Shown piece by piece: positions 1-64,000 of a DNA stretch of 64,000 bases. The stretch covers positions 1 through 64,000 of the forward strand of contig CAIPEB010000189.1 in assembly GCA_903863885.1 (NCBI GenBank), written 5' to 3'. The stretch is from an uncultured Planctomycetaceae bacterium (GTDB taxonomy: Bacteria; Planctomycetota; Planctomycetia; Pirellulales; Pirellulaceae). How positions within the stretch are numbered: position 1 is the stretch's first letter; every line of letters begins with the position of its first letter. A program made the position numbers and the translations under genes. The notes under the pieces are model-generated. The model was given only the letters and a program-made list of their open reading frames with translations, had not been told where the DNA came from and ran no database searches.

Positions 1-508
1 AGTCGTTGATCGAATCGTCCGTCAAGTTGATGACCACCGCAGTGTGCCTGCCGTCCGGACCGACCATCGCACCCTGCAAACGCCTGACTGCCTCGGCATA
101 GGGAACGCTCGACGGCGGCGCGGTGATGCGATCCAGCACGCGCCGCGCAGTATTCACGCTCTTGAAGTACTTCATGTACTTCGCTGCGTTGGGCCGCGTG
201 GGATCCGTCGGAATCAGCGTCTGGGCCAGCTGCTCGATGCGAGGATCATCGGGCTCGCTGTTCTCCGCCGAAGGATCGCCCCCCAGCTTGCATCCGTCCC
301 ACGTCACGACCACGAACTGGTCGCCCATGAAATGCTGACGGAACCAGTTCAGCTCGCCCGTCTCGGTGAACGTCTTGGGAATCCAGTCCCCGACCTTGTT
401 CGTGTTGCTGTCAACGGCCAGCTTGGCGTTGTACAGCAGAAACGGCGTGGCCAGACATACGATCGCAAGAATCATCCATGAATAGCGTGCGTAGAACGAT
501 TTCTTCAT
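1..508 (-). CDS. MMPL/RND-family exporter, N-terminal part
   Basis: The gene runs off the left edge of the window; about 169 codons are visible, read from an ATG at 508. The protein starts with a basic tail and one membrane segment (residues about 9-27, WMILAIVCLATPFLLY), followed by a soluble stretch with NTNKVGDWIPKTF and, further on, a QFVVVTWDGC strand. A first membrane helix followed by a large extracytoplasmic loop is the layout of RND-superfamily MMPL proteins, and planctomycetes carry many of these. The expected role is proton-driven transport of a lipid or hydrophobic substrate across the inner membrane. Substrate and partners cannot be told from this fragment. No other gene shares its transcription unit inside the window. 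Confidence 0.72.
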   Translation of the reverse strand, partial: MKKSFYARYSWMILAIVCLATPFLLYNAKLAVDSNTNKVGDWIPKTFTETGELNWFRQHFMGDQFVVVTWDGCKLGGDPSAENSEPDDPRIEQLAQTLIPTDPTRPNAAKYMKYFKSVNTARRVLDRITAPPSSVPYAEAVRRLQGAMVGPDGRHTAVVINLTDDSIND

Positions 509-1146
509 ATCGGCTTCCGGCCTATTCGGTAGGAGTTCCATCTCGCTAAGCTCGTTCCGCCGGCAGCCCACACGGATCAGCGTCTCTGTATCCGGGCAAA
601 TCCGACTTCGCGATGTCCCGTACTCCGTTTATCGCTTAACGTACGACGCATGCTAGCGTCGGCCCTGTGCCAGCGGCGGTCAAGGAATGCCCCGAGGGTC
701 AAAAAAACTCGGCGGGGCACGAACGACTTCACCTCCGTTGTGAAGATCGGTCGTGAAACTGCCTGCGCACAGTCGTACGTCGCCTTGCGGCGATTTTCAC
801 TCTGTTGGTTATCGCCCTGTTTTGCTCTGCCGCAAAAGCATGATCGAATCAGGTCCGGTCAGGCAAGCAGCGAAAACTTTCCATCTCGCTGCCGACCACC
901 CCGTTTGGTGGTTTTATTCGCCTTTGCGCCGCAAGGATCACCGAGACTTCCAAGTCGCACGATTCCTGGAGAATTCCCCTACCGCGATGGCTCGATCGCT
1001 CGGGCAACCGGCGACGGGCCTTGATTTCAGTCGTTGATTCGGTTTTGCTTTGGCCAGCATCCCCAAGCGTCGGGGCGAAATGAACGCAGGCCCGCGTGTC
1101 GTGTCTGTCGTTCCGGTGACGCAAAACACCTGATGAGAGGGCGCAG
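509..1146. other. intergenic region, no convincing gene
   Basis: About 640 bases separate the divergent exporter and transporter genes. Short open frames exist on both strands but have no recognisable product, no ribosome binding site and no family-like composition. One hairpin, ACCACC (895-900) pairing with GGTGGT (907-912) and followed by TTTTA, could act as a weak plus-strand terminator. No known riboswitch core was recognised upstream of the ion transporter. Confidence 0.5.
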
Positions 1147-2715
1147 ATGAGTCACGCGGACGAGCAAGGAAGCAGCACGAGGATGGTGATAGCGATCGCC
1201 GTCCTGCTGTGCGTTTACGGAATCGCCTGCTGGAAGGGAATTCCCCAGGAGGCAACGCGGCAGATCGTCGCCGGCGAGACCGGGGCTGAAGCAAAGCCGC
1301 CGACCGACTCGCGATCCGGCGAAGCAGGCCATCAGTCCGCGGGAGACGCCAAGTCGCATCCGCCTTACTTCATGATCGCGCCGTTTGCGCTGTTGCTGAT
1401 CGGCATCGCCGTGTTCCCGCTGACGCCGCGCGTCGCCGATTGGTGGGACAACAATCTGCACCGGTTCTACGTCGCGTTTGGCCTGGGATTTGCCACTCTG
1501 CTTTATTACGCCGTCGCTTTCGAGCATCCGGTCGAGGGCCATTTTCCCGCGGGGCACATCGCAAGCCCCAGTGCGGGCGGGCTGAACCTCGTTTCTGCGT
1601 GGACGGTTTTCGAGAACGCGATTTTCGGCGAGTACATCCCCTTCATCGCCCTGCTTTTCACGCTTTATACGATCTGCGGCGGGATTCGGATCGAAGGCGA
1701 CCAGCCGGCTCATCCCATGACCAATGCGGTTTTCATTGCCGCTGGAGCGCTATTGGCGAGCATCATCGGTACGACGGGCGCAGCGATGCTGTTGATTCGC
1801 CCGCTGCTGGACACGAATCGGCAAAGACGCCACGTGAAGCACACCGTGGTGTTTTTCATCTTTGCCGTCTGCAATTGTGGGGGCTGCCTCCTGCCGCTGG
1901 GCGATCCGCCGCTGTTCCTGGGGTACCTGCGGGGCGTGGATTTCCTGTGGACTCTGCACCTGTGGCGTGAGTGGCTGTTCGTCAACGGAATGCTGATCGC
2001 AATCTACATCGTGTGGGACCGGTTCTGGTTTTATCCCCAAGAGTCGATTCGCGACATCGTGCAGGACGAGACGCGAGTGACGCGGATGCGTTTCCGGGGA
2101 CTCTGGCCCAACGTGCTGTTGCTCGCCGCGGTCGTCGCTTCGATCGGTCTGCTTGATCCGGCCAAGCCGCTGCCCGGTACGGACTGGCATCCCTGGCTGT
2201 ATCTGCGCGAAGCGATTCAGCTGCTGCTCGTGCTGATCTCTCTCGTCGCCGGATCGCGGGCCGTGAGATTGTCCAACAACTTCAACTACCATGCGATCAC
2301 CGAGGTCGCCGTGCTGTTTCTGGGAATCTTCATCTGCATGCAGCCTCCGCTGCAGATCCTGCACGTGGAGGGCCCGTCGCTCGGATTGACGACTCCCGCT
2401 CATTTCTTCTGGGCCGCCGGCAGTCTGTCGGCGGTTCTGGACAATGCTCCGACTTACGTCGTCTTTTTCACCACGGCGCAGTCGCTGGGCGGGAACGACC
2501 TGATGGCCGGCGTCCAGCAGAGCCTGCTGATCGGCGTGAGTCTGGGTGCCGTTTTCGGGGGCGCCATGACCTACATCGGCAACGGCCCGAACTTCATGGT
2601 CAAGGCGATCGCCGAAAAGTCGGGTGTTGCCATGCCCAGCTTCTTCGGTTACATGCTGTACAGTTTCGGGATTCTGCTTCCGCTGTTTTTGCTGACGTCC
2701 TGGCTGCTGATCTGA
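1147..2715 (+). CDS. NhaD/CitMHS-type ion transporter (Ion Transporter superfamily)
   Basis: A polytopic inner-membrane protein of 522 residues with about twelve hydrophobic segments. After the first helix lies a hydrophilic insert (about residues 37-75), then paired halves typical of the Ion Transporter superfamily. The diagnostic region is the re-entrant loop NCGGCLLPLGDPPLF (near residue 240); a second loop, SLSAVLDNAPTYVVFF, lies near residue 435, and GNGPNFMVKAIAEKSG is near 480. These loops match sodium/proton antiporters of the NhaD/ArsB/CitMHS group, where the Asp and Asn/Pro residues line the ion path. Likely role: sodium-proton antiport, with citrate-metal transport the alternative. 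The ATG follows GAGAGGGCGC. The GH127 gene starts 68 bases downstream and may be co-transcribed. Confidence 0.8.
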   Translation: MSHADEQGSSTRMVIAIAVLLCVYGIACWKGIPQEATRQIVAGETGAEAKPPTDSRSGEAGHQSAGDAKSHPPYFMIAPFALLLIGIAVFPLTPRVADWWDNNLHRFYVAFGLGFATLLYYAVAFEHPVEGHFPAGHIASPSAGGLNLVSAWTVFENAIFGEYIPFIALLFTLYTICGGIRIEGDQPAHPMTNAVFIAAGALLASIIGTTGAAMLLIRPLLDTNRQRRHVKHTVVFFIFAVCNCGGCLLPLGDPPLFLGYLRGVDFLWTLHLWREWLFVNGMLIAIYIVWDRFWFYPQESIRDIVQDETRVTRMRFRGLWPNVLLLAAVVASIGLLDPAKPLPGTDWHPWLYLREAIQLLLVLISLVAGSRAVRLSNNFNYHAITEVAVLFLGIFICMQPPLQILHVEGPSLGLTTPAHFFWAAGSLSAVLDNAPTYVVFFTTAQSLGGNDLMAGVQQSLLIGVSLGAVFGGAMTYIGNGPNFMVKAIAEKSGVAMPSFFGYMLYSFGILLPLFLLTSWLLI

Positions 2716-2783
2716 AGGCGCGTGCACACGCGGCCGGCAAGTAAAGGACGGTTGGACGGTTTTCATGGGAAGGACACAGAACA

Positions 2784-5216
2784 ATGCATAGCCTCGCACG
2801 GATTGTTGCCTGCGTTTTCGTTTCGATTCCGTTGATTGCCGCGGCCGCGGAAAGGGACTACCCGTTCGCACCGGTGCCGTTCACGGCCGTGCACGTGCAG
2901 GACGGGTTCTGGTCTCCGCGCATGGAAACCAATCGAACCGTGACAGTCTGGTATGACTTCCAGAAGTGCGAGGAAACGGGCCGCATCGACAATTTCGCCA
3001 AGGCGGCCGGCCAGATGCCCGGCGAGTTCCGCGGAATTCCCTTCGATGATTCGGATGTCTACAAGGTGATCGAGGGCGCGGCCTACGTGCTGGCCATGCA
3101 GCCCGACGAGAAACTGGATCATTACCTCGACGCTTTGATCGCCAAGATCGCCGCCGCCCAGGAACCCGACGGGTATCTCTACACGGCCAGGCGTCTCTTC
3201 ACACCCGAGAAGATGCCTTCGATGTCGGGCAAGACCCGCTGGTCGAATCTCGGATCGAGCCACGAACTGTACAACGTCGGGCATCTCTATGAAGCGGCCG
3301 TTGCTCATTTCCAGGCGACGGGCAAACGGACGCTCCTGGACGTGGCGACGAAGAACGCCGACATGCTCTGCGCGACGTTCGCGCCGGGCAAGCTGCAGGA
3401 GCCGCCGGGACACGAAGAGATCGAGATCGGTCTGGTGAAGCTCTATCGCGTGACCGGGCAGGAAAAGTATCTGAAGCTGGCCCAGTTCTTCATCGACATC
3501 CGCGGCCGTGCCGAAACGCATGCGCTGCGCGGCGCGGGCCAGCAGGATCATCAGCCGATCGTGGACCAGGCGGAAGCGGTGGGCCACGCGGTGCGCGCGG
3601 GATACCTCTACAGCGGCGTGGCCGACGTTGCCGCCATCACGGGCCGCGAGGACTATCTCAAGGCGATCGACCGGATCTGGGAGGACGTGGTCTCGCGCAA
3701 ACTGCACCTGACCGGCGGCATCGGCGCCAGCCCCGGGGGCGAGGCGTTCGGCGCGGCCTACGAGTTGCCCAATCGCAGCGCTTACCTGGAAACCTGCGCC
3801 GCGATCGCCAATGCCCTGTGGAACCAGCGCATGTTCCTGCTGCACGGCGACGGCAGGTATGTCGACGTGCTGGAGCGGGTGGTCTACAACGGTTTCCTCT
3901 CCGGCATCTCGCTGAGCGGGGACCGCTTCTTCTATCCGAATCCGCTGGAGACGGACGGACTGTCGCAATTCAATCACGGCTCGAGTCAGCGGGCGCCCTG
4001 GTTCGGCTGCTCCTGCTGCCCGGTAAACGTGGTGCGGTTCATACCGAGCATTGCGGGATACGTGTACGCGACCCGCGGCGATGATCTGTACGTCAATCTC
4101 TTCGTCGGCGGAACGGGCAGCGTCAAGCTCGCCTCGGGCGATGTGAAGGTCACGCAGGAGACGAATTATCCCTGGGATGGAAAGGTGTCGATCGGCCTGC
4201 AGACCGAGAAGCCCCGTGAATTCACGGTGCGAGTGCGGGTTCCGGGCTGGGCGCGGAACGAACCCGTCCCCAGCGACCTGTATCGCTTCGCCGATGAATG
4301 CAAGGAGGCCGTGTCTTTAAGCGTCAACGGCGAGCCCGTCCGGACCGAACTCGACAAGGGTTTCGCAGTCATACGCCGGGAGTGGAAAAGCGGCGACAAG
4401 GTCGAAATGAACATCCCCATGCCGGTGCGCCGGATTGTCGCTCACGACAAAGTCGAAGCTGACCGGGACCGGGTCGCCATCCAGCGCGGACCACTGGTGT
4501 ACTGCGCGGAAGGCGCGGACAACGACGGCCACGTGCTGAATTTCGTATTGAGCGGCGAGCCGAAGTTCCGCACCGAGCACTGCGCCGATCTGCTCGGCGG
4601 AGTCACGCGGATCAGCGCCGGCGGCCAGGCACGTCGTCGGGGAGAAGACGGCCAGGCCCTGCTCGATGCGGCCGAAATCCGCCTGATTCCCTATTACGCG
4701 TGGAATCACCGGGGCGCCAACGAGATGCAGGTCTGGCTTCCCGTAAAAGCCGATCTGGCCCAGATCGCGCCGTTGCCCACCGTCGCATCCGGCAGTCGCG
4801 CGACCGCTTCGCACGCGAACCCGCCGGACAGCCCGAAGTCGATGCAGGACCAGGTCGAGCCCAAGAACTCGGGAGACCATGACCTGCCGCGGTTCACATG
4901 GTGGGACCATCGCGGCACGAAGGAATGGGTGCAATACGATTTCGCAGCCGAGACCCGCGTGAAAGGAATCGAAGTTTACTGGTTCGATGATTCAGGGCGG
5001 GGGCAGTGCCGAGTGCCGCAGAGCTTTGAGGTTCTTTACAAGGACGGCGACGCGTGGAAACCGGTGCAGCCCGGCGAACCGGTCGTGGTGAAGAAAGACG
5101 CGTTCAATCGCGTGCTGTTCGCGCCGGTGAAGTGCCAGGGGCTGAGGTTGCAGGTGCAACTCCAACCCGAGTTCTCGGGAGGCGTGCTCGAATGGCGCGT
5201 GCTCAGCGACGGGTAG
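2784..5216 (+). CDS. GH127-family glycosidase (DUF1680, beta-L-arabinofuranosidase-like), secreted
   Basis: An 810-residue protein with a signal peptide (residues 1-22, ending AAAAE). The (alpha/alpha)6-barrel family DUF1680/GH127 is recognised from FWSPRMETN near the start and from two catalytic clusters: E336 and C338 in YLETCAA, and C411/C412 in WFGCSCCPVN. In the characterised bifidobacterial enzyme one Glu and three Cys at equivalent places hold zinc, one Cys being the nucleophile; all four are present here. The C-terminal part (about 680-810) looks like a discoidin or beta-sandwich carbohydrate-binding module (WVQYDFAAETRVKGIEVYW). Expected action: removal of beta-L-arabinofuranose or a related sugar from polysaccharide outside the cytoplasm. 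A GH172-type gene lies at 38-40 kb. Exact substrate is not predictable, because GH127/146 relatives vary. Confidence 0.88.
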   Translation: MHSLARIVACVFVSIPLIAAAAERDYPFAPVPFTAVHVQDGFWSPRMETNRTVTVWYDFQKCEETGRIDNFAKAAGQMPGEFRGIPFDDSDVYKVIEGAAYVLAMQPDEKLDHYLDALIAKIAAAQEPDGYLYTARRLFTPEKMPSMSGKTRWSNLGSSHELYNVGHLYEAAVAHFQATGKRTLLDVATKNADMLCATFAPGKLQEPPGHEEIEIGLVKLYRVTGQEKYLKLAQFFIDIRGRAETHALRGAGQQDHQPIVDQAEAVGHAVRAGYLYSGVADVAAITGREDYLKAIDRIWEDVVSRKLHLTGGIGASPGGEAFGAAYELPNRSAYLETCAAIANALWNQRMFLLHGDGRYVDVLERVVYNGFLSGISLSGDRFFYPNPLETDGLSQFNHGSSQRAPWFGCSCCPVNVVRFIPSIAGYVYATRGDDLYVNLFVGGTGSVKLASGDVKVTQETNYPWDGKVSIGLQTEKPREFTVRVRVPGWARNEPVPSDLYRFADECKEAVSLSVNGEPVRTELDKGFAVIRREWKSGDKVEMNIPMPVRRIVAHDKVEADRDRVAIQRGPLVYCAEGADNDGHVLNFVLSGEPKFRTEHCADLLGGVTRISAGGQARRRGEDGQALLDAAEIRLIPYYAWNHRGANEMQVWLPVKADLAQIAPLPTVASGSRATASHANPPDSPKSMQDQVEPKNSGDHDLPRFTWWDHRGTKEWVQYDFAAETRVKGIEVYWFDDSGRGQCRVPQSFEVLYKDGDAWKPVQPGEPVVVKKDAFNRVLFAPVKCQGLRLQVQLQPEFSGGVLEWRVLSDG

Positions 5217-5276
5217 ATTCCTGGAGACCCGAATCACGCGGCACGGAAGTCCCTCCGAGGGAGAAAACGCCGTCCG

Positions 5277-6497
5277 ATGAGAATGTCGACGATTCTGCCC
5301 GGCGTCCTGCGTCGCCTGCGGAAACCCTATCGGGCAGTCCGTAGTTTCCGCCTGTGGCAACGTTACACGCTGCGGATCTTCCGAGGCACGGCCCGCGGTA
5401 CCGAACTCCCCCTCCGGATGGCCTACGCGGGAAAGTCGAACGAAAACAGGCACTGGCTCGTGGACCGGGTGTTCGGCGACCAAGTCGAGATCGAACACGA
5501 GCGGAGGTTATGGGCAGTGCAAGCTCAGGCTGCGGTGCTCTCCCGCCGTTGGGACAGCGATTTGGCCGTGTGCGAAACCCTGCCACCGGCGGACGAATCC
5601 CGCGTGCCGAGCGGAAGCTACCTGCTGCCGTTCTGGGTCGAGTTGGCGATGGGGATCACGGAAGCGGATTTGAAGGGCTGGTGGGAACGCTACCGGAAGA
5701 TTCGCAGCCAGATTCGCAGGAGCGGCCTGAGCTACGCGGTGCGCAGCGACTGGGCGGCGTTCGAGGCGTTTTACCACACCATGTACATCCCGCACATTCG
5801 CCACCTGTACGGACCTGCGGCACGCACCGCACCCTACGAGTACGTCCGGAGTATTCATGAGGAATCTCTGTTGCTCCTGGCAATGCAGGGCGACACGCCG
5901 GTCGCGGGAATCCTGATTGACCTGGAACATCGCGAACCCGTGCTGCGCGTGCACGGCGTTCTGGATGCCGCCCCCCAGTACGTCAAGGCCGGGGCGTTCA
6001 GTTCGCTGGTCCTGTTCGCGGTCGAGGAACTCCGCTCCCGGGGCTTCGACCGCATCAATTTCGGCGGTTCGCGACCGATTCTGAATGACGGGCCGCTGCA
6101 CTTCAAACGGCTCTTCCGGGCCTCGGTGGTCGAGAAGCCGCAACCCCGGGACGGGGATTTCATGCTGACCCCGCGCCGCGACACTCCGGCCGTGCGGCAG
6201 GTTCTCCTGGCGAATCCTTTCGCGTTCTGGCGAGGCAAGCCGCTCATGGATTGGGCGGTGTTCATCGACCGCCGCCAATTGGAGGCCATTGACACATTGT
6301 GCGACACGCTGCAGCACCTGGCCGTCGCCGGACTGCAGACGCTCCATCTGCACGTGTTTGACGCCGCCGGCACCGATAGTCTGGCGGAGGCCGCCATTCC
6401 GCTTGCGAAGTCGTTGGGAGTCCCCGTGCGGATCGACCGCTGGCCGAGCAGCGCCGTCATTCCCTGTGTTCCGCCCGGGTCGCTGCCTCAATCCTGA
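5277..6497 (+). CDS. GNAT/FemAB-like acyltransferase
   Basis: A soluble 406-residue protein without signal peptide. Residues about 150-300 carry the fold of the BioF2/FemAB-like GNAT domain (Acetyltransf_6): WERYRKIRSQIRRSG, then FEAFYHTMYIPHI, a LLAMQGDTPVAGILIDL strand and the acceptor-loop strand FDRINFGGSRPILNDG. Such proteins transfer acyl or aminoacyl groups and in bacteria are often tied to exopolysaccharide or envelope modification. The start at 5277 follows GAGGGAGAAAACGCC and lies 60 bases after the GH127 stop, so the two genes may share a transcript. No substrate can be assigned. The gene is convergent with ptsP, leaving only 37 bases between stops. Confidence 0.75.
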   Translation: MRMSTILPGVLRRLRKPYRAVRSFRLWQRYTLRIFRGTARGTELPLRMAYAGKSNENRHWLVDRVFGDQVEIEHERRLWAVQAQAAVLSRRWDSDLAVCETLPPADESRVPSGSYLLPFWVELAMGITEADLKGWWERYRKIRSQIRRSGLSYAVRSDWAAFEAFYHTMYIPHIRHLYGPAARTAPYEYVRSIHEESLLLLAMQGDTPVAGILIDLEHREPVLRVHGVLDAAPQYVKAGAFSSLVLFAVEELRSRGFDRINFGGSRPILNDGPLHFKRLFRASVVEKPQPRDGDFMLTPRRDTPAVRQVLLANPFAFWRGKPLMDWAVFIDRRQLEAIDTLCDTLQHLAVAGLQTLHLHVFDAAGTDSLAEAAIPLAKSLGVPVRIDRWPSSAVIPCVPPGSLPQS

Positions 6498-6534
6498 ATT
6501 CCAGTGCAAGCTGTGCACAAAACGGCTCAAGGGC

Positions 6535-8709
6535 TCAACCAATCGCGAGCGATTCCAGATTGGCGCGGACGCGGCTGATCTGATCGACGGCGACGCTGAG
6601 CGAGTCGGCGCCCATCTGGGCGAGCATGCGCGAGCCCTGCTCGTCGGCCGCCAGTTCGCCGCACACCGTCACGGACTTGCCGGCCCGATGCCCCGCGGAA
6701 ATCACGTGTTCCACGGTGCGCAGCAGACCGGGGTGCATCAGATCGCAGACGATTTCGGAAACGGGATCGTCGCGAGTCACGCCCATTGCGGAAGCCAGCA
6801 GATCGTTGGTGCCGATGCACAGGTAATCCACCTGGTCAGCCCATTCGTCGACCATTGCGGCTGCGAGCGGCACTTCGATCATGATCCCCACCGGCACGTT
6901 GGCGGCAAAGGGCAGCCCCTGCGAGTCGAGTTCATCGCACGCCTCGCGAATCGCCTGCTTGACCCACTGCAACTGGGCTCCCGAGATGATCAGCGGAACG
7001 AGGATCCGCGCGGGCCCCGCCACGCCGGCCCGCAGGATCGCGCGGACCTGCTGTTTGAACACTCGCTGCACGGCGGGCGAGCGCAGCAGCAGACGCCAGT
7101 CGAGGCTGCCCGGATCGGATTTGCTCCCGGAACGCGGCAGAGCCTTTTCGGCGCGCAGATCAAACGTGCGAATGCTGGCCGGCCGCCCCTCCAGCATGCC
7201 GAGAAACTGCTGGTAGTTGCGGACCTGCTGTTCCTCGCTGATCATGTTGCGGCGCGACAGGATCAGAAACTCGGTGCGATACAGGCCCACTCCCGCCGCT
7301 CCGCGCTCGACCGCCAGCCTGGCTTCCGCCAGCAGATTCACGTTGGCCTGCACGACCGGCAGCTTGCGATCCGCGGGTTGAGACGGACCGGCCGGTGCCG
7401 TCGGCCTGATTTCCTGCGGCCGCGCATCGATCTCGGCCTGCCGGGCGGCGGACTCCGACAGCAGCGACTCGGACGGCTCGACGTACACGAGCGAGCGGTT
7501 GCCATCGACCAGCAGCCTTGCGCCCGAGCGAACCGAGGCCGCCAGGTTCGTCACCTGGGCCACCATGGGGATCTTCAGCGTTCGGGCCAGGATCGCGGCA
7601 TGGCTGTGCTTGCCGCCGCGTTCGACTACGACCGCCGCCAATCGTTCGACATCCACGGAGAACAGATCCGAGACGAGAGCCTCTTCGCCGACCAGCACAA
7701 CTCGTTCTTCGCCCGCCTGATCCGCACGCATGCCGGGCCGCAGGTGCCAGAGAATGCGGCGGAACACGTCCTTGATATCGTAGAGCCGATCGCGAAAGTA
7801 CTCGTTGGAAATCTGCTCGAACAAGCGGGTGTATTTTTCCGCGGTGTGAAGCACGGCCGACTCGGCGCTCACGCCCTCGCTCAGAAATTGATCGAGGTCC
7901 GACTGGATCTTGCTGTCCTGCAGGATCAGCAACTGGGCCTGCATCACGGTTCCCTGATCCTCGCCCACGAGCGAGGCAATCCGATGACTCAGCCGATCCG
8001 TCTCCTGCCTGGCCAATTCGATCGCTTCGGCCAATCGTCGCGATTCGTGATCGCGGTCGCCCGCTTCGCTGGCCAGCAGATGCCAGTCAAACGTCCTGGC
8101 CCAGTATGCCGCCCCGACGCCGAGACCGGCGCTGAGCGAGGTCCCGTTGAGCGGACGATCGACCGGCGTTTCCGCAGAGGCCGACTCTGAATCGCTGGTC
8201 GATTCGACCTGCTGGAGCAGCCAGGCGTCGCTCACCAGAGGCGACAACTGCGAGGCGGCGGTGATCAGCATGCGCACTTCGTCCGCGGAGTAGTCGCGGG
8301 GCAGCACGGTCTGCAGCACCAGCACGCCCGTGACCTGTCCGGCATCGAGCAAGGGCACGCCCAGAAACGAGTGATACTCGTCTTCGCCCGCGTCGGGGAA
8401 GTACTTGAACCGCGGGTGCGAGAAAGCTTCTTTCACGACGACGGGGCTGGCCTGCTCCGCGGCGAGCCCGGTAAGCCCCTCGTCCATCCGCATGCGGATT
8501 CGGCCGATTGCTTTCTGGTCGAGCCCGACCGTATTGGCCAGCACCAGTTCGCGGCTGCGTGGTTCGAGCAGATAAACCGAACAGACTTCCGTGCCGAACC
8601 TCCGCTGCAGCAGCTGCACGATATTGGAGAGCGTCTGCTGCGAATCGTGGCTGTGCGAGATCAGCTGGCTGATCTCTTCCAGCGTCAGCAGGAGCGAGGT
8701 TTCTTGCAT
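6535..8709 (-). CDS. ptsP: GAF-domain Enzyme I, nitrogen-type phosphotransferase (PtsP)
   Basis: A 724-residue cytoplasmic protein. A GAF sensor domain fills residues about 10-165, the PEP-utiliser N-domain about 190-330, the swivelling phosphohistidine domain about 335-410 with H370 in GGKHSHAAILART, and the PEP-binding TIM barrel about 450-720. The PEP site looks intact: R478 (LYRTEF), R514 (RTFD), R539 (DWR), E612 (IMIEVP), D636 (GTNDL) and C683 (CGELAADE). It should transfer phosphate from PEP to an HPr or NPr protein in a regulatory phosphorelay, with GAF sensing a metabolite. The usual TQY after TND is LAS here. No HPr, EIIA or sugar permease gene is nearby, as is common for this nitrogen-type branch. 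Confidence 0.9.
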   Translation of the reverse strand: MQETSLLLTLEEISQLISHSHDSQQTLSNIVQLLQRRFGTEVCSVYLLEPRSRELVLANTVGLDQKAIGRIRMRMDEGLTGLAAEQASPVVVKEAFSHPRFKYFPDAGEDEYHSFLGVPLLDAGQVTGVLVLQTVLPRDYSADEVRMLITAASQLSPLVSDAWLLQQVESTSDSESASAETPVDRPLNGTSLSAGLGVGAAYWARTFDWHLLASEAGDRDHESRRLAEAIELARQETDRLSHRIASLVGEDQGTVMQAQLLILQDSKIQSDLDQFLSEGVSAESAVLHTAEKYTRLFEQISNEYFRDRLYDIKDVFRRILWHLRPGMRADQAGEERVVLVGEEALVSDLFSVDVERLAAVVVERGGKHSHAAILARTLKIPMVAQVTNLAASVRSGARLLVDGNRSLVYVEPSESLLSESAARQAEIDARPQEIRPTAPAGPSQPADRKLPVVQANVNLLAEARLAVERGAAGVGLYRTEFLILSRRNMISEEQQVRNYQQFLGMLEGRPASIRTFDLRAEKALPRSGSKSDPGSLDWRLLLRSPAVQRVFKQQVRAILRAGVAGPARILVPLIISGAQLQWVKQAIREACDELDSQGLPFAANVPVGIMIEVPLAAAMVDEWADQVDYLCIGTNDLLASAMGVTRDDPVSEIVCDLMHPGLLRTVEHVISAGHRAGKSVTVCGELAADEQGSRMLAQMGADSLSVAVDQISRVRANLESLAIG

Positions 8710-8914
8710 TTCAGCGATCGCCTCCCAAGCACCGCGGCCGCTGCTGTGTAACCGAGAAATTCGGCTGCCAGCCTTCGGTGGTGTTCACCGCATTATCGGT
8801 TTATATTGGCCGCTTCCAAGTTGCACGGCACGGTGCGGCCGAAGTTGGATGCGCCGCACGCGACGCGAACTTGACCGCGAGTAGTTTTCAAATCACCCCA
8901 ACGGGGAACGATGA

Positions 8915-10213
8915 ATGCCGACACACACATTGATCCGCAGCGTGATTCTCTCGATCTTCCTGTTGACCGGCTGTCTGGTGACTGGCAGTGTCACGATAGC
9001 CGCCGAAAACTGGACGAGCTATCGCGGTCCGGCCAATCAGGGCGATGTCGGGAACGTCGAACTGCCGCTCAAATGGAGCGAGAGCGAGAATATCGTATGG
9101 AAAACGCCCCTCGAAGGCAAAGCCTGGTCGTCGCCGGTGATCTGGGGCGACCGCATTTATGTCACGTCGGCCTCCGAGGACGGCACGCAACTCTGGGCCG
9201 AGTGCCTCGACCGGAATTCGGGCAAGGGGGTCTGGAAGAAGCAGTTGCGGCAGGTCGTCGCGCCGCAGTACTGCCACCCGTTCAACTCGTACGCCTCGCC
9301 TTCGCCGGTGATCGAAGAAGGCAGGCTGTACGTGAGTTTCGGCTCGCCCTTCAATGCGTGCCTGGATACTTCGAACGGAAACGTTCTTTGGGAGCGGACC
9401 GATTTTGTCTGCAACCACTTTCGCGGCGCCGGCTCTTCCCCGTTCCTGTACAAAGACCTGCTGATCCTGAATTTCGACGGCGCTGACCGGCAATATGTCG
9501 TTGCCATGGACAAACGCACCGGGAAGACCGTCTGGGAAACCAAACGCAGCGTTAACTTCAAGGACGCCGACGCCGCAGGGCAAGTCGATCGCGAGGGCGA
9601 TCTTCGCAAGGCGTTTTCCACGCCTGTACTCGTCGAAGTGAACGGAAAGCCGGTGCTCATCAGCCTCGGATCCATGGCGCTGTACGCCTACAATCCCGAC
9701 GATGGCAAGGAGATCTGGCGCGTCGAATTGATCGGCAGCCACTCGGGATCGCCCCGGCCCGTCATCGGCCACGGACTGGTTTACTCGCCGATGGGCATGG
9801 GCCGCGAATTGTGGGCCGTGCGTCCCGATGGCCAGGGCGTGGTCACCGACACGCACGTGGTGTGGAAATACAATCGGGCCGTGCCGTCCCGCGCATCCAT
9901 CCTGCTCGTTGGCGACCTGATCTTCATGGTCGACGATGGCGGCGTTGCGGCCTGCGTCGATGCCAAAACCGGCAAGGAGCAATGGAGGCAGCGCATCGGC
10001 GGGAACTTCTCGGCATCGCCGATCCACGCCAACGGAAAGGTCTACTTCTTCAGCCAGGAAGGCAAGACAACCGTCATCGAGGCCTCGCCGACCTACAAGG
10101 AACTGGCCGGGAACACGCTGGACGACGGCCTCATGGCATCGCCGGCCGTCTACGACCAGACGCTGTTCCTGCGCACCAAGACGCACATGTACCGCATCGA
10201 AACGAAACGCTGA
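8915..10213 (+). CDS. PQQ-like beta-propeller secreted protein
   Basis: A 432-residue protein with a hydrophobic signal region (residues about 8-29) that contains an LTGCLV lipobox-like word, so it may be a lipoprotein. The rest is made of repeated propeller blades of the PQQ/BamB type, recognisable by the recurring words GKGVWKKQ, GNVLWERT, GKTVWETK, GKEIWRVE and GKEQWRQR, each ending a blade. This architecture is abundant in planctomycetes and does not imply PQQ binding; true quinoprotein catalytic residues were not recognised. Its likely role is extracytoplasmic protein binding or a redox or hydrolytic accessory function. An ATG at 8915 lies after GGGGAACGATGA. It ends four bases from the convergent PPC gene. 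Confidence 0.82.
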   Translation: MPTHTLIRSVILSIFLLTGCLVTGSVTIAAENWTSYRGPANQGDVGNVELPLKWSESENIVWKTPLEGKAWSSPVIWGDRIYVTSASEDGTQLWAECLDRNSGKGVWKKQLRQVVAPQYCHPFNSYASPSPVIEEGRLYVSFGSPFNACLDTSNGNVLWERTDFVCNHFRGAGSSPFLYKDLLILNFDGADRQYVVAMDKRTGKTVWETKRSVNFKDADAAGQVDREGDLRKAFSTPVLVEVNGKPVLISLGSMALYAYNPDDGKEIWRVELIGSHSGSPRPVIGHGLVYSPMGMGRELWAVRPDGQGVVTDTHVVWKYNRAVPSRASILLVGDLIFMVDDGGVAACVDAKTGKEQWRQRIGGNFSASPIHANGKVYFFSQEGKTTVIEASPTYKELAGNTLDDGLMASPAVYDQTLFLRTKTHMYRIETKR

Positions 10214-10216
10214 TTC

Positions 10217-12334
10217 TCACTTCATCGCTTCGCACTCCGCCACCTTGTCGCCGTAAAACGCGTCGGTGAGAAGGCCTTCCTCGAAAAGGCTCTTGAGTTG
10301 TTTCAACCGGGCAGCAACCTGCTGTTTGGTGAATTTCGTATTCGCAGGCGACGAACCGGCGGGCGGGGCCGTCTCCTTGGTCTCGCCCGGTCCTTCCTTC
10401 TTTTCGACCTTGGACGGATCGAATACCCGCTTGGGTGCGGGCGTCGCGTTCGGGTCGAACACCATGGCCGGCAGTGATGCGGCGGGCACCAGATGACGCC
10501 ACAGGAACGCCTGCATGCGGTCTTCGGCCGGAGCGGCATCGTGCGCGATTTCCTGATCGTTGAGCTTGGCTCGTCCCTCGACCACGAGATCGACCGGTTT
10601 GGACAGGTCACTCAGCTCCGACTTCACTCCAAATCGAACCATCTCCTGGTTGGCCGGAAAGTTGACGGCGGCTGCCTTGAAACCATCCGGCGCATTGCGC
10701 AGGTTCAGTTTGATTACCCCGTCGAAACCGTCCTTTCGGATGGCGTAGACATTTAGCGAATTGCCGCTCTTGCCCCGAAAGGCGAGACTCGAGGGGACCA
10801 CTCGCAACGCGAAGTCCGGCTGGGGCGCACTGATGCGCAAGCGATATCCGTATTCTTCGCCGCCGCTCCGCGCCGTGTCCCCGATGTGTACGAAGTACTT
10901 GCCGTCCGCGGTCAGTCTGATCATCAGATACGAATCGGCGTGATGCGTATTCACGCCCGCGCCCGCATCGGGATGGTCGTCATTGCACGCGAGCACTTTG
11001 CCGTTGGCATCGGTGATCTTGAGCAGCGAGTCCAGCGGCGAATCGAGCTTGCGGGCCGATACTTCGGCGACGATCGTGTCTCCGGCCTTCGCCGATAATT
11101 CGAATACATCCCGATCGTCGCTGCGATTGATGCGACCGTTGACGATGGCCGGCAGATTCACGCGTTGCGCGTGTTCCGCGTCATCGTTCGGTTCTTCCTC
11201 GGTGCATTCCGGCATGGCGTCGACGGCAAACGGCACGGCATTGGAGAAGATCCCGTCCTTGCACGCAGTGACGTCGCGGACGCCCGTTCCCGAATCGGGA
11301 GCGGGGAGATTCAACTCGGCCCCGTCGAGATTCCATCCCTTCATCTGCACTTCCGTCGCGGAACCGTTCCGCCTGCCAAGCGGAAAGAGGCTGGTCAGGA
11401 ACGGCAGTTGGCCGATCGTGATCCGATAGACAAAATCCTCGCGGCCCCGGTAGAGCGAGTCGGCAATGCTCATCGTGTATTCGCCGTCGCTAGGCACTTC
11501 GAGCAACAGGACCGGATCGGGCTTGAATCGATAGTCGTCGCTGAAAGCCAGTTCCTTGCCCTTGGCGTCGAAGACGGTCACAACGGGCTGGAACCAGCCG
11601 GGCACCGCATCGGCAATGAACGGTATCAGGCGGCGTGCATCGGTCGAGATCACCAGCTTCTGCCCCTGGCGGGCCTCGAAGCGGTATCGATTCACTTCTC
11701 CCGAAGCGATCTGGCCGTTCAGTGTGCAAGGCAGAGATACGCGGTTTTCGACCTCTTCGGGAGGCCGCTTGCGCAGGGCAAGCTCTTCCTTGCCGAGCAC
11801 CTGGAAAGTGCTCGTTTTCATCGGCTTTCGCGAGTATTCGGGGAACTGGCCGATGCAGAACACGAGCGGATTCGAAATGCCGCGCGCCGTGACGAGCCGG
11901 AGCTCTCGAGTCCCGGGGCGGGCATCGCGGGCCACGGTAATCTCGGCGATCACCAGGCTGGAAATCGAAGCCGATGCCGGTCGCTGAACGTACTCGTCGA
12001 GCCGCCTCTTGATGCGCGAGATGATGTCCTGGGCAGCGGAGTCATCCTGCGGCATTTTCTTCAACTGTGCCATCTGCTCGTTGAGCAGCGTGGTTTCCTG
12101 CGGCCCCAGTTTGCGGAGGTACTCGACGACCTTGCCTTGAACACCTTCGCCCGACACAAGAACGCCGTTGACTTCGTCGAGCCCCTGGCCGCCGAGGCGG
12201 ACCTGAAAAGTCGACTCCTGCTTGCCGCCGGCCGGATAGACATATCCGATGTAGGGCCGCTGCGCGAGCAACGTCGATGTGCACAGGATCATGCCCGAGA
12301 AAACCAACAGGAAACGCAATCGACTCCGACTCAT
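10217..12334 (-). CDS. PPC-domain (pre-peptidase C-terminal) secreted protein
   Basis: A 705-residue protein with signal peptide (residues 1-24, ending LLAQR). An N-terminal IPT/TIG-like beta domain (YIGYVYPAGGKQESTFQVRLGG) is followed by two PPC-type beta-sandwich domains, recognised from NRYRFEARQGQKLVIST ... SDGEYTMSIAD and DRDVFELSAKAGDTIVAEV ... ADGKYFVHIGD. The C-terminus has a low-complexity Pro/Glu/Ala linker (KKEGPGETKETAPPAG) and a short helical tail. No catalytic site is visible; these domains normally mediate binding. It is the last gene of the minus-strand block with DUF1501 and DUF1549/1553 genes, a combination repeated many times in planctomycete genomes and thought to act together outside the cytoplasm. 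The actual function of the trio is unknown. Confidence 0.8.
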   Translation of the reverse strand: MSRSRLRFLLVFSGMILCTSTLLAQRPYIGYVYPAGGKQESTFQVRLGGQGLDEVNGVLVSGEGVQGKVVEYLRKLGPQETTLLNEQMAQLKKMPQDDSAAQDIISRIKRRLDEYVQRPASASISSLVIAEITVARDARPGTRELRLVTARGISNPLVFCIGQFPEYSRKPMKTSTFQVLGKEELALRKRPPEEVENRVSLPCTLNGQIASGEVNRYRFEARQGQKLVISTDARRLIPFIADAVPGWFQPVVTVFDAKGKELAFSDDYRFKPDPVLLLEVPSDGEYTMSIADSLYRGREDFVYRITIGQLPFLTSLFPLGRRNGSATEVQMKGWNLDGAELNLPAPDSGTGVRDVTACKDGIFSNAVPFAVDAMPECTEEEPNDDAEHAQRVNLPAIVNGRINRSDDRDVFELSAKAGDTIVAEVSARKLDSPLDSLLKITDANGKVLACNDDHPDAGAGVNTHHADSYLMIRLTADGKYFVHIGDTARSGGEEYGYRLRISAPQPDFALRVVPSSLAFRGKSGNSLNVYAIRKDGFDGVIKLNLRNAPDGFKAAAVNFPANQEMVRFGVKSELSDLSKPVDLVVEGRAKLNDQEIAHDAAPAEDRMQAFLWRHLVPAASLPAMVFDPNATPAPKRVFDPSKVEKKEGPGETKETAPPAGSSPANTKFTKQQVAARLKQLKSLFEEGLLTDAFYGDKVAECEAMK

Positions 12335-12395
12335 GACAAGCCCCTGGGCGGTAGGTCGGCCGGCCTCAGCGGGCCAGCCGCAGACAGATTCGGCT

Positions 12396-13820
12396 TCACA
12401 TAATTTCCGTCAGCAGACCGGCCGACTTCACTTTTTCGGATGGATCGGGAAGCACGTGAGCTTCGAGTCCCATGGGATGCGGCAATTTGGCCTGAGCGTC
12501 GATGCCGGCCAGTTGGTAAATGCTGCCGAGCAGATCGACCGGATACACAGGCCGGTCCTTGACTTCTTCAGCCTTGGCATCAGAAGCGCCGACCACGCAC
12601 CCGCCCTTGAATCCGCCGCCCGCGACGAGCACCGAGAAGACGTTACCGTAGTGATTGCGCCCTCCGTTCCATGGAGGCTGCCAGTCGATCTTCGGACCGC
12701 GGCCGAACTCGCCGCTGCACCAGACCAGCGTCGTTTCGAGCAGCCCCCGGTCTTTCAAGTCCTGGAGCAGCATGGCCAGCCCCTGGTCGAGCTGCGGGAC
12801 TTGCCGCCGCATGGTCTGGAAATGGTCCTTGTGCGTGTCCCAGCCGCCCGGGTAATTGATGACGACGTAAGGGACTCCGGTCTCCACCAGGCGACGCGCC
12901 ACGAGGCAGTCCTGCCCGAACGTGTGCTTGCCGTAGCGGTCCCGCAGTTCCTGCTTTTCCTTGGAAAGATCGAAGACTTCCTTGCCCGCGCCGAGAATCA
13001 GTTCGTAGGCCTGTTGCCGCACATCGGCCGCGGCGACGACGGCGGCGCTGGAAGCCATCGCCGCGCCCATCGTATCCAGTTTGCCGAGCAGCTCCTTGCG
13101 GGCCTTCTGACGATCGTCGGTAATACCCTTGGCAACCACGCCTTCCACTTCGAAGCGCGGCGCGTTCGGATCGCCGCCCGTGGCAAACGGCTTGAAACGC
13201 GGCCCGAGAAAGCCCTCTTCGGAAAAACGCCCCTGCGGTTGAGTGAGCACGACGTAGGGCGGAATCAGCCCCTTGTAGCCGGGACTCTTGAACAGCGCGA
13301 ATACGGCCCCGATGCTCGGATACGCAAGCCGCTCGCCCGGCGTGTGTCCGGTCTGCATCAGGTAGGCCGCCGTCTCGTGGCCGTTGTTGCGGTGAGTCAT
13401 GCTGCGGATCAGCGAGAACTTGTCCGCCTGTTTGGCCAGCTCGGGAAACAGGGCGCCGATCTTGATGCCTTCGACATTCGTGTCGATCGCCTTGCCGAAA
13501 TCACCCATGTACTCGTAGCCCGATTCAGGCTTCGGGTCCCAGGTGTCGTTGTGCGACATGCCGCCCCAGAGAAAGATCTGGATCACGGACTTGGCTTTCG
13601 CTTCGTTCGCGGGCTTGGGGGCCGGCGTTTCCTCGGCGAGGATGCGCGTTCCGGCCGATCCGGCCAGCACGAGGCCCGCCGCGCCGATCACGCCCCGCCG
13701 GATCGATTCGCGCCGCGATACACGCTGCGACCCGCCCGCCAATTCGCTCCACCCGGTTTCCGCAGCGTCGCCGTTCAGATTCTGTTGTGGTCGGTGTTTC
13801 AACGAATGGCCCCTCGTCAT
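12396..13820 (-). CDS. DUF1501 protein (sulfatase-like fold), Tat-exported
   Basis: A 474-residue protein. The N-terminus carries a twin-arginine motif (SRRESIRRG, about residue 35) and a hydrophobic stretch ending AEE, so it should be exported folded. The body shows DUF1501 hallmarks: QIFLWGGMSHNDTWDPKP, IGALFPELAKQADKFSLIRSMTHRNNGHE, LVWCSGEFGRGPKIDW and GRNHYGNVFSVLVAGGGFKGG. DUF1501 belongs to the alkaline phosphatase/sulfatase superfamily, but the Ser/Cys nucleophile of true sulfatases is not evident. It follows the DUF1549/1553 gene and precedes the PPC gene on the same strand, with a 61-base gap to the latter. Co-function with the DUF1549/1553 protein is inferred from conserved pairing in planctomycetes. 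Confidence 0.88.
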   Translation of the reverse strand: MTRGHSLKHRPQQNLNGDAAETGWSELAGGSQRVSRRESIRRGVIGAAGLVLAGSAGTRILAEETPAPKPANEAKAKSVIQIFLWGGMSHNDTWDPKPESGYEYMGDFGKAIDTNVEGIKIGALFPELAKQADKFSLIRSMTHRNNGHETAAYLMQTGHTPGERLAYPSIGAVFALFKSPGYKGLIPPYVVLTQPQGRFSEEGFLGPRFKPFATGGDPNAPRFEVEGVVAKGITDDRQKARKELLGKLDTMGAAMASSAAVVAAADVRQQAYELILGAGKEVFDLSKEKQELRDRYGKHTFGQDCLVARRLVETGVPYVVINYPGGWDTHKDHFQTMRRQVPQLDQGLAMLLQDLKDRGLLETTLVWCSGEFGRGPKIDWQPPWNGGRNHYGNVFSVLVAGGGFKGGCVVGASDAKAEEVKDRPVYPVDLLGSIYQLAGIDAQAKLPHPMGLEAHVLPDPSEKVKSAGLLTEIM

Positions 13821-14192
13821 GCGGGTTTGCGTTCCCCAAAGTTAACCTCGGAACTTGTGGCAAAGTTCACTCGCCCCTCGAGGTCGTGCGGTTTGGAAGT
13901 GGTTGTACCGTCGTGATTCATGCTTCACTCTCCCTCCCGGAGAGTCGGGCCGAAGGCCCTGAGAGGAGTACCGCGCCGCTGGTCGTAGAATTCACTACTG
14001 GTTCGAAAGCCCCTCCCCGACCGCTACGCGGCCGACCCTCCCGCACGCGGGCGGGTGAAGCCAAGTCGTTATGTCTAAATGGTTCCTGAACCGCACGCCC
14101 TCCCTCAGCGAAACTAACTCGGATTTTACAGACACTTTCTCAGGCAGGCTGAGTGCTCGGGTTCTCGTTGCGGAGCAGGGCTCCGCCGGAAA
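13821..14192. repeat. intergenic region with a string of short palindromes
   Basis: This 372-base gap between the DUF1549/1553 and DUF1501 genes contains no credible gene. Between 13928 and 14056 lie several adjacent hairpins: CTCTCC/GGAGAG (13928-13944), GGGCC-GAA-GGCCC (13947-13959), CCGC-TAC-GCGG near 14020 and CCCGC/GCGGG near 14040. The composition (blocks of CCCTCCC and CCGACC) resembles the intergenic palindromic elements often dispersed in planctomycete genomes, but only one copy was found in this window. Confidence 0.5.
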
Positions 14193-15881
14193 TCAGTGCC
14201 GGTAGAGAAACTCGGTGCTGTTGATCAACGCCCAGGCGACATCGAGCCAGTGCTCGCGGCGTTTGGCTCCGCCGGGTTTCGCGGATTTGTTCGCTGCCGC
14301 GAAACCGCCGTATTCCTCAATGCTTTTGACCTCATCCGGCGTCGGAAAGCGCGAGAGAATGGTCAGATAGAGTTCGTCGATGATCTCCGCCGGCTTCCGG
14401 CCGGAATCCAGGATCGCCTTTAATTTAGGGCCCTGTTCGAGCTTTCGCTGAATGTGGCTCGAATTGAGCAGGTGCAGCGCCTGGGCGGGAACCGGCTTGT
14501 TGACTCGCTCGTTCTCCATTCCGGTGGCTCGCGCCGAACGGCCGAACAACGCCAGGAACGGACTTGTGATGCTGCCGTCCGCAATGGCGACCGCCGGCTC
14601 GTTCTGAGGAATATAGGTGAAGGGTTCCGGGATCGCGCTGGTGTACAGGTCGGATGCTCCCGCGATCTGGTTGATCGCGTCGATCAACACTTCGGCGTCC
14701 AGCCGCCGCAGAGGATACGCGGCGAAGTTGGCTTCCGCTTCGGGCTGCGTCCACTTCGGCATCGACGAGAGCTGATACGTCTGCGAGTTGAGGATCATTC
14801 GTTGCAGCGCCTTCAGGTCGTAGCCGCTCGCAACGAACTTCTTCTCGAGGCATTCCAGCAGTTCCGGATTGCTCGGCGGATTGTCAGGGCGGATGTCGTC
14901 CGGTTCGTGTACGATGCCTCGCCCCAGCAGCCATGCCCATTGGCGGTTGACCATGCAGCGGGCGAACCAGCGATTGTCGGCGTTGATCAGCCAGTCCGCG
15001 AACACTTCGCGAGGATCTCGATCCGGCGACAACTCGACCTTCGGGCCGTCCGGAAATATCGCGGTGACCATCTGAGGTTCAATAGGTTCCGCCGCAGCCG
15101 TACTGGCCGCGTCCGGTTTCGCTGCGTCCGGTTTCGCCGCATCGGCCGGTGCCGCCTGCTCGGCGGTGGCTGTGTGCAACGGATCCCAGAACACATTCTC
15201 CTCTTTCCATTCGCGTGTCGGTTTGTAGCCGATCTGCGAAAAGAAAGCGGACATGCCGTCGATCGATTCCCTGCTCCACGTATCAAACCGTGTCCCCAGG
15301 AACGTCAACGCGACGGCGCCCGCAATGCCCTCCGGCGTGCGGTTCTGAATCGCGCGATAGAAGTTCACGGGCCCCACGCGAAAATTGCTGCCGCTGGAGG
15401 TGAGCAGTTCCCGTGCAAAGCGATCGTACGATTTGTTCTCGGCAATCGAAGCACGGACCCAGCGGTGATAGGCCTGTGCCGCGTTGGGCCAGAGATTGAC
15501 CGGGAACTCGGCCTTGATGCGAAGAACGTCGCCCCACCGCATGGCCCAGTAGTCGCAATACTCGTCGCGCTGCAGCAGTCGATCAATCAGGCGGCGGCGT
15601 TTGTTCTTGGTGTCCGTGTCCTGAATGAACTCCCTGGCTTCATTGGCTGTGGGCAGTTTGCCGATGACATCGAGGTAAGCTCGGCGCACAAAGACCGCGT
15701 CGGAACAGAGCGAAGGCTCAATGCCGAGCTTCTGCAACTTGTCCAGCACCACGCGGTCGATCGGGTTGTCCCCGCCCGCAATCACTGGAGTTTCGAAGAC
15801 CGCCGGCGGTGCTGCCTCCGCTGCAAAACCCGCGACCGCGGAGAACAGCATCAAGGAGCACGTCAGTAACTTCTTGGGCAT
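14193..15881 (-). CDS. DUF1549/DUF1553 secreted protein
   Basis: A 562-residue protein if started at the ATG at 15881, which gives a clean signal peptide (MPKKLLTCSLMLFSAVAGFA). The open frame extends 92 codons further upstream but that part is repeat-derived and rejected. DUF1549 fills the N-terminal half (VFVRRAYLDVIGKLPTANE, YWAMRWGDVLRIK, NRTPEGIAGAVALTFLGTRF); DUF1553 fills the C-terminal half (FARCMVNRQWAWLLGRGIV, RMILNSQTYQLSS, NKPVPAQALHLLNS). An Ala/Lys/Pro/Asp repeat linker lies near residue 290. The cytochrome c module (CxxCH) often fused to this family is absent. It leads the minus-strand DUF1549/1553, DUF1501, PPC set. The biochemical role is unknown; polysaccharide or sulfated-substrate processing has been proposed for this class only by context. 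Confidence 0.85.
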   Translation of the reverse strand: MPKKLLTCSLMLFSAVAGFAAEAAPPAVFETPVIAGGDNPIDRVVLDKLQKLGIEPSLCSDAVFVRRAYLDVIGKLPTANEAREFIQDTDTKNKRRRLIDRLLQRDEYCDYWAMRWGDVLRIKAEFPVNLWPNAAQAYHRWVRASIAENKSYDRFARELLTSSGSNFRVGPVNFYRAIQNRTPEGIAGAVALTFLGTRFDTWSRESIDGMSAFFSQIGYKPTREWKEENVFWDPLHTATAEQAAPADAAKPDAAKPDAASTAAAEPIEPQMVTAIFPDGPKVELSPDRDPREVFADWLINADNRWFARCMVNRQWAWLLGRGIVHEPDDIRPDNPPSNPELLECLEKKFVASGYDLKALQRMILNSQTYQLSSMPKWTQPEAEANFAAYPLRRLDAEVLIDAINQIAGASDLYTSAIPEPFTYIPQNEPAVAIADGSITSPFLALFGRSARATGMENERVNKPVPAQALHLLNSSHIQRKLEQGPKLKAILDSGRKPAEIIDELYLTILSRFPTPDEVKSIEEYGGFAAANKSAKPGGAKRREHWLDVAWALINSTEFLYRH

Positions 15882-16281
15882 ATCTTTCGGTCTCGTCTGG
15901 AGTCTGGACGCGAAGAGGCCACGGATTTGCACTGACAAAACACGGATCGATGCAGTGTTCGCTCCCCGGCATCCGGTCGAGCGCCCGCAAGTCAACTCCG
16001 AGTAAAAATGCGACTTTATCATCTTACCGGAAAACCCACATTGTTTGTCCAGAACAGAGTTGCGTGTTTTCCGAGTTCTTGGGCTGGGCTTCGTCCCTTT
16101 CTCCCCCCCATTCGTCCTGTTTCGAAAAGTCCGAACTGCAGCCGATGGATGGGACAAACCGATTGCGGCAACTGGTATGATGTGGGGCGAAAGCAGCTGA
16201 GAATTCCGCGTTCGGCGGCCTCGTTATTTGACGTGCCTTCAGTCGAGGCCTTCACTGGAGTCCCTAAGGGGAGGTTCGGAA
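15882..16281. other. divergent intergenic region with repeats and a possible promoter
   Basis: The 400 bases between the DUF1549/1553 gene and the first DegT gene hold no credible gene. Two dispersed-repeat remnants lie at 15889-15947. For the plus strand, TGGTATGAT at 16173-16181 is an extended -10-like box about 100 bases before the DegT start; no good -35 accompanies it. The DegT ribosome binding site GGGGAGG lies at 16268-16274. Confidence 0.4.
15889..15947. repeat. two adjoining dispersed-repeat remnants
   Basis: Bases 15889-15910 contain GTCTGGAGTCTGGA, the reverse complement of the CTCCAGACTCC family found at 24966-25010 and 54554-54592. Directly after it, 15912-15947 begins GAAGAGGCCACGGAT and ends ACACGGAT, a copy of the second family found at 20277-20304, 26498-26532 and 29400-29421. 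Finding both families side by side suggests they travel or accumulate in the same gaps. Confidence 0.6.
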
Positions 16282-17628
16282 ATGGACGGCGAGAAAAGCG
16301 TATCGCGCCGCGAGTTCGTTGCCGGCGCATCGGGCTTGTTATTGGCGGGGGCGATATCCGGTTCAGCCGAGAGATCCAGCGCCGGGGAGAATGCGGCACC
16401 AAAGCCCGAGTCGGATCTTGCCGTGCACGGCGGCGCGAAGGCCGTGACTGACTCGGCAGGGTCGCGGAAGCGGTGGGGCGAGACCGAACTGAAGCAGCTT
16501 CAATCGATGCTCGAGCAGGACTCGCTGTTTTACTGGCAGGGGCCGCAAACCAAGCTCCTGACGGAGCGGTTCCAACAGGTGTGCCCGCTGAAGTACGTGC
16601 AGACCTGTTCGTCCGGCACCGCCGCGCTGCACATTGCCGTCGCGGCGGCGGGCATCGGCCTGGGCGACGAAGTGATCACATCCCCCGTGACCGATATCGG
16701 ATCGGTGATCGGTGTTATCTACCAGCAGGCCGTGCCTGTGTTCGCGGATCTGGGGGCCGGGACGTTCAATCTGGATGCGGCCGATGTCGAGCGGCGCATC
16801 ACGCCGAAAACCAAAGCCATCATCGCCGTACACTTGACCGGCAATCCCTGCGATCTGGATGCGCTCAAGGCATTGGCGGACCGCCACAATCTGATCCTTA
16901 TCGAGGATTGTGCGCAGGCGTGGGGGGCCCGTTATCGCGGGAAACCGATCGGTTCGATCGGTCATCTCGCCTGCTTCTCGCTGCAGAACTCCAAGCACAT
17001 TACCTGCGGCGACGGCGGTGTGGTCGCATCGAACGACGAGCGATTTGGACCGCTGCTGCAGAAGTTCGGCGACAAGGGAGGGGACCGCCGCAAATGGGGC
17101 GGCTTCGATTCCTTTGCCACCAACTACCGCATGAGTGAACCTCAAGCAGCCGTGGCTGCAGCGCAGTTGACTCAGCTCGAGGAGATCGTCGCCAAACGTG
17201 CGCTGCTGGGCAATCTGCTGACCGCGAAAATCTCCGACCTGCGCGGACTCATTCCGCATCAGGTGCATCCGGAAGACCGGGCTGTCTATTGGTTCTACAT
17301 GCTGCGCATGCGTCCGGATGCCTTCCGCTGCAATCGGTCGGACTTCGTCAAGGCGCTGACTGCCGAGGGCGCGCCGGTCTCGGGCGGGTACATCAAGGTG
17401 CCGCTCTACGGAGAACCCGTTTTCCAGAAGCACGGCTTCTTTGCCGGCCGATGGCCCGTCAAGGAAATGGGGCTGACGACGATGGATTTTTCCAAACATC
17501 GCTGTCCCGAGGCGGAAGCCATTCTCGAAACGGGCATCCGGGTCATGATCACCGAATCGATGTCGGAGCAGTACATCCTCGAAGTTGCCGCTGCGATCCG
17601 CAAAGTGTCGAAATACTACGCAGCCTGA
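16282..17628 (+). CDS. Tat-signal DegT/DnrJ/EryC1 aminotransferase, copy 1
   Basis: A 448-residue PLP-dependent aminotransferase-fold protein. The ATG at 16282 sits 7 bases after GGGGAGG and opens a twin-arginine signal (VSRREFVAGASGLLLAGAIS). The mature part shows DegT features: TCSSGTAALHIAVAAAGIG (phosphate-binding turn), GLGDEVITSPVTDIGS, KTKAIIAVHLTGNPCDLDAL, EDCAQAWGARYRGKPIG (the Asp that pairs with the pyridine nitrogen), and the PLP lysine K238 in QNSKHITCGDGG. Cytoplasmic relatives aminate keto-sugars or cyclitols using glutamate. Export of such an enzyme is unusual. It is followed after 124 bases by a second paralogue with the same signal type, and the plus-strand run ends with another Tat protein. 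Confidence 0.85.
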   Translation: MDGEKSVSRREFVAGASGLLLAGAISGSAERSSAGENAAPKPESDLAVHGGAKAVTDSAGSRKRWGETELKQLQSMLEQDSLFYWQGPQTKLLTERFQQVCPLKYVQTCSSGTAALHIAVAAAGIGLGDEVITSPVTDIGSVIGVIYQQAVPVFADLGAGTFNLDAADVERRITPKTKAIIAVHLTGNPCDLDALKALADRHNLILIEDCAQAWGARYRGKPIGSIGHLACFSLQNSKHITCGDGGVVASNDERFGPLLQKFGDKGGDRRKWGGFDSFATNYRMSEPQAAVAAAQLTQLEEIVAKRALLGNLLTAKISDLRGLIPHQVHPEDRAVYWFYMLRMRPDAFRCNRSDFVKALTAEGAPVSGGYIKVPLYGEPVFQKHGFFAGRWPVKEMGLTTMDFSKHRCPEAEAILETGIRVMITESMSEQYILEVAAAIRKVSKYYAA

Positions 17629-17652
17629 AGTTCGAACCCAAACCAACCGCGG

Positions 17653-17692
17653 GTGCCCGCACGCGGCGCGGCGGGCGCTCTTTGTCTGTTTT
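17653..17692 (+). terminator. possible terminator or attenuator after the first DegT gene
   Basis: GTGCCCGC (17653-17660) can pair with GCGGGCGC (17671-17678) around a 10-base loop, and is followed by the T-rich stretch TCTTTGTCTGTTTT. It begins 24 bases after the stop of the first DegT gene and ends about 60 bases before the second one, so it could terminate or attenuate read-through. Confidence 0.4.
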
Positions 17693-17752
17693 CATTCCAG
17701 CACCGCAAGCCAACCTCTAACAGCCGCATGGCCAGTGCAGAAGGAGCGTTTG

Positions 17753-19120
17753 ATGAGCAAGCCAGTGACGAATCGTCGTGAATTCCTCGGAACAGTAGGC
17801 GCGATGGGTACGGCGTCGGTCCTTGCCGGCACGCTGGGAAGCGTGACGGGTTTCGCCGCCGAGCCGAAGGAGAAGCTCGCGATCGACGGCGGCAAGCCGG
17901 TGCGCGAAAACGGCCTGCACTACGCCCCCTACGGTCCGCAGTTCTTCGATGATACGGAGAAGAACGAATTGATCGAGGTGCTCGAATCGAAGTCTCCGTT
18001 CCGCTGGCGGGGCGATGAATCCAAGGTGCTCAAGTTCGAGAAAGCGTACTCGGAACACATCGGCGTGAAGCACGCGCTGGGCGTCACGTCGGGCACAACC
18101 GCGCTGTACACGGCCGTGGCCGCGCTGGAAATCGGCCCCGGCGATGAAGTCATACTTCCCGCGTGGACGTGGTACGCCGACTACGATGCGATCGTCCTGT
18201 CCGGTGCGCTGCCCGTTTTCGCCGAAATCGACAACTCGTTTGCCATCGATCCCAAGGACATCGAAGCCCGCATCACTCCTCGGACCAAGGCCATCATCGC
18301 CTGCCACCTGCAGGGCACTCCCGCGGACATGGATGCGATCATGGCGATCGCGCGCAAGCACAACGTGAAGGTTCTCGAAGACTGCGCCCAGTGCTGCGGC
18401 GGACGCTACAAGGGCAAGTTCGTCGGCACGATCGGCGACATCGGCATCAACAGTTTCCAGCTCAGCAAGACGATCACTGCCGGCGAAGGCGGAGCGGTCG
18501 TCACCAATGACCCGAAGCTCTTCGAACGGGCCATCCGCTTCCACGACGTCGGCGTGATCCGCTCGCCCTATTCCGAAGCGTTGAACGGCGGCATTCTCGC
18601 AGCATTCGCTGCCTGCAACTTCCGCATGAACGAATTCACCGGCGCGGTGCTGTTCGGTCAGGTCCAGAAGCTCGGCGAAATCTGCAAACGACTCCGCGCG
18701 AACTACCGCAAGGTCCGCGACGGCATTGCGGACCTGCCCGGTTTGAAGCTGCGCAAGACGCCGGACGTCGAGGGCGATCTGGGCGTCGGCGTGTTCATTG
18801 ACTTCGGCACCCGCGCACGCCGCGACCGCTACATTCGCGCGATGAACGCCGAAGGCGTGGCCGCTTCCGGCCCGGGCGGTTCAGCAGTCCTGCCGGCCGA
18901 CGAACGCATCGAGAAGAAGTCGACGATCCATCCCGATTGGCCGACGTTCAATACGCCGCAGGGCAAGGCGATCAAGTACGGCGCCGAGAGCTGCCCGAAG
19001 ACCATCAACTACCTGGATCGTCACGCCGGCGTCATCATGGACCCGAACTTCGACGAGAACGATCTGCAGGACATCATCAAGGCCATCCGCAAGGTCTACA
19101 CTGCGATGGGATCCGCCTGA
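17753..19120 (+). CDS. Tat-signal DegT/DnrJ/EryC1 aminotransferase, copy 2
   Basis: A 455-residue paralogue of the preceding gene. The start at 17753 is chosen because AAGGAG lies 6 bases upstream and the resulting N-terminus is a twin-arginine signal (TNRREFLGTVGAMGTASVLAG). The motifs are canonical: GVTSGTTALYTAVAALEIGPGDEVI, PAWTWYADYDAIV, EDCAQCCGGRYKGKFVG, and the PLP lysine K239 in FQLSKTITAGEGG. The sequence FRMNEFTGAVLFGQVQKL matches the substrate-binding region of sugar aminotransferases. K238 of copy 1 and K239 here align almost to the residue, so the two arose by duplication and both keep the catalytic lysine. Likely substrate: a keto-sugar or cyclitol outside the cytoplasm, by inference from the family and the signal. 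Confidence 0.87.
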   Translation: MSKPVTNRREFLGTVGAMGTASVLAGTLGSVTGFAAEPKEKLAIDGGKPVRENGLHYAPYGPQFFDDTEKNELIEVLESKSPFRWRGDESKVLKFEKAYSEHIGVKHALGVTSGTTALYTAVAALEIGPGDEVILPAWTWYADYDAIVLSGALPVFAEIDNSFAIDPKDIEARITPRTKAIIACHLQGTPADMDAIMAIARKHNVKVLEDCAQCCGGRYKGKFVGTIGDIGINSFQLSKTITAGEGGAVVTNDPKLFERAIRFHDVGVIRSPYSEALNGGILAAFAACNFRMNEFTGAVLFGQVQKLGEICKRLRANYRKVRDGIADLPGLKLRKTPDVEGDLGVGVFIDFGTRARRDRYIRAMNAEGVAASGPGGSAVLPADERIEKKSTIHPDWPTFNTPQGKAIKYGAESCPKTINYLDRHAGVIMDPNFDENDLQDIIKAIRKVYTAMGSA

Positions 19121-19165
19121 TCGGCTCGGCCGTCAGGCCATTTGCTCACGTGCAATAGGACTCAG

Positions 19166-19198
19166 CCCTCGCCGCCATCGATCTCGCGGCGGCGAGGG
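19166..19198 (+). terminator. strong hairpin after second DegT gene
   Basis: CCCTCGCCGCC (19166-19176) pairs perfectly with GGCGGCGAGGG (19188-19198), an 11-base-pair stem with an 11-base loop. Only a weak T-run (TCTGT) follows. It lies between the second DegT gene and the next Tat protein gene and could act as a partial terminator or an RNA-stabilising hairpin. Confidence 0.5.
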
Positions 19199-19233
19199 TC
19201 TGTCCAACCCGCGAATTCCAGAAGGAGTTGCCC

Positions 19234-20151
19234 GTGGCTCATCAACTTCCCGTTTCGCGCCGCGATGTCCTGAAGCAAGCCGCCTTGGGCGGAACGTTTG
19301 CTGCGTTGTCGGGACGATCACTCGCCTTCACGGCCGAGGAAAACAAGCCCGCCGGCAAAGTCCGCGATCGACTCTGGGTCTGGGCACACGCGGTCGGCTC
19401 CTATGACAACGCGTGGGGATTGCCGGGCAACTCGCGATTGACGCCGATCGAAGGAGCCCGTTATCTCGGCGTGCCGAATCTGATCATGATCCGGTACTCG
19501 GGCAAGCCCGAGCCACCCTTCGAGGAGTATGCCGCTCCGTTCCGCTCGCTGCAGCGAATCTACTGGTCGATCACCGGCGCGGGCGGCGCCACGTCGGCAG
19601 ACGAACGCGAGGCCGTGTATCGCCTGGCCGCCAATATGCCCAACATCGCCGGCGTTTTCATGGATGACTTCTTCCAGATCGAAGCGAACGACGCTGACGC
19701 CTCACCCGCGAAAGCCTCGCTGACGCCCGACGAATTGCGTGCGATTCGAGACCGCCTGCGGATCGGCCATCGGCGCTTGGATGTGGGCGTCACGCTGTAC
19801 ATGCACCAGCTTTCGCCGAAGATCCTCCGTCACATCGACCTGTGCGACGTGGTCTCGCTGTGGACATGGCGCTCGGAGGACTTGAACCGGCTGGAACAGA
19901 ATTTCGCGAAGTTCCGCGAACTCGCCCCCGCCAAGCGGGTCCTGCTCGGGCTGTACATGTGGGACTTCGGCACCAACAAGCCGATGCCCGTCGATCGCAT
20001 GAAACACCAGTGCGATCTGGCGCTGAAGTGGCTGCGCGCAGGGCAGATTGAGGGCATGATCTTTCTGGCAACGAACATCTGCGACCTGAAACTCGAAACG
20101 GTCGAATGGACCCGCAACTGGATCGCATCCGTCGGCGACGAGCAGCTGTGA
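19234..20151 (+). CDS. Tat-exported protein of unknown family, probable TIM-barrel
   Basis: A 305-residue protein. GAAGGAG at 19221-19227 is correctly spaced for the GTG at 19234 rather than for the TTG two codons earlier. A twin-arginine signal (VSRRDVLKQAALGGTFAALSG) leads the protein. The body has alternating strands and helices: RDRLWVWAHAVGSYDNAWG, YLGVPNLIMIRYSGKPEP, NMPNIAGVFMDDFFQIEAND, LDVGVTLYMHQLS, CDVVSLWTWRSEDL, RVLLGLYMWDF and GMIFLATNICDLK. The order resembles a glycoside-hydrolase-like TIM barrel, with acidic residues at strand ends (MDDFF, LWTWRSED). No family name is recognised, so no reaction is claimed. Position after two Tat DegT genes on the same strand suggests a joint pathway. 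Confidence 0.72.
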   Translation: MAHQLPVSRRDVLKQAALGGTFAALSGRSLAFTAEENKPAGKVRDRLWVWAHAVGSYDNAWGLPGNSRLTPIEGARYLGVPNLIMIRYSGKPEPPFEEYAAPFRSLQRIYWSITGAGGATSADEREAVYRLAANMPNIAGVFMDDFFQIEANDADASPAKASLTPDELRAIRDRLRIGHRRLDVGVTLYMHQLSPKILRHIDLCDVVSLWTWRSEDLNRLEQNFAKFRELAPAKRVLLGLYMWDFGTNKPMPVDRMKHQCDLALKWLRAGQIEGMIFLATNICDLKLETVEWTRNWIASVGDEQL

Positions 20152-20276
20152 TAGGCCGGTTTTAGCTCCGCGAAAATTCAATACGACGCAACGTTCAACG
20201 TCACTTCTCTGGGTGCCATGAGAGGCTTGTCCGCCCGTGTTAGTTGCGGATGCGCATTGAGTCGCGCGAGTCTTTC

Positions 20277-20304
20277 TTATCCGTGTCCATCCGTGGCCTC
20301 TTCC
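20277..20304. repeat. dispersed repeat, CCACGGAT family
   Basis: TTATCCGTGTCCATCCGTGG, followed by CCTCTTCC, lies between two convergent genes. It is the reverse complement of the pattern at 15912-15947 and 26498-26532 (GAAGAGGC followed by an ACGGAT word), so its orientation is inverted relative to those copies. Confidence 0.6.
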
Positions 20305-20324
20305 ATCTGCCCAAGGGACCGCAC

Positions 20325-21494
20325 TCAACTTCCGTAGAAGCCGAACTCGTAGGCCGCGTCGTAGAGCGCTTCGATGTTTGCGGCAGGCACGTCGGCCTGG
20401 ATGTTGTGCACGTTGTTGAAGACGTAGCCGCCTCCGGGCTTCCAGACTTCGAGGTTGCGCCGCACGTGCTCGCGGATCTCCTGAGGCGATGCGGTCGGCA
20501 GCACGTGCTGGGCGTCGATGGCTCCGCCCCAGAAAACCAGCTGCTTGCCGAACTGCTCCTTCAAGGTCGCCGGATCCATGTTCGTGGCGCTGATCTGCAC
20601 CGGATTGATGATCTGCACGCCGTTGTCGATCAGGTCGGGAAGATACGTGACGCACGATCCGCACGTGTGATACCAGACCTTGGCCCGGGTCTTTGAGCGA
20701 ATGAACTGTGCAAGTTGTTTCTGCCGCGGTTTGACGATGCGGCGGTAGAAGTCCGGCCGGAAGAGCGGGCCCGACTGTCCGGCGATGTCGTCGCCGATCA
20801 TGATCACATCGACCACGTCGCCCACTTCGTCCAGGAACAGGCGGAACCAGTCCATCCAGAACTTCAGCGTGCACTCGAGCAGCGCTTCGCAGAATGCCGG
20901 CTGAGTCGTCATGTCGATGAACCACTGCTCGAGTCCGCGCAGATACCAGCAGGTTTCGTAGACGACGCCCGAGATGCCGCTGACCACTGCGTAGGGCGTG
21001 TCGCGCCGGATCGCCAGAGCCCGATCCCGGATCCCGGCGAAGCGGGCCGGATCGTCGCCGCGCGGAAACGGATACGATCGCAGATCATCCATCGTGGCAT
21101 CGGCCAGCGGATGATGGCTGATGTCCATGTACAGCTGCTGGTCGTCCGGCATGGACCACGTCACGCCGAACTCGTCCGTCAGATCGTGCCAGGTGCGGCC
21201 ATCGCGGACCCGCGTGATGATGCGGCCGTCGAACCCCTCGCCCGCTCCCGCCGCAACGTAGCGGGTGTCCACGTGCAAACGCTCCAGAACAGCCTCGGAC
21301 GGCCTGGCCAACTGCTGCACCGCGTCCATGATAACGACGTCTTCCGACAGGCCGAGGTGCTTCAGCAGATTGCGGTAAGCGACCTTGTGAATGCCCGTCT
21401 GGTTGCCGCCCAGATCGATGGGAATGCGGTCCGTTTCCTCGTGGTTCAGGGCCTTCAGAAGTCTCTCACGCGACGTCATCGTTTCGCGCGACAT
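20325..21494 (-). CDS. uroporphyrinogen decarboxylase-family protein (URO-D/methyltransferase-like)
   Basis: A soluble 389-residue protein of the URO-D superfamily, recognised from MTSRERLLKALNHEETDRIPIDLGG at the N-terminus, VSGISGVVYETCWYLRG in the middle, and VWYHTCGSCVTYLPDLIDNGVQIINPVQISA, which matches the metal-binding region of MtaA/MtbA-type corrinoid methyltransferases (His and Cys zinc ligands). The heme enzyme HemE would need its Arg/Asp propionate clamp, which is not evident, so a methyltransferase or sugar-related role is likelier than heme synthesis. Planctomycetes carry many such paralogues. It lies downstream of the GH42-like gene on the same strand, 163 bases away. The DUF1638 gene at 59.8 kb belongs to a family linked to corrinoid methyl transfer elsewhere. 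Confidence 0.8.
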   Translation of the reverse strand: MSRETMTSRERLLKALNHEETDRIPIDLGGNQTGIHKVAYRNLLKHLGLSEDVVIMDAVQQLARPSEAVLERLHVDTRYVAAGAGEGFDGRIITRVRDGRTWHDLTDEFGVTWSMPDDQQLYMDISHHPLADATMDDLRSYPFPRGDDPARFAGIRDRALAIRRDTPYAVVSGISGVVYETCWYLRGLEQWFIDMTTQPAFCEALLECTLKFWMDWFRLFLDEVGDVVDVIMIGDDIAGQSGPLFRPDFYRRIVKPRQKQLAQFIRSKTRAKVWYHTCGSCVTYLPDLIDNGVQIINPVQISATNMDPATLKEQFGKQLVFWGGAIDAQHVLPTASPQEIREHVRRNLEVWKPGGGYVFNNVHNIQADVPAANIEALYDAAYEFGFYGS

Positions 21495-21657
21495 GGCTCA
21501 GCTCCCGCAGAAATAAGCTCGACGAATCCGGCGTCATCAATAACTCAGACAGTAACCGTTCCCGCTCGGCACGGCAACAAGTGATTTGCGGATCGAAATG
21601 CGCATCCTGCCGCGTTTGGACTCGGCAATCGGCTCCTCGATCAGCTCGCCCTGGCCA

Positions 21658-24600
21658 TCAGTTCTTTCGTGCCGGAGGCCGCAACACAAAGACACGGGTT
21701 CCGTTCTCGGCGAACTCCGTCGTGAACGAACTGCAGTCTCGCGCGATTGTCGAACCCGACATGAAATCCGCCACGTCCGCGGCACGCGGGATTCGTATCG
21801 TGCGCTGGCCGGGCTTCCGAACCGTGAGAGCCACCATGTCGTGATTGGCCCAGACCACTTCGCCGGTGTCCACGTACTGGTGCACTCCCGCCAGTTCAGC
21901 CAGGCGCCGGAGCAGCGGTTCGGGCAGAACCGGCGCGGCCGAGTAGACAGCCGTCCACGACTCGTAATTCCTGACGATCAGCCCGGCGCGTCCATCGGCC
22001 AATTCACCCCAGACCTGTCCGTTCGTATCCTCGGCATAGCAGATCGGCGCAATCGGATTGGAAGGCCCGAAGGTAGTGCCGTTGAGCTGCTGCAGCAGCG
22101 GCGATCCGGACGGAAGCAGATCCCAGCCTTCTTTGCGCGATGCAGGCGCCTTGAGAGTTACCTGCATCGCCGCGGGGCTGCTCGAGACCCGGATGCGGAT
22201 TCCCGTGAAATCGAACATCGCCTGCTCGTCTGCGTGACCGTCCCGATAGAGGCCCGGCGCTCCGAGAAATACGAGGACTCGATGTTCGCCTTTCAGCGAG
22301 TCGACGGCCTGCCGGTCCCTTGCGGTCGGCGCGAAGCTCGTCGGGATGATGAACAGCTTCTTTTCTTTGATCTTCGGCAGATCGCTGACCAGGTAGTGCC
22401 CGACGGGCGCTCCGATGCGGTGCAGCGAGGGAATCTGGTCGATCAGCAACAACCGGCCAAGCGGGTCGCCGACACGCATGAAGCACAGGCTTCGCTCGTC
22501 CACGACGAATGCGACTTCGTCCATCGGCGACCGGTCGAGCGTCAGGGCCGATCCCGCTGCGGCCGTCCATTTGCCGAGATGCTCCATCAACTCGGGGTGG
22601 TTGTAACGGTTGCCGCCAACGTCAAACCACCACTGCGCCGCGCCGCTGACGACGCAGTTGGCCAGTTCCTTGTCCTGCTGAAGCATGTCGCCCGCCACAG
22701 TTGCTGGGCGTCCCCATTCACCGGCCTGCCCTCCCGAGAGCGATGTTCGGATGTCGTTTTCGTCGAACCACAGTTTGCCGTGCAACTGCACGCTGCGGGC
22801 AAGCGACATGAAGTGGCTTGTTCCCTCGCCGCCCAACTGCCGGAACGCATAACTCGTCGGGCTCGTGACGAAATCCACATCGGGCGATGCGAGAACATGC
22901 TCGAGTGCAAGGTGGCCGGCGTTCTGCTGACGCTGCTCGCCGCACAATTGCAGCAGGTATCCGTAGAAAACCCCGACGATCTTCTCGCGCTGCGTGTGGT
23001 CCTTGACCGCTTTTGCGAAACAGCCGATGGTGTCGGCGACCAGATCCGAGTTGTACAGATAGAAATCGATCACCTCCTGCTCGCGCCGCGAATCGCGCAG
23101 CCAGCCCGCACGCGTCGCGCTGCGTTGGGCTTTGCTCGGAATTACCGCATTGTCCAGCGTTTTTGCGGCGTCGGCCCAGGCGGTCTGCAGGGCCGCATCC
23201 GTCGCGTATTTCCTGCGAAGCCACTTCCGAAATCCCTGCACGTTGGCGGGCGAGTAATCGACCCATTGATCTTCGTTGGCTCCCCACATCATCCATTCCT
23301 CGGTCGTGCCTGATGCGAGGTGATAGCCGACGACCCGATCCGCATACGGCGACTGTGCGACGTGGTCGATGAACTTATTCAGCGCCGCGACCGTGTCGCG
23401 CCGCCAGATCTCCGACGCCCAACTCGGTGCCGGCTTGCCGCCGGCATGAATGAATGGCTGCGGCCGGCCGTCGCCTGCGTCGAATTGAACGACCTCGTCC
23501 GGATGCAGTTTGCTCCACCACGCAGGGGCGTGCAGATACAGTCGCGGAAAGAACCACGCGCGCGGATTAGCCTGCAGCAGCATCAACACACGTCGGTCGA
23601 ACTCGGAATAATCGAATTCATCGGGCCCGACCCAGACGGTCTTCGACAGGCCGTAGCCCGCTTCCGTGGGCGTTCCGCTGAACGTGAACAAGTCGACGCC
23701 GGCTCGCGTGAAGTCGGAAAACACTTCCGATGAAGGCGAATATGTGGCCCACGCCATTCCCTTGTGCGGCTGATCATTGATCATCAGCGTCGGCACACCG
23801 TTATGCGGCTTCACTTCCGCTCGCGTGCGGCCGGTCGCCCGCTGCCGGACCGTCACCTTGCTCAGAAAACCGGCGTCCGCACCGCGAGCGTCGTTGCTGC
23901 TGCGACCGGCGGCAGGAACCGCAACGCGGATCTTCGCCTCTCCCAATTGCAGCCCGGCTTCGGCCTCACCGCCGGTAACGTATTCGGGAACTTGAACGGC
24001 GACGTTCTCCAGCGAGACATTCTGGCCGGGCGCGATCTGCGGAAGCGGACTCGGCAGCTTCAGCGGCAGTTCCAGTACCGCCGCGCCGCCTCGTTTCAGT
24101 ACGAGATTGACCCGATCGTCCTCGCACGGCTTGTCCAGCGAAAAGCAAACGCTGAGACGAATCGTCTGTCCCGCGGACCATTGCTCGGGGATGTCGCAGG
24201 AGGAAATGGTCGCCACCGGCGGATCGGGACGAACGACTTCAACACGCTGAACCTGGATCTCATATTCCGCAGACGATTTCAAGTCGAACGCGATGATCAC
24301 GACATTCGCCAGCGGAAAATCAAGTCGCCCGTCCGCGTCACGAGACCAGGATGCCACCTTCCATTGATCGATGGGAAACGAAATCCATTGAAACTCGCGA
24401 CCCGTATCGAGCTTAACCGGCGGGACGCTCCATTCCGCTCCGTTCGCATCCCGGACCTTGGCCGCGAAGTTGAAAGGGGCTCCGGTGTTGCGAACCAGCA
24501 CCCGCAGCTGTTGAAAGGGCCGATCGATCGGTTTCGTCAGAAACAGGTCATTGAACGGCGCGCTGCGCGGGACGAACTTCCACGAGAGCGATGCCGGCTC

Positions 24601-24852
24601 AGCCACTGCCGTGATTTCGCTGAGCGAAAATTCCTCTTTCAACCGGGACTGGTCGCGCATGCAGTCCCAGTCCTGTATGTGCGTGCCGTCGAACAGAACC
24701 TGCGTTTCGTCCCCGAAAGCCGCGTACACTGCCGGCAACATGGCCAGCATCGCGAGTACTGCGGCGGTGATGAAAGAACGGCAACTCGCATGCGGGCCAA
24801 GGCTCGCGTCTCGAACTGAAAGCCGGTTCGTATTCGGCGGGTATGTTGTCAC
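21658..24852 (-). CDS. large secreted GH42-like glycoside hydrolase
   Basis: A 1064-residue protein when read from the GTG at 24852 (AAAGG lies upstream); the open frame continues another 102 codons into a dispersed repeat and that part is rejected. A signal sequence (SFITAAVLAMLAMLPAVYAAFG) follows about 25 residues in. The first ~400 residues are beta-rich, with a galactose-binding-like domain (AKVRDANGAEWSVPPVKLD) and further sandwiches. A TIM barrel starts near residue 425 (GVPTLMINDQPHKGMAW). Candidate catalytic pair: E518/E519 in SGTTEEW and E698 in KLWFDENDI, about 180 apart, as in GH42 beta-galactosidases. A glutamine-amidotransferase-like trimerisation domain follows (FIIPTSFAPTARDRQAVDSL). 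It probably cleaves a galactoside or related glycoside in the periplasm. Confidence 0.75.
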   Translation of the reverse strand: MTTYPPNTNRLSVRDASLGPHASCRSFITAAVLAMLAMLPAVYAAFGDETQVLFDGTHIQDWDCMRDQSRLKEEFSLSEITAVAEPASLSWKFVPRSAPFNDLFLTKPIDRPFQQLRVLVRNTGAPFNFAAKVRDANGAEWSVPPVKLDTGREFQWISFPIDQWKVASWSRDADGRLDFPLANVVIIAFDLKSSAEYEIQVQRVEVVRPDPPVATISSCDIPEQWSAGQTIRLSVCFSLDKPCEDDRVNLVLKRGGAAVLELPLKLPSPLPQIAPGQNVSLENVAVQVPEYVTGGEAEAGLQLGEAKIRVAVPAAGRSSNDARGADAGFLSKVTVRQRATGRTRAEVKPHNGVPTLMINDQPHKGMAWATYSPSSEVFSDFTRAGVDLFTFSGTPTEAGYGLSKTVWVGPDEFDYSEFDRRVLMLLQANPRAWFFPRLYLHAPAWWSKLHPDEVVQFDAGDGRPQPFIHAGGKPAPSWASEIWRRDTVAALNKFIDHVAQSPYADRVVGYHLASGTTEEWMMWGANEDQWVDYSPANVQGFRKWLRRKYATDAALQTAWADAAKTLDNAVIPSKAQRSATRAGWLRDSRREQEVIDFYLYNSDLVADTIGCFAKAVKDHTQREKIVGVFYGYLLQLCGEQRQQNAGHLALEHVLASPDVDFVTSPTSYAFRQLGGEGTSHFMSLARSVQLHGKLWFDENDIRTSLSGGQAGEWGRPATVAGDMLQQDKELANCVVSGAAQWWFDVGGNRYNHPELMEHLGKWTAAAGSALTLDRSPMDEVAFVVDERSLCFMRVGDPLGRLLLIDQIPSLHRIGAPVGHYLVSDLPKIKEKKLFIIPTSFAPTARDRQAVDSLKGEHRVLVFLGAPGLYRDGHADEQAMFDFTGIRIRVSSSPAAMQVTLKAPASRKEGWDLLPSGSPLLQQLNGTTFGPSNPIAPICYAEDTNGQVWGELADGRAGLIVRNYESWTAVYSAAPVLPEPLLRRLAELAGVHQYVDTGEVVWANHDMVALTVRKPGQRTIRIPRAADVADFMSGSTIARDCSSFTTEFAENGTRVFVLRPPARKN

Positions 24853-24879
24853 GGTTTCACACCTTTCGCTGAAGTGAGA

Positions 24880-25010
24880 TACCGGATACCGGATGCCGGT
24901 AGTCGGATGCCGGCAGTCGGTAGTGGTAGTCGAATGCCGGTAGTCGTTGTGACCGATAGGTGTTTGCCGGTCTCCGGTCTCCAGACTCCAGACTCCGGTC
25001 TCCAGACTAC
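24880..25010. repeat. composite low-complexity dispersed repeat
   Basis: Two blocks sit side by side. Bases 24880-24945 repeat words such as CCGGATGCCGGTAGTCGG and CAGTCGGTAGTGGTAGTCG; bases 24966-25010 repeat GGTCTCC, CCAGACTCC and CAGACTACTCC. The first block matches (inverted) the repeat at 31165-31203; the second matches those at 54554-54592 and 15889-15910. It lies in the 242-base gap between the Gfo/Idh/MocA and GH42-like genes and, translated on the minus strand, yields ETGVWSLETGD-type nonsense. Confidence 0.75.
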
Positions 25011-25029
25011 TCCGCCCGGCCCCCAACGA

Positions 25030-25060
25030 CGCGGGCGGATCCGTCGGAGATCCGCCCGCG
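25030..25060 (-). terminator. perfect 12-bp hairpin after the Gfo/Idh/MocA gene
   Basis: CGCGGGCGGATC (25030-25041) pairs perfectly with GATCCGCCCGCG (25049-25060) around a 7-base loop. On the minus strand it lies about 35 bases after the stop at 25095. There is no T-run, so it may be a processing or stabilising structure rather than a classical terminator. Confidence 0.5.
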
Positions 25061-25094
25061 CGAGTTGAGTTGACATTGAAGAGCCGCATTCGAC

Positions 25095-26354
25095 TCAGCT
25101 CTTGAGGCCCTTGAGGTCCATTTCGAGTTTTTCGCCGCTCTCGAGCAGTTTCTTCCAATAGACGCGTTCCCCGGTGTAGGCCGCCGTGCGACCGAGCACG
25201 GTGATCAGATTGCTGCGGACGCTGGGCTGTACCGTCGTGTTCGCGACATTGCCGGCCAGAACATCCTTGTGGAACGTGGCAATATTCGCCACGGCCCCGT
25301 CTCGGTAGATCTGCGGTGACTTGCCGCCGCGATAGAAAGTCTCCCCGCCGCCGCGGATCATGACCTGGCCTCCGTATTCGGTTTCAAGCACGCCCTGCGT
25401 GCCGAACATGCGATTGCGAATGCCCTCGGGTTGAGTGCCGTGACCCTCGAACTGCCGAGAACTGAACGCGATGCCCACGTTGTCGGGGTACTGGAAGTTG
25501 ACAACGAAGTGATCCCAGCACGTGCCCACGGGCCGCACGGTGCGTCCACCGGTTCCATCCGCGTGCAGCGGTTCCTGGTCCATGATCCAGTTCATCACGT
25601 CCAGCGTGTGAATGTTTTGTTCGGTGATGATGTCGCCGGAGAGTACCTTGTCGAGTCCCCACGAACGCAGACGCACTTCCGGGTTGTCAGCGTCGCTCTT
25701 CCACGCATCGTACATGCGGATGAACGGATCGCCCGCATGGTAGGTCGATTCGCCGAACGCAAACTTGCCGAGCGCACCGGCGCGGATTCTCTTTAACGCT
25801 TCCATGTAGAACGGATCGGACCGCGTCTGGAAATCGACGAGGAAGCAGAGTTTCTTTTCCGTGGCCTTCCTGCCGCTCTCGGCGATGCTCTGGCAGCCGG
25901 GCACGTCCACGGCGATCGGCTTGGCCACGTAGACGTGTTTTCCGGCCTCGACGGCCGCGGCAGCCTGCTCGGGATGGAAGTAGGGCGGGCTCTCGATGAC
26001 GACGGCGTCCAGTTTCTGCTCGAGCATCTTGCGATATCCCGAGAGTCCCGTGAAACGCTTGTCCGCGGGAATGCCGAACTTGTCGCCGGCTCCGTCGACG
26101 CGATCCTGGAAATAGTCCGCGGCCGCAACGATGTTGTAGCCGCCGTTCTCCTTGAACAGGTCGAGGATCCACGTGCCGCGTCCCCCGCAGCCGATGATTC
26201 CGATGTCAATCTTCTCGTTGGCGGCATAGGCACGGGCCGCCTGGGGCGCGACAACCGTCATCGCTACGGCGGCGGCACCCGCGCCGGCAAGGAATCCTCG
26301 ACGCGATACCTGGCCCAGTTCCTGTTGGCCTGTTGCTTGTGGATGAGCGTTCAT
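25095..26354 (-). CDS. Tat-exported Gfo/Idh/MocA-family oxidoreductase
   Basis: A 419-residue protein. The Tat signal is clear (VSRRGFLAGAGAAAVAMTVVAPQAARA). The mature part begins with a Rossmann fold (KIDIGIIGCGGRGTWILDLF) that binds NAD(P), followed by the KP motif in VYVAKPIAVDVPG, where the Lys is usually catalytic, and a C-terminal GFO_IDH_MocA domain ending in SNLITVLGRTAAYTGERVYW. Insertion RLRSWGLDKVLSGDIITEQNIHTLDVMNW contains a His suited to sugar binding. Expected reaction: NAD-dependent oxidation, reduction or redox-assisted hydrolysis of a sugar or cyclitol outside the cytoplasm. AAGGA lies upstream of the ATG at 26354. The GH42-like gene follows 242 bases downstream on the same strand. 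Confidence 0.88.
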   Translation of the reverse strand: MNAHPQATGQQELGQVSRRGFLAGAGAAAVAMTVVAPQAARAYAANEKIDIGIIGCGGRGTWILDLFKENGGYNIVAAADYFQDRVDGAGDKFGIPADKRFTGLSGYRKMLEQKLDAVVIESPPYFHPEQAAAAVEAGKHVYVAKPIAVDVPGCQSIAESGRKATEKKLCFLVDFQTRSDPFYMEALKRIRAGALGKFAFGESTYHAGDPFIRMYDAWKSDADNPEVRLRSWGLDKVLSGDIITEQNIHTLDVMNWIMDQEPLHADGTGGRTVRPVGTCWDHFVVNFQYPDNVGIAFSSRQFEGHGTQPEGIRNRMFGTQGVLETEYGGQVMIRGGGETFYRGGKSPQIYRDGAVANIATFHKDVLAGNVANTTVQPSVRSNLITVLGRTAAYTGERVYWKKLLESGEKLEMDLKGLKS

Positions 26355-26497
26355 TTGCGGGTCCTTCGTTGCTTGTGGCTCGGCGGCGCCGGCTGGGGTG
26401 ACTCAAAGAGATATCGGAAATCCGCGTTCCCAGAAATCCACACGATCTTATGCGGCCTTATCGCCTTTCGCAAGTTTTGCCAAGTTGCGCGAAGGGG

Positions 26498-26532
26498 AAG
26501 AGGCGACGGATGTGCACGGATTAAACGCGGAC
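26498..26532. repeat. dispersed repeat, CCACGGAT family
   Basis: GAAGAGGCGACGGATGTGCA followed by CGGATTAAACGCGGAC lies in the divergent gap between the Gfo/Idh/MocA and radical SAM genes. It shares GAAGAGGC plus an ACGGAT word with the copies at 15912-15947, 20277-20304 (inverted) and 29400-29421. Confidence 0.6.
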
Positions 26533-26549
26533 AAATCTCAGGCCGTTCG

Positions 26550-26555
26550 TACAAT
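26550..26555 (+). promoter_or_regulatory. possible -10 box for the radical SAM gene
   Basis: TACAAT at 26550-26555 lies 57 bases before the ATG of the radical SAM gene. The upstream -35 region is poor, so only the -10 is proposed. Confidence 0.3.
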
Positions 26556-26611
26556 ATGACGGGACGGCACACCCGTTTCTGGTCTCGACGATCCTTCAAC
26601 GAGTTCCTGCA

Positions 26612-27976
26612 ATGCAGTCACCCTGGCCGCTTACTCCCGGTGCGATGCCTCGCGTGGCGAGTGACGCCGCGGAGCGACTCGACGAGAAACCCGCGTACCT
26701 CACGGTTGCCGGGGTTCCGCTCGGGAGGCAGGGTTCCGCGCTGGTCGGCCTGAAGGACACCGGACTGGACATCTCGCTGCCCGACGGGCTTGCGCTGCAT
26801 TACGACCGTGAAGGACGACTGACTCGCGCGGCTACCCCGAACATTCAGTGGCGTCGGGGCCTCTCGCACCGCACCGTTTGGCTGCGCAAGAGGTCCGGCC
26901 TGGAAGGCGGCGGTCTCGAGACACGATTGCTTACACCCGACCTGAGCGACCGCATCGCGGATGAAACGAGCGTGCGGGCTCAGGAGGTCCTGGCCGCTTG
27001 GCAAGTTCGCTCACGACCGTTGATCAAATATGAAGGTGAACCGGCGCGGGCCGCGGAGTTGCTCGATCGCCGTTTGTCGCGTGCCGCAGCCTTTGATGCG
27101 CAGGCCGCAAGGATCGACCATGAGAGATTCGCCGCGGTCTACGGCGACATCCCGATTCTTCCCCCGGACCAATACCGCGCGCTCGTCCTGCTTGCCACCG
27201 GCGGATGCGCCTACAACCGTTGCACCTTCTGCGGCTTCTATCGCGACTCGGCCTTCCGGCGGCGTACGGTCGATGAATTCCGCACGCACGCGAGCGAGGC
27301 CGTCGCGTATCACGGCCAAGACGCCGCGGTTCGCCGCGGAATATTTCTCGGGCAAGCCAATGCGCTGACCGGACCTCGATCGTGGCGGAAAGAAATCCTG
27401 CGCGTGGCCAACGAAAAATGGAACTTGCTTGCCTCGCGCGACGATCTCGCGAAGCGGCGATGCGTTCGCGAGACCGAGATTTCGTCCTTCATCGACGCCT
27501 TCACGGGGCGGGGCATGGACGCCGACGAGTTCCGCGAACTGCGTTCGCTCAACCTGCGCCGGCTCTATCTCGGCGTCGAGACGGGCGATCCGCAACTGCT
27601 CGAATGGCTGCGGAAGCCGGCGACAATCGCGGCAATGATCGAGACGGTCCACGCGGCCAAGCAAGGCGGCGTGAGCATCGGCATCATCCTGCTGGTCGGC
27701 GCGGGCGGCGAAGCCCACTTTGAATCGCACGTTCGAGAAACAGCCGGACTGCTGCGGGCCATGCGACTCGGCAAGGGCGACTATGTCTACCTGTCTCCGA
27801 TGACCGAGGCCGCCGGGGCCGAGTACTCGGCGCTCGCAGCGGAAGCCGGCATCGAACCTCTGTCGGCCGCCCGCATGGCGGAACAGACCTCGCGGCTGAA
27901 GGCCGTATTTCTCGACGTGCCGCGAAATCGCCGTCCGTACATCGCGCATTACGAAGTGGCTCAGTTCGTTTACTGA
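26612..27976 (+). CDS. radical SAM protein
   Basis: A 454-residue soluble protein. The cluster-binding cysteines are C199, C204 and C207 in GGCAYNRCTFCGFY, a CX4CX2C spacing that some radical SAM subfamilies show in place of CX3CX2C; the aromatic residue before the last Cys (F206) fits the family. Downstream are RGIFLGQANAL, LRRLYLGVETGDPQLLEWLRKP (the typical GxET strand) and GVSIGIILLVGAG. The ~190-residue N-terminal part is unfamiliar and could be a substrate or partner domain. The reaction is unknown. It starts a plus-strand pair with a Tat-signal Gfo/Idh/MocA gene 113 bases downstream. Confidence 0.85.
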   Translation: MQSPWPLTPGAMPRVASDAAERLDEKPAYLTVAGVPLGRQGSALVGLKDTGLDISLPDGLALHYDREGRLTRAATPNIQWRRGLSHRTVWLRKRSGLEGGGLETRLLTPDLSDRIADETSVRAQEVLAAWQVRSRPLIKYEGEPARAAELLDRRLSRAAAFDAQAARIDHERFAAVYGDIPILPPDQYRALVLLATGGCAYNRCTFCGFYRDSAFRRRTVDEFRTHASEAVAYHGQDAAVRRGIFLGQANALTGPRSWRKEILRVANEKWNLLASRDDLAKRRCVRETEISSFIDAFTGRGMDADEFRELRSLNLRRLYLGVETGDPQLLEWLRKPATIAAMIETVHAAKQGGVSIGIILLVGAGGEAHFESHVRETAGLLRAMRLGKGDYVYLSPMTEAAGAEYSALAAEAGIEPLSAARMAEQTSRLKAVFLDVPRNRRPYIAHYEVAQFVY

Positions 27977-28089
27977 TGCGAGCGATTCGCGGCCGCAGTG
28001 CCCGCACGGGTTGCCACGGACATTCGCAAGATTTATCGTGGCCCTGCCAGCCCTGTGCCTTCCCGTCCGTCTCAAGAAAAGGAAACGCC

Positions 28090-29388
28090 ATGAAAAGCGG
28101 ATTTAATCGTCGTCGGTTTCTGGGTGCCGCAGGGGGCGTCGCCGCCGCTCTTCTTACGACTCGCTTGCGGGCCAGCGCCAACAACCGCATGAACTGTGCC
28201 GTGCTGGGCGTGGGCGGCCGCGGCACCGGCCTGCTCTCACTCGCGCTGACAATCCCCGACGTTCGAGTTGCCGCAGTCTGCGACATCAAACCCGATCGTC
28301 TGGCCAACGGGCTGGACATGGTCACAAAAGCCGGACAGCCGCCGGCCGCCGGATTCGGCGACCGCGGACCGCTCGATTACCGGCGGATGCTTGAAAGCAA
28401 AGACATCGACGCGGTGATCATCGCGACTCCGATGCAGGATCATGCCCCCATGGCAATTGACTGCCTCAAGGCCGGCAAGGCCGTGCTCTCGGAAGTCGCC
28501 GCGGCCATGACCGTGGACGAGTGCTGGGCGCTTGTGCGCGCCGTCGAGGAATCGGGGCGGATGTACATGTTGTCGGAAAACGTCTGCTATTACCGCGACC
28601 TCATGGCCGTCGCCAACATGGTACGCCAGGGTCTGTTCGGGCAGACGACGTATGCCGAATGCGGCTATGTGCACGATTGCCGTTTCCTGAGTTTTGAGGC
28701 CGACGGCTCGCTGACATGGCGAGGCAAACTGGCAACCCAGTTCATCGGCAATTGGTATCCCACGCATGCCATCGGCCCGGTTGCCCAGTGGATGGGAATC
28801 AACAAGACCGATCGATTCGCCTCGCTCGTCGCGATGAACACTCCGCCCGTGGGACGCCAGCAATACGCAGCCAAAAAGTTCGGCCCGGAAAGCCCGCAGG
28901 CCAAAATGAAAGTCGTCAATGGCGACAGCACGACAACGCTGATTCAAACCGCGAACGGCGCAGTGATCGACCTGCGATTCGACACTTCGTCCAACCGTCC
29001 CCACCGCATGACCACCTACCACTCGCTCCAGGGTCAGACGGCTTCCTTCCAATCGCTGACCAATGATATCTGGATCGAGTCACGCAGTCCTTCCTACGAA
29101 TGGGAAACGATGGAGAAGTACTTGAAGGAGTTCGATGATCCTCGCTGGAAGGAATTCGCCGAGACGGCGAGCAAGAGCGGCCATGGCGGCGCCGACTTCT
29201 TTGTGATGAAGGACTTCTTTGACGCACTAAAGGCCGGCACGCCATCGCCAATCGACGTTTATGATGCGGCCGCATGGAGTTGCCTGATGCCATTGTCAGG
29301 CCAGTCCATCCAGTCCGGCAGCGCTCGCGTCGAGATTCCCGATTTCACTCGCGGGAAAGTCAAATTGCCGGAAGCTAAGAACTCGTGA
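28090..29388 (+). CDS. Tat-exported Gfo/Idh/MocA-family protein lacking the usual EKP lysine
   Basis: A 432-residue protein read from the ATG at 28090, which opens a Tat signal (NRRRFLGAAGGVAAALLTTRLRA); the upstream part of the frame is rejected. The Rossmann fold is intact (NCAVLGVGGRGTGLLSLA), so NAD binding is expected. The catalytic stretch reads AVLSEVAAAMTVDECWALV, so the Lys-Pro of the common EKP motif is replaced by Val-Ala. A His-rich strand YPTHAIGPVAQWMGI and SSNRPHRMTTYHSLQG follow in the C-terminal domain. The missing Lys suggests a changed mechanism, for instance the NAD-assisted glycosidase reaction known for GH109 and related families, but this is inference. It follows the radical SAM gene on the same strand. 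Confidence 0.85.
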   Translation: MKSGFNRRRFLGAAGGVAAALLTTRLRASANNRMNCAVLGVGGRGTGLLSLALTIPDVRVAAVCDIKPDRLANGLDMVTKAGQPPAAGFGDRGPLDYRRMLESKDIDAVIIATPMQDHAPMAIDCLKAGKAVLSEVAAAMTVDECWALVRAVEESGRMYMLSENVCYYRDLMAVANMVRQGLFGQTTYAECGYVHDCRFLSFEADGSLTWRGKLATQFIGNWYPTHAIGPVAQWMGINKTDRFASLVAMNTPPVGRQQYAAKKFGPESPQAKMKVVNGDSTTTLIQTANGAVIDLRFDTSSNRPHRMTTYHSLQGQTASFQSLTNDIWIESRSPSYEWETMEKYLKEFDDPRWKEFAETASKSGHGGADFFVMKDFFDALKAGTPSPIDVYDAAAWSCLMPLSGQSIQSGSARVEIPDFTRGKVKLPEAKNS

Positions 29389-29399
29389 GAGTCGGAAGG

Positions 29400-29421
29400 G
29401 AAGCGGCCACGGATAAGCCAC
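29400..29421. repeat. dispersed repeat, CCACGGAT family, short copy
   Basis: GAAGCGGCCACGGATAAGCC lies 12 bases after the stop of the Gfo/Idh/MocA gene. It shares the GAAG(A/C)GGCCACGGAT core with the copy at 15912 and, inverted, with 20277-20304. Confidence 0.5.
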
Positions 29422-29460
29422 TGGCCATCCGGCAAAAGAAACGGAACGTTACCTCCGGGT

Positions 29461-29544
29461 GTGTCAAGCTCGCCGGCACACACTCGCCTTTGCGCAAAGC
29501 CTCGCCGCCTCGCAAAACAGACCCTGATTCCGCGAGCTTGACAC
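29461..29544. repeat. 13-bp inverted repeat bounding an 84-base element
   Basis: GTGTCAAGCTCGC (29461-29473) is perfectly complementary to GCGAGCTTGACAC (29532-29544). The 58 bases between them repeat CTCGCC three times and contain the palindrome TTTGCGCAAA. No gene lies inside. The element ends 24 bases before the next gene. It could be a small non-autonomous mobile element (MITE-like) or a large hairpin; no target-site duplication is obvious. Confidence 0.5.
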
Positions 29545-29568
29545 CCTACATCTGCTGAAGATCTCCGC

Positions 29569-29985
29569 ATGCATGTTCGACCCACCCGGCGATTCTGGAA
29601 TATCGCTGCTCGTACGGCGCATATCATTGCGGCGGGCGGTTTGTTCGGCGGGCATGCATGCGGCGCAAGTCGAAGTGAACTGACTCCGTGGCTGCATGCT
29701 GTCATCGCGACCGGCCTTGTCCTTTCGGCGCTGGAAGTTTCTCCCATCGCGACATGGTGGTGTGAAATCCGCGGCGCGGCAGTTCTCGTCAAGGTCGCCC
29801 TTCTCGCGGCCATACCGTGGTTCTGGGCCGAGCGAGTCTGGATTCTTGCTCTGGCCATGATTATCGCCTCCGTGGGGGCCCATCTACCCCGCCGATGGCG
29901 TCATTTTTCGCTCTGGCACCGCCGGGAGTTGGTTTCCGACTCGAAAAACGAAACTCGACGAGACGCGAGCGAACGAACGCGCTGA
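29569..29985 (+). CDS. small four-helix membrane protein of unknown function
   Basis: A 138-residue protein with about four hydrophobic segments: IAARTAHIIAAGGLFGGHACG, WLHAVIATGLVLSALEVS, AAVLVKVALLAAIPWFWA and RVWILALAMIIASVGAHLP. The C-terminus is basic and polar (RRELVSDSKNETRRD). Histidines H18, H28 and H43 in or near the first helices are reminiscent of heme- or copper-binding membrane proteins such as CopD-like domains, but this is only a resemblance. No ribosome binding site is obvious, and the 13-bp inverted repeat ends just upstream. Confidence 0.55.
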   Translation: MHVRPTRRFWNIAARTAHIIAAGGLFGGHACGASRSELTPWLHAVIATGLVLSALEVSPIATWWCEIRGAAVLVKVALLAAIPWFWAERVWILALAMIIASVGAHLPRRWRHFSLWHRRELVSDSKNETRRDASERTR

Positions 29986-30097
29986 CGATTGGTCGCCAAT
30001 CGGTCGCTTGTCGGGGCTATGCTCTGGACCGTCGCCACCGCTACGACTGGTAAGGGAACGTCCAAGTAAATTACCAAAACTTCCCGACTGGTAGCTT

Positions 30098-30157
30098 TTG
30101 ACAGTTTTTGAGGCTAAGATTTCAAAAGACGTTGTTTGGGGGAAATGTGCGCCCCCA
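30098..30157 (+). promoter_or_regulatory. possible promoter and leader hairpin of the TIGR03000 gene
   Basis: TTGACA at 30098-30103 is a perfect -35, but the best-spaced -10 (TTCAAA at 30121) is weak. The leader then carries a hairpin, TGGGGG (30137-30142) pairing with CCCCCA (30152-30157). The gene starts at 30247 after GGAGGAG, leaving a leader of over 100 bases. Confidence 0.35.
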
Positions 30158-30246
30158 TATGCGTCGTGTCGTTGAACGTAAGCGCGTGGATTGTGGTGCG
30201 CTGCCGTCCATCGTTTGACCATGCAACTTGTGCGGAGGAGTGTTCA

Positions 30247-30963
30247 ATGAATCGAAAGCTGGCGTTGGGGGTCGTACTGTTCTTTTCCGTCGTTGGAATT
30301 TCGCTCGTGGCTGATCAGCCGCAGGCGATGGGTGGATGGTGGCATCGCGCTGCCAACTGTGGCGGATGTTGGGGTGGCGGCTACGTGGGCTACAATAGCT
30401 GCTACACGCCGTGCACTGGCTACGTCGGCTGCTACGGCGGCTGGGGTGGCTGCTACGGTTACGCCGGGTGCGGCGGATGCTACGGCTGGTCGGGCTGGGG
30501 CGGATGTGGTGGATGGTCGGCCTGCAACTCGTGCGCTCCGTGCGGTGGCGTCGTTGTCGGCACCGTTTCGGGCTGCTGCGGTGACGTTGTGACCGACGGC
30601 AAAGTCGTTCCGAATTCGACCCCGCAAGACGGCGAAGTGAAGGAGCAGCCGACGCCTGCGACTCCGGCCCCGAAGCCAGACGCAGCTCCGGCTACCGGCG
30701 CCAGCGCTTCCCTGAACCTGTCGGTTCCGAGCGACGCGAAGGTCGTGATCAATGATCACGTCACGAAGAGCACGGGCGAAGCCCGCCGCTACGTGTCGCG
30801 CGGCTTGGAGCCCAATATGGAATACCAGTTCACGATTCGCGCGGAAGTTACCCGCAATGGCGAAAAGGTCGAACGCACGAAGGTCGTGACCGTGCGTGCC
30901 AACGACAGCGTGGACGTGAATTTCGACTTCCAGGCCCCGCAGGTCGCCAGCGTGGTTCGCTAG
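30247..30963 (+). CDS. TIGR03000-domain secreted protein, Cys/Gly/Tyr-rich
   Basis: A 238-residue protein starting at the ATG after GGAGGAG (30234-30240). A signal peptide (residues 1-22) is followed by a region (38-111) with 14 cysteines embedded in GGCYG, GGWGG and GYVGCYGG words. A Pro/Ala linker (132-150) leads to the TIGR03000 planctomycete domain (156-228), recognised from LNLSVPSDAKVVINDHVTKSTG, RYVSRGLEPNMEYQF and KVVTVRANDSVDVNF; this fold resembles PEGA. Such proteins are planctomycete-specific and thought to be cell-surface or wall components. The cysteines might cross-link or bind metal, which is inference. It stands alone with its own terminator, and its GC-rich tract uses GGC/TGC codons heavily. 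Confidence 0.88.
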   Translation: MNRKLALGVVLFFSVVGISLVADQPQAMGGWWHRAANCGGCWGGGYVGYNSCYTPCTGYVGCYGGWGGCYGYAGCGGCYGWSGWGGCGGWSACNSCAPCGGVVVGTVSGCCGDVVTDGKVVPNSTPQDGEVKEQPTPATPAPKPDAAPATGASASLNLSVPSDAKVVINDHVTKSTGEARRYVSRGLEPNMEYQFTIRAEVTRNGEKVERTKVVTVRANDSVDVNFDFQAPQVASVVR

Positions 30964-31045
30964 GCCACTCGAGGCCGGCTCTCCAGGAACCAAAGTCCGT
31001 AGAGCCGGGAGTCAAGCATCACCGACTTCGGAAGACCGAAGATTT

Positions 31046-31089
31046 CACGGAGGCGACGGCATGCATTTGCCTGTCGCCTCCGTGTTTTT
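31046..31089 (+). terminator. strong rho-independent terminator
   Basis: CACGGAGGCGAC (31046-31057) pairs perfectly with GTCGCCTCCGTG (31073-31084), a 12-bp stem, and is followed at once by TTTTT (31085-31089). It ends the transcript of the TIGR03000 gene 80 bases upstream. Confidence 0.88.
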
Positions 31090-31164
31090 CGAACCGACGT
31101 TTTCCGACTGCAGCAGGCTCGGGCGAAGGACTCGGGAGGAGGACACTCGGCCTGCCACCCACAT

Positions 31165-31203
31165 GGCCACCGACTACCAACTACCGACTGCCGACTACCG
31201 GCC
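31165..31203. repeat. dispersed repeat, CCGGTAGTCGG family
   Basis: GACTACCAACTACCGACTGC followed by CGACTACCGG is the reverse complement of the block at 24880-24945 (CCGGTAGTCGG, CAGTCGGTAG). It fills part of the gap between the TIGR03000 terminator and the convergent response-regulator stop. Confidence 0.6.
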
Positions 31204-31220
31204 AACGGCGGCGGAACGGA

Positions 31221-31820
31221 TCAACTGCCCGCGACCGGCGGGTTGTCGCTCTCGCTGTCGATCACGGACCGGGAAACGGCGGCCAGCGACAGTTGTTTTT
31301 CCTGAGCCATGCGTTGCAGGCACTCGAATGCCGCACGGTCACCCAGTCCCAGCCGCTTGATGAGGATTCCTTTGGCAAGGCGGAGCGCCTCGCGATTGAC
31401 GATGGCCTCAGCAGCATTCGCTCCCGGCTCACACAACGCCTGGAATTCCTCGAACCGCTGATCGACCCGGATGATGGCCAGTTCCAGTTCGCGCTGCTGG
31501 AACGGCTTGGCGAGATAGGCCAGGACCATTTCGCGAAGCGCATCGGCGAGTTGTCCGGGCGCGTGGTAGCCGGTCACGAGGATCACGCGGAGCGGCGATT
31601 CGCGGAACACCTCCAGGGCGGCCTGGATGCCATTCTTGCCGGGCATCTTCACGTCGGTGATCACGAGATCCGGGCGAGTTTCGCGGCATCGCTGCACCAG
31701 TTCTTCGCCGGTGGCGGCCCGGCCGACGACGGTATGTCCGATGTTGGCAATCAAGGATTGGCAGAAGGCCAGCAAATCGGGCTCGTCATCCGCCACAACG
31801 ACTCGCAGAGGTCGGGTCAT
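31221..31820 (-). CDS. ANTAR-domain response regulator
   Basis: A 199-residue cytoplasmic regulator read from the ATG at 31820. The receiver domain (residues 5-118) has the acidic pocket D11/D12, phospho-acceptor D56 in VITDVKMPG and K105 in LAKPF. Residues about 136-190 form a helical ANTAR domain (AIVNREALRLAKGILIKRLG, AAFECLQRMAQEKQLSLAAV), which in the family binds paired RNA hairpins and prevents termination in target leaders. It therefore probably controls genes after transcription start in response to a histidine kinase. No kinase is adjacent; the hybrid kinase at 34.4-35.9 kb is the nearest candidate. Target RNA is unknown. Confidence 0.88.
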   Translation of the reverse strand: MTRPLRVVVADDEPDLLAFCQSLIANIGHTVVGRAATGEELVQRCRETRPDLVITDVKMPGKNGIQAALEVFRESPLRVILVTGYHAPGQLADALREMVLAYLAKPFQQRELELAIIRVDQRFEEFQALCEPGANAAEAIVNREALRLAKGILIKRLGLGDRAAFECLQRMAQEKQLSLAAVSRSVIDSESDNPPVAGS

Positions 31821-32001
31821 AATCAGGCACTTCCTTGCCGACAGCCGAAAACACACTGCCTGGGCAAGGGCGAACGGGCAGGAGTTTCTGATACGCAGCA
31901 CGGCGAAACACTGGGGACCGACCCCAATATCTAATGGCGTGCCCCTGGTGGTCAAGGTCTGGCGGCCGTTCGCGGCGACGATCTTCGGGCAACCGTACCG
32001 C

Positions 32002-32943
32002 TCATTCGCGGGGAATACCGCGCAGCACGTCGGTGGGCGCGAAGTCGTCGGTCAGGATCGGCCCCTTGGTGTCGTATTTCCCTGCGGTTGCGCCTTCGCG
32101 AACGACGGACGGCAGGTCCACGCGAAACTGCTTCTCCTTCTGCAGTCGTTCCGCGTTGGCGAGAATCCGGGCCGCATCGGACTTGGGAACACAGTCGTCG
32201 CTGATCAGGATCAGATTGCCTTCGGTTCCGTAGGTCGTATGGTTACGGAACGTCGCGTCGTAGGTGCGCCGCTGGTACTCGTACGACGCAAACCCCGGGC
32301 GCAGATTGCTGACGACGATTCCCCCGGGCAGCAGCACCCCCTTCACCTGTTCGAGGAATTCCCTGGTAGTGAGCTGGTACGGAATGTAGCCGCCGCGGAA
32401 CGCGTCCAGAAAGACGACATCGTATTTCTTCTTTTCCGCGAGAAACCGGCGGACCTGTACGCGCCCGTCCCGCTCGTAGACCTTCAGTCGATCGTCCTCC
32501 TTGAGCCCGAAGAACCGTTTGGCCGCCGCGACAACTTCCGGGTCCAGTTCCACGGCATCGACATGCGCGGCGGGAAAATAGTGGTGGATCGCCATCGGCA
32601 GCGTGCCCGCTCCCATTCCGACGAACAATACGGACGTGGGGTTCGGCTGGTGTGCAAAAGCCACGAGCATCGAGCGGTAGTAGAGCAACGGCAGCTTCGT
32701 GCGATCCTGGATATCAACGGCGGACTCGTCGAAGTCTTCTCCCGAGCGGCGAAACTGCAGGCGGCGGATCGTGCCGGTCTGCGTCACGCGGATGTAGTGG
32801 TACAGGCTCTCCTTCTCGAACAGCACCTTTTCGCCCGCGTCCGTCAGCGCCACCGGCACCGTGCCGAAATCCTGTCCCGTTGAGATCGGAACGAATGCAG
32901 GCGAGGCGAGCAGGACGCAGACGAGAATGACGCGGGGGATCAT
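32002..32943 (-). CDS. spermidine-synthase-like methyltransferase-fold protein with N-terminal signal or anchor
   Basis: A 313-residue protein whose ATG (32943-32941) overlaps the TGA of the upstream membrane gene in ATGA, so translation is probably coupled. The first ~25 residues (IPRVILVCVLLASPAFVPIS) are a signal peptide or a membrane anchor. The rest is the SpeE-like Rossmann fold: VLFVGMGAGTLPMAIHHYF (SAM-binding glycine loop), VDAVELDPEVVAAAKRFF, and DVVFLDAFRGGYIPYQLTTREFLEQV. The catalytic Asp of spermidine synthase (motif DSxDP) is replaced by LDAF, so polyamine synthesis is unlikely. Together with the membrane protein it corresponds to a split fused MFS/spermidine synthase. The substrate is unknown. 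Confidence 0.85.
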   Translation of the reverse strand: MIPRVILVCVLLASPAFVPISTGQDFGTVPVALTDAGEKVLFEKESLYHYIRVTQTGTIRRLQFRRSGEDFDESAVDIQDRTKLPLLYYRSMLVAFAHQPNPTSVLFVGMGAGTLPMAIHHYFPAAHVDAVELDPEVVAAAKRFFGLKEDDRLKVYERDGRVQVRRFLAEKKKYDVVFLDAFRGGYIPYQLTTREFLEQVKGVLLPGGIVVSNLRPGFASYEYQRRTYDATFRNHTTYGTEGNLILISDDCVPKSDAARILANAERLQKEKQFRVDLPSVVREGATAGKYDTKGPILTDDFAPTDVLRGIPRE

Positions 32944-33560
32944 GACGCGTTTCCTTCGGGGCGGGGAGAGGTCAGCGACCACAGGACCAGAAGAGCGATC
33001 GCGGTGAGAATCAGCGTTGCGGAAGAATAAGCGAGGATATGGCGGATGCCGAAGCGGAGAATCAGGTCGAAGGACGTTACCAGGCAGCCCAGACAGCTTC
33101 CCACCGTGGAGATCGCGTACAGCGAACCGGCCTGCGAGCCCGCTTCCTCCACTCGCCGCGTCACAAGCCGGACGGCGTAGGGGGACACCATTCCGAGAAG
33201 CACACTGGGTGCGAGGAACTGGCAGGCCGCGGCCAGCAGCGAGCCCCAGCGCTCGTGCAGATCGATCGCGGCGATCCACTCATTGATCTGGGCATATCGC
33301 AACGACACGGGGATCAGCGTGATGCCGGCCAGCGCGATGACCGCGGCCATTGCGACCGCCGACGGATACCGCTTCGAGCACAACCCGCCGACGAAGTAGC
33401 CGACGCTCAGTGCCGCGAGAAACACGCTGATGATACTCCCCCAGACCCAGACGCCGCTTCCGAAATACGGGGCAAGCATCCGGCCGCCGACGATCTCCAG
33501 ACCCATCAGGACCCAACCGCAAACGAATACGGTCACTGCCACGACAACGCCGCGCATCAT
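32940..33560 (-). CDS. membrane half of a split fused MFS/spermidine synthase
   Basis: A 206-residue membrane protein started at the ATG at 33560; a TTG 10 codons earlier is possible but has no ribosome binding site. About six helices are visible: VVVAVTVFVCGWVLMGLEIVG, WGSIISVFLAALSVGYFVG, AVAMAAVIALAGITLIPV, LLAAACQFLAPSVLLGMVSPY, SLYAISTVGSCLGCLVTSF and HILAYSSATLILTAIALLVL. The conserved GLEIVGGRMLAPYFGSGVWVWG and SPYAVRL motifs are those of the N-terminal membrane part of fused spermidine synthases. The SpeE-like gene overlaps its stop by 4 bases. Likely a transporter or anchor for a methyltransferase-type reaction; no substrate is known. Confidence 0.82.
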   Translation of the reverse strand: MMRGVVVAVTVFVCGWVLMGLEIVGGRMLAPYFGSGVWVWGSIISVFLAALSVGYFVGGLCSKRYPSAVAMAAVIALAGITLIPVSLRYAQINEWIAAIDLHERWGSLLAAACQFLAPSVLLGMVSPYAVRLVTRRVEEAGSQAGSLYAISTVGSCLGCLVTSFDLILRFGIRHILAYSSATLILTAIALLVLWSLTSPRPEGNAS

Positions 33561-33675
33561 TGCTGTTTCACCCGATCTGCGTGCGACCAACCACGGACTT
33601 TCCGGGCACCGCTGCCCCTGCGACGCTGATGAGTATAACCGTTTCGGCGGCCTGCGATGCGGCCGTGGCGACGTA

Positions 33676-34347
33676 TCACTTCGGCAGATATGGGCGAACT
33701 CGTTCGACGAGCAGCCTGTAGCCGTCCGCGTTCAGGTGCAGTTTGTCTTCGACGAAGAGTTCCGGCCGCGGCTGCCCGTCGGGCCCCAGCGTCAGCGTGT
33801 CGCAGTCGATGTACGCGGTGTCCGGGGTCTGTTTCGCGAATTCACCGATCAGGGAATTCAGTTTCTTTTCCCGATCGACGTTCTTCCAGCGGGCGACCGT
33901 CGGCGCCACGCCGATGTAGACGATCGGGACATTGGGGAGTTTCCGGCGGACTTTCGCCACGAATTCCCGGAAATCCGCGAAGACCTGCTCCGGCGACTTG
34001 CCGCTGTTGATGTCGTTGCTGCCGGCCCGCAGGAAGATCATGCCGGGCTCGTACGGAAAGATCATGCGTTCGGCGTAATACGTCGAGTCGCAGATCTGAT
34101 TTCCGCCGAAGCCGCGGTTGATGACCGAGTGGTTTGGGAAGTCCGCGGCAAGCGTCTTCCAGCGGACGATCGTGGAGGAACCGACGAAAAGCACCGCGCC
34201 CCTGGGAGGCGGATTCTTCCTGTCGGCTTTCTCAAAGGCCGCAACGTCCTTCTCCCACCGCGCGTAGTCGTGCTCGGCCGCCGCACAGCGGTTCCACGGC
34301 GCCAGCGCGATCAGGATCGTGCACGCAAGGACATCGGTTCGTCTCAT
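33676..34347 (-). CDS. secreted SGNH/GDSL-type hydrolase
   Basis: A 223-residue protein read from the ATG at 34347 with a signal peptide (VLACTILIALAPWNRCAAAE). SGNH blocks are present: FVGSSTIVRW (block I with Ser), NRGFGGNQ (block II Gly), RAGSNDIN (block III Asn) and DKLHLNADGY (block V, Asp and His). The family hydrolyses esters of acylated sugars, lipids or pectin-type polysaccharides. The start lies 19 bases after the stop of the histidine kinase, so the two genes are likely co-transcribed and the kinase may report on the substrate of this esterase. Confidence 0.87.
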   Translation of the reverse strand: MRRTDVLACTILIALAPWNRCAAAEHDYARWEKDVAAFEKADRKNPPPRGAVLFVGSSTIVRWKTLAADFPNHSVINRGFGGNQICDSTYYAERMIFPYEPGMIFLRAGSNDINSGKSPEQVFADFREFVAKVRRKLPNVPIVYIGVAPTVARWKNVDREKKLNSLIGEFAKQTPDTAYIDCDTLTLGPDGQPRPELFVEDKLHLNADGYRLLVERVRPYLPK

Positions 34348-34366
34348 CAATAGCCGCCTCACTTGC

Positions 34367-35866
34367 TCAGCGGGTGCGTTGCAGAATGCGTTCGATATCC
34401 TGCGGCGCGCAAGGCTTGACGATGTGCTCGTCAAATCCCGCGTCAAAGACCGCCTGGCGATCGGATGGAAGACCATAGCCGGTCAGGGCAATCAGACGAG
34501 GCTCGTGTTCGCGGTGCAGCGAACGGAAGCGGCGTGCGATCTCGTAGCCGTCGAGACCGGGCAATCCGATGTCGATTATGGCCACGTCGAAATCGTTGGT
34601 CTTCAGCGTTTCCAGACCTGCAATGCCGTCCTCCGCGACCCGCACATGGTGCCCGTCAAGTTGCAGCAGCGCCTGCAGCATCGTCCGACTGTCGGCATTG
34701 TCTTCGACGATCAGAATCCGCGCGTGGGACGCGTTGTGACTGTCGTCGCGGCGCAACGTCCGCGCGGCCGCTTCCGCAGTGAACTGCGGCAACCGGACGA
34801 TGAACTCGCTGCCCTTGCCCTGCCCCTCACTGCGGGCGCTGACCGTCCCGCCGTGCAGTGCGACAAGCATGCGGACCAGCGTCAGGCCGACGCCCATGCC
34901 GCCGTCCTGACGGTCGCGGCTCCCGTCGACCTGCTCGAACAGATCGAATACGCTTTCCAGCTGATCGGGCGGAATACCGCGCCCGTTGTCCCAGACCCGC
35001 AGCACGAATTCGTCCTGCTCGAGATGGGCCGACACGCCGATTCGGCCGCCCGGCGGGGTGTACTTCGAGGCGTTGGTCAGCAGATTGACCTGGACCTGCT
35101 GTAAACGGGAAGGGTCGCCCTTGACCATCATGCGATCCTGGCCGAGGTGGACCTCGAGCGTCTGGCCCCGCTCCTCGCACTTGGGCCGGATCAGCTTGAC
35201 GGCATTGCGGAGGATCTCGCACAGGTCGACGACTTCGCGGCGTATTTGGATCTTGCCCTGCATGGCGCGGGAAACGTCCAGCAGATCTTCAAGCAGAAAA
35301 GACATCTGCGAAGCCTGCCGCTCGATGACCGCGAGTGCTTCCCGGAAGGACCCGTGCTTGGCCGGTGCCCGCTTGACGATGTACGCAGCGTTCAGGATCG
35401 CCCCCAGCGGATTTCGGAGTTCGTGCGAGAGCATCGCCAGAAACGTCTCCCGCTGACTGGCCGCCTTGCGAGCATCGGCCTCGGCGCGCTTTTGGTTCGT
35501 AATGTCCCGCGCCATGTGGACGCAGCCCACGATCCGACCTTCGCCGTCGGTCAACGGCGAAACCGAAACCAGAAACGTCCCCCCCAATCGATCATCTTCG
35601 ATTTCGCTCGTATGCTCCCTGCCGTCGCGCAGCATCGCCAGGTGGGGACAATAGCCGGGAGGCGAGTCCGTTCCGTGAATCACCTTGTAGCACAACTTGC
35701 CGGGAAGATCGTCCCGATCGCAGCCAAGTCGCTCGGCCATTGCGCGATTGACGCGCACGATCCGGTGTTCCAGATCCAGGATCGCCATCAGGTCCGGGAT
35801 GGCGTCAAACGCTCGCTCGAGCTCTTCGCTCAATGAACCGGCAACGCTGCGGGCTCCGTCCATCAA
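34367..35866 (-). CDS. hybrid histidine kinase (PAS, HisKA, HATPase, receiver)
   Basis: A 499-residue protein with no membrane segment or signal, so it senses something in the cytoplasm. Order: PAS domain (15-128), HisKA with phospho-acceptor H148 in AMLSHELRNPLG, HATPase_c (about 250-362) with N-box NLLTNASKYT and G-boxes DNGRGIPP and GMGVGL, and a C-terminal receiver (382-497) with D432 in IIDIGLPGLDG and K484. The PAS contains C59, C73 in KLCYKVIHGTDSPPGYCPH, a Cys pair that often binds a metal or heme-type ligand in such PAS folds. It is expected to autophosphorylate and relay within itself or to a separate regulator. The SGNH hydrolase follows directly. Confidence 0.9.
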   Translation of the reverse strand: MMDGARSVAGSLSEELERAFDAIPDLMAILDLEHRIVRVNRAMAERLGCDRDDLPGKLCYKVIHGTDSPPGYCPHLAMLRDGREHTSEIEDDRLGGTFLVSVSPLTDGEGRIVGCVHMARDITNQKRAEADARKAASQRETFLAMLSHELRNPLGAILNAAYIVKRAPAKHGSFREALAVIERQASQMSFLLEDLLDVSRAMQGKIQIRREVVDLCEILRNAVKLIRPKCEERGQTLEVHLGQDRMMVKGDPSRLQQVQVNLLTNASKYTPPGGRIGVSAHLEQDEFVLRVWDNGRGIPPDQLESVFDLFEQVDGSRDRQDGGMGVGLTLVRMLVALHGGTVSARSEGQGKGSEFIVRLPQFTAEAAARTLRRDDSHNASHARILIVEDNADSRTMLQALLQLDGHHVRVAEDGIAGLETLKTNDFDVAIIDIGLPGLDGYEIARRFRSLHREHEPRLIALTGYGLPSDRQAVFDAGFDEHIVKPCAPQDIERILQRTR

Positions 35867-35926
35867 TCTTACTCCTGAGGCCGACGAGCTAGCGAATCCC
35901 GCGCTTGCTCTCGATGAGGAAGTCTG

Positions 35927-35954
35927 ATTGTAGGAACAAATGCGGAGTGGTCAA
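35927..35954 (-). promoter_or_regulatory. promoter of the histidine kinase operon
   Basis: On the minus strand TTGACC (35954-35949), a 16-base spacer and TACAAT (35932-35927) form a good sigma-70-like promoter about 60 bases before the kinase start at 35866. It would transcribe kinase and SGNH hydrolase together. Confidence 0.55.
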
Positions 35955-36070
35955 CAATGGGGGAGCACCGGGGAAAAATGTCGCAGCGTTGTCGCATCAC
36001 ATCCGCGCGCGCAATGCCACACGATGCGGAATCGGCCGTTGCTTTCGACCGGCATTCCGCGCCCGGCACC

Positions 36071-36973
36071 TCAGTTTTCGCGGCCGTGCTTCGAGAAGAA
36101 ATCCCAGATGATCTCGTTGGCGGAGATATCCCGCGTGGACTTGCCGAGAAATGCAGGACCGCTGCGCCCGGGCCACGTGTGCCCGCCCCCTTCGACCTTG
36201 ATGAAGACGACCATCGGCTTGCCGTCCGCAGTCCTGTACTCGATCCGTTCGGCCCGCGTGCCGTCGTCCTGAGTGTCGGGACAGGACTCCGTCACCGGCG
36301 CGCCGGTGCATCCGTCGACACGAGTCCAGAAACGAATCGTTTCGTCCACAGAGACGAAGTCAAACGAGTCCGAGGTTTCTTCCGGCGGGCCCGACAGGGG
36401 AACCACGCGATCCGCAGTCCCGTGCAGATGCAGTACCGGAACCGGCCTTGGCGGCGCAGGCAGACCGCGCGCCATCGTTCCGGCCACGGACGCCACTGCG
36501 GAAATACGGTCCGACAATTCGGCGGCCAACCGGTAGCACATCATACCGCCGTTGGACATCCCCGCTGCGAACACGCGGCGAGGGTTGATCGTCAGCGTCC
36601 CGGCCAGATCATCGATCAGCCGCGCCGTCATCGCCACGTCGTCGGGAAGGGACTCGACCAGCGAACCCTTCAGCGAGCCGGCATTGAACACGCGGAACAC
36701 GCCGCTCCCCGTCCCCTCCGGGTAAGCCACAACAAAGCCGGCCCGATCGGCCGTCTCGCTCATCCCGCAAAGCTCCTTGATCGTGTCGTAATTGGTCCCG
36801 AATCCGTGGAACACGAGCACCAGCGGAAATCCTCCCGGCGGCGCGGCCTGCGGCGGCACATGAACCTGGTAGGGACGCTGGCCGCCGTTGACGTCAAGGA
36901 CTCGCTTGTGATCGCCCGGCGGCAAGGGAGCAGCCGCGATCACGACACACGCCATCGCGCAAAAGAAACTCAT
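36071..36973 (-). CDS. PHB-depolymerase-like alpha/beta hydrolase (esterase), secreted
   Basis: A 300-residue protein starting at the ATG at 36973 (GAGG lies just upstream), with a signal peptide (SFFCAMACVVIAAAPLPPG). The alpha/beta-hydrolase core is LpqC/PHB-depolymerase-like: PLVLVFHGFGTNYDTIKEL with the oxyanion HG, nucleophile S140 in AAGMSNGGMM, acid D188 in HGTADRVVP and H265 in GGGHTWPG. The family includes feruloyl and acetylxylan esterases as well as PHB depolymerases; secretion and the neighbouring glycosidases favour a polysaccharide esterase. It is followed by no obvious partner; the SDR gene upstream is 48 bases away on the same strand. Confidence 0.88.
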   Translation of the reverse strand: MSFFCAMACVVIAAAPLPPGDHKRVLDVNGGQRPYQVHVPPQAAPPGGFPLVLVFHGFGTNYDTIKELCGMSETADRAGFVVAYPEGTGSGVFRVFNAGSLKGSLVESLPDDVAMTARLIDDLAGTLTINPRRVFAAGMSNGGMMCYRLAAELSDRISAVASVAGTMARGLPAPPRPVPVLHLHGTADRVVPLSGPPEETSDSFDFVSVDETIRFWTRVDGCTGAPVTESCPDTQDDGTRAERIEYRTADGKPMVVFIKVEGGGHTWPGRSGPAFLGKSTRDISANEIIWDFFSKHGREN

Positions 36974-37021
36974 AGTCGCCTCATCGGACACACATTCGCC
37001 GGCCGCGGATGCGCACGCGAT

Positions 37022-37831
37022 TCACGAGGGCCACAGCTGTGATCCGCCATCGACGCGCAACACCTGCCCCGTAACGAAATCGCCGAGCGGGCCGGCGAAG
37101 AACTCGACGACACGGGCAACTTCGTCCACCATTGCGATCCGGTCCAGCGTGCCCTCTTCGGCTAATCGCTTCGGATCGACGTGCCGCGTTCCGAGAAAGC
37201 GGCCGGTCCGCGTATCGCCCGGGGCCAGGCTGTTCACGGTGATATTGTATTCGCGCAGCTGGGCAGCGAGGCACCGCGTGTAATGCACCACCGCGGCTTT
37301 TGAGGTGGCGTAGATCACGCTTGCTTCGATGCCCTTGAACGCCGCAATCGAACTGATCGTGACAATGCGACCCGAGCGCCGCTCCATCATCGCCCGAGCG
37401 ACCTGCCGGCACACGAGAATTGTGCTGAGCAGGTTGCGGTCGAGCACCGCGCGGACATCGATCTCCTTGACAAAAACTCCGTCGTTTGGATCGGGCTTGC
37501 CGCCCGCGGCAGCGATGTCTCCGCCCGCATTGTGAACGAGAATGTCGATCGGGCCCAGTTCCGCGGCCACGGTGCCGGCCACTCGCTCGACATCCTCCGC
37601 GACGGTCAGGTCGCCCAGCACGCGCATGGTGCGCACGTTGTGAACTTCTGCGACTTCACGCGCCGTGTCCGTCAGCGTGGTACCCTCGCCGTATTCGGCG
37701 GGGCCGTGCTCGCGCATCCCGTGTATGCCGACCGCGCAGCCGCAGGCGGCCAGTCGTTCCGCAAATGCGCGGCCGAGTCCGCGGCCGGCACCGGTGACCA
37801 ATGCCACTTTACCGGAGAGCATTCGATCCAT
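37022..37831 (-). CDS. SDR-family oxidoreductase (FabG-like)
   Basis: A 269-residue cytoplasmic enzyme started at the ATG at 37831; another ATG three codons later is equally possible. Classical SDR features: NAD(P) loop TGAGRGLGRA (13-22), NAGG at 101-104, N134-like helix residue in DRNLLST, catalytic S161, Y174 and K178 in YATSK, and the closing FVTGQVLRVDGGS. It oxidises or reduces an alcohol or keto group; the substrate is not predictable. An unusual insertion HGMREHGPAEYGEGTTL sits after strand 2. It stands upstream of the esterase gene on the same strand. Confidence 0.9.
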   Translation of the reverse strand: MDRMLSGKVALVTGAGRGLGRAFAERLAACGCAVGIHGMREHGPAEYGEGTTLTDTAREVAEVHNVRTMRVLGDLTVAEDVERVAGTVAAELGPIDILVHNAGGDIAAAGGKPDPNDGVFVKEIDVRAVLDRNLLSTILVCRQVARAMMERRSGRIVTISSIAAFKGIEASVIYATSKAAVVHYTRCLAAQLREYNITVNSLAPGDTRTGRFLGTRHVDPKRLAEEGTLDRIAMVDEVARVVEFFAGPLGDFVTGQVLRVDGGSQLWPS

Positions 37832-38001
37832 GGCCCAACCTCGCAGCGCTGTGGGTTGAATATTGTCGGTCGAAATTCGGGTTCCGAACAGCAGCCGCGG
37901 GTGGTGCGTCCACCCGCGGGCTCTCGATGGCAAAGGGAAATGAACCGACCTCACGCCGGCGCCGGGCCGAAACCGTCTCGACCGGCGCGCGATGACGTGC
38001 T

Positions 38002-40035
38002 TCATTTCTCCAGCAGGATTCGATCCAGTCCGAACATGTAACTCTTGACGGCCTTGTCGTTGGCTCCAACGATCTCGACCGTCAGGCGATGCTCCCCCGC
38101 GCCGAGCTGATGCCGCCCGAAGTTCACCGGATCGGTGCGGAACACCTGGGGATTGAACAGATCGATCCGTTCGCCGAGCTTCTTGCCGTCCAGCCAGAGC
38201 TGAACGATGCCGTAATCGACGGCCTTGGTGAAGACGCCCCGCACGTTGTATTCGCCCGCTTCGGAGACCTTCAGCACGATATCGAGCTTGTCGCCCGGCT
38301 TGGCGTCTGTCCACCACAACTGGTCGTCGTTGTGCCACGGTCCTTTGTAGCCGGTCATGGCCTGCGTCTGGATGACTCCCGGCGGAGTGCCGGCGATCTT
38401 GTACCCGCCTGCCTCGAGCGGCGGCGTGTCGTAGTAGTCATGACGCTGATCAACAGGGACTGCGCCGTACGGGTCCGTGCCGCCGGGCGCGAGGTACCAG
38501 GCAACGGTGGCTGCGTATATCGTGCCCATTTCCTCGGTTCGATAGTACTTTTCGATGCAGCCCTCGAACGAATCCTGGAACGGAATATTGTCGAGCACGT
38601 GCCATCGCAGCACGGATTGATGCCCCCGATTGCCCGAAGTCATCGTCTGAGCGTGATATGCCTGCTGGAACAGCCCCGGATTGCACCAGGCGTACCCGAA
38701 GTAATCTTCGCTTCCCGTTCCGATCGTCGACGGAAATTTCTCGCCGTCCACGAAGAACTTCTCGTCGCCCTCGCCCCACCAGCCGCCGCGCGGATTCCAC
38801 ACGTGCAGCATCACGCCGCAGAAGCGGCCGCGTCCCTTGGTCTGCAACAGGACCCAGTCGGGCCAGCGGTCTTTCGGAAGCGTCTGGGCGTCGCGGTGCC
38901 ACTTGCAGTGAAAATACCCCAACTGCTCGAACGGACGCTCCAGCGGAGCGTGGGTCAATTCAAACCGTCCCGAGTGGGCGACCGTATCCTCGTTGATCAA
39001 TTCAATGTGCGCCCGCTTCTTGAACGGCATGTACCAGAATGCGTAGCCGCCCTCTTCGGTAATGCCGGTCATCAGGCTTCGGTACTTATTCAGGCCGGGA
39101 GCCGTCCCCATGAAGTCGCCTACGGGACACCAGACGGCCGGTTCCTTTTCGTCATCCCACGTGATCTTCAGCACGAGCTTTCGCACCGCGGCCATCTCCC
39201 GGGAGCGGTCGCCGAATGAAGCAACTCCCCGCAGCGAGACGATCGCCCGCGGACCCTCGAGCGTCATGCTTGCCGACGCCCCCGGCTGAACGGTGATCTC
39301 CTCGGCAATGGTCTCGCTGCCGGGAACCACTCGAGGAGGGCGAGTACCCATTCCGCTGGCGAAGTACTCGTTGATCTTGCCGATCTGCTCGGCGTGCGAC
39401 GCGACAAGCGGCTGGCAGAACGTGGGGACTTTCGTACCCGCGGCGAACGTGGAATAGACGAAGTGATAGTAGTTTCCCCACTTCGGGTCGCCCACGACCT
39501 TGCAGGATTTCTGGTAAGGGATCGGCAGGTACAGGTTCTGGCCGCTGCAGCCCGCCCGGTTCAAGTCGTACGAGAGAGCCGGGTAATTGAAGGGAGGTTT
39601 GTCGCCGCTGAAATAGTCGCGGAACGGCATGTCGATCGCGGGCTGTTCCTGGCCGTCGAGATAGATCTTGACATGCCCTGCGAGCGCCTGGGCCGACCAG
39701 ATGCGCCAGATGCAGCCGGGGCCCTCCATTTCGGCCATGACGATTCCATCGCCTTCCTTGCGGATGAACCCCGGACCGTCATTATTGGCATCCCAGTTCA
39801 CATACTTCTTCGAGTCCGCGTCATAGCGGCTGGCGCGGTCCCAGCTGGACCACTGCCGACAGGTCTCGCCCGCCGCCGGCAGCACGGCGAGTTGAGTGAC
39901 GTCGGTCATTCGCTGCAGCAGATCCGCATACGAGTAAGTCTGCTCGCCGCGGATCGTACCGCAGCAAAGCACGACCGCGACCACCAGGAACCAATGCAGC
40001 ATATGCGGCCGCATCCGCAGGCATTGTCTCATCAT
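38002..40035 (-). CDS. GH172-family (DUF2961) secreted glycosidase
   Basis: A 677-residue protein read from the ATG at 40035 (GGGAG upstream), with a signal peptide (WFLVVAVVLCCGTIRGEQ). The DUF2961 beta-sandwich core is marked by YVNWDANNDGPGFIRKEG, MEGPGCIWRIWSA and GEGDEKFFVDGEKFPSTIG. The two probable catalytic acids are E422 (GEGDE) and E443 (GTGSEDYFG), 21 residues apart, the spacing I recall for the two acids of the characterised bifidobacterial difructose/arabinofuranosidase. A C-terminal carbohydrate-binding-like domain (540-677) includes NVRGVFTKAVDYGIVQLWLDG. GH172 members act on D-arabinofuranose or fructofuranose linkages. With the GH127 gene it suggests use of arabinose-containing glycans. 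Confidence 0.88.
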   Translation of the reverse strand: MMRQCLRMRPHMLHWFLVVAVVLCCGTIRGEQTYSYADLLQRMTDVTQLAVLPAAGETCRQWSSWDRASRYDADSKKYVNWDANNDGPGFIRKEGDGIVMAEMEGPGCIWRIWSAQALAGHVKIYLDGQEQPAIDMPFRDYFSGDKPPFNYPALSYDLNRAGCSGQNLYLPIPYQKSCKVVGDPKWGNYYHFVYSTFAAGTKVPTFCQPLVASHAEQIGKINEYFASGMGTRPPRVVPGSETIAEEITVQPGASASMTLEGPRAIVSLRGVASFGDRSREMAAVRKLVLKITWDDEKEPAVWCPVGDFMGTAPGLNKYRSLMTGITEEGGYAFWYMPFKKRAHIELINEDTVAHSGRFELTHAPLERPFEQLGYFHCKWHRDAQTLPKDRWPDWVLLQTKGRGRFCGVMLHVWNPRGGWWGEGDEKFFVDGEKFPSTIGTGSEDYFGYAWCNPGLFQQAYHAQTMTSGNRGHQSVLRWHVLDNIPFQDSFEGCIEKYYRTEEMGTIYAATVAWYLAPGGTDPYGAVPVDQRHDYYDTPPLEAGGYKIAGTPPGVIQTQAMTGYKGPWHNDDQLWWTDAKPGDKLDIVLKVSEAGEYNVRGVFTKAVDYGIVQLWLDGKKLGERIDLFNPQVFRTDPVNFGRHQLGAGEHRLTVEIVGANDKAVKSYMFGLDRILLEK

Positions 40036-40197
40036 GTTGCTCCCGTCATGGACAAATGGCTGTTCGAAACCGCCGAGGGTCTTTTGTGGCAGCGAGTCCC
40101 CTCTCACGGATGCCGGCAGGGGATTCGCCTGACTCTGAAACGTGGCGCCATTGTAGCGTGGGCCGGTGCTGCGTTCATCGCAGCGGCCGGCGCGCAG

Positions 40198-40233
40198 AAA
40201 AAAACCTCCCGCGCGTGCGTGCCGCAGGAGGTT
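40198..40233 (-). terminator. rho-independent terminator of metK
   Basis: On the minus strand AACCTCC (40233-40227) pairs with GGAGGTT (40209-40203), and the stem is followed by a run of five T (40202-40198). It lies 38 bases after the metK stop. Confidence 0.8.
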
Positions 40234-40270
40234 GGTTCTTTAAGTTGGAGTCGGACGAAACCTGCTGGTG

Positions 40271-41449
40271 TCAGCTCTTCTTGACGCCGGCCAGTTTCGC
40301 CAGTTCGCCGGCGCGAGCCGTCGACTCCCAGGTGAATTCGGGTTCGCTGCGGCCGAAGTGCCCGCCGGCGGCCGTCATCCGATAGATGGGCCGACGGAGT
40401 TCCAGGTACTTGATGATGCCGCCCGGCGTCAGCGGAAAGAACTGCCGGATCAACTCGCAGATTCGGTCGTCCGGAATGTGGCCCGTGCCCTGCGTGTCCA
40501 CGTGCACGCTCACCGGCTCAGTCACGCCGATCGCGTACGCGATCTGGACTTCGCAGCTGTCAGCCAGACCGGCGGCCACGACGTTCTTGGCGACGTGACG
40601 AGCCATGTACGCAGCGCTGCGATCCACTTTGGTCGGATCCTTGCCGCTGAAAGCGCCACCGCCGTGTCGGCTCCAGCCGCCGTACGTATCGACGATGATC
40701 TTGCGCCCGGTCAACCCGCAGTCGCCGTGCGGTCCGCCGCGCACAAAGCGCCCGGTCGGATTGATGTGGTACTTGATGTCGCCGCGGTCGAGTTCGGCAG
40801 GCAGACACGGCTTGATGATCTTGTTGATCACGTAATCGCTGATCTGTTCGCGAGTGACGTCCGGCGCGTGCTGAGTCGACACAACGACCGTGTCGATCCG
40901 CACGGCCTTGCTGCCGTCGTATTCGATCGTCACCTGGCTCTTGCTGTCCGGCCGGAGCCACGAGACTTCGCCATTCTTGCGGGCTTCCGTGAGCCGGTTG
41001 AGCACGCGATGAGCCAGGGCAATCGGCAGCGGCATCAGTTCCGGGGTGTCCTTGCAGGCGAAACCGAACATCAGCCCCTGGTCGCCGGCGCCGATCTCCT
41101 TGCCGGCATCCGAGTTCTCGTCGACGCCCTGGGCAATGTCCGAACTCTGCTTGTCCAGCGATACCATGACCGCACACGTGTCGGCGCAAATCCCGTGCTC
41201 GTCGTCGGTGTAGCCGACTTCGCGAATGACATTGCGAACGATCGCCGGATAATCGACAACCGCTTTCGTGGTGATTTCGCCGGCGATGATTGCCAAACCC
41301 GTGGTGACGAGCGTTTCGCAGGCAACGCGGCTCATCGGATCTTGAGCGATCAGTGCATCGAGAATCCCATCGGAGATCTGGTCGGCCAGCTTGTCCGGAT
41401 GTCCCATGCTTACTGATTCGCTGGTGAACAGGTACCTGCCAGTTGCCAC
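40271..41449 (-). CDS. metK: S-adenosylmethionine synthetase
   Basis: A 392-residue cytoplasmic enzyme that makes S-adenosylmethionine from methionine and ATP. The GTG at 41449 is chosen because GAGGAG lies 9 bases upstream and the product begins [20 protein letters not shown], the standard MetK N-terminus with the ATP-binding H17. Other signatures: [53 protein letters not shown] (kept here as a whole motif for positions about 238-268, with key GDCGLTGRK) and [19 protein letters not shown]. Length is normal. A perfect -10 lies 170 bases upstream and a terminator follows, so it is monocistronic. The long leader shows no recognised SAM-riboswitch core. Confidence 0.97.
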
Positions 41450-41620
41450 TTGTCGTTGCTCCTCATTAGATCGGGGAAAAGTACGCCCAGGGGGCGCCGC
41501 TGCGATTCGAGACGGACTTCGTACCCGCGGGATCCACACAGGCGCCCGCAATTCGCCGGCCGGCCTGCAAGAACACAGACGAGCCCGAGCGACGCGTGAG
41601 GTTGCGAATACAATCCGAGT

Positions 41621-41648
41621 ATTATAGACGGGTTGGCCTGTTCAGCAA
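41621..41648 (-). promoter_or_regulatory. promoter of metK
   Basis: On the minus strand TTGCTG (41648-41643), 16 bases, then a perfect TATAAT (41626-41621). Transcription would start about 165 bases before the GTG, giving a long leader. Confidence 0.55.
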
Positions 41649-41683
41649 CTCGCCCATCCGGCGGGCGGCCGGAGGCGGGAGAC

Positions 41684-42892
41684 TCACTCCCCGGGCAATT
41701 TGTGGCCGAGTTCCTGGCGTTTGGTGGCCAGATAGTGGACGTTGTGCTCGTTGACCGGCGGCAGAATCGGCACCTGATCCACCACTTCCAGATCGAACCC
41801 GCCGTAGATAAAGGCGTCGGTCTTCTTGGGGTTATTGGTCAGCAGCCGGACCTTTCGCAGCCCCAGGTCCTTGAGGATCTGGATGCCGATTCCGTAGTCC
41901 CGACTGTCGGCCTTGTAGCCGAGCGCCATGTTCGCCTCGATTGTGTCCAGCCCGAGATCCTGCAGCGCATAAGCCTTGATTTTCTCGGCCAGACCGATGC
42001 CGCGGCCTTCCTGGGGCAGATAGACTACCGCCCCGTTCCCCTCGCTGCTGATCATCTGCAGCGCCATGTGCAGCTGGTCGCCGCAGTCACATCGCAGAGA
42101 CGAGATCAGGTCGCCCGTGAAGCAACTGGAGTGCAGCCGAACGAGCGGCTCACGGACCTGGGCCGGATCGCCGATGACGATGGCCAGCGGCTGGTCGTTC
42201 TCGTACTCGACCTTGTACACGATGAACAGGACCTGGCCGTAACGGGTGGCAAGCCGCGCTTCGGCCTGCCGCGAGATGAGCTTCTCGCTCACGCGGCGAT
42301 ACCCGATCAACTGCTCGATCGAGATCATCTTGAGCTGGTGGCGTTCGGCGATTTCCGAAAGCTCGTCGCGACTGGCGCGGTCGCCGTTTTCGTTCAGAAT
42401 TTCCGACAGAACGCCCGCCGGCGCCAGTCCGGCCATGCGGGCCAGATCCACGGTGGCCTCGGTATGCCCGGCCCTCCGCAGCACCCCCCCCTCCTTGGCC
42501 AACAGCGGATACACGTGTCCCGGCCGGACGAAGTCCTTGGTGGTGCTCGTCGGATCGACAGCCGATCGGATTGTCTTGGCCCGCTCTGCCGCCGTGATGC
42601 CGGTCTTCGCGGTCCAGTGATCCACGGGCGTAAGAAAAGCCGTCTCCAGGGGCGTCGTATTGACGTCCACCACCGGCGTTAACTCCAGCCGCCTGGCCAC
42701 TTCCGGCAGGATCGGCATGCAGAGCTGCCCGCGGCCGCTCATGATGAAATTGATGTTTTCGGTCGTGGCCTTTTCCGCCGCGCAGATGTAGTCCCCCTCG
42801 TTCTCACGATCTTCGGCATCCACGACGATCACAACCTCGCCACGAGCGATGGCATCGACGGCGTCAGGAACGCTGGAATACTCACGAGACAT
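41684..42892 (-). CDS. ribBA: bifunctional DHBP synthase / GTP cyclohydrolase II
   Basis: A 402-residue riboflavin-biosynthesis enzyme started at the ATG at 42892. The N-terminal half (1-205) is 3,4-dihydroxy-2-butanone 4-phosphate synthase: [12 protein letters not shown] (metal/substrate acids), [18 protein letters not shown] and [15 protein letters not shown]. The C-terminal half (about 207-402) is GTP cyclohydrolase II, with zinc cysteines in [19 protein letters not shown] and [15 protein letters not shown]. It feeds riboflavin synthesis from ribulose 5-phosphate and GTP. No other rib gene is nearby. A promoter and a ~120-base leader precede it; no FMN-riboswitch core was recognised in that leader. 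Confidence 0.96.
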
Positions 42893-43018
42893 GGGGGAAC
42901 ATGACCTTTCCCGAATCAGGGTGTCGAACTGGCTGCCCAGGAGACTTCCGTCCGCCCGATGCAGGTCGCAATCGATACGGTAACTCGCAGGACCTCTCCG
43001 GTGCAACCCAACGATGTT

Positions 43019-43048
43019 ATTATAGGGCTCGGTCGGCCGACTGCCCAA
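43019..43048 (-). promoter_or_regulatory. promoter of ribBA
   Basis: On the minus strand TTGGGC (43048-43043), an 18-base spacer and a perfect TATAAT (43024-43019) lie about 125 bases before the ribBA start. Confidence 0.45.
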
Positions 43049-43082
43049 GGAGCCCTTTCCGACCAAACCGTGGAACACCAAC

Positions 43083-43937
43083 ATGCTCGAACGCGAGGAA
43101 TACGTAGAGCAGGCTTATCTCTTCCGCGTACTCGTGGAGCGACTGCCCCAGGATATGCCGCTCCAGGAACTGTTCCGGCAAGTCCGCGAAGAACTCCTGG
43201 CCTCCTCCAAGCTGCCGATGGCCGTGGATTTCCTGCGGGCGGAACTCGAACATTCGGGCGAGTTCGGCTCGGCCATGGCAAAGCTGTCGCACTATTTCGC
43301 TCCGTTCCAGACGTATGTGGTTCAGGAAGCCGAAGACGACCGTGGCCGGTTCGACCTGCTCACGGCGCTGGAAATCCTCAGGGCCGAGGCACTGTACCGT
43401 GCCTCGAATGCATCCCGGCAGGGGATCTTTTTGTTTCAATTCGAGACCCTCTGCCGAAACCGGCTGAAATACGACCGGGGGTTGAAGGCCATCGCGGACG
43501 ACCCGTTGTACGACGCCGATTGGCGGGAATGGATCCTGACCGTGCGCCGCGAGGTCGGCATCATCGACATCGCCGACCTGCTGTACGTCCGGAGCGAACA
43601 TTTTCAACAACGCCGCCGAATCCAGGCCGGCGGGGACCTGCCGCCGCAGAAGCCCGTGCTTTTCGGCGAAAAAGAAGGCAAAATCGCCCTGGCCAACCGC
43701 GGCAAGGATCCGCTGTTTCTCTTCGCCGCACTGCAGCGTCATCTCGGTTACCCGATCGTGCCGCGACTGAAACCGGCCGATCAGACCCCCCAACTCATAC
43801 CGCAACTCATGCGACGGGTCGAACGCCTTGAATCGCGGCTGAAGATGATCGAGGAAGAGCAGCGCGACGGCCTCGACATTACGAAGTTCTACGGACCGCA
43901 GTCGCCGTCGCTCGGCGGTCCGCCGTCAGCTTCTTGA
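43083..43937 (+). CDS. conserved planctomycete protein of unknown function
   Basis: A soluble 284-residue protein, largely alpha-helical and charged. It opens EREEYVEQAYLFRVLVERL, continues with FGSAMAKLSHYFAPFQTYVVQ and RQGIFLFQFETLCRNRLKYDRG, and ends in a coiled-coil-like RRVERLESRLKMIEEEQRDG. No catalytic motif, signal peptide or membrane segment is visible and no named family is recognised; proteins of this composition recur in planctomycetes. It shares the intergenic region with divergent ribBA, and the glycosyltransferase gene starts 32 bases after it on the same strand, so the two may be co-transcribed. Confidence 0.72.
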   Translation: MLEREEYVEQAYLFRVLVERLPQDMPLQELFRQVREELLASSKLPMAVDFLRAELEHSGEFGSAMAKLSHYFAPFQTYVVQEAEDDRGRFDLLTALEILRAEALYRASNASRQGIFLFQFETLCRNRLKYDRGLKAIADDPLYDADWREWILTVRREVGIIDIADLLYVRSEHFQQRRRIQAGGDLPPQKPVLFGEKEGKIALANRGKDPLFLFAALQRHLGYPIVPRLKPADQTPQLIPQLMRRVERLESRLKMIEEEQRDGLDITKFYGPQSPSLGGPPSAS

Positions 43938-43969
43938 GAAGTGCCGCCCGAATCCGGTGCCCGCGATCC

Positions 43970-45355
43970 ATGAAAAACCACGCCGAAGCTGCCCCTTCTT
44001 CCGCATCCCCGGCGCCCGTCGCCGCCCGCGTGCGCCCGCTCCATTTGCTTGTCGTGCTCGCGCTGGCCGCGGTCCTGCGACTGGCTGTAACGTGGGCGCT
44101 GGCCGGCGACCTGCTGCGCGATGTCGACGGCTATCGCGCCCTGGCTATCCATCTGCGAAATGACGGCGTGCTCGGCTGGGGAGATTCCACGGCAACCGGA
44201 AACGTGCGGCCAACCGCGTTCCGCCCTCCACTGTATCCGCTCGTCCTCTCGACACTCGTTTCAGGCGATGAACTCCGCCCCGCAGCCGTCGCGGCGCTCC
44301 ACTTGGCAATGGGACTCGGCACAGTTGCCCTCACACTGGCTGTCGCCCGACGATCCGGACTCGGACGCTGGGCCATCGCCGCCGCGATGATCGTAGCCGC
44401 TGATCCACTTCTGCTGCATCAGACCCCGCAGGTCATGACCGAGACTCTTGCGGCGATGCTGGCCGCTGCCGCACTGCTGGCGTGGACTTACTGCACACCG
44501 ACGGCCCGCCTGCGATGGTTCGCCTGTGCCGGCGGTATTACAGCTCTGGCCGCCCTCTGCCGCCCCACTTTTCTTCCCTGGGCCGGATTGTGCGGATTGG
44601 TGCTGCTGTGGTTTCCGATCGCGCCGGGCAAGCGAATTCGCCGGGCAGTTGTTTTCTCGGCCGCCGTGGTGCTGGTGCTCCTGCCATGGGCCGTGAGGAA
44701 CCTCGCTCAGTTCGGTCATCTCAAACTCACGACCACGCACGGGGGATACACGCTGCTGCTGGCCAACAACCCGAGCTTCTATCAATACCTCGAATCCGGG
44801 CCCTGGGGCAGCGTCTGGGCATCCACGGAACTCGACGAAGCCTGGCAGCGGCGCAGTCTTGCCCCGGAACCGCAAGATCCACGCTGGTCGAAGTTGTCCC
44901 TGGCGCGTGTTCCCTTGCCGCCGCCATCGCCCATGGATGAAGCGCGCGACCACGAGTTCCAAGACGACCGATTGGCGTATTCTCTGGCAAAGCGATTCAT
45001 TCGTGAGCGGCCGGGCACGTTTGCCTATTCATGCCTTGTGCGGGTTGGCCGCCTTTGGTCGATCCTGCCCCATGCAACCGAGGCCTCCGAGTCGCTGCCG
45101 AAGCAGACAATCCGCTATGCGATCGCGATCTGGTACGCATGCATCTTCACGCTAGCAGCGATCGGCCTTTGTTGTCGGAGGCAAGAACTGCTAGCTGGGC
45201 CCTGGATTTGGGGCATAATGCTCTGCGTCGCGTTCACCATCGTCCACTCGTTCTACTGGACGGATCTCCGCATGAGGGCACCTCTTACGCCGTTTCTTGG
45301 CCTTCTGGCAGCGGCTGGTGCGGCAGTTCTGGCGGCTCGGCGGCCACGGCCCTAA
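43970..45355 (+). CDS. GT39/ArnT-like membrane glycosyltransferase
   Basis: A 461-residue polytopic membrane protein started at the ATG at 43970. The first extracytoplasmic loop after helix 1 carries LLRDVDGYRALAIHL, with the acidic residue pair of GT-C transferases, and FRPPLYPLVLSTL, the P-L-Y-P-L signature of the ArnT/PMT group. About ten further helices follow, and the large loop GYTLLLANNPSFYQYLESGPWG lies near residue 260. It would transfer a sugar from a polyprenyl-phosphate donor to lipid A, protein or another acceptor at the outer face of the inner membrane. Adjacent lptD and dgkA-like genes make an envelope role plausible. Confidence 0.82.
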   Translation: MKNHAEAAPSSASPAPVAARVRPLHLLVVLALAAVLRLAVTWALAGDLLRDVDGYRALAIHLRNDGVLGWGDSTATGNVRPTAFRPPLYPLVLSTLVSGDELRPAAVAALHLAMGLGTVALTLAVARRSGLGRWAIAAAMIVAADPLLLHQTPQVMTETLAAMLAAAALLAWTYCTPTARLRWFACAGGITALAALCRPTFLPWAGLCGLVLLWFPIAPGKRIRRAVVFSAAVVLVLLPWAVRNLAQFGHLKLTTTHGGYTLLLANNPSFYQYLESGPWGSVWASTELDEAWQRRSLAPEPQDPRWSKLSLARVPLPPPSPMDEARDHEFQDDRLAYSLAKRFIRERPGTFAYSCLVRVGRLWSILPHATEASESLPKQTIRYAIAIWYACIFTLAAIGLCCRRQELLAGPWIWGIMLCVAFTIVHSFYWTDLRMRAPLTPFLGLLAAAGAAVLAARRPRP

Positions 45356-45405
45356 ACGTCTGTCGTTCAAGTTTTTAAGTTCGCTGTGCAGCTCGCCAAC
45401 TTGCC

Positions 45406-45434
45406 TTGCTACGCCATCAAGGCAGTCCTATAAT
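45406..45434 (+). promoter_or_regulatory. promoter of lptD
   Basis: TTGCTA (45406-45411), a 17-base spacer and a perfect TATAAT (45429-45434) form a good sigma-70-type promoter about 250 bases before the lptD ATG. Confidence 0.6.
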
Positions 45435-45685
45435 CCGCGGCCCAAATTCCAGGGCGCTTTTACGCGCATTATTTCTTCGAACATTTATTCAAGTATTTCG
45501 TTTCCACTTGTTGCCAGAGGTCAGCTCACGGATGAACTAAACCGCTGACAGTCGACAGTGGATTCCCAGGCAAGGATGCCGCAAAGCTGAGACCCGAAGG
45601 CGTAGCATTTGACCGACCGCACCGGCCCGGGCTGCCCCAGCTCAGGCTGACACTGCGCACGTTGACGCTGCGCGGCGCAGCGCGG
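45435..45685 (+). other. long 5' leader of lptD, possibly structured RNA
   Basis: The stretch between promoter and ATG is about 250 bases and holds no credible gene. It contains possible paired elements: GGCA-AGGA-TGCC (about 45573-45584), GCT/AGC around GAGACCCGAAGGCGT, and GCTGC/GCAGC just before the start (about 45667-45681). The word GCCGCAAAGC recalls the core of c-di-GMP-I riboswitches but the second stem with its GNRA loop is absent, so no class is assigned. No clear ribosome binding site precedes the ATG. Confidence 0.4.
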
Positions 45686-48600
45686 ATGCATGCCGTGCAT
45701 CGGCCGCTCGCGCTGGCGCTGTGGCTTGCGCTGATGCTGTGCGTTTCGCACGCCTTTGCGGAAGTTGATCCTCCGATGGCCGATCCGGCGGAACCGATCA
45801 CGGTGACGGCCGAGCAATCGCAGCGCTGGCAGGAGGGCGAGTACGTTGTCTGGATGTTGCACGGTCGCTGCCAGTTGCAGCAGGGACAGGTGATCGCGCG
45901 CAGCGCGGATGCCGTGCTCTGGGTCGAGCCGGGCGATCCGCTGCACGACGAGCCGAGCAAGATCATCGCGTATCTCGAGAACGATGTTTCGATCGATTAC
46001 GCGCGCAATGCGAAGCCTCATCGAGAAACGGGCAAGCGTGCCCAGACGATTCAGGCGCGGAGCTGGCTCGGGCGTTTTCACACGACCTCGGGCATCGACC
46101 TGCGCGCGCCGATGACGGGGGCTCAACCGCCCTCTCGTCCGCAGATGGTCGAGCGGAGCATGGAGGCGCTGAACTGGTCCCGCCGGAACGGAGTGGAGCA
46201 GGCCCAGTATCTGGCTCCCGCGCCGGGAGCGGCGCCGGGGGCAGCGCAGGCTCAGCCGATGGCGCGCAACGTCAGCGTTCGTTCGCGGAGCAGCGTGCCG
46301 ATGCAGGCCGAGTCGCTTCCCAGCAACGATCCGCAGGAGACGATCGTCACGATCAGCTCGGGAGTGCAGGTGATCATCAGCGGGATCGAAAACGTTCCCG
46401 GCGTGCAGACGGGGGTCGCCATCATCGAAGCCGACCGCGTGGTGATCTGGACGACGGCCCTGGCCGGCCTGAATCTCTCGGGACAATCGATCGAGCAGTC
46501 GGGAGGCCGGTGGGAATTTTATCTGGAAGGGAACATCATCTTCCGCGAAGGCGACCGCGTCATCTATGCGGACCGCATGTATTACAACGTGAACATGAGT
46601 CGCGGAACGATTCTCAACGCCGAAATGCTGACGCCTGTCCCTCAGTACGACGGCCTGGTGCGGTTGAAGGCGGATGTGCTCCAGCAGGTGAACCAGCAGC
46701 AGTTCCAGGCCTTCGGCGGCGCGCTGACCTCCAGCCGCATGGGCGTGCCGAGCTATTGGTTCCAGGCGGAAAACGTGAGTTTCCAGGACGAGCAGCGTCC
46801 CCGCATCGATCCGGTCACCGGGCAGCCCGCCATCGACCCGGTCACGGGCGAAGCGGCCGTCGCGCACCAGTTGAACGCCCGGAGCATGAACAACTTCCTT
46901 TACCTGGGAGGTGTTCCGCTGCTGTACTGGCCGGTGATGTCCACCGACCTGCAAAAACCGAATTTCTACATCGACGAAGTCCGCTTCGGCAGCGATAGGG
47001 TCTTCGGCACGCAGGCGATGATCGACTGGGATCTTTTCCAGATGCTCGGCATTCGCGAGCCGCCCGCGGGAACGCAGTGGGATTTGAGCACGGACTACCT
47101 GAGCCGGCGCGGTTTCGGACTGGGCACTTCGGTCAACTACAACCGCGAGGGCTTTCTGGGCATTCCCGGACCGGCGATTGGCAAGTGGGAACTGTGGGGC
47201 CTCAAAGACCGCGGCATGGACGATCTCGGCAAGGACCGGCTGTCCGTGTCGCCCGAGACGGATTGGCGAGGACGCGCTCTGGCCCAGCACCGCCAGCAAC
47301 TGGGAAACGGCTTCCAGGTCACGGCGGAGTTGGGACTGATCAGCGACAGGAACTTCCTCGAACAGTACTTCGAGTACGAATGGGACGAACTGAAGGACCA
47401 GACCACCGGCATCGAACTCAAGCGTTACGTAGACAATCGCAGCTGGGACATCATCGGCGACCTGCGCGTCAACGATTTCTTCACGCAGACGGACTGGATT
47501 CGCGGCGACTATTTCATGCTCGGCCAATCGCTGATCGGCGATAAACTCACGTGGTATTCGCACTCGCAGGCCGCCTATGCTCATCTGCAAATCGCCACGC
47601 CGCCGAGCCCGCTGCAGGAGAGTCAGGGAGACGTTTTCAATCTGCTCCCATGGGAAGTGGAAAGCGAAGGTCTCCGGGCGGTGAGCCGCCAGGAACTCGA
47701 TCTTCCGTTTCAACTGGGTGCTTTGAAGGTCGTCCCGTATGCGCTGGGCGAAGTCGGCACCTGGGGCGAGAACATCTACGGAGACAGCGTGACGCGGCTT
47801 TACGGCCAGGCCGGCGTGCGGGCGTCGCTGCCTTTCTGGCGGGTCGATCCGGGCGTGCAGAGCATGATGTTCAATCTCAACGGCCTGTCGCACAAAGTCA
47901 GTTTCGACGTCGATTTCTTCTATGCCGACGCGAACCAGGACCTCCAGCAGTTTCCTCTGTACGATCCGGTGGATGACGACTCGACGGAGCATTTCCGCAA
48001 TCGATTCCTCCAGCGGACGTTCATCGGAGCGTCCGAGATTCCCGAACCGTTCCAGGAACGGTACTACGCGATGAGGTCCGGCATGCAGCGCTGGGTGACA
48101 TCGCCCACGGCCGAAGTCGCGGACGACCTGATGCTGGCGCAGCTGGGAATCCGGCAGCGATGGCAGACCAAGCGGGGAGCTCCGGGCCAGGAACGCATCG
48201 TCGACTGGATCACGCTGGACGTGGAAGGCACGGTGTTCCCGGAAGCTCAGCGGGACGACTACGGCAGTTCGTTCGGCATGCTGGACTATGATTTCGCCTG
48301 GCACATCGGCGACCGGTTCACGCTGCTCTCCGACGGCTATCTGGATTTCTTCCAGTACGAGCAGTTGGCGCCCGGCGGATCGACCGGTGAATGGAACGGT
48401 CTGCAGACGGTCATGGTCGGAGCCCAGATCACTCGGCCCGAAGTCGGCAATCTGTTCCTCGGTTACCGTTGGGTCGATGGCCCGATCACCAGCCAATTGA
48501 TCCAGAGTTCGCTCGCCTACCGCATGACGGAGAAGTGGATTCTGACCGCGGGGGCCACGGTTGATACAACCAACACCGGCAACATCGGACAGAGTCTCGA

Positions 48601-48772
48601 CGTTACCCGGATCGGCGAGTCCCTGCTGGTTCGTCTCGGCTTCAACGTGGATACCAGCCGCGAGAACATCGGCATGAACATATCGATCGAGCCGCGGTTC
48701 CTGCCGCGTAACCGTCTGGGCCGCGTCGGCGGCGTGCAGATACCGCCGGCGGGCGCATACGGATTGGAGTGA
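45686..48772 (+). CDS. lptD: LptD-like LPS-assembly outer-membrane protein
   Basis: A 1028-residue secreted protein; the ATG at 45686 gives a signal peptide (ALALWLALMLCVSHAFAEV), whereas a TTG eight codons earlier is rejected. Two OstA/LptA-like beta-jellyroll segments are visible: EYVVWMLHGRCQLQQGQVIARSADAVLW (about 45-75) and EFYLEGNIIFREGDRVIYADRMYYN (about 275-300), separated by a Pro/Ala/Gln linker (170-215). The C-terminal half is a beta barrel, with YLGGVPLLYWPVMST and FGLGTSVNYNREGF matching LptD. It inserts lipopolysaccharide into the outer leaflet. The unusual second jellyroll may extend the periplasmic bridge. A repeat-like TGQPAIDPVTGEAAV stretch lies near residue 390. The DgkA-like gene follows after 7 bases. 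Confidence 0.85.
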   Translation: MHAVHRPLALALWLALMLCVSHAFAEVDPPMADPAEPITVTAEQSQRWQEGEYVVWMLHGRCQLQQGQVIARSADAVLWVEPGDPLHDEPSKIIAYLENDVSIDYARNAKPHRETGKRAQTIQARSWLGRFHTTSGIDLRAPMTGAQPPSRPQMVERSMEALNWSRRNGVEQAQYLAPAPGAAPGAAQAQPMARNVSVRSRSSVPMQAESLPSNDPQETIVTISSGVQVIISGIENVPGVQTGVAIIEADRVVIWTTALAGLNLSGQSIEQSGGRWEFYLEGNIIFREGDRVIYADRMYYNVNMSRGTILNAEMLTPVPQYDGLVRLKADVLQQVNQQQFQAFGGALTSSRMGVPSYWFQAENVSFQDEQRPRIDPVTGQPAIDPVTGEAAVAHQLNARSMNNFLYLGGVPLLYWPVMSTDLQKPNFYIDEVRFGSDRVFGTQAMIDWDLFQMLGIREPPAGTQWDLSTDYLSRRGFGLGTSVNYNREGFLGIPGPAIGKWELWGLKDRGMDDLGKDRLSVSPETDWRGRALAQHRQQLGNGFQVTAELGLISDRNFLEQYFEYEWDELKDQTTGIELKRYVDNRSWDIIGDLRVNDFFTQTDWIRGDYFMLGQSLIGDKLTWYSHSQAAYAHLQIATPPSPLQESQGDVFNLLPWEVESEGLRAVSRQELDLPFQLGALKVVPYALGEVGTWGENIYGDSVTRLYGQAGVRASLPFWRVDPGVQSMMFNLNGLSHKVSFDVDFFYADANQDLQQFPLYDPVDDDSTEHFRNRFLQRTFIGASEIPEPFQERYYAMRSGMQRWVTSPTAEVADDLMLAQLGIRQRWQTKRGAPGQERIVDWITLDVEGTVFPEAQRDDYGSSFGMLDYDFAWHIGDRFTLLSDGYLDFFQYEQLAPGGSTGEWNGLQTVMVGAQITRPEVGNLFLGYRWVDGPITSQLIQSSLAYRMTEKWILTAGATVDTTNTGNIGQSLDVTRIGESLLVRLGFNVDTSRENIGMNISIEPRFLPRNRLGRVGGVQIPPAGAYGLE

Positions 48773-48779
48773 TTCAACG

Positions 48780-49166
48780 ATGTCCGATTCACTGTTTCCG
48801 CCCGAGCGGGGGTGGTTCCACAAGTTCCGGGACGCGTTCCGCGGCCTGCAGGCGGGTTCCCGCCGGCAGAACAGTTTCGCGGTGCACGTTCCCGCGGCCA
48901 TCGCCGTCATCGCGGTGGCCGCCTGGGTCGGCGTCACGCGCGTCGAGTGGTGTCTGCTGGTGGCCTGCATCTTTCTCGTGCTGACCGCCGAACTGTTCAA
49001 CAGCTCGCTGGAAACGCTCGCCAAGGCAATCGACAGGCACTACAATCCGTACCTGGCCGACGGCCTGAATATCGCCAGCGCAGCGGTCCTGCTCAGTTCG
49101 CTGGGAGCGGTGGTTGTGGGCCTCCTGGTGCTTGGCCCGCGGTTGTACGTTCTGTTCTGGGGTTGA
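48780..49166 (+). CDS. DgkA-family lipid kinase
   Basis: A 128-residue inner-membrane protein with a cytoplasmic N-terminus and three helices, the DgkA fold. The family catalytic motif ExxNxxxE is present as ELFNSSLETLAKAID, and the first helix follows FAVHVPAAIAVIAV. The later K-D pair of DgkA (AKDMGSAAV in E. coli) is replaced here by LNIASAAV, so a residue thought to take part in catalysis is changed. The enzyme would phosphorylate diacylglycerol or undecaprenol. Its start lies 7 bases after lptD, so it is probably co-transcribed; recycling of lipid made during envelope assembly is plausible. Confidence 0.85.
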   Translation: MSDSLFPPERGWFHKFRDAFRGLQAGSRRQNSFAVHVPAAIAVIAVAAWVGVTRVEWCLLVACIFLVLTAELFNSSLETLAKAIDRHYNPYLADGLNIASAAVLLSSLGAVVVGLLVLGPRLYVLFWG

Positions 49167-49276
49167 AGCGGGCTCACCGCTCTCGGACTGGTGTACCGCA
49201 GGTGTCGGGCGAGATGGCTGTCCGCGCGGTGTTCGACATGTTGCCTGCGTTGTCCCCTTCCGGTGTTCCCGCCGCC

Positions 49277-50302
49277 ATGACCACTCCCGAAAACGTCGAT
49301 CGGCTCGAAGACCAGCTCAGCGAACCCACCGAGGGCGTCCTTCAGGCGATGCGGCGGCTTTCAGGCGACCTCATCGTGCTGGGCGTCGGCGGTAAGATGG
49401 GCCCCACGCTCGCGCGAATGGCGGCGCGGGCTTCCGCGGCGGCCGGCGTCCAGCGGCGCGTGATCGGCGTTTCGCGTTTCTCTTCCCGCAATCTGCGCGA
49501 GAGGCTCGAGCGATGGGGAGTCGAAACGGTATCGTGCGACCTGCTGCAGGCTGAACAGGTGAGTGCGTTGCCCGACGCCGCCCTGGTGATGGTGATGACC
49601 GGCATGAAGTTCGGAACAGGCACGAACCCGGCGCTCTCGTGGGCGATGAACTGCTACGTTCCCGCGCTGGTTTCGGCGCGATACCGAGGCAGCCGCATCG
49701 CGGCGTTTTCATCCGGCAACGTCTACGGTCTGGTGTCGCCGTCCGGGGGCGGTTCCGTGGAATCCGATTCGCCGCGCCCCGTCGGCGAGTATGCGATGAC
49801 CGTGCTGGGACGGGAGCGGATGTACGAGTACTTCGCGCGGGAATGGAAGATACCGCTGGCGCTGCTGCGACTGAACTACGCGACGGAACTGCGTTACGGC
49901 GTGCTCGTGGATCTTGCGCAGAAGGTCCTGCGCAACGAACCGATCGACGTGTCGATGGGGCACGTCAACGTGATCTGGCAGCGAGACGCCAACGCGATGG
50001 CCCTGCAGGCTCTCGAGCGAGTTGCCATGCCGCCGCGAATACTGAACATCGCCGGCCCCGAGATCCTCAGCGTGCGCGACGTTGTCCTGGAATTCGGGCG
50101 GCTGATGAATCGCAAAGTCCAGTTCGCGGGAACGGAGAGCCGCGACGCACTGCTCAACAACGCGGCGCTGAGCCACGAGTGGTTTGGACGTCCGCTGATG
50201 TCGATCGAGCGGATTCTGCAGTGGACGGCGGATTGGGTCATGAAGGGGGGCGAAAGCCTGGGCAAGCCGACCCATTTCGAAAGCCGGGACGGCGCGTTCT
50301 GA
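49277..50302 (+). CDS. NAD-dependent epimerase/dehydratase-like protein
   Basis: A 341-residue Rossmann-fold protein of the extended SDR type. The N-terminal nucleotide loop is VLGVGGKMGPTLARMA (about residues 34-48); AFSSGNVYG matches the S-S/N-V-Y-G strand. The catalytic YxxxK is not intact: the corresponding stretch is EYAMTVLGRERMYEY, with Val where Lys is expected. An ATG at 49277 is preferred since the protein then begins at its helical lead (MTTPENVDRLEDQ), but ATGs at 49214 and 49238 are possible and no ribosome binding site decides. A sugar-nucleotide or regulatory role is likely. Function unknown. Confidence 0.75.
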   Translation: MTTPENVDRLEDQLSEPTEGVLQAMRRLSGDLIVLGVGGKMGPTLARMAARASAAAGVQRRVIGVSRFSSRNLRERLERWGVETVSCDLLQAEQVSALPDAALVMVMTGMKFGTGTNPALSWAMNCYVPALVSARYRGSRIAAFSSGNVYGLVSPSGGGSVESDSPRPVGEYAMTVLGRERMYEYFAREWKIPLALLRLNYATELRYGVLVDLAQKVLRNEPIDVSMGHVNVIWQRDANAMALQALERVAMPPRILNIAGPEILSVRDVVLEFGRLMNRKVQFAGTESRDALLNNAALSHEWFGRPLMSIERILQWTADWVMKGGESLGKPTHFESRDGAF

Positions 50303-50461
50303 GCGAGACGCACGCGCGGGACAAATTCCCCGCAGCTTCAGCGCCGGCAGGCTGGACGCGTCTCCGCGTCCCGAAGATATTTGAAGGTGGAGCGGTCCGG
50401 CAGCGCTGCCGGCCGACTTGTCCGTCCTTTCCGCGCATCCAAGGCCATCCGGGGCTCGGTC

Positions 50462-53155
50462 GTGGTTGATCTTCATCGCGGCGTCTGCCTGATCTCGCTC
50501 ATTGCGTGGCTGTGGCTGCAGCCTGCCGCAGTTCGGGTCGGCGCCCGCGCGGCGGAGCCTCGTCAGTACTCCGAGGCCCCACAGGCCACCGGGTCTCAGC
50601 AACCCGGCGATGCGCGTATCCGCGGCGCGATCGGCAGACTTGGCTCGAAGACGTTCGCCGAACGGCAGGAAGCGATGCGTTTTCTCTGGTCGCTCGGCCG
50701 CGAGGCGGAGCCCGCGCTGCGCCAGGCCGCCGGCAGTGATGACCCCGAGGTCCGATTGAGGGCCCACACCGTCCTCGACCGTTTTCGCCTGGGCGTTTTC
50801 GCCGACACGCCGCGGCAGACCGTTGCGCTCATCCACCGGTTCCGCGATGGCGACGCGACGGCGCGGCGCGACGTCATGCGGACACTCGTCGAACGAAAAG
50901 ACCTGAAGACGATCCTGGCGCTGGCTGCCTCGGAAGCGAACGACGACCTGCGGAGCGAATGGAATGCGCAGGTCGACGAAACGATCATGAACACCGTCCC
51001 CGCGCTGCTGGTTGACCATCGGTCCGACGAAGCCGAACGGTTGCTCGTCATGGCAGCGACTTCGGACGAAGGAATGCGCCACCACGTGGCCTGGTGTCTG
51101 TTGTCGGGCCGTCTCGACGACGAAATCCGCAATCGGTCTCGAAAAGCAAACCTCGAAGCCGCGGACTGCAAATGGCTGGCTTATGCGTATCGGGCCCGCG
51201 GAGATCTCGACAAGGCCGGCGAATACGCCAAGTCCCTTCCGCCCGAATTCCAGGCGGACATTCACAGCGAGCGGCGGGACTGGCCCGCGCTGGCGACGCT
51301 GCAGGAGGACTTGATCCGGCAGCGGAATGGAGGTCTTGATATCGAGGCTCTGGGCTATGCGGCCGCCTATCATCGGCTCGCCGGAGACGAACGGGCATTC
51401 GCGGAAAAAGTGCGGACCATCAAGTCGCTCGCGCTGCGTAACAGCGGCCAGGCATGGTACGGCGCGGAGGCGCTGCTGGTCAACGGCGAGGTCGACGACG
51501 CGCTGCGGTTGATGCGGCAGAACAGTCCCGCGGCCGCGTTTGAGCTGCTGTGCTTCCAGCAGAACTATCGCGAGGCATTCTCGCTGGCCGGCATTTCCTA
51601 TCCCGACGGATTGACGCTCGATTGGTTTCGCGGCGTCGCCGGAAAAGTCGCGGATCCCAAGCCCGGCTACGACATCGAAGAACGTTTTCGAATGGCAATC
51701 TGCGCGGCTCGCACGCTGAAATCGCTCGGCAGACCCGACGATGCAATGCAGGGCCTGCGACTGCTGGCCGAGGGTGCGAGGAACGACCGCGACGGCAGGC
51801 ATCTCCGGCAGATCTGCGACGCCGAGGTCAAACTCAAGTCGTGGGACGCCGCGCTGCAGCACGCGGCCGAGGCTCTTGGCAAGGACCCGCAGCCCCAGGC
51901 ATTGAATCTGCTGTTCCCCGACGACATTCTGCTGGCCTGCCTCTGGTGGCAATACCTGCCCATGGTCAAGCGGGGTGAATCCGTCGAACAACGTCTGCGG
52001 TTTCTTTGGGAAATCCTGAACCCCGCCCCCGGAAATCTCGACGATCGCGTGATCGGCGAGTTCATCGACACGGCGCGGCAACAATTCTCCACGTTAAAAG
52101 AGTCGAGTCAGCAGGAATGGCTCGAAGTGTTCGCGCGAACCTGGCTCAAGCGGGGAAATCGACGCGAAGCCCGACGCCTGTACGAGCAGGCCGCGGAATT
52201 TTCGTGGGAGAGTGCCCTCAAAGCCGGCGACTTGTGGGCTGCGGACGGCCAGTGGGACCGCGCGGCGCAGTGGTACGCCCGTGCACGGCAGATGGACCAG
52301 CGAAAGCCGCTGGCCGCATATCTCGAGGGACAGGCCCTGATTCGATCGGGCCGGATCGCAGAGGGCAATTCGTTGGTCGCGACGGCGAAGTTGCTGCCCC
52401 TGGCGAGCTCGTCACGACACGATCTCGCCCTGGGCATGGAAGAACGCGGTTATGCGGATGATGCCCTGCCTCAGTTTCAACTGATTCTGCGAACCGGCGG
52501 CTTTCGCCAGTGGCGCGGATACGACGCGGCCAAACGGCTGGGCAACGCCACCAGCGGCAGTGATCCGTTGTCCGCCTCCGCGCTTTGGGAGTCGATGCTG
52601 CTCAGCTGCTTGAGCACGCGGATGGCATTCATGGAGATCGAGGGATACATCCAGATCCCGCTCGTGATACACAAGACACGCGCGGCCGGGCTTCTGCATG
52701 CCGGACGCGTACCGGAGGCGTTGGCCGAGATCGAACTGTGCCGGCGTTATTCGTTATCCGATCCCAGCCTGGTCGAAGAGCTTGTGCCGGCGCTCGAGCA
52801 GGCCGGACATTCACGCGAGGCGACGGAGTTGTTCGAAGCCGTCTCGAACTGCCTGCGGGACATCTGCGAGGATTTCCCGAGCAGCGGAGTCCATTGCAAC
52901 AACCTGGCCTGGATGTCGGCGCGTTGCGGCCGGGATCTGGACAGCGCGCTGAAGTACGCGAAGCGAGCTGTCGAGTTGGCTCCCGGCAACGCCTCCTACC
53001 GCGATACGCTGGCGGAAGTCCAATTCCGACTCGGCAACGCGGAAGAAGCGGCGAGACTTGAAGAAGAATGCCTTCGACTGGATCCCGGCAACCGCCATTT
53101 CCTGGACCAGCGTGCTCGCTTTCAGGCAACCGCAAACGAGGGTCCACGTGACTGA
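50462..53155 (+). CDS. secreted tetratricopeptide-repeat protein
   Basis: An 897-residue protein read from the GTG at 50462; a TTG 27 codons earlier lacks support. A signal-like helix (LISLIAWLWLQPAAVRVGA) leads. Armadillo/HEAT-like repeats (about 50-150, LRQAAGSDDPEVRLRAHTVLD) are followed by a long TPR solenoid, with recognisable units near residues 215-260, 345-385, 570-640 and 800-880 (LEYAKRAVELAPGNASYRDT-type, here LKYAKRAVELAPGNASYRDT; EAARLEEECLRLDPGN). It should be a periplasmic scaffold or regulator. No enzyme site is seen. The MBL-fold gene overlaps its end by 8 bases, indicating translational coupling. Confidence 0.75.
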   Translation: MVDLHRGVCLISLIAWLWLQPAAVRVGARAAEPRQYSEAPQATGSQQPGDARIRGAIGRLGSKTFAERQEAMRFLWSLGREAEPALRQAAGSDDPEVRLRAHTVLDRFRLGVFADTPRQTVALIHRFRDGDATARRDVMRTLVERKDLKTILALAASEANDDLRSEWNAQVDETIMNTVPALLVDHRSDEAERLLVMAATSDEGMRHHVAWCLLSGRLDDEIRNRSRKANLEAADCKWLAYAYRARGDLDKAGEYAKSLPPEFQADIHSERRDWPALATLQEDLIRQRNGGLDIEALGYAAAYHRLAGDERAFAEKVRTIKSLALRNSGQAWYGAEALLVNGEVDDALRLMRQNSPAAAFELLCFQQNYREAFSLAGISYPDGLTLDWFRGVAGKVADPKPGYDIEERFRMAICAARTLKSLGRPDDAMQGLRLLAEGARNDRDGRHLRQICDAEVKLKSWDAALQHAAEALGKDPQPQALNLLFPDDILLACLWWQYLPMVKRGESVEQRLRFLWEILNPAPGNLDDRVIGEFIDTARQQFSTLKESSQQEWLEVFARTWLKRGNRREARRLYEQAAEFSWESALKAGDLWAADGQWDRAAQWYARARQMDQRKPLAAYLEGQALIRSGRIAEGNSLVATAKLLPLASSSRHDLALGMEERGYADDALPQFQLILRTGGFRQWRGYDAAKRLGNATSGSDPLSASALWESMLLSCLSTRMAFMEIEGYIQIPLVIHKTRAAGLLHAGRVPEALAEIELCRRYSLSDPSLVEELVPALEQAGHSREATELFEAVSNCLRDICEDFPSSGVHCNNLAWMSARCGRDLDSALKYAKRAVELAPGNASYRDTLAEVQFRLGNAEEAARLEEECLRLDPGNRHFLDQRARFQATANEGPRD

Positions 53156-54026
53156 TGCAAGGAACTCGGCTGCCCGCGCGTCGAACATGATCACACCATG
53201 CCTGGCTCATGACGCGCTGCTGGCCGATATCGCCGCGGCCCGGCGCGAAACGGACGCTTTTCATCTGTGGTGGCTCGGCCAGAGCGGCTTCCTGCTTCTC
53301 TGGCAGGATCGTTTCCTGCTGATGGATCCGTATCTGTCGGACTCTCTTACGCGAAAGTACGCCGGCACGGACAACCCGCATGTGCGCATGACCGAGTTGG
53401 CGGTTGCGCCGCAGCGGCTCGATTTCATCAATGTGGTGACATCGAGCCACAATCACACGGACCATCTCGATGCGGATACCCTGCTGCCCCTGATGTCGGT
53501 CAATCCGGACCTGGCGATCGTTGTCCCTGCGGCGAATCGCGAATTCGCGGCAAGTCGTCTGCGCACCGGCGAGGATCGCCTGTTGCCAATCGACGATGGC
53601 CAGACGCTCGAGGCGGGAGGTTTCTCCCTCCATGCCATCCCCTCGGCACACGAGTCCGTGGAACGCGACGAACTGGGACGCTGCCGATATCTCGGATACA
53701 TCGTGCGCGTCGGCGATCGAACGATCTACCACTGCGGCGACACGGTTCGGTACGAGGGAATGGCCGAGCGGCTCTCGCCGTGGAATATCGACGTCGCTCT
53801 GCTGCCCATCAACGGCCGGTCGCCTCAGCGCCGTGTGGCAGGCAATCTGTGGGGACATGAGGCCGCGGCTCTTGCCCGCGACGCGGGCGCGAAACTCGCT
53901 ATTCCGTGCCATTACGGGATGTTCGCTTTCAACACGGCCTCGACCGACGAATTCGTGCGCGCCGCCAATCAACTCGGGCAGCGTTTCGAGTTGTTGCAAT
54001 GCGGCCAGCGATATTCGGGACGATGA
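53148..54026 (+). CDS. metallo-beta-lactamase-fold hydrolase (UlaG-like)
   Basis: A 292-residue cytoplasmic protein. The GTG at 53148 has a GAGGG ribosome site at 53138-53142 and overlaps the TPR stop. The HxHxDH signature is S100-H101-N-H103-T-D105-H106 in SSHNHTDHLD; further metal ligands lie in IPSAHES and YHCGDTV, and the C-terminal H in PCHYGMF. This pattern matches UlaG-type L-ascorbate-6-phosphate lactonase and related N-acyl-PE hydrolases. The WWLGQSGFLL strand near 42 and the MDPYLSD motif (60-66) are conserved in that group. It likely opens a lactone or hydrolyses a phosphoester; substrate unknown. Confidence 0.9.
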   Translation: MTDARNSAARASNMITPCLAHDALLADIAAARRETDAFHLWWLGQSGFLLLWQDRFLLMDPYLSDSLTRKYAGTDNPHVRMTELAVAPQRLDFINVVTSSHNHTDHLDADTLLPLMSVNPDLAIVVPAANREFAASRLRTGEDRLLPIDDGQTLEAGGFSLHAIPSAHESVERDELGRCRYLGYIVRVGDRTIYHCGDTVRYEGMAERLSPWNIDVALLPINGRSPQRRVAGNLWGHEAAALARDAGAKLAIPCHYGMFAFNTASTDEFVRAANQLGQRFELLQCGQRYSGR

Positions 54027-54057
54027 TCGACGAAGCCCGCCGTCGCGGCAAGCGTCG

Positions 54058-54525
54058 TCAACCGAACGCCCACCGGCGGAATTCCGCGTCCTCCACGAAG
54101 ACTCCGTGCCGGACCAAGCGGATCATCAGCCGCAGCGGATCGCACTGCAGCGCATCCAGCAGGTCCTCCCACGCCCGCGCCGTGCACTGCCCCTTGAGTT
54201 CCAGTTCGAGCAGTCGCGACTCGCGATCCCAGAGATTGCCGTCAAGCTGCCATCGCGGATGGACATCATCCGTCGAGACCCAGACCAGAGCTCCGTCGGG
54301 CTCGACGAACATGCGCGGGAGGTGATTCAATCGCTCGCACGCGGACTCGAAGGAAATGTGCCACGGCGTGAAACGCAGTTCTTCGGGAACGTCCAGCGTG
54401 CGCAGCGTCGCGTCCCTCAGAACCACAGGTGCGCCTGCGCTCAGGCCCGCCGGTCGCGCGTGAATGGCGATGTGAAACGAGGTCGGATGCCCTTCCATCG
54501 CCGACGTCTTCCGCGGAGTTGACAT
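54058..54525 (-). CDS. small protein of unknown function next to cutA
   Basis: A 155-residue soluble protein. The ATG at 54525 is preferred: the longer frame begins inside a dispersed repeat and encodes the nonsense words ESGVGSPESGVWS. The protein opens STPRKTSAMEGHPTSFHIAIH and continues with DVPEELRFTPWHISFESACERLNHLPRMFVEPDGALVWVSTD and LLELELKGQCTARAWEDLLDALQ; it is compact with no signal or membrane segment. No family is recognised. It lies on the minus strand behind cutA, separated by a 64-base gap that is mostly repeat. Confidence 0.55.
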   Translation of the reverse strand: MSTPRKTSAMEGHPTSFHIAIHARPAGLSAGAPVVLRDATLRTLDVPEELRFTPWHISFESACERLNHLPRMFVEPDGALVWVSTDDVHPRWQLDGNLWDRESRLLELELKGQCTARAWEDLLDALQCDPLRLMIRLVRHGVFVEDAEFRRWAFG

Positions 54526-54553
54526 GCCAGATGCCGGATACGTATTTGTCTTG

Positions 54554-54592
54554 CTCCAGACTCCAGACTCCGGACTCCCGACTCCGGACTCA
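54554..54592. repeat. dispersed repeat, CTCCAGACTCC family
   Basis: CTCCAGACTCCAGACTCC and GGACTCCCGACTCCGGACTC words run head to tail through the gap between cutA and the small unknown gene; the last three bases of the repeat form the cutA stop codon. It matches the second half of the repeat at 24966-25010. Confidence 0.65.
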
Positions 54593-54928
54593 CGTCGATT
54601 CCGACGAGGATTCAACCGATTCGGCGACCCATTCCAAATACGTTTCGCAGCCCATCACAATCGGCACGGCGATGATTTCGGGCTGCTCGTAGGAATGGAG
54701 TTCTCGAATCGCGTCTTCCACTTCCGGAAAGAGGCTCCGCACCGTCTTGATGGTGCAAACCCACTCCTGCGAGATTTCGATCTGCCCCTTCCAGCGGTAG
54801 GTGCTTTCAATCGGACCGCTGACCTGAACGCAGGCGGCCAGTCGCTTGGCTACGAGCGAAGCCGCGATACGCTCCGCGTCTGCGCGGTCGGCTGTCGTCG
54901 TGGTTACCTGGATCGTATCGAAGACCAT
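54590..54928 (-). CDS. cutA: CutA-type divalent cation tolerance protein
   Basis: A 112-residue cytoplasmic protein of the CutA family (ferredoxin-like trimer, PII-like fold). The hallmarks are the N-terminal strand FDTIQVTTTTADRADAERIAASLVAKRLAACVQV, STYRWKGQIEISQEWVCTIKT and the C-terminal SYEQPEIIAVPIVMGCETYLEWV, where C32 and the surrounding Ile/Glu residues are conserved. It is thought to bind copper or other divalent cations. The stop codon falls on the edge of a dispersed repeat. Function in planctomycetes has not been shown; the assignment rests on length and motifs. Confidence 0.92.
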   Translation of the reverse strand: MVFDTIQVTTTTADRADAERIAASLVAKRLAACVQVSGPIESTYRWKGQIEISQEWVCTIKTVRSLFPEVEDAIRELHSYEQPEIIAVPIVMGCETYLEWVAESVESSSEST

Positions 54929-55192
54929 GATTTGTTCCTCCCGATCGCAGATCTCAACGAGTCATTCGCTGCGAGGCGATTTCACTTTACTAACGCAGAA
55001 TCGCGTGGCACCTCCCTATAGTTTGTCGCATGCCCGTTCCCGTTGCCAGTCGCAATCGCGGGTTGCGGCCAAATGCCTCCGCTGCCTTTCCGCCCCGATG
55101 GCGGACGGGTAATCTGTTGTGAGATTCTGCCTCTCCTGACGTTGCACAGTCGGAGCGTCGCTTTCGCCTTGATCCGTGGGGTCGTGACTGAC

Positions 55193-56653
55193 ATGAGATG
55201 CCTGATCGCCGCCGCTTTGGCCGCCTCCCTGTTGCCCGCCTCGATGACTTTCGGCGCGGAGCCGCTCCCTTCCCAAGCCGTTCCGCCGGCGAAGTCCGAC
55301 GAAGGACTGACTGCCGAGCAGCGCCAGTGGGTCGCGAAGGCCTGGCGTCACGAAAAAGACGGGTGGGTGTTTCTTCACATTGAAGGCAGTCCGCAGGCAC
55401 GCGGCTTTCAGCACGGTTATCTGCTCGCCCGGGAAATCGAGAGCACGCTCGCGGCCACGCGCAAGGTCTGGAATTACGAGAGCGGAATGGAGTGGTCGTG
55501 GCTGGTCGAGCAGGCGGGCCGGATTTGGCGAGGCAAAATTGACGACGAGAACCTGGCCGAGATCGACGGCATCGTCAGCGGTCTTGCAGCGGCGCGAGTT
55601 GCTGCGTCGCGCAACGAGCTGATCGCCCATAACGGGATCGTCGAACTGGCCGCCTACTGGTGGCCCACGGCAAAGGAAAAGCTGAAGTCCCAGGCCCCAA
55701 CCCGGCCGCGAGAAGCCTGCAGCGCGTTTATTGCGACGGGCAGCGCGACTCGCGGCGGGGGAATCGTCATGGGCCACAACACGATGGGCGGCTATGCGGA
55801 CAACGACTGTAACTTCGTTCTCGACATCGCTCCCGAAAAGGGACACCGGATTCTGATGCAGAGTTACCCCGGCTGGATTCACAGCGGGACGGACTTCTTC
55901 ATCACGGACGCTGGGCTGATCGGCTGCGAGACCACGATCAGCGGCTTCAAGGGATTCGACGAGTCAGGACGCCCCGAGTTCTCGCGCATGCGGAGCGCGA
56001 CGCAGACTGCGGCCTCGATCGAGCAGTGGTGTTCCGTGATGAAGCAGGGCAACAATGGCGGCTACGCCAACGCGTGGTTGCTTGGCGACGTACGCTCCGG
56101 CGAGATCGCCCGGCTGGAACTGGGGCTCAGGCAGGTGGCCTTCGAGAAAAAACGCGACGGGTACTTCATCGGCGCGAACGTCGCCGAGGATCTGAAGCTG
56201 TTGCGACTGGAGACCTCCGTGGACGAAACGGATATCCGGCTGTCAGCCGCGGCGAGGCGGGTTCGTTGGAAGCAACTGATGGGACAGCATGCCGGCCGGA
56301 TCGATATTGAGCTTGCCAGAGTGCTTCTGGCTGATCATTACGACGTATTTCGCGAACAGGACGCTCCGGGCGAGCGTTCGTTATGCAAACACGGCGAACT
56401 CGAAAAGGACCCGCCCGGCGGCCATACGCCTTATGAGCCCAACGGCACGCTCGACGCGAAAGTCGTTGACTCGGCGATGGCTAAAGAAATGTCATTCGCC
56501 GCTCGCTGGGGCTCGGCATGCGGCACGGCATTCGACGCGGACCAGTTCCTCAAGGCGCACCCGCAGTTCGATTGGATGCAGGGCATTCTCAAGAGCCGTC
56601 CCGCTCGGCCTTGGACGATTTTCCGCTCAGGCGAAACCGCGGCCGGCAAGTAG
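55193..56653 (+). CDS. secreted Ntn-type hydrolase (C45-like/phospholipase B-like)
   Basis: A 486-residue protein started at the ATG at 55193, giving a signal peptide (CLIAAALAASLLPASMTFGAE). The sequence QARGFQHGYLLAREIE is the N-terminal signature of the C45 acyltransferase/phospholipase-B-like group, and the nucleophile is C176 in REACSAFIATG, which in relatives becomes the new N-terminus after autocleavage. GGIVMGHNTMGGYADNDCNFVL and IGANVAEDLKLLRLETSVDETDIR follow. It should hydrolyse an amide or ester bond, such as an acyl-amino substrate or a phospholipid chain, in the periplasm. No neighbour clarifies the substrate. Confidence 0.82.
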   Translation: MRCLIAAALAASLLPASMTFGAEPLPSQAVPPAKSDEGLTAEQRQWVAKAWRHEKDGWVFLHIEGSPQARGFQHGYLLAREIESTLAATRKVWNYESGMEWSWLVEQAGRIWRGKIDDENLAEIDGIVSGLAAARVAASRNELIAHNGIVELAAYWWPTAKEKLKSQAPTRPREACSAFIATGSATRGGGIVMGHNTMGGYADNDCNFVLDIAPEKGHRILMQSYPGWIHSGTDFFITDAGLIGCETTISGFKGFDESGRPEFSRMRSATQTAASIEQWCSVMKQGNNGGYANAWLLGDVRSGEIARLELGLRQVAFEKKRDGYFIGANVAEDLKLLRLETSVDETDIRLSAAARRVRWKQLMGQHAGRIDIELARVLLADHYDVFREQDAPGERSLCKHGELEKDPPGGHTPYEPNGTLDAKVVDSAMAKEMSFAARWGSACGTAFDADQFLKAHPQFDWMQGILKSRPARPWTIFRSGETAAGK

Positions 56654-56847
56654 GCCCGCGCCGGTCAATGGCCCATGATCCGAGCGATTTCTCCGCAGAT
56701 CCGAGCCGCTTCTCGGGTTCCTCTTTCGGCGAACACGGCCGGCACTTGCCGAAATCAAGAGCCTCGGCGCTGCCGATCAAGCCGGTCATGCCCACGGTGC
56801 AGCGGGCACGTGAGTGTTTTCGCCCCCGAGCGCTGAGCGCTTTCGCG

Positions 56848-56876
56848 TTGACAGCCGGCAGCACAGCATCGACGAT
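56848..56876 (+). promoter_or_regulatory. weak promoter before the OB-fold gene
   Basis: TTGACA at 56848-56853 is a perfect -35; 17 bases later GACGAT is a poor -10. It lies about 35 bases before the ATG at 56909. Confidence 0.3.
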
Positions 56877-56908
56877 AGAACGAGGTCTGACCGGAGCATC
56901 CAGCGGCC

Positions 56909-57706
56909 ATGCGATTCAGAGACTTACCCCTTGCATTAGCAGCGATCCTGTTGGCGGCTGCCGCGGCGATTTCGTCCGCCGCGGAGACGAAGAAGATCCG
57001 CGTCGAGGATATCGCGGCGCTGCGCGAAAACGTGGGGAGACAAGTGACCGCCGTCGGAACGGTGGCCCGCACGGGCAAGCCGGCCGGCGGCCCTCAATTC
57101 CTGAATTTCGACGGCACGGAATTCACCGTCGTCTGCCTGCCCGGAGATCTGGACCGATTTCCGGAACCGCCGGCCGAGGCGTTCCACCGCAAGAGCATCG
57201 AAGTCACCGGCAAGGTCGAAACCTACAAGGGCCGGTTGCAGATGCGCATTCGCGAACCGGCCCAGGTTCGGGTCCGCGGCGAGCCGGCTGCCGCACCAAA
57301 GCCGACCGGGGATTCGACCAAATCGACGATCAACACGTCGGCGGATGACTGGGTCAGTCCCGCGGGGCTGCGCTATCAGGGGCGCGATCCGAGCGGGCTC
57401 ACCCGGCTCCAGCACGTGGCGCGTCACGCCGGCGACCTGCCCGATCGCGACGGCCCGCACGGGGTATTCGACGGGGGAATCGATCAGGCGATTGCCACCA
57501 TCGACGAGGCCTGGAAACTGGCCGTGCAGCGCAAGACGCGTCCCGTCGTCGAAAACCAGCGCAGTACCTACACCGTGAACATGGGGCGAAGGATCGGCTA
57601 CCTCGGCGGACGCGCGGGAAGTGAGCAGGGGCACCCGCCCCTGAATCGCGTGTTCATCGTCGTCGAGACGGGAACGCAGAACGTCGTCACCGCCTATCCC
57701 AAGTAA
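56909..57706 (+). CDS. secreted OB-fold protein with a possible RNase-like C-terminal domain
   Basis: A 265-residue protein with a signal peptide (DLPLALAAILLAAAAAISSAA). Residues about 33-124 look like a tRNA_anti/OB-fold: VTAVGTVARTGKPAGGPQFLNFDG, FTVVCLPGD and IEVTGKVETYKGRLQMRI. A Pro/Thr-rich linker leads to a C-terminal domain (about 153-265) with LQHVARHAGDLP (H169, H173), GPHGVFD, YTVNMGRRIGYLGGRAG and a closing VVTAYPK. The last word and the His/Arg pattern resemble the BECR RNase fold of bacterial toxins, but no confident family match is made. Acting outside the cytoplasm, it could cleave extracellular nucleic acid. The zinc-ribbon gene follows after 23 bases. Confidence 0.6.
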   Translation: MRFRDLPLALAAILLAAAAAISSAAETKKIRVEDIAALRENVGRQVTAVGTVARTGKPAGGPQFLNFDGTEFTVVCLPGDLDRFPEPPAEAFHRKSIEVTGKVETYKGRLQMRIREPAQVRVRGEPAAAPKPTGDSTKSTINTSADDWVSPAGLRYQGRDPSGLTRLQHVARHAGDLPDRDGPHGVFDGGIDQAIATIDEAWKLAVQRKTRPVVENQRSTYTVNMGRRIGYLGGRAGSEQGHPPLNRVFIVVETGTQNVVTAYPK

Positions 57707-57729
57707 ACCGGCACTTCGAGTATCGCAAA

Positions 57730-58017
57730 ATGGCCCGGCACAAATCGCCTTATCTCGCCCGTTGCGAATTCTGCGAACAGGGACTGCTGCGGTTCATGCA
57801 GTGCGATCGCTGCCGCGCGGTTGCGGGCGTCTGCGACGAGTGTGAACTGGTTTGGAGCGACGTTCGCGCCGTGTGCTCGGATCCCAAACTGAAATCGTCT
57901 TCCGCTTTCCCGCGGTGTCCCGCTTGCGGTGCGACCGACGGTATTGCGATCCGACTCAACCGAACGCAGATCATCCGCGCCGGGCTGCAGGACTGCATCC
58001 GGGGCGAATCGGAATGA
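57730..58017 (+). CDS. small zinc-ribbon protein
   Basis: A 95-residue cytoplasmic protein with eleven cysteines, most in four zinc-knuckle-like pairs: CEFC (12-15), CDRC (25-28), CDEC (35-38) and CPAC (63-66). Two zinc sites are therefore likely. The rest is small and basic at the C-terminus. No known family is recognised. It starts 23 bases after the OB-fold gene on the same strand and may be translated from the same message; a role in nucleic-acid or protein binding is possible. Confidence 0.72.
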   Translation: MARHKSPYLARCEFCEQGLLRFMQCDRCRAVAGVCDECELVWSDVRAVCSDPKLKSSSAFPRCPACGATDGIAIRLNRTQIIRAGLQDCIRGESE

Positions 58018-58051
58018 CCGCCCCGGACTGCGTCGCGGCAAATTCCGCACT

Positions 58052-59374
58052 TCAGACTTCCTGCGGCAATTCGTAGGGCTTTCGGCGCGGCCGATCGAGG
58101 TACCGGTTTGCCTCGGCATCGTCGACGAACTCTTCTTTCTTCGGGTCCCATTTCAACTTTCGCCCGAGCCACCGCGCGATATTGCCCAGGTGGCAGACGG
58201 TTGCCGAGCGGTGCCCGATCTCGACGTCGGCGATCGGCTTCTCGCGGCTCTTGATGCATTCGAGCCAGTTCTTCATGTGATGATCGCTCTTGTAGAGATG
58301 GACCTCGTCGCTGCGAATCGGCTCTTCGGCCAGCTCCTTCGGGCTGGACGTGACCTTGCCGCGGAAGATCTCGATCTTGCCTTTCTCGCCGATGAAGATC
58401 GCGCCGCCGGGATTGCCGTTGTCGAGCTTCACGGTGATGCCATTTTCGTAACGGTAGTAGATCATCGGAACGCTGCAGATCTTCTCGCCGCGTTCGCGGG
58501 ATTCGGGTTCTTTGTACGTGGGAGCCGAGAATTGATCGCCTTCGGTCCAGACCTCAACCGGTCCCGTGTCGTCCATTCCGAGTGCCCACTGGATCTGGTC
58601 CAACCCGTGCGCGCCCCATCCGGTCATCTCGCCGCCCGAATAGGGCCGGAACGAGATCCATCCCGGTTTCGAGCGCGGCGTGTACAGATCAATGTGGTAC
58701 GGCACGACTTCATTGGGCCCGCACCACATGTCCCAATCGAGTCCCTGAGGAACGGCCTGCGACGGCAGTCCGCATTCCCAGGGGCTGGGGTAATTGCTGC
58801 CGATCACCATGCTGATCTTCCCGAGCCGGCCGTTTCGAATCAGCTCGCAGCCGTAGCGATTTTCCTTCTGCGACCGCTGCTGGCTGCCCGTCTGGAACAC
58901 GCGGCCGTATTTGCGCACGGCCTGAACCATGAGCCGGCCCTCGCGGATGGTCAGGGTCATGGGTTTTTCGGCATAGACATCCTTGCCCGCCTGGCACGAG
59001 TGAATGGATACGAGCGAGCGCCAGTGATCGGGAGTTCCCGTGATTATCGCGTCAACGTCTTTGCGTTCGAGCAGCTTCCGGTAGTTCTGATACGGTTCGG
59101 CCGAGTACTTCCTGGCCCGCTCTTCGGCGCGCGGCAGATTCACGTCGGCGATCGCCACGATCCGGACTTCGGGCAGCGTCTGGGCCGCATCCATCAATCC
59201 GCCGGCTTGCCGCCCCACGCCGATGCCGCCGACGGCGATCTTGTCATTCGGTCCGAGCCGGCCTTCCCAAGCCAGGATCCCCGATGGAATCACGTAGGGA
59301 GCCGCGATGGCGGTCGCGGCGCCCGCCGTGCGAACGATGAACTGGCGACGCGAATAAGGTCTGGCTGAGTTCAT
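58052..59374 (-). CDS. Tat-exported Gfo/Idh/MocA-family oxidoreductase
   Basis: A 440-residue protein with a twin-arginine signal ([22 protein letters not shown]). The Rossmann N-terminus ([21 protein letters not shown]) and the EKP motif in [14 protein letters not shown] are intact, so NAD-dependent oxidation or reduction of a sugar or cyclitol is expected. Body features: [36 protein letters not shown] and the closing [19 protein letters not shown] are those of the planctomycete clade of this family. It is the third Tat Gfo/Idh/MocA protein in the window but stands alone here, 34 bases from the convergent zinc-ribbon gene. Confidence 0.88.
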
Positions 59375-59782
59375 ACCTTGGCCTTTCTGTCTCGAAAGTC
59401 TGACAAGCGGGCAATGCCGCCAAATGGGTGCGGGGCCGTTGATCAGCTGCCGGGCCGTCGATTGGCTGCGCGAACCGGTCGCCGGATGCGCCGAGTCGGC
59501 AGGCGGTCGGCCGTTCCAGCGTCGTTTCCACGCTTCTGCCAGCGATGGTACCCTGAGGTTCGGCCGCGTTCAACTGAACCGGCAGCCCGACTCGGCTTGC
59601 GGCCCGGCCGCCGATCCCGCATTCTTATGGATGCCCGCAGCGTTTCGGCCCCGACTTGGAACTGATTTGCGGGCCAACCGAGCGGCCGTGACAGGCCCGC
59701 GGTCCGGTATGTCGCAAGAGCCGCGAGAAGGACGGCCGGGGATTACGGCGGAATTCGATCGAGTACCCAGTGGAGGTCATCA
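59375..59782. other. intergenic region, no gene seen
   Basis: This 408-base gap between two divergent genes holds short open frames on both strands without family resemblance. No strong hairpin or promoter box was found. The ribosome site GGAGG (59772-59776) belongs to the DUF1638 gene. Confidence 0.45.
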
Positions 59783-60517
59783 GTGCGATTGAAGTTGATC
59801 AGCTGCGAAATCTTCTTTCGGGAAATGTGCCTGGCGGCTTCCCGTTCCTTGAATTTTGTGGACGTCGAGTTCCTGCCCAAGGGGTTGCATGATATCGGCA
59901 GCGCGGGAATGCTCGAGCGTCTCCAGGCGACCCTGGATCGCGTGGACGACGCGAAGTACGACGCGGTGCTGCTGGGCTACGGCCTTTGCAACAATGGCCT
60001 GGTCGGATTGCAGACCCGCAAACTCCCCGTCGTGGTTCCCCGGGCTCACGACTGCATCACAATGTTTCTCGGGAGCAAGGAACGGTATCTGCAGTACTTC
60101 TACGATAACCCCGGCGTCTTTTTCATGACCACCGGCTGGATCGAACGCAATGACCGCGGCGAACTGCGGCAGTCTTCCGTATCGTACAAGTCAGGCATGG
60201 ATCTGAGCTACGACGAGCTTGTTGCGAAGTACGGCGAGGACAACGCGAAGTTCCTTTACGAACAGCTGGGAGCCAAACCGACTCATTACCGGAAGATGAC
60301 GTTCATCGAACTGGGAATCGAACCGGACGGCAGCTTTGAGCAGCGAGCCCGGGACGATGCGGGACAGCGCGGCTGGGAATTCGAGAAGATTGCCGGCGAT
60401 TTCTCGATGATCCGGCGGTTCGTGGATGGCCCGTGGAACGACAACGAGTTCCTCTGCGTTCCGGCGGGCAAGCGGATCGCCGCATCGTTCGACGAGTCGA
60501 TCATCAAAGCCGAGTGA
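59783..60517 (+). CDS. DUF1638 protein
   Basis: A 244-residue soluble protein starting at the GTG at 59783, supported by GGAGG 6 bases upstream. DUF1638 features: LKLISCEIFFREMCLAA, DAVLLGYGLCNNGLVGLQT, VVPRAHDCITMFLGSKERY and FFMTTGWIERN, with conserved Cys in SCEIF, GLCNN and HDC that could bind a metal or corrinoid. The family occurs beside corrinoid-dependent methyltransferases in methylotrophic anaerobes, so methyl transfer or corrinoid handling is a plausible role; the URO-D-like gene at 20-21 kb would be a partner only by analogy. Confidence 0.85.
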   Translation: MRLKLISCEIFFREMCLAASRSLNFVDVEFLPKGLHDIGSAGMLERLQATLDRVDDAKYDAVLLGYGLCNNGLVGLQTRKLPVVVPRAHDCITMFLGSKERYLQYFYDNPGVFFMTTGWIERNDRGELRQSSVSYKSGMDLSYDELVAKYGEDNAKFLYEQLGAKPTHYRKMTFIELGIEPDGSFEQRARDDAGQRGWEFEKIAGDFSMIRRFVDGPWNDNEFLCVPAGKRIAASFDESIIKAE

Positions 60518-60661
60518 AACTGGACAGAGCTCGTCGTTGAGCGGCGTTTCTGAAACTCCGCGAGCACGTTGAACCGGTCGCTCCGGTACCGGTCTGCTGT
60601 CCTGCCGAGGTGAATGTCGGCCGTCGGCACTCGGGCGAGCGCATGCGTCTCGATGGGATCG

Positions 60662-63139
60662 TCACGCGGCACGGAGATGCTGCGCGTGGCGGGGTTGCCC
60701 GACCGCGCTGTGCACCTGGACCTGGATCGGGGACTGTACATCGAGATGCACGTCGCGCTGCGGATAGGCAATCGAAATCCGCGACTCGCGGAATGCTTCA
60801 TCGATCGTATGCCGGATCTCGCTCTTGATCAGTTCGCCGCCCATGATCGAGCGGGCGTCGATCCAGAAATGCGTCTCGAACAACAGCGTGTTGTCGCCGA
60901 AGTCCTTGAAAACGACGATCGGTTCGGGTTGCTGAAACACGTCGGCTCGCTGCTGCACGATCGATCTCAGCAGCTGTTCGACTTCCCGCGTGTTCGAGCC
61001 GTAGGCGACTCCGACGCCGACCATCGTACGGATGCGCGCGTCCGAAAGCGTCCAGTTCGTGACGGTGTTCTCCAGGAACTTGCTGTTGGGGACCATGATC
61101 TCGAAGTTTGAACCGGTTCGCAGGCGAGTGCTTCTCGCGCCGATTGCATCGACCGTGCCGTTCAAGCCGTCGATGTGAACGACGTCTCCTACACGCACCG
61201 GTCGCTCCACGAGCAGGATCAGGCCGCTGATGAAATTGCTCAGCACGTTCTGGCTGCCGAAGCCGATCCCGATGGCAACCGCACCGCCCATGAACGTGAA
61301 TGCGGTCAGCGGCAGATGGACCAGTTCGAGCGAAAACAGCGTGGAGCAGAGCAGGACGACGTAAAAGACGATGCTCTGAACCGCTGCCGCGGCGCCATCG
61401 TCCAGCTTGAGACGCGGCACGACTCGCCGTCTGAAAATCGCGCTGCTGATTCGCGAGAATACGAAGCCCGTGATCAGCAGAATGACGCCGCAGACGATCT
61501 TGGCCACGGTGACCGGACGGTCGTTCACCGAGGTCAGTTCGTAATTCCAGAGTTCCCGGCATCTTTCCCACGCCACGGCAAACCACTGACCGGTGGGCAG
61601 GTTGGATTCGAGCGACGAGATTTCCTTCTGGTATCGGGTCAGCAACCGTTCGTCCGCCTGAAGAGTCTGGAGGTGGTTCGTGTAGAACGACACCAGCCGT
61701 TCGATTTCCGAGATTCGTGCGGCGGCGGCAGCGTTTGCCGTCTCCGCGCTGGGACGGGAGCGGAGCGACGTCAGGGTCGTCGTGTGATTCTGCAGCCGGA
61801 TCTGGATCAGTTCCTTGCGGTTGACAAGCCGCGCCGTGTAGTCCTTCGCTTCGTCGTGCCACTTGGGCAGTTGATCGGCGGAAACGGTGCGGTGGGCCAG
61901 ATCGTAACGCCGCTTCCACAAGATCCGCTTGAGGAAGATATCCTGCAGCGATTGCTGCAGCAGCGACATAGATTCCTGGTGCCACTGGATGTTCTGGCCG
62001 TCGCCGTTCGCATTGCCGACGGTCAGAGGCGACGAGGCCTGGGGGAGCATCGTCGCGATGCCCGCTGTCTGAGGGGCCGCAGACTGGGCCTGCCGAACCT
62101 GGTTCTGAGCCGCCGAGATTCCCCGGCGGATTTCGGCCTCGGCTCGGTCCAGTAACGCCAGCTGATTCTCCAGTTCTTCCGCCGTAAACGTCACGCTCTT
62201 CTCGAGACGCTGCAGCTTCTTCTGTTTGGACTGCAGCTGCAAATCGTTGATTGCGCATTCGGTCTGATAGAGCTTGACTTCTTCTTCGCGCAGCCGCACC
62301 GCCTCTTCGGTCGCCTGACATTTCAGCTGCGCCAGTTCGAGCTGTCGCATCAAAGCGGGTTTCGACTTTGCGTTATTGCATCGTTCCAGCGCTTCGCGCG
62401 CCAGCCGCCGCTGCGATTCGCACGAAGCCTGACTTTCGTGGGCCGATTGTGCCAGCCCCCGCGTGGCTTCCATCTCGAGGTCGAGCGAGCGCCGATGCGA
62501 TGCTGCATCGTCCAGTTCGTCGCGAGCGGCTTCCAATTCGACGAAGGTGCAGGTCGAAGGCGTTGTATAGCCGTCCGGTTCCGCCGTCCCGGCTTCGCTG
62601 CGTTCGCTGTTCAGCTTCTGTTCAAGGATCCGAGCCTGCTCGACGCCCGCCTGCCTTTGAGAGCAGGTCAGGTCGAGCCACTTGAGCAGTTCCATCTCGA
62701 GCATCAAGTCGTCGGGCGGCAGCACCCGCTGGGCCTGGTACGCCCGCAGCGTTTGTTGTGCCAGTGCCAGTCGCTGCGCCACTTCAGCCCGCCGTGATTC
62801 GAGCGGATCGGACGCCTTGCTCGCCGCGGCCGGTCCTGAAGCGGCAGCCAGTGCCTGAGGCTCAGTTGGTCCTGAAGCAACGGACGGATCGGCAGCCGCG
62901 CCGCGCAGCGATGCCGCCGAAACGAGAAACAGGCAGGCCAGCAGCGTCATCGGCGAGACCCGTCGTGAAAATTGCCGCGGTGAATCAAGCCCCGCCGGAC
63001 GATCGGCGAGAGCCGCATTCCATGCGGGCGACGCAGCACCGCTTTCGCCGGCGGCCGTGCCGCCCTCTGCAAACGGCCGCGGCTTCAGCGCCCGGCGGAT
63101 GATCCGAATACAGTGCCCGACGGACTTGCATCGACTCAT
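60662..63139 (-). CDS. MscK/MscS-type mechanosensitive channel
   Basis: An 825-residue protein whose ATG (63139-63137) overlaps the TGA of the upstream lipase gene, which supports this start although an internal ATG at 62950 would give a neater signal peptide. After the hydrophobic leader come long coiled-coil segments (about 95-480), rich in Gln, Glu, Arg and Leu. Membrane helices then start near residue 540, and the MscS pore domain follows: GGAVAIGIGFGSQNVLSNFISGLIL, VERPVRVGDVVHIDGLNGTVDAIG and VPNSKFLENTVTNWTLSD. It opens under membrane tension to release osmolytes. The long periplasmic coil is MscK-like. Coupling with a lipase gene is unusual. Confidence 0.88.
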   Translation of the reverse strand: MSRCKSVGHCIRIIRRALKPRPFAEGGTAAGESGAASPAWNAALADRPAGLDSPRQFSRRVSPMTLLACLFLVSAASLRGAAADPSVASGPTEPQALAAASGPAAASKASDPLESRRAEVAQRLALAQQTLRAYQAQRVLPPDDLMLEMELLKWLDLTCSQRQAGVEQARILEQKLNSERSEAGTAEPDGYTTPSTCTFVELEAARDELDDAASHRRSLDLEMEATRGLAQSAHESQASCESQRRLAREALERCNNAKSKPALMRQLELAQLKCQATEEAVRLREEEVKLYQTECAINDLQLQSKQKKLQRLEKSVTFTAEELENQLALLDRAEAEIRRGISAAQNQVRQAQSAAPQTAGIATMLPQASSPLTVGNANGDGQNIQWHQESMSLLQQSLQDIFLKRILWKRRYDLAHRTVSADQLPKWHDEAKDYTARLVNRKELIQIRLQNHTTTLTSLRSRPSAETANAAAAARISEIERLVSFYTNHLQTLQADERLLTRYQKEISSLESNLPTGQWFAVAWERCRELWNYELTSVNDRPVTVAKIVCGVILLITGFVFSRISSAIFRRRVVPRLKLDDGAAAAVQSIVFYVVLLCSTLFSLELVHLPLTAFTFMGGAVAIGIGFGSQNVLSNFISGLILLVERPVRVGDVVHIDGLNGTVDAIGARSTRLRTGSNFEIMVPNSKFLENTVTNWTLSDARIRTMVGVGVAYGSNTREVEQLLRSIVQQRADVFQQPEPIVVFKDFGDNTLLFETHFWIDARSIMGGELIKSEIRHTIDEAFRESRISIAYPQRDVHLDVQSPIQVQVHSAVGQPRHAQHLRAA

Positions 63140-64000
63140 GGTCTGGATACCCGATACGTGGCGTCGATTTGTTGCAGATGTTCGGTCAGGATTCGCAGGA
63201 TCTCGGCAGTCGTGTCGGGATTGTCCGGCAGGTCGTTGTGCCCGGCATTGATGAACCGCTCGCTGACCGCACCGGGGTGGCGGGCGCTGTCGAGGGCCAC
63301 GACTCCATCTGCAGGCGTTCCATCGGAGAAAGGAACGCCGTTTCCCGCGATTGTGTGCAGCTTGACCGAAGGATTGATCGAAAGTTGCTGCATGCCCAAC
63401 AACAGAGGGCTGTCCGGTTTCAACAGATCAATGCTGGTCGGGATTCCGTTGCGCAGCGTGCTGTTGAACATTTTCGGGTTGCTCTTGGAGAGCGTGGAAA
63501 TGAGGTCGTCGCTGTCGCGAGGCATCCGGACAAGACTCGAACCGAACCGTCCATACAGGCTCTGCGCCCAGAACGATCCAAGGTGCGGAGTGCCCAGGAA
63601 GACGACGCGTTTCACGGACGGGAGCGGGTCGAAGAAGAACATCTTGGCGATCGCGTCGCGCTGCTGAGGATCCGCGCGGAGTTCGCTGAACGGACGCGTG
63701 GCGACTCGGTCCCACAGCATGTTTCCGCTGTAGGTGACCTGCAGCTTCGAGACCAGGCCTCCCATGCTGTGGCCGATCAGCACCACCTGCTGCTGGGCAG
63801 GATCCCTGTTCTGCGGATCGTACACCCCGGCCATGTCGCGCAGGGACTGCCGCATCGTCGCGGCGGATTGCAGAAAAGGCTGGCCGGTCGGGTACTGAAA
63901 AGTCCAGATCTGGCAGCGGTTGTTCACCCACGGCACCGACCGCAGATCATTGACCAGCGGGATCCATGTGAACTTGTCGGACAGCAGACCGTGAACCAGC
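63136..64000 (-). CDS. alpha/beta hydrolase (lipase), C-terminal part
   Basis: The gene runs past the right edge; about 287 residues are visible on the minus strand, and the reading frame continues upstream of the GTG at 63936 to the window end, so that codon is not the start. The sequence LVHGLLSDKFTWIPLVNDL is the oxyanion strand, nucleophile Ser is in VLIGHSMGGLVSK, and acid and His are in DGVVALDS and NAGHNDLPDNPD near the end. It resembles secreted or lipoprotein triacylglycerol lipases or esterases. Its stop (63138-63136) overlaps the start of the mechanosensitive channel, so the two are translated together. Confidence 0.82.
   Translation of the reverse strand, partial: LVHGLLSDKFTWIPLVNDLRSVPWVNNRCQIWTFQYPTGQPFLQSAATMRQSLRDMAGVYDPQNRDPAQQQVVLIGHSMGGLVSKLQVTYSGNMLWDRVATRPFSELRADPQQRDAIAKMFFFDPLPSVKRVVFLGTPHLGSFWAQSLYGRFGSSLVRMPRDSDDLISTLSKSNPKMFNSTLRNGIPTSIDLLKPDSPLLLGMQQLSINPSVKLHTIAGNGVPFSDGTPADGVVALDSARHPGAVSERFINAGHNDLPDNPDTTAEILRILTEHLQQIDATYRVSRP

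Follow-up and report, generated by a model that had tools for sequence, protein, structure and literature searches.

Amino-sugar formation by DegT proteins is known as cytoplasmic chemistry on nucleotide-linked sugars, and GDP-perosamine synthase, WbpE, ArnB and Fic25 are known as cytoplasmic enzymes. In ketosugar amination pairs of the WbpB/WbpE and NtdC/NtdA type, the DegT gene adjoins a Gfo/Idh gene. Tat-exported Gfo/Idh/MocA proteins are ordinary for planctomycetes. Tat-exported PLP enzymes as such are already known, since PvdN and PtaA of Pseudomonas are periplasmic PLP enzymes exported by the Tat system, and PvdN must bind PLP for transport (PMC6206403).

The two DegT proteins described here, DegT1 and DegT2, would be like PvdN and PtaA in export mode and site, with PLP loading and folding in the cytoplasm, Tat export and periplasmic action. 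Unlike these proteins, which modify pyoverdine, a siderophore, at its glutamate side chain, they belong to the DegT family and come with a different gene set. DegT1 shares its fold and PLP-site residues with the four cytoplasmic enzymes named above, but the DegT proteins of the window differ from these in carrying conserved Tat signals. The exported set resembles the WbpB/WbpE and NtdC/NtdA type in gene adjacency and departs from it in two ways: the EKP lysine is missing from its conserved Gfo, and it includes a triple-RidA protein. This secreted partner consists of three PF01042-type domains, like those of the Rid family (RidA; Rid4-Rid7), and lacks the catalytic arginine as Rid4-Rid7 do; unlike the Rid family, it is secreted and fused in triplicate. 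The Gfo1 and Gfo2 proteins of the window are of the common kind of Tat-exported glucose-fructose oxidoreductase/GH109 proteins, with no difference seen. The literature searches made on DegT/Tat, 3-keto sugars and planctomycete Tat proteins yielded nothing on an exported DegT. A conserved exported DegT family, if true, would put PLP chemistry where nucleotide sugars are not expected, and raises the questions of substrate, amino donor and cofactor loading.

Gene layout and Tat motifs at 16282-29388

The window (the whole 64,000-nucleotide stretch of DNA analysed, on contig C189 of an 11.0 Mb assembly in 789 contigs) contains at 16282-29388 eight genes in three strand blocks, which are not one operon. 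Block 1 (+) holds DegT1, DegT2 and a 305-aa protein, block 2 (-) the URO-D-like, GH42-like and Gfo1 genes, and block 3 (+) the radical-SAM gene and the GH109-type Gfo2 gene.

16282-17628, + strand: DegT1, a Tat-exported DegT/DnrJ/EryC1/StrS aminotransferase by sequence, PLP lysine K238
16297-16371, + strand: DegT1 Tat signal, approximate extent, around SVSRREFVAGASGLLLAGAISGSAE
17753-19120, + strand: DegT2, a second DegT protein with a Tat signal, PLP lysine K239
19234-20151, + strand: 305-aa protein carrying a Tat motif; probable TIM barrel, without a family match
20325-21494, - strand: URO-D superfamily protein, nearest to MtaA/CmuA-type methyltransferases, no signal seen
21658-24852, - strand: GH42-like secreted protein with a Sec-type signal, start codon uncertain
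25095-26354, - strand: Gfo1, a Gfo/Idh/MocA protein with a Tat motif, lysine kept (AKP)
26612-27976, + strand: radical SAM protein
28090-29388, + strand: Gfo2, a Gfo/Idh/MocA protein of GH109 type with a Tat motif (Glyco_hydro_109_C, E 5.7e-41)

The initial annotation had named five twin-arginine proteins, and all five motifs were present among the eight genes: SRREFVA in DegT1, NRREFLG in DegT2, SRRDVLK in the 305-aa protein, SRRGFLA in Gfo1 and NRRRFLG in the GH109-like Gfo2. With Tat-gene frequency counted over the window (~41 genes, seven convincing Tat), five of the seven fell inside the eight-gene stretch (hypergeometric 0.0014, for a stretch picked after the fact). The genome encodes TatC (contig C279, E 1.4e-60). 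The GH42-like gene was likewise found to have the signal of its own that had been ascribed to it, a Sec-type start, and its GH42 match is weak and partial (E 2.7e-7, positions 70-240 of 376). The URO-D-like (20325-21494, -) and radical-SAM (26612-27976, +) genes, which also lie inside the stretch, were missing from the title of the initial annotation.

Pfam found GFO_IDH_MocA in both Gfo1 and Gfo2, and Gfo2 matched PF21252 (GH109 C-terminal, E 5.7e-41) and PF01408 (E 4.1e-14). The genome gave ~97 Gfo-like matches, so chance Gfo neighbours are likely. For the 305-aa protein, a profile search returned no family match, and a model of moderate confidence (pLDDT 76) gave only low-scoring TIM-barrel matches, glycosidases included. 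The protein is rare (4 of 298 genomes), which ruled it out as a core part. Its paralogue in the same genome (L143:571-1962, contig C607) has ~150 extra residues mid-protein.

Cofactor site and export signal of the DegT proteins

Both DegT proteins matched Pfam DegT_DnrJ_EryC1 (PF01041), DegT1 with E 2.7e-82 and DegT2 with E 1.3e-78 (277.3 and 265.2 bits, respectively, vs a cut-off of 19.8). The PLP lysines, correctly noted before as retained, are K238 in QNSKHIT (DegT1) and K239 in QLSKTIT (DegT2), and the other cofactor residues are also kept in both. The PLP lysine and cofactor-site residues were invariant in 14 mixed and 37 DegT1 sequences (D209, Q212, S233, K238, N281 and R283 in the body of the 37 aligned DegT1 orthologues), and the PLP-site residues were conserved across 15 DegT2 sequences. 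A DegT1 model (pLDDT 88.6) matched Fic25, GDP-perosamine synthase, WbpE and ArnB, with Fic25 the best structural match at 33% identity. Upstream of DegT1 lies an RBS-like AGGGGAGG; a promoter scan of the DegT operon gave nothing exceeding shuffles, and PADLOC gave no defence-system match.

A scan for DegT1 orthologues, taking one genome per species, yielded 80 loci with identities of 56-84%, whose records carry the names Planctomycetota, Verrucomicrobia, Kiritimatiellae, Hydrogenedentota and, in one case, an acidobacterium. One locus (L100) is from the cultured Singulisphaera acidiphila DSM 18658. The closest named relatives are MAGs under Pirellulales and Planctomycetota, which points to an uncultured planctomycete as the carrier of the window. 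The Tat motif was present on 78 of the 80 orthologues, and the remaining two are cut at the contig start. It usually read SRR-x-F-L/V/I and preceded a mildly hydrophobic stretch with hardly any charged residues (mean hydropathy past the DegT1 motif, 1.19), and within the first 46 residues only R9, R10 and F12 were invariant across the 37 aligned orthologues. DegT2 orthologues at 14 named loci carried the Tat motif and kept the PLP motifs.

In a tree of 110 DegT proteins, a quick tree whose deep order is unsure, the Tat label changed three times vs ~31 in shuffles, and DegT1 and DegT2 formed separate clades with Tat on every member of each. Three truncated rows were omitted, one row (L086) was Tat-labelled by eye (SRRRFLL, missed by the automatic rule), and the result was repeated after long branches had been dropped and alphaproteobacterial relatives added. 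The predicted Tat export of DegT1 and DegT2, conserved in relatives, is strongly supported by these comparisons.

Two more DegT proteins of the same genome (L137:5517-6869 and L139:2401-3723) have Tat motifs, which makes four of its eight full DegT genes exported-looking.

Conserved partners and their altered catalytic residues

The core that recurred in relatives comprised DegT1, DegT2, often a third DegT, a particular Tat Gfo/Idh protein and the secreted triple-RidA protein, and the Pirellulales-type gene order was DegT1, DegT2 (or another Tat DegT), Tat Gfo/Idh and secreted triple-RidA. A pairing of DegT with Gfo/Idh, proposed earlier for this stretch, was recovered in the sense that a Tat Gfo/Idh lies beside the exported DegT in relatives, but the window's Gfo1 and Gfo2 are not this partner. 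They were ruled out as the conserved DegT partner, whose closest copy in the genome lies on contig C385. There this copy (77% identity) adjoins the closest match to the triple-RidA (54%). A Tat protein that matched no family comes before the C385 pair (L134:6922-14048), and a GH95-type protein comes after it. Divergent triple-RidA genes of other families were also considered as system parts and were set aside, as none of 18 such loci had a DegT nearby.

The reading in which the whole stretch 16282-29388 is one periplasmic module, with Gfo oxidising, DegT aminating and the GH42-like protein supplying the sugar, draws on the five Tat signals in eight genes, on the lysine retained by Gfo1 (AKP), and on the known DegT and Gfo/Idh pairing, which was also seen in the cytoplasmic sister clade of the DegT tree. 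These points are outweighed by the three strand blocks, by the different Gfo that is the conserved partner on C385, by the GH109-like, glycosidase-type family of Gfo2, and by the large number of Gfo-like genes from which chance neighbours could come. When gene neighbourhoods in relatives were compared, relatives of the window's GH42-like, URO-D-like, radical-SAM and TIM-barrel genes were found near DegT1 at 0 of 80 loci, so that the thirteen-kilobase module put forward in the initial annotation was not supported; we regard it as quite improbable. The conserved core is redefined as the set given above, and the remaining genes of the stretch lie beside it without belonging to it.

The Gfo linked to DegT has the Rossmann NAD-binding domain PF01408 (present in the L034, L035, L036 and L134 copies). 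In all 17 Pirellulales-type DegT-linked Gfo proteins, the C385 copy included, the lysine of the EKP motif is replaced by glutamine (YGEQPLSH), and these EQP proteins read HGxS vs HGxD in their nearest EKP paralogues. EKP is kept by Gfo proteins elsewhere in the same genome. A missing aspartate four residues before the Gfo histidine was rejected as a special mark, as EKP-bearing relatives vary there too. In scyllo-inositol dehydrogenase the EKP lysine is required, and alanine at this position abolishes activity (PMC5969746). A third Tat Gfo/Idh in the window (58052-59374, -) has EKP intact; it shares 56% identity with the type linked to DegT but falls outside the set described here.

The DegT2 orthologue and the EQP Gfo motif occurred in the same four genomes among 149 of the class (Fisher 5e-8, or 2.5e-7 counting one motif-like extra match), a statistic that overstates independence because the four genomes are related. 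The two genes are on different contigs in the genome under study despite this co-occurrence. The comparisons support the view that DegT1 and DegT2 in Pirellulales are part of a conserved, putatively exported set with Gfo/Idh and triple-RidA proteins.

Since the Gfo beside DegT1 in Verrucomicrobiota keeps EKP, the change to EQP is not general. At the Verrucomicrobiota, Singulisphaera and Hydrogenedentota loci, two signal-less Amidohydro_2 proteins often precede DegT1, with a secreted carbon-nitrogen hydrolase and a Kelch-type protein further upstream. Because the adjacent amidohydrolases have no signal, part of the Verrucomicrobiota-type set looks cytoplasmic. The second amidohydrolase before DegT1 (AmiB; L119:1610-2374, L037:8403-9188) does not have the HxH metal motif retained in its partner AmiA, and looks like a degenerate enzyme paired with the intact AmiA.

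The catalytic arginine of RidA imine deaminases, by the rule taken from PMC4433059, was absent from all three domains of the triple-RidA protein in each of the 12 aligned rows, 11 of them distinct. Rid4-Rid7 are also without this arginine and appear not to hydrolyse imines (PMC4433059). This absence weakens the idea that the RidA protein is an ordinary imine deaminase protecting PLP enzymes. The arginine would bind the imino-acid carboxylate, and its loss would therefore fit an imine that has no carboxylate, a sugar imine for example.

Because both conserved partners have lost the catalytic residue of their family, a simple exported oxidise-then-aminate pair appears unlikely for the core, and the joint loss is a sharp, testable clue. 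The periplasmic amination/redox pathway of the initial annotation is partly supported: the PvdN/PtaA precedent (PMC6206403) and the conserved export signal stand on its side, and the partner Gfo without the EKP lysine stands against it. The altered Gfo and RidA residues also leave room for the set to be something other than a metabolic pathway. In another reading, which we hold to be improbable, the exported DegT proteins retain PLP chiefly as an aid to folding and export, and serve as binding or structural proteins complexed with the Gfo-like and Rid-like proteins. It would account for two partners without their catalytic residues, and the PLP binding needed for PvdN transport shows how export could alone conserve the lysine; however, the tested PLP-site residues beyond the lysine were invariant in the 37 DegT1 and conserved in the 15 DegT2 sequences.

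Proposed chemistry of the putatively exported set

We think it fairly probable that DegT1 and DegT2 are Tat-exported PLP enzymes which, together with the EQP Gfo and the triple-RidA, act on a periplasmic keto or amino compound. DegT1 and DegT2 would take up PLP and fold in the cytoplasm, and the Tat system would then move the folded proteins out whole. Once in the periplasm, the DegT enzymes may aminate or deaminate a substrate that could be a keto or amino sugar or a related compound of envelope or glycan origin. The Gfo-like and Rid-like partners may bind or process the keto or imine compound in a non-standard way, and would not act as an ordinary dehydrogenase and imino-acid deaminase. The sequences show the family, the PLP site, the Tat signals, their conservation and the linkage, and from these we infer the actual export, the activity, the substrate, the direction and the role of the altered partners.

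The cytoplasmic sister DegT clade adjoins ordinary EKP-bearing Gfo/Idh genes at the five loci seen; where the wider context was examined, at two loci, glycosyltransferase, hexapeptide-transferase or polysaccharide-deacetylase genes were near. The DegT1 model matches, taken with this Gfo and polysaccharide context, point to ketosugar amination as the probable ancestral chemistry. The alphaproteobacterial relatives (39-40% identity) grouped with the cytoplasmic sister clade, and their genes share an operon with altronate-dehydratase-type, dihydrodipicolinate-synthase-type and aldehyde-dehydrogenase genes, a catabolic-looking context in which the reaction may run in the reverse direction, as deamination.

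A catabolic role, in which the DegT proteins would deaminate a periplasmic amino sugar or amino-sugar acid and the keto product could then be taken up or cleaved, differs from the explanation we prefer solely by fixing this direction, and seems to us possible but on the whole unlikely. It fits the alphaproteobacterial operon, the secreted carbon-nitrogen hydrolase and amidohydrolases upstream of DegT1 in Verrucomicrobiota, and the GH95-type gene after the Gfo-RidA pair in the genome under study. The identity to the alphaproteobacterial relatives is, however, just 39-40%, and the planctomycete sister clade looks biosynthetic. The preferred explanation, with exported DegT enzymes acting in either direction, could be extended to a widespread periplasmic amine pathway of the PVC group and related bacteria, with several Tat DegT proteins, and with an EQP Gfo and an arginine-less triple-Rid both repurposed to handle keto- or imino-sugars; this extension we put forward tentatively.

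Among the other genes of the window, a DUF1501 gene with a Tat signal (12396-13820, -) and a PSD1/PSCyt2 gene (14193-16157, -) adjoin DegT1 on the opposite strand. DUF1501 beside PSD1/PSCyt2 is a familiar planctomycete pair. At 2784-5216 (+) lies a gene for a GH127-type protein (beta-L-arabinofuranosidase family) whose start is signal-like.
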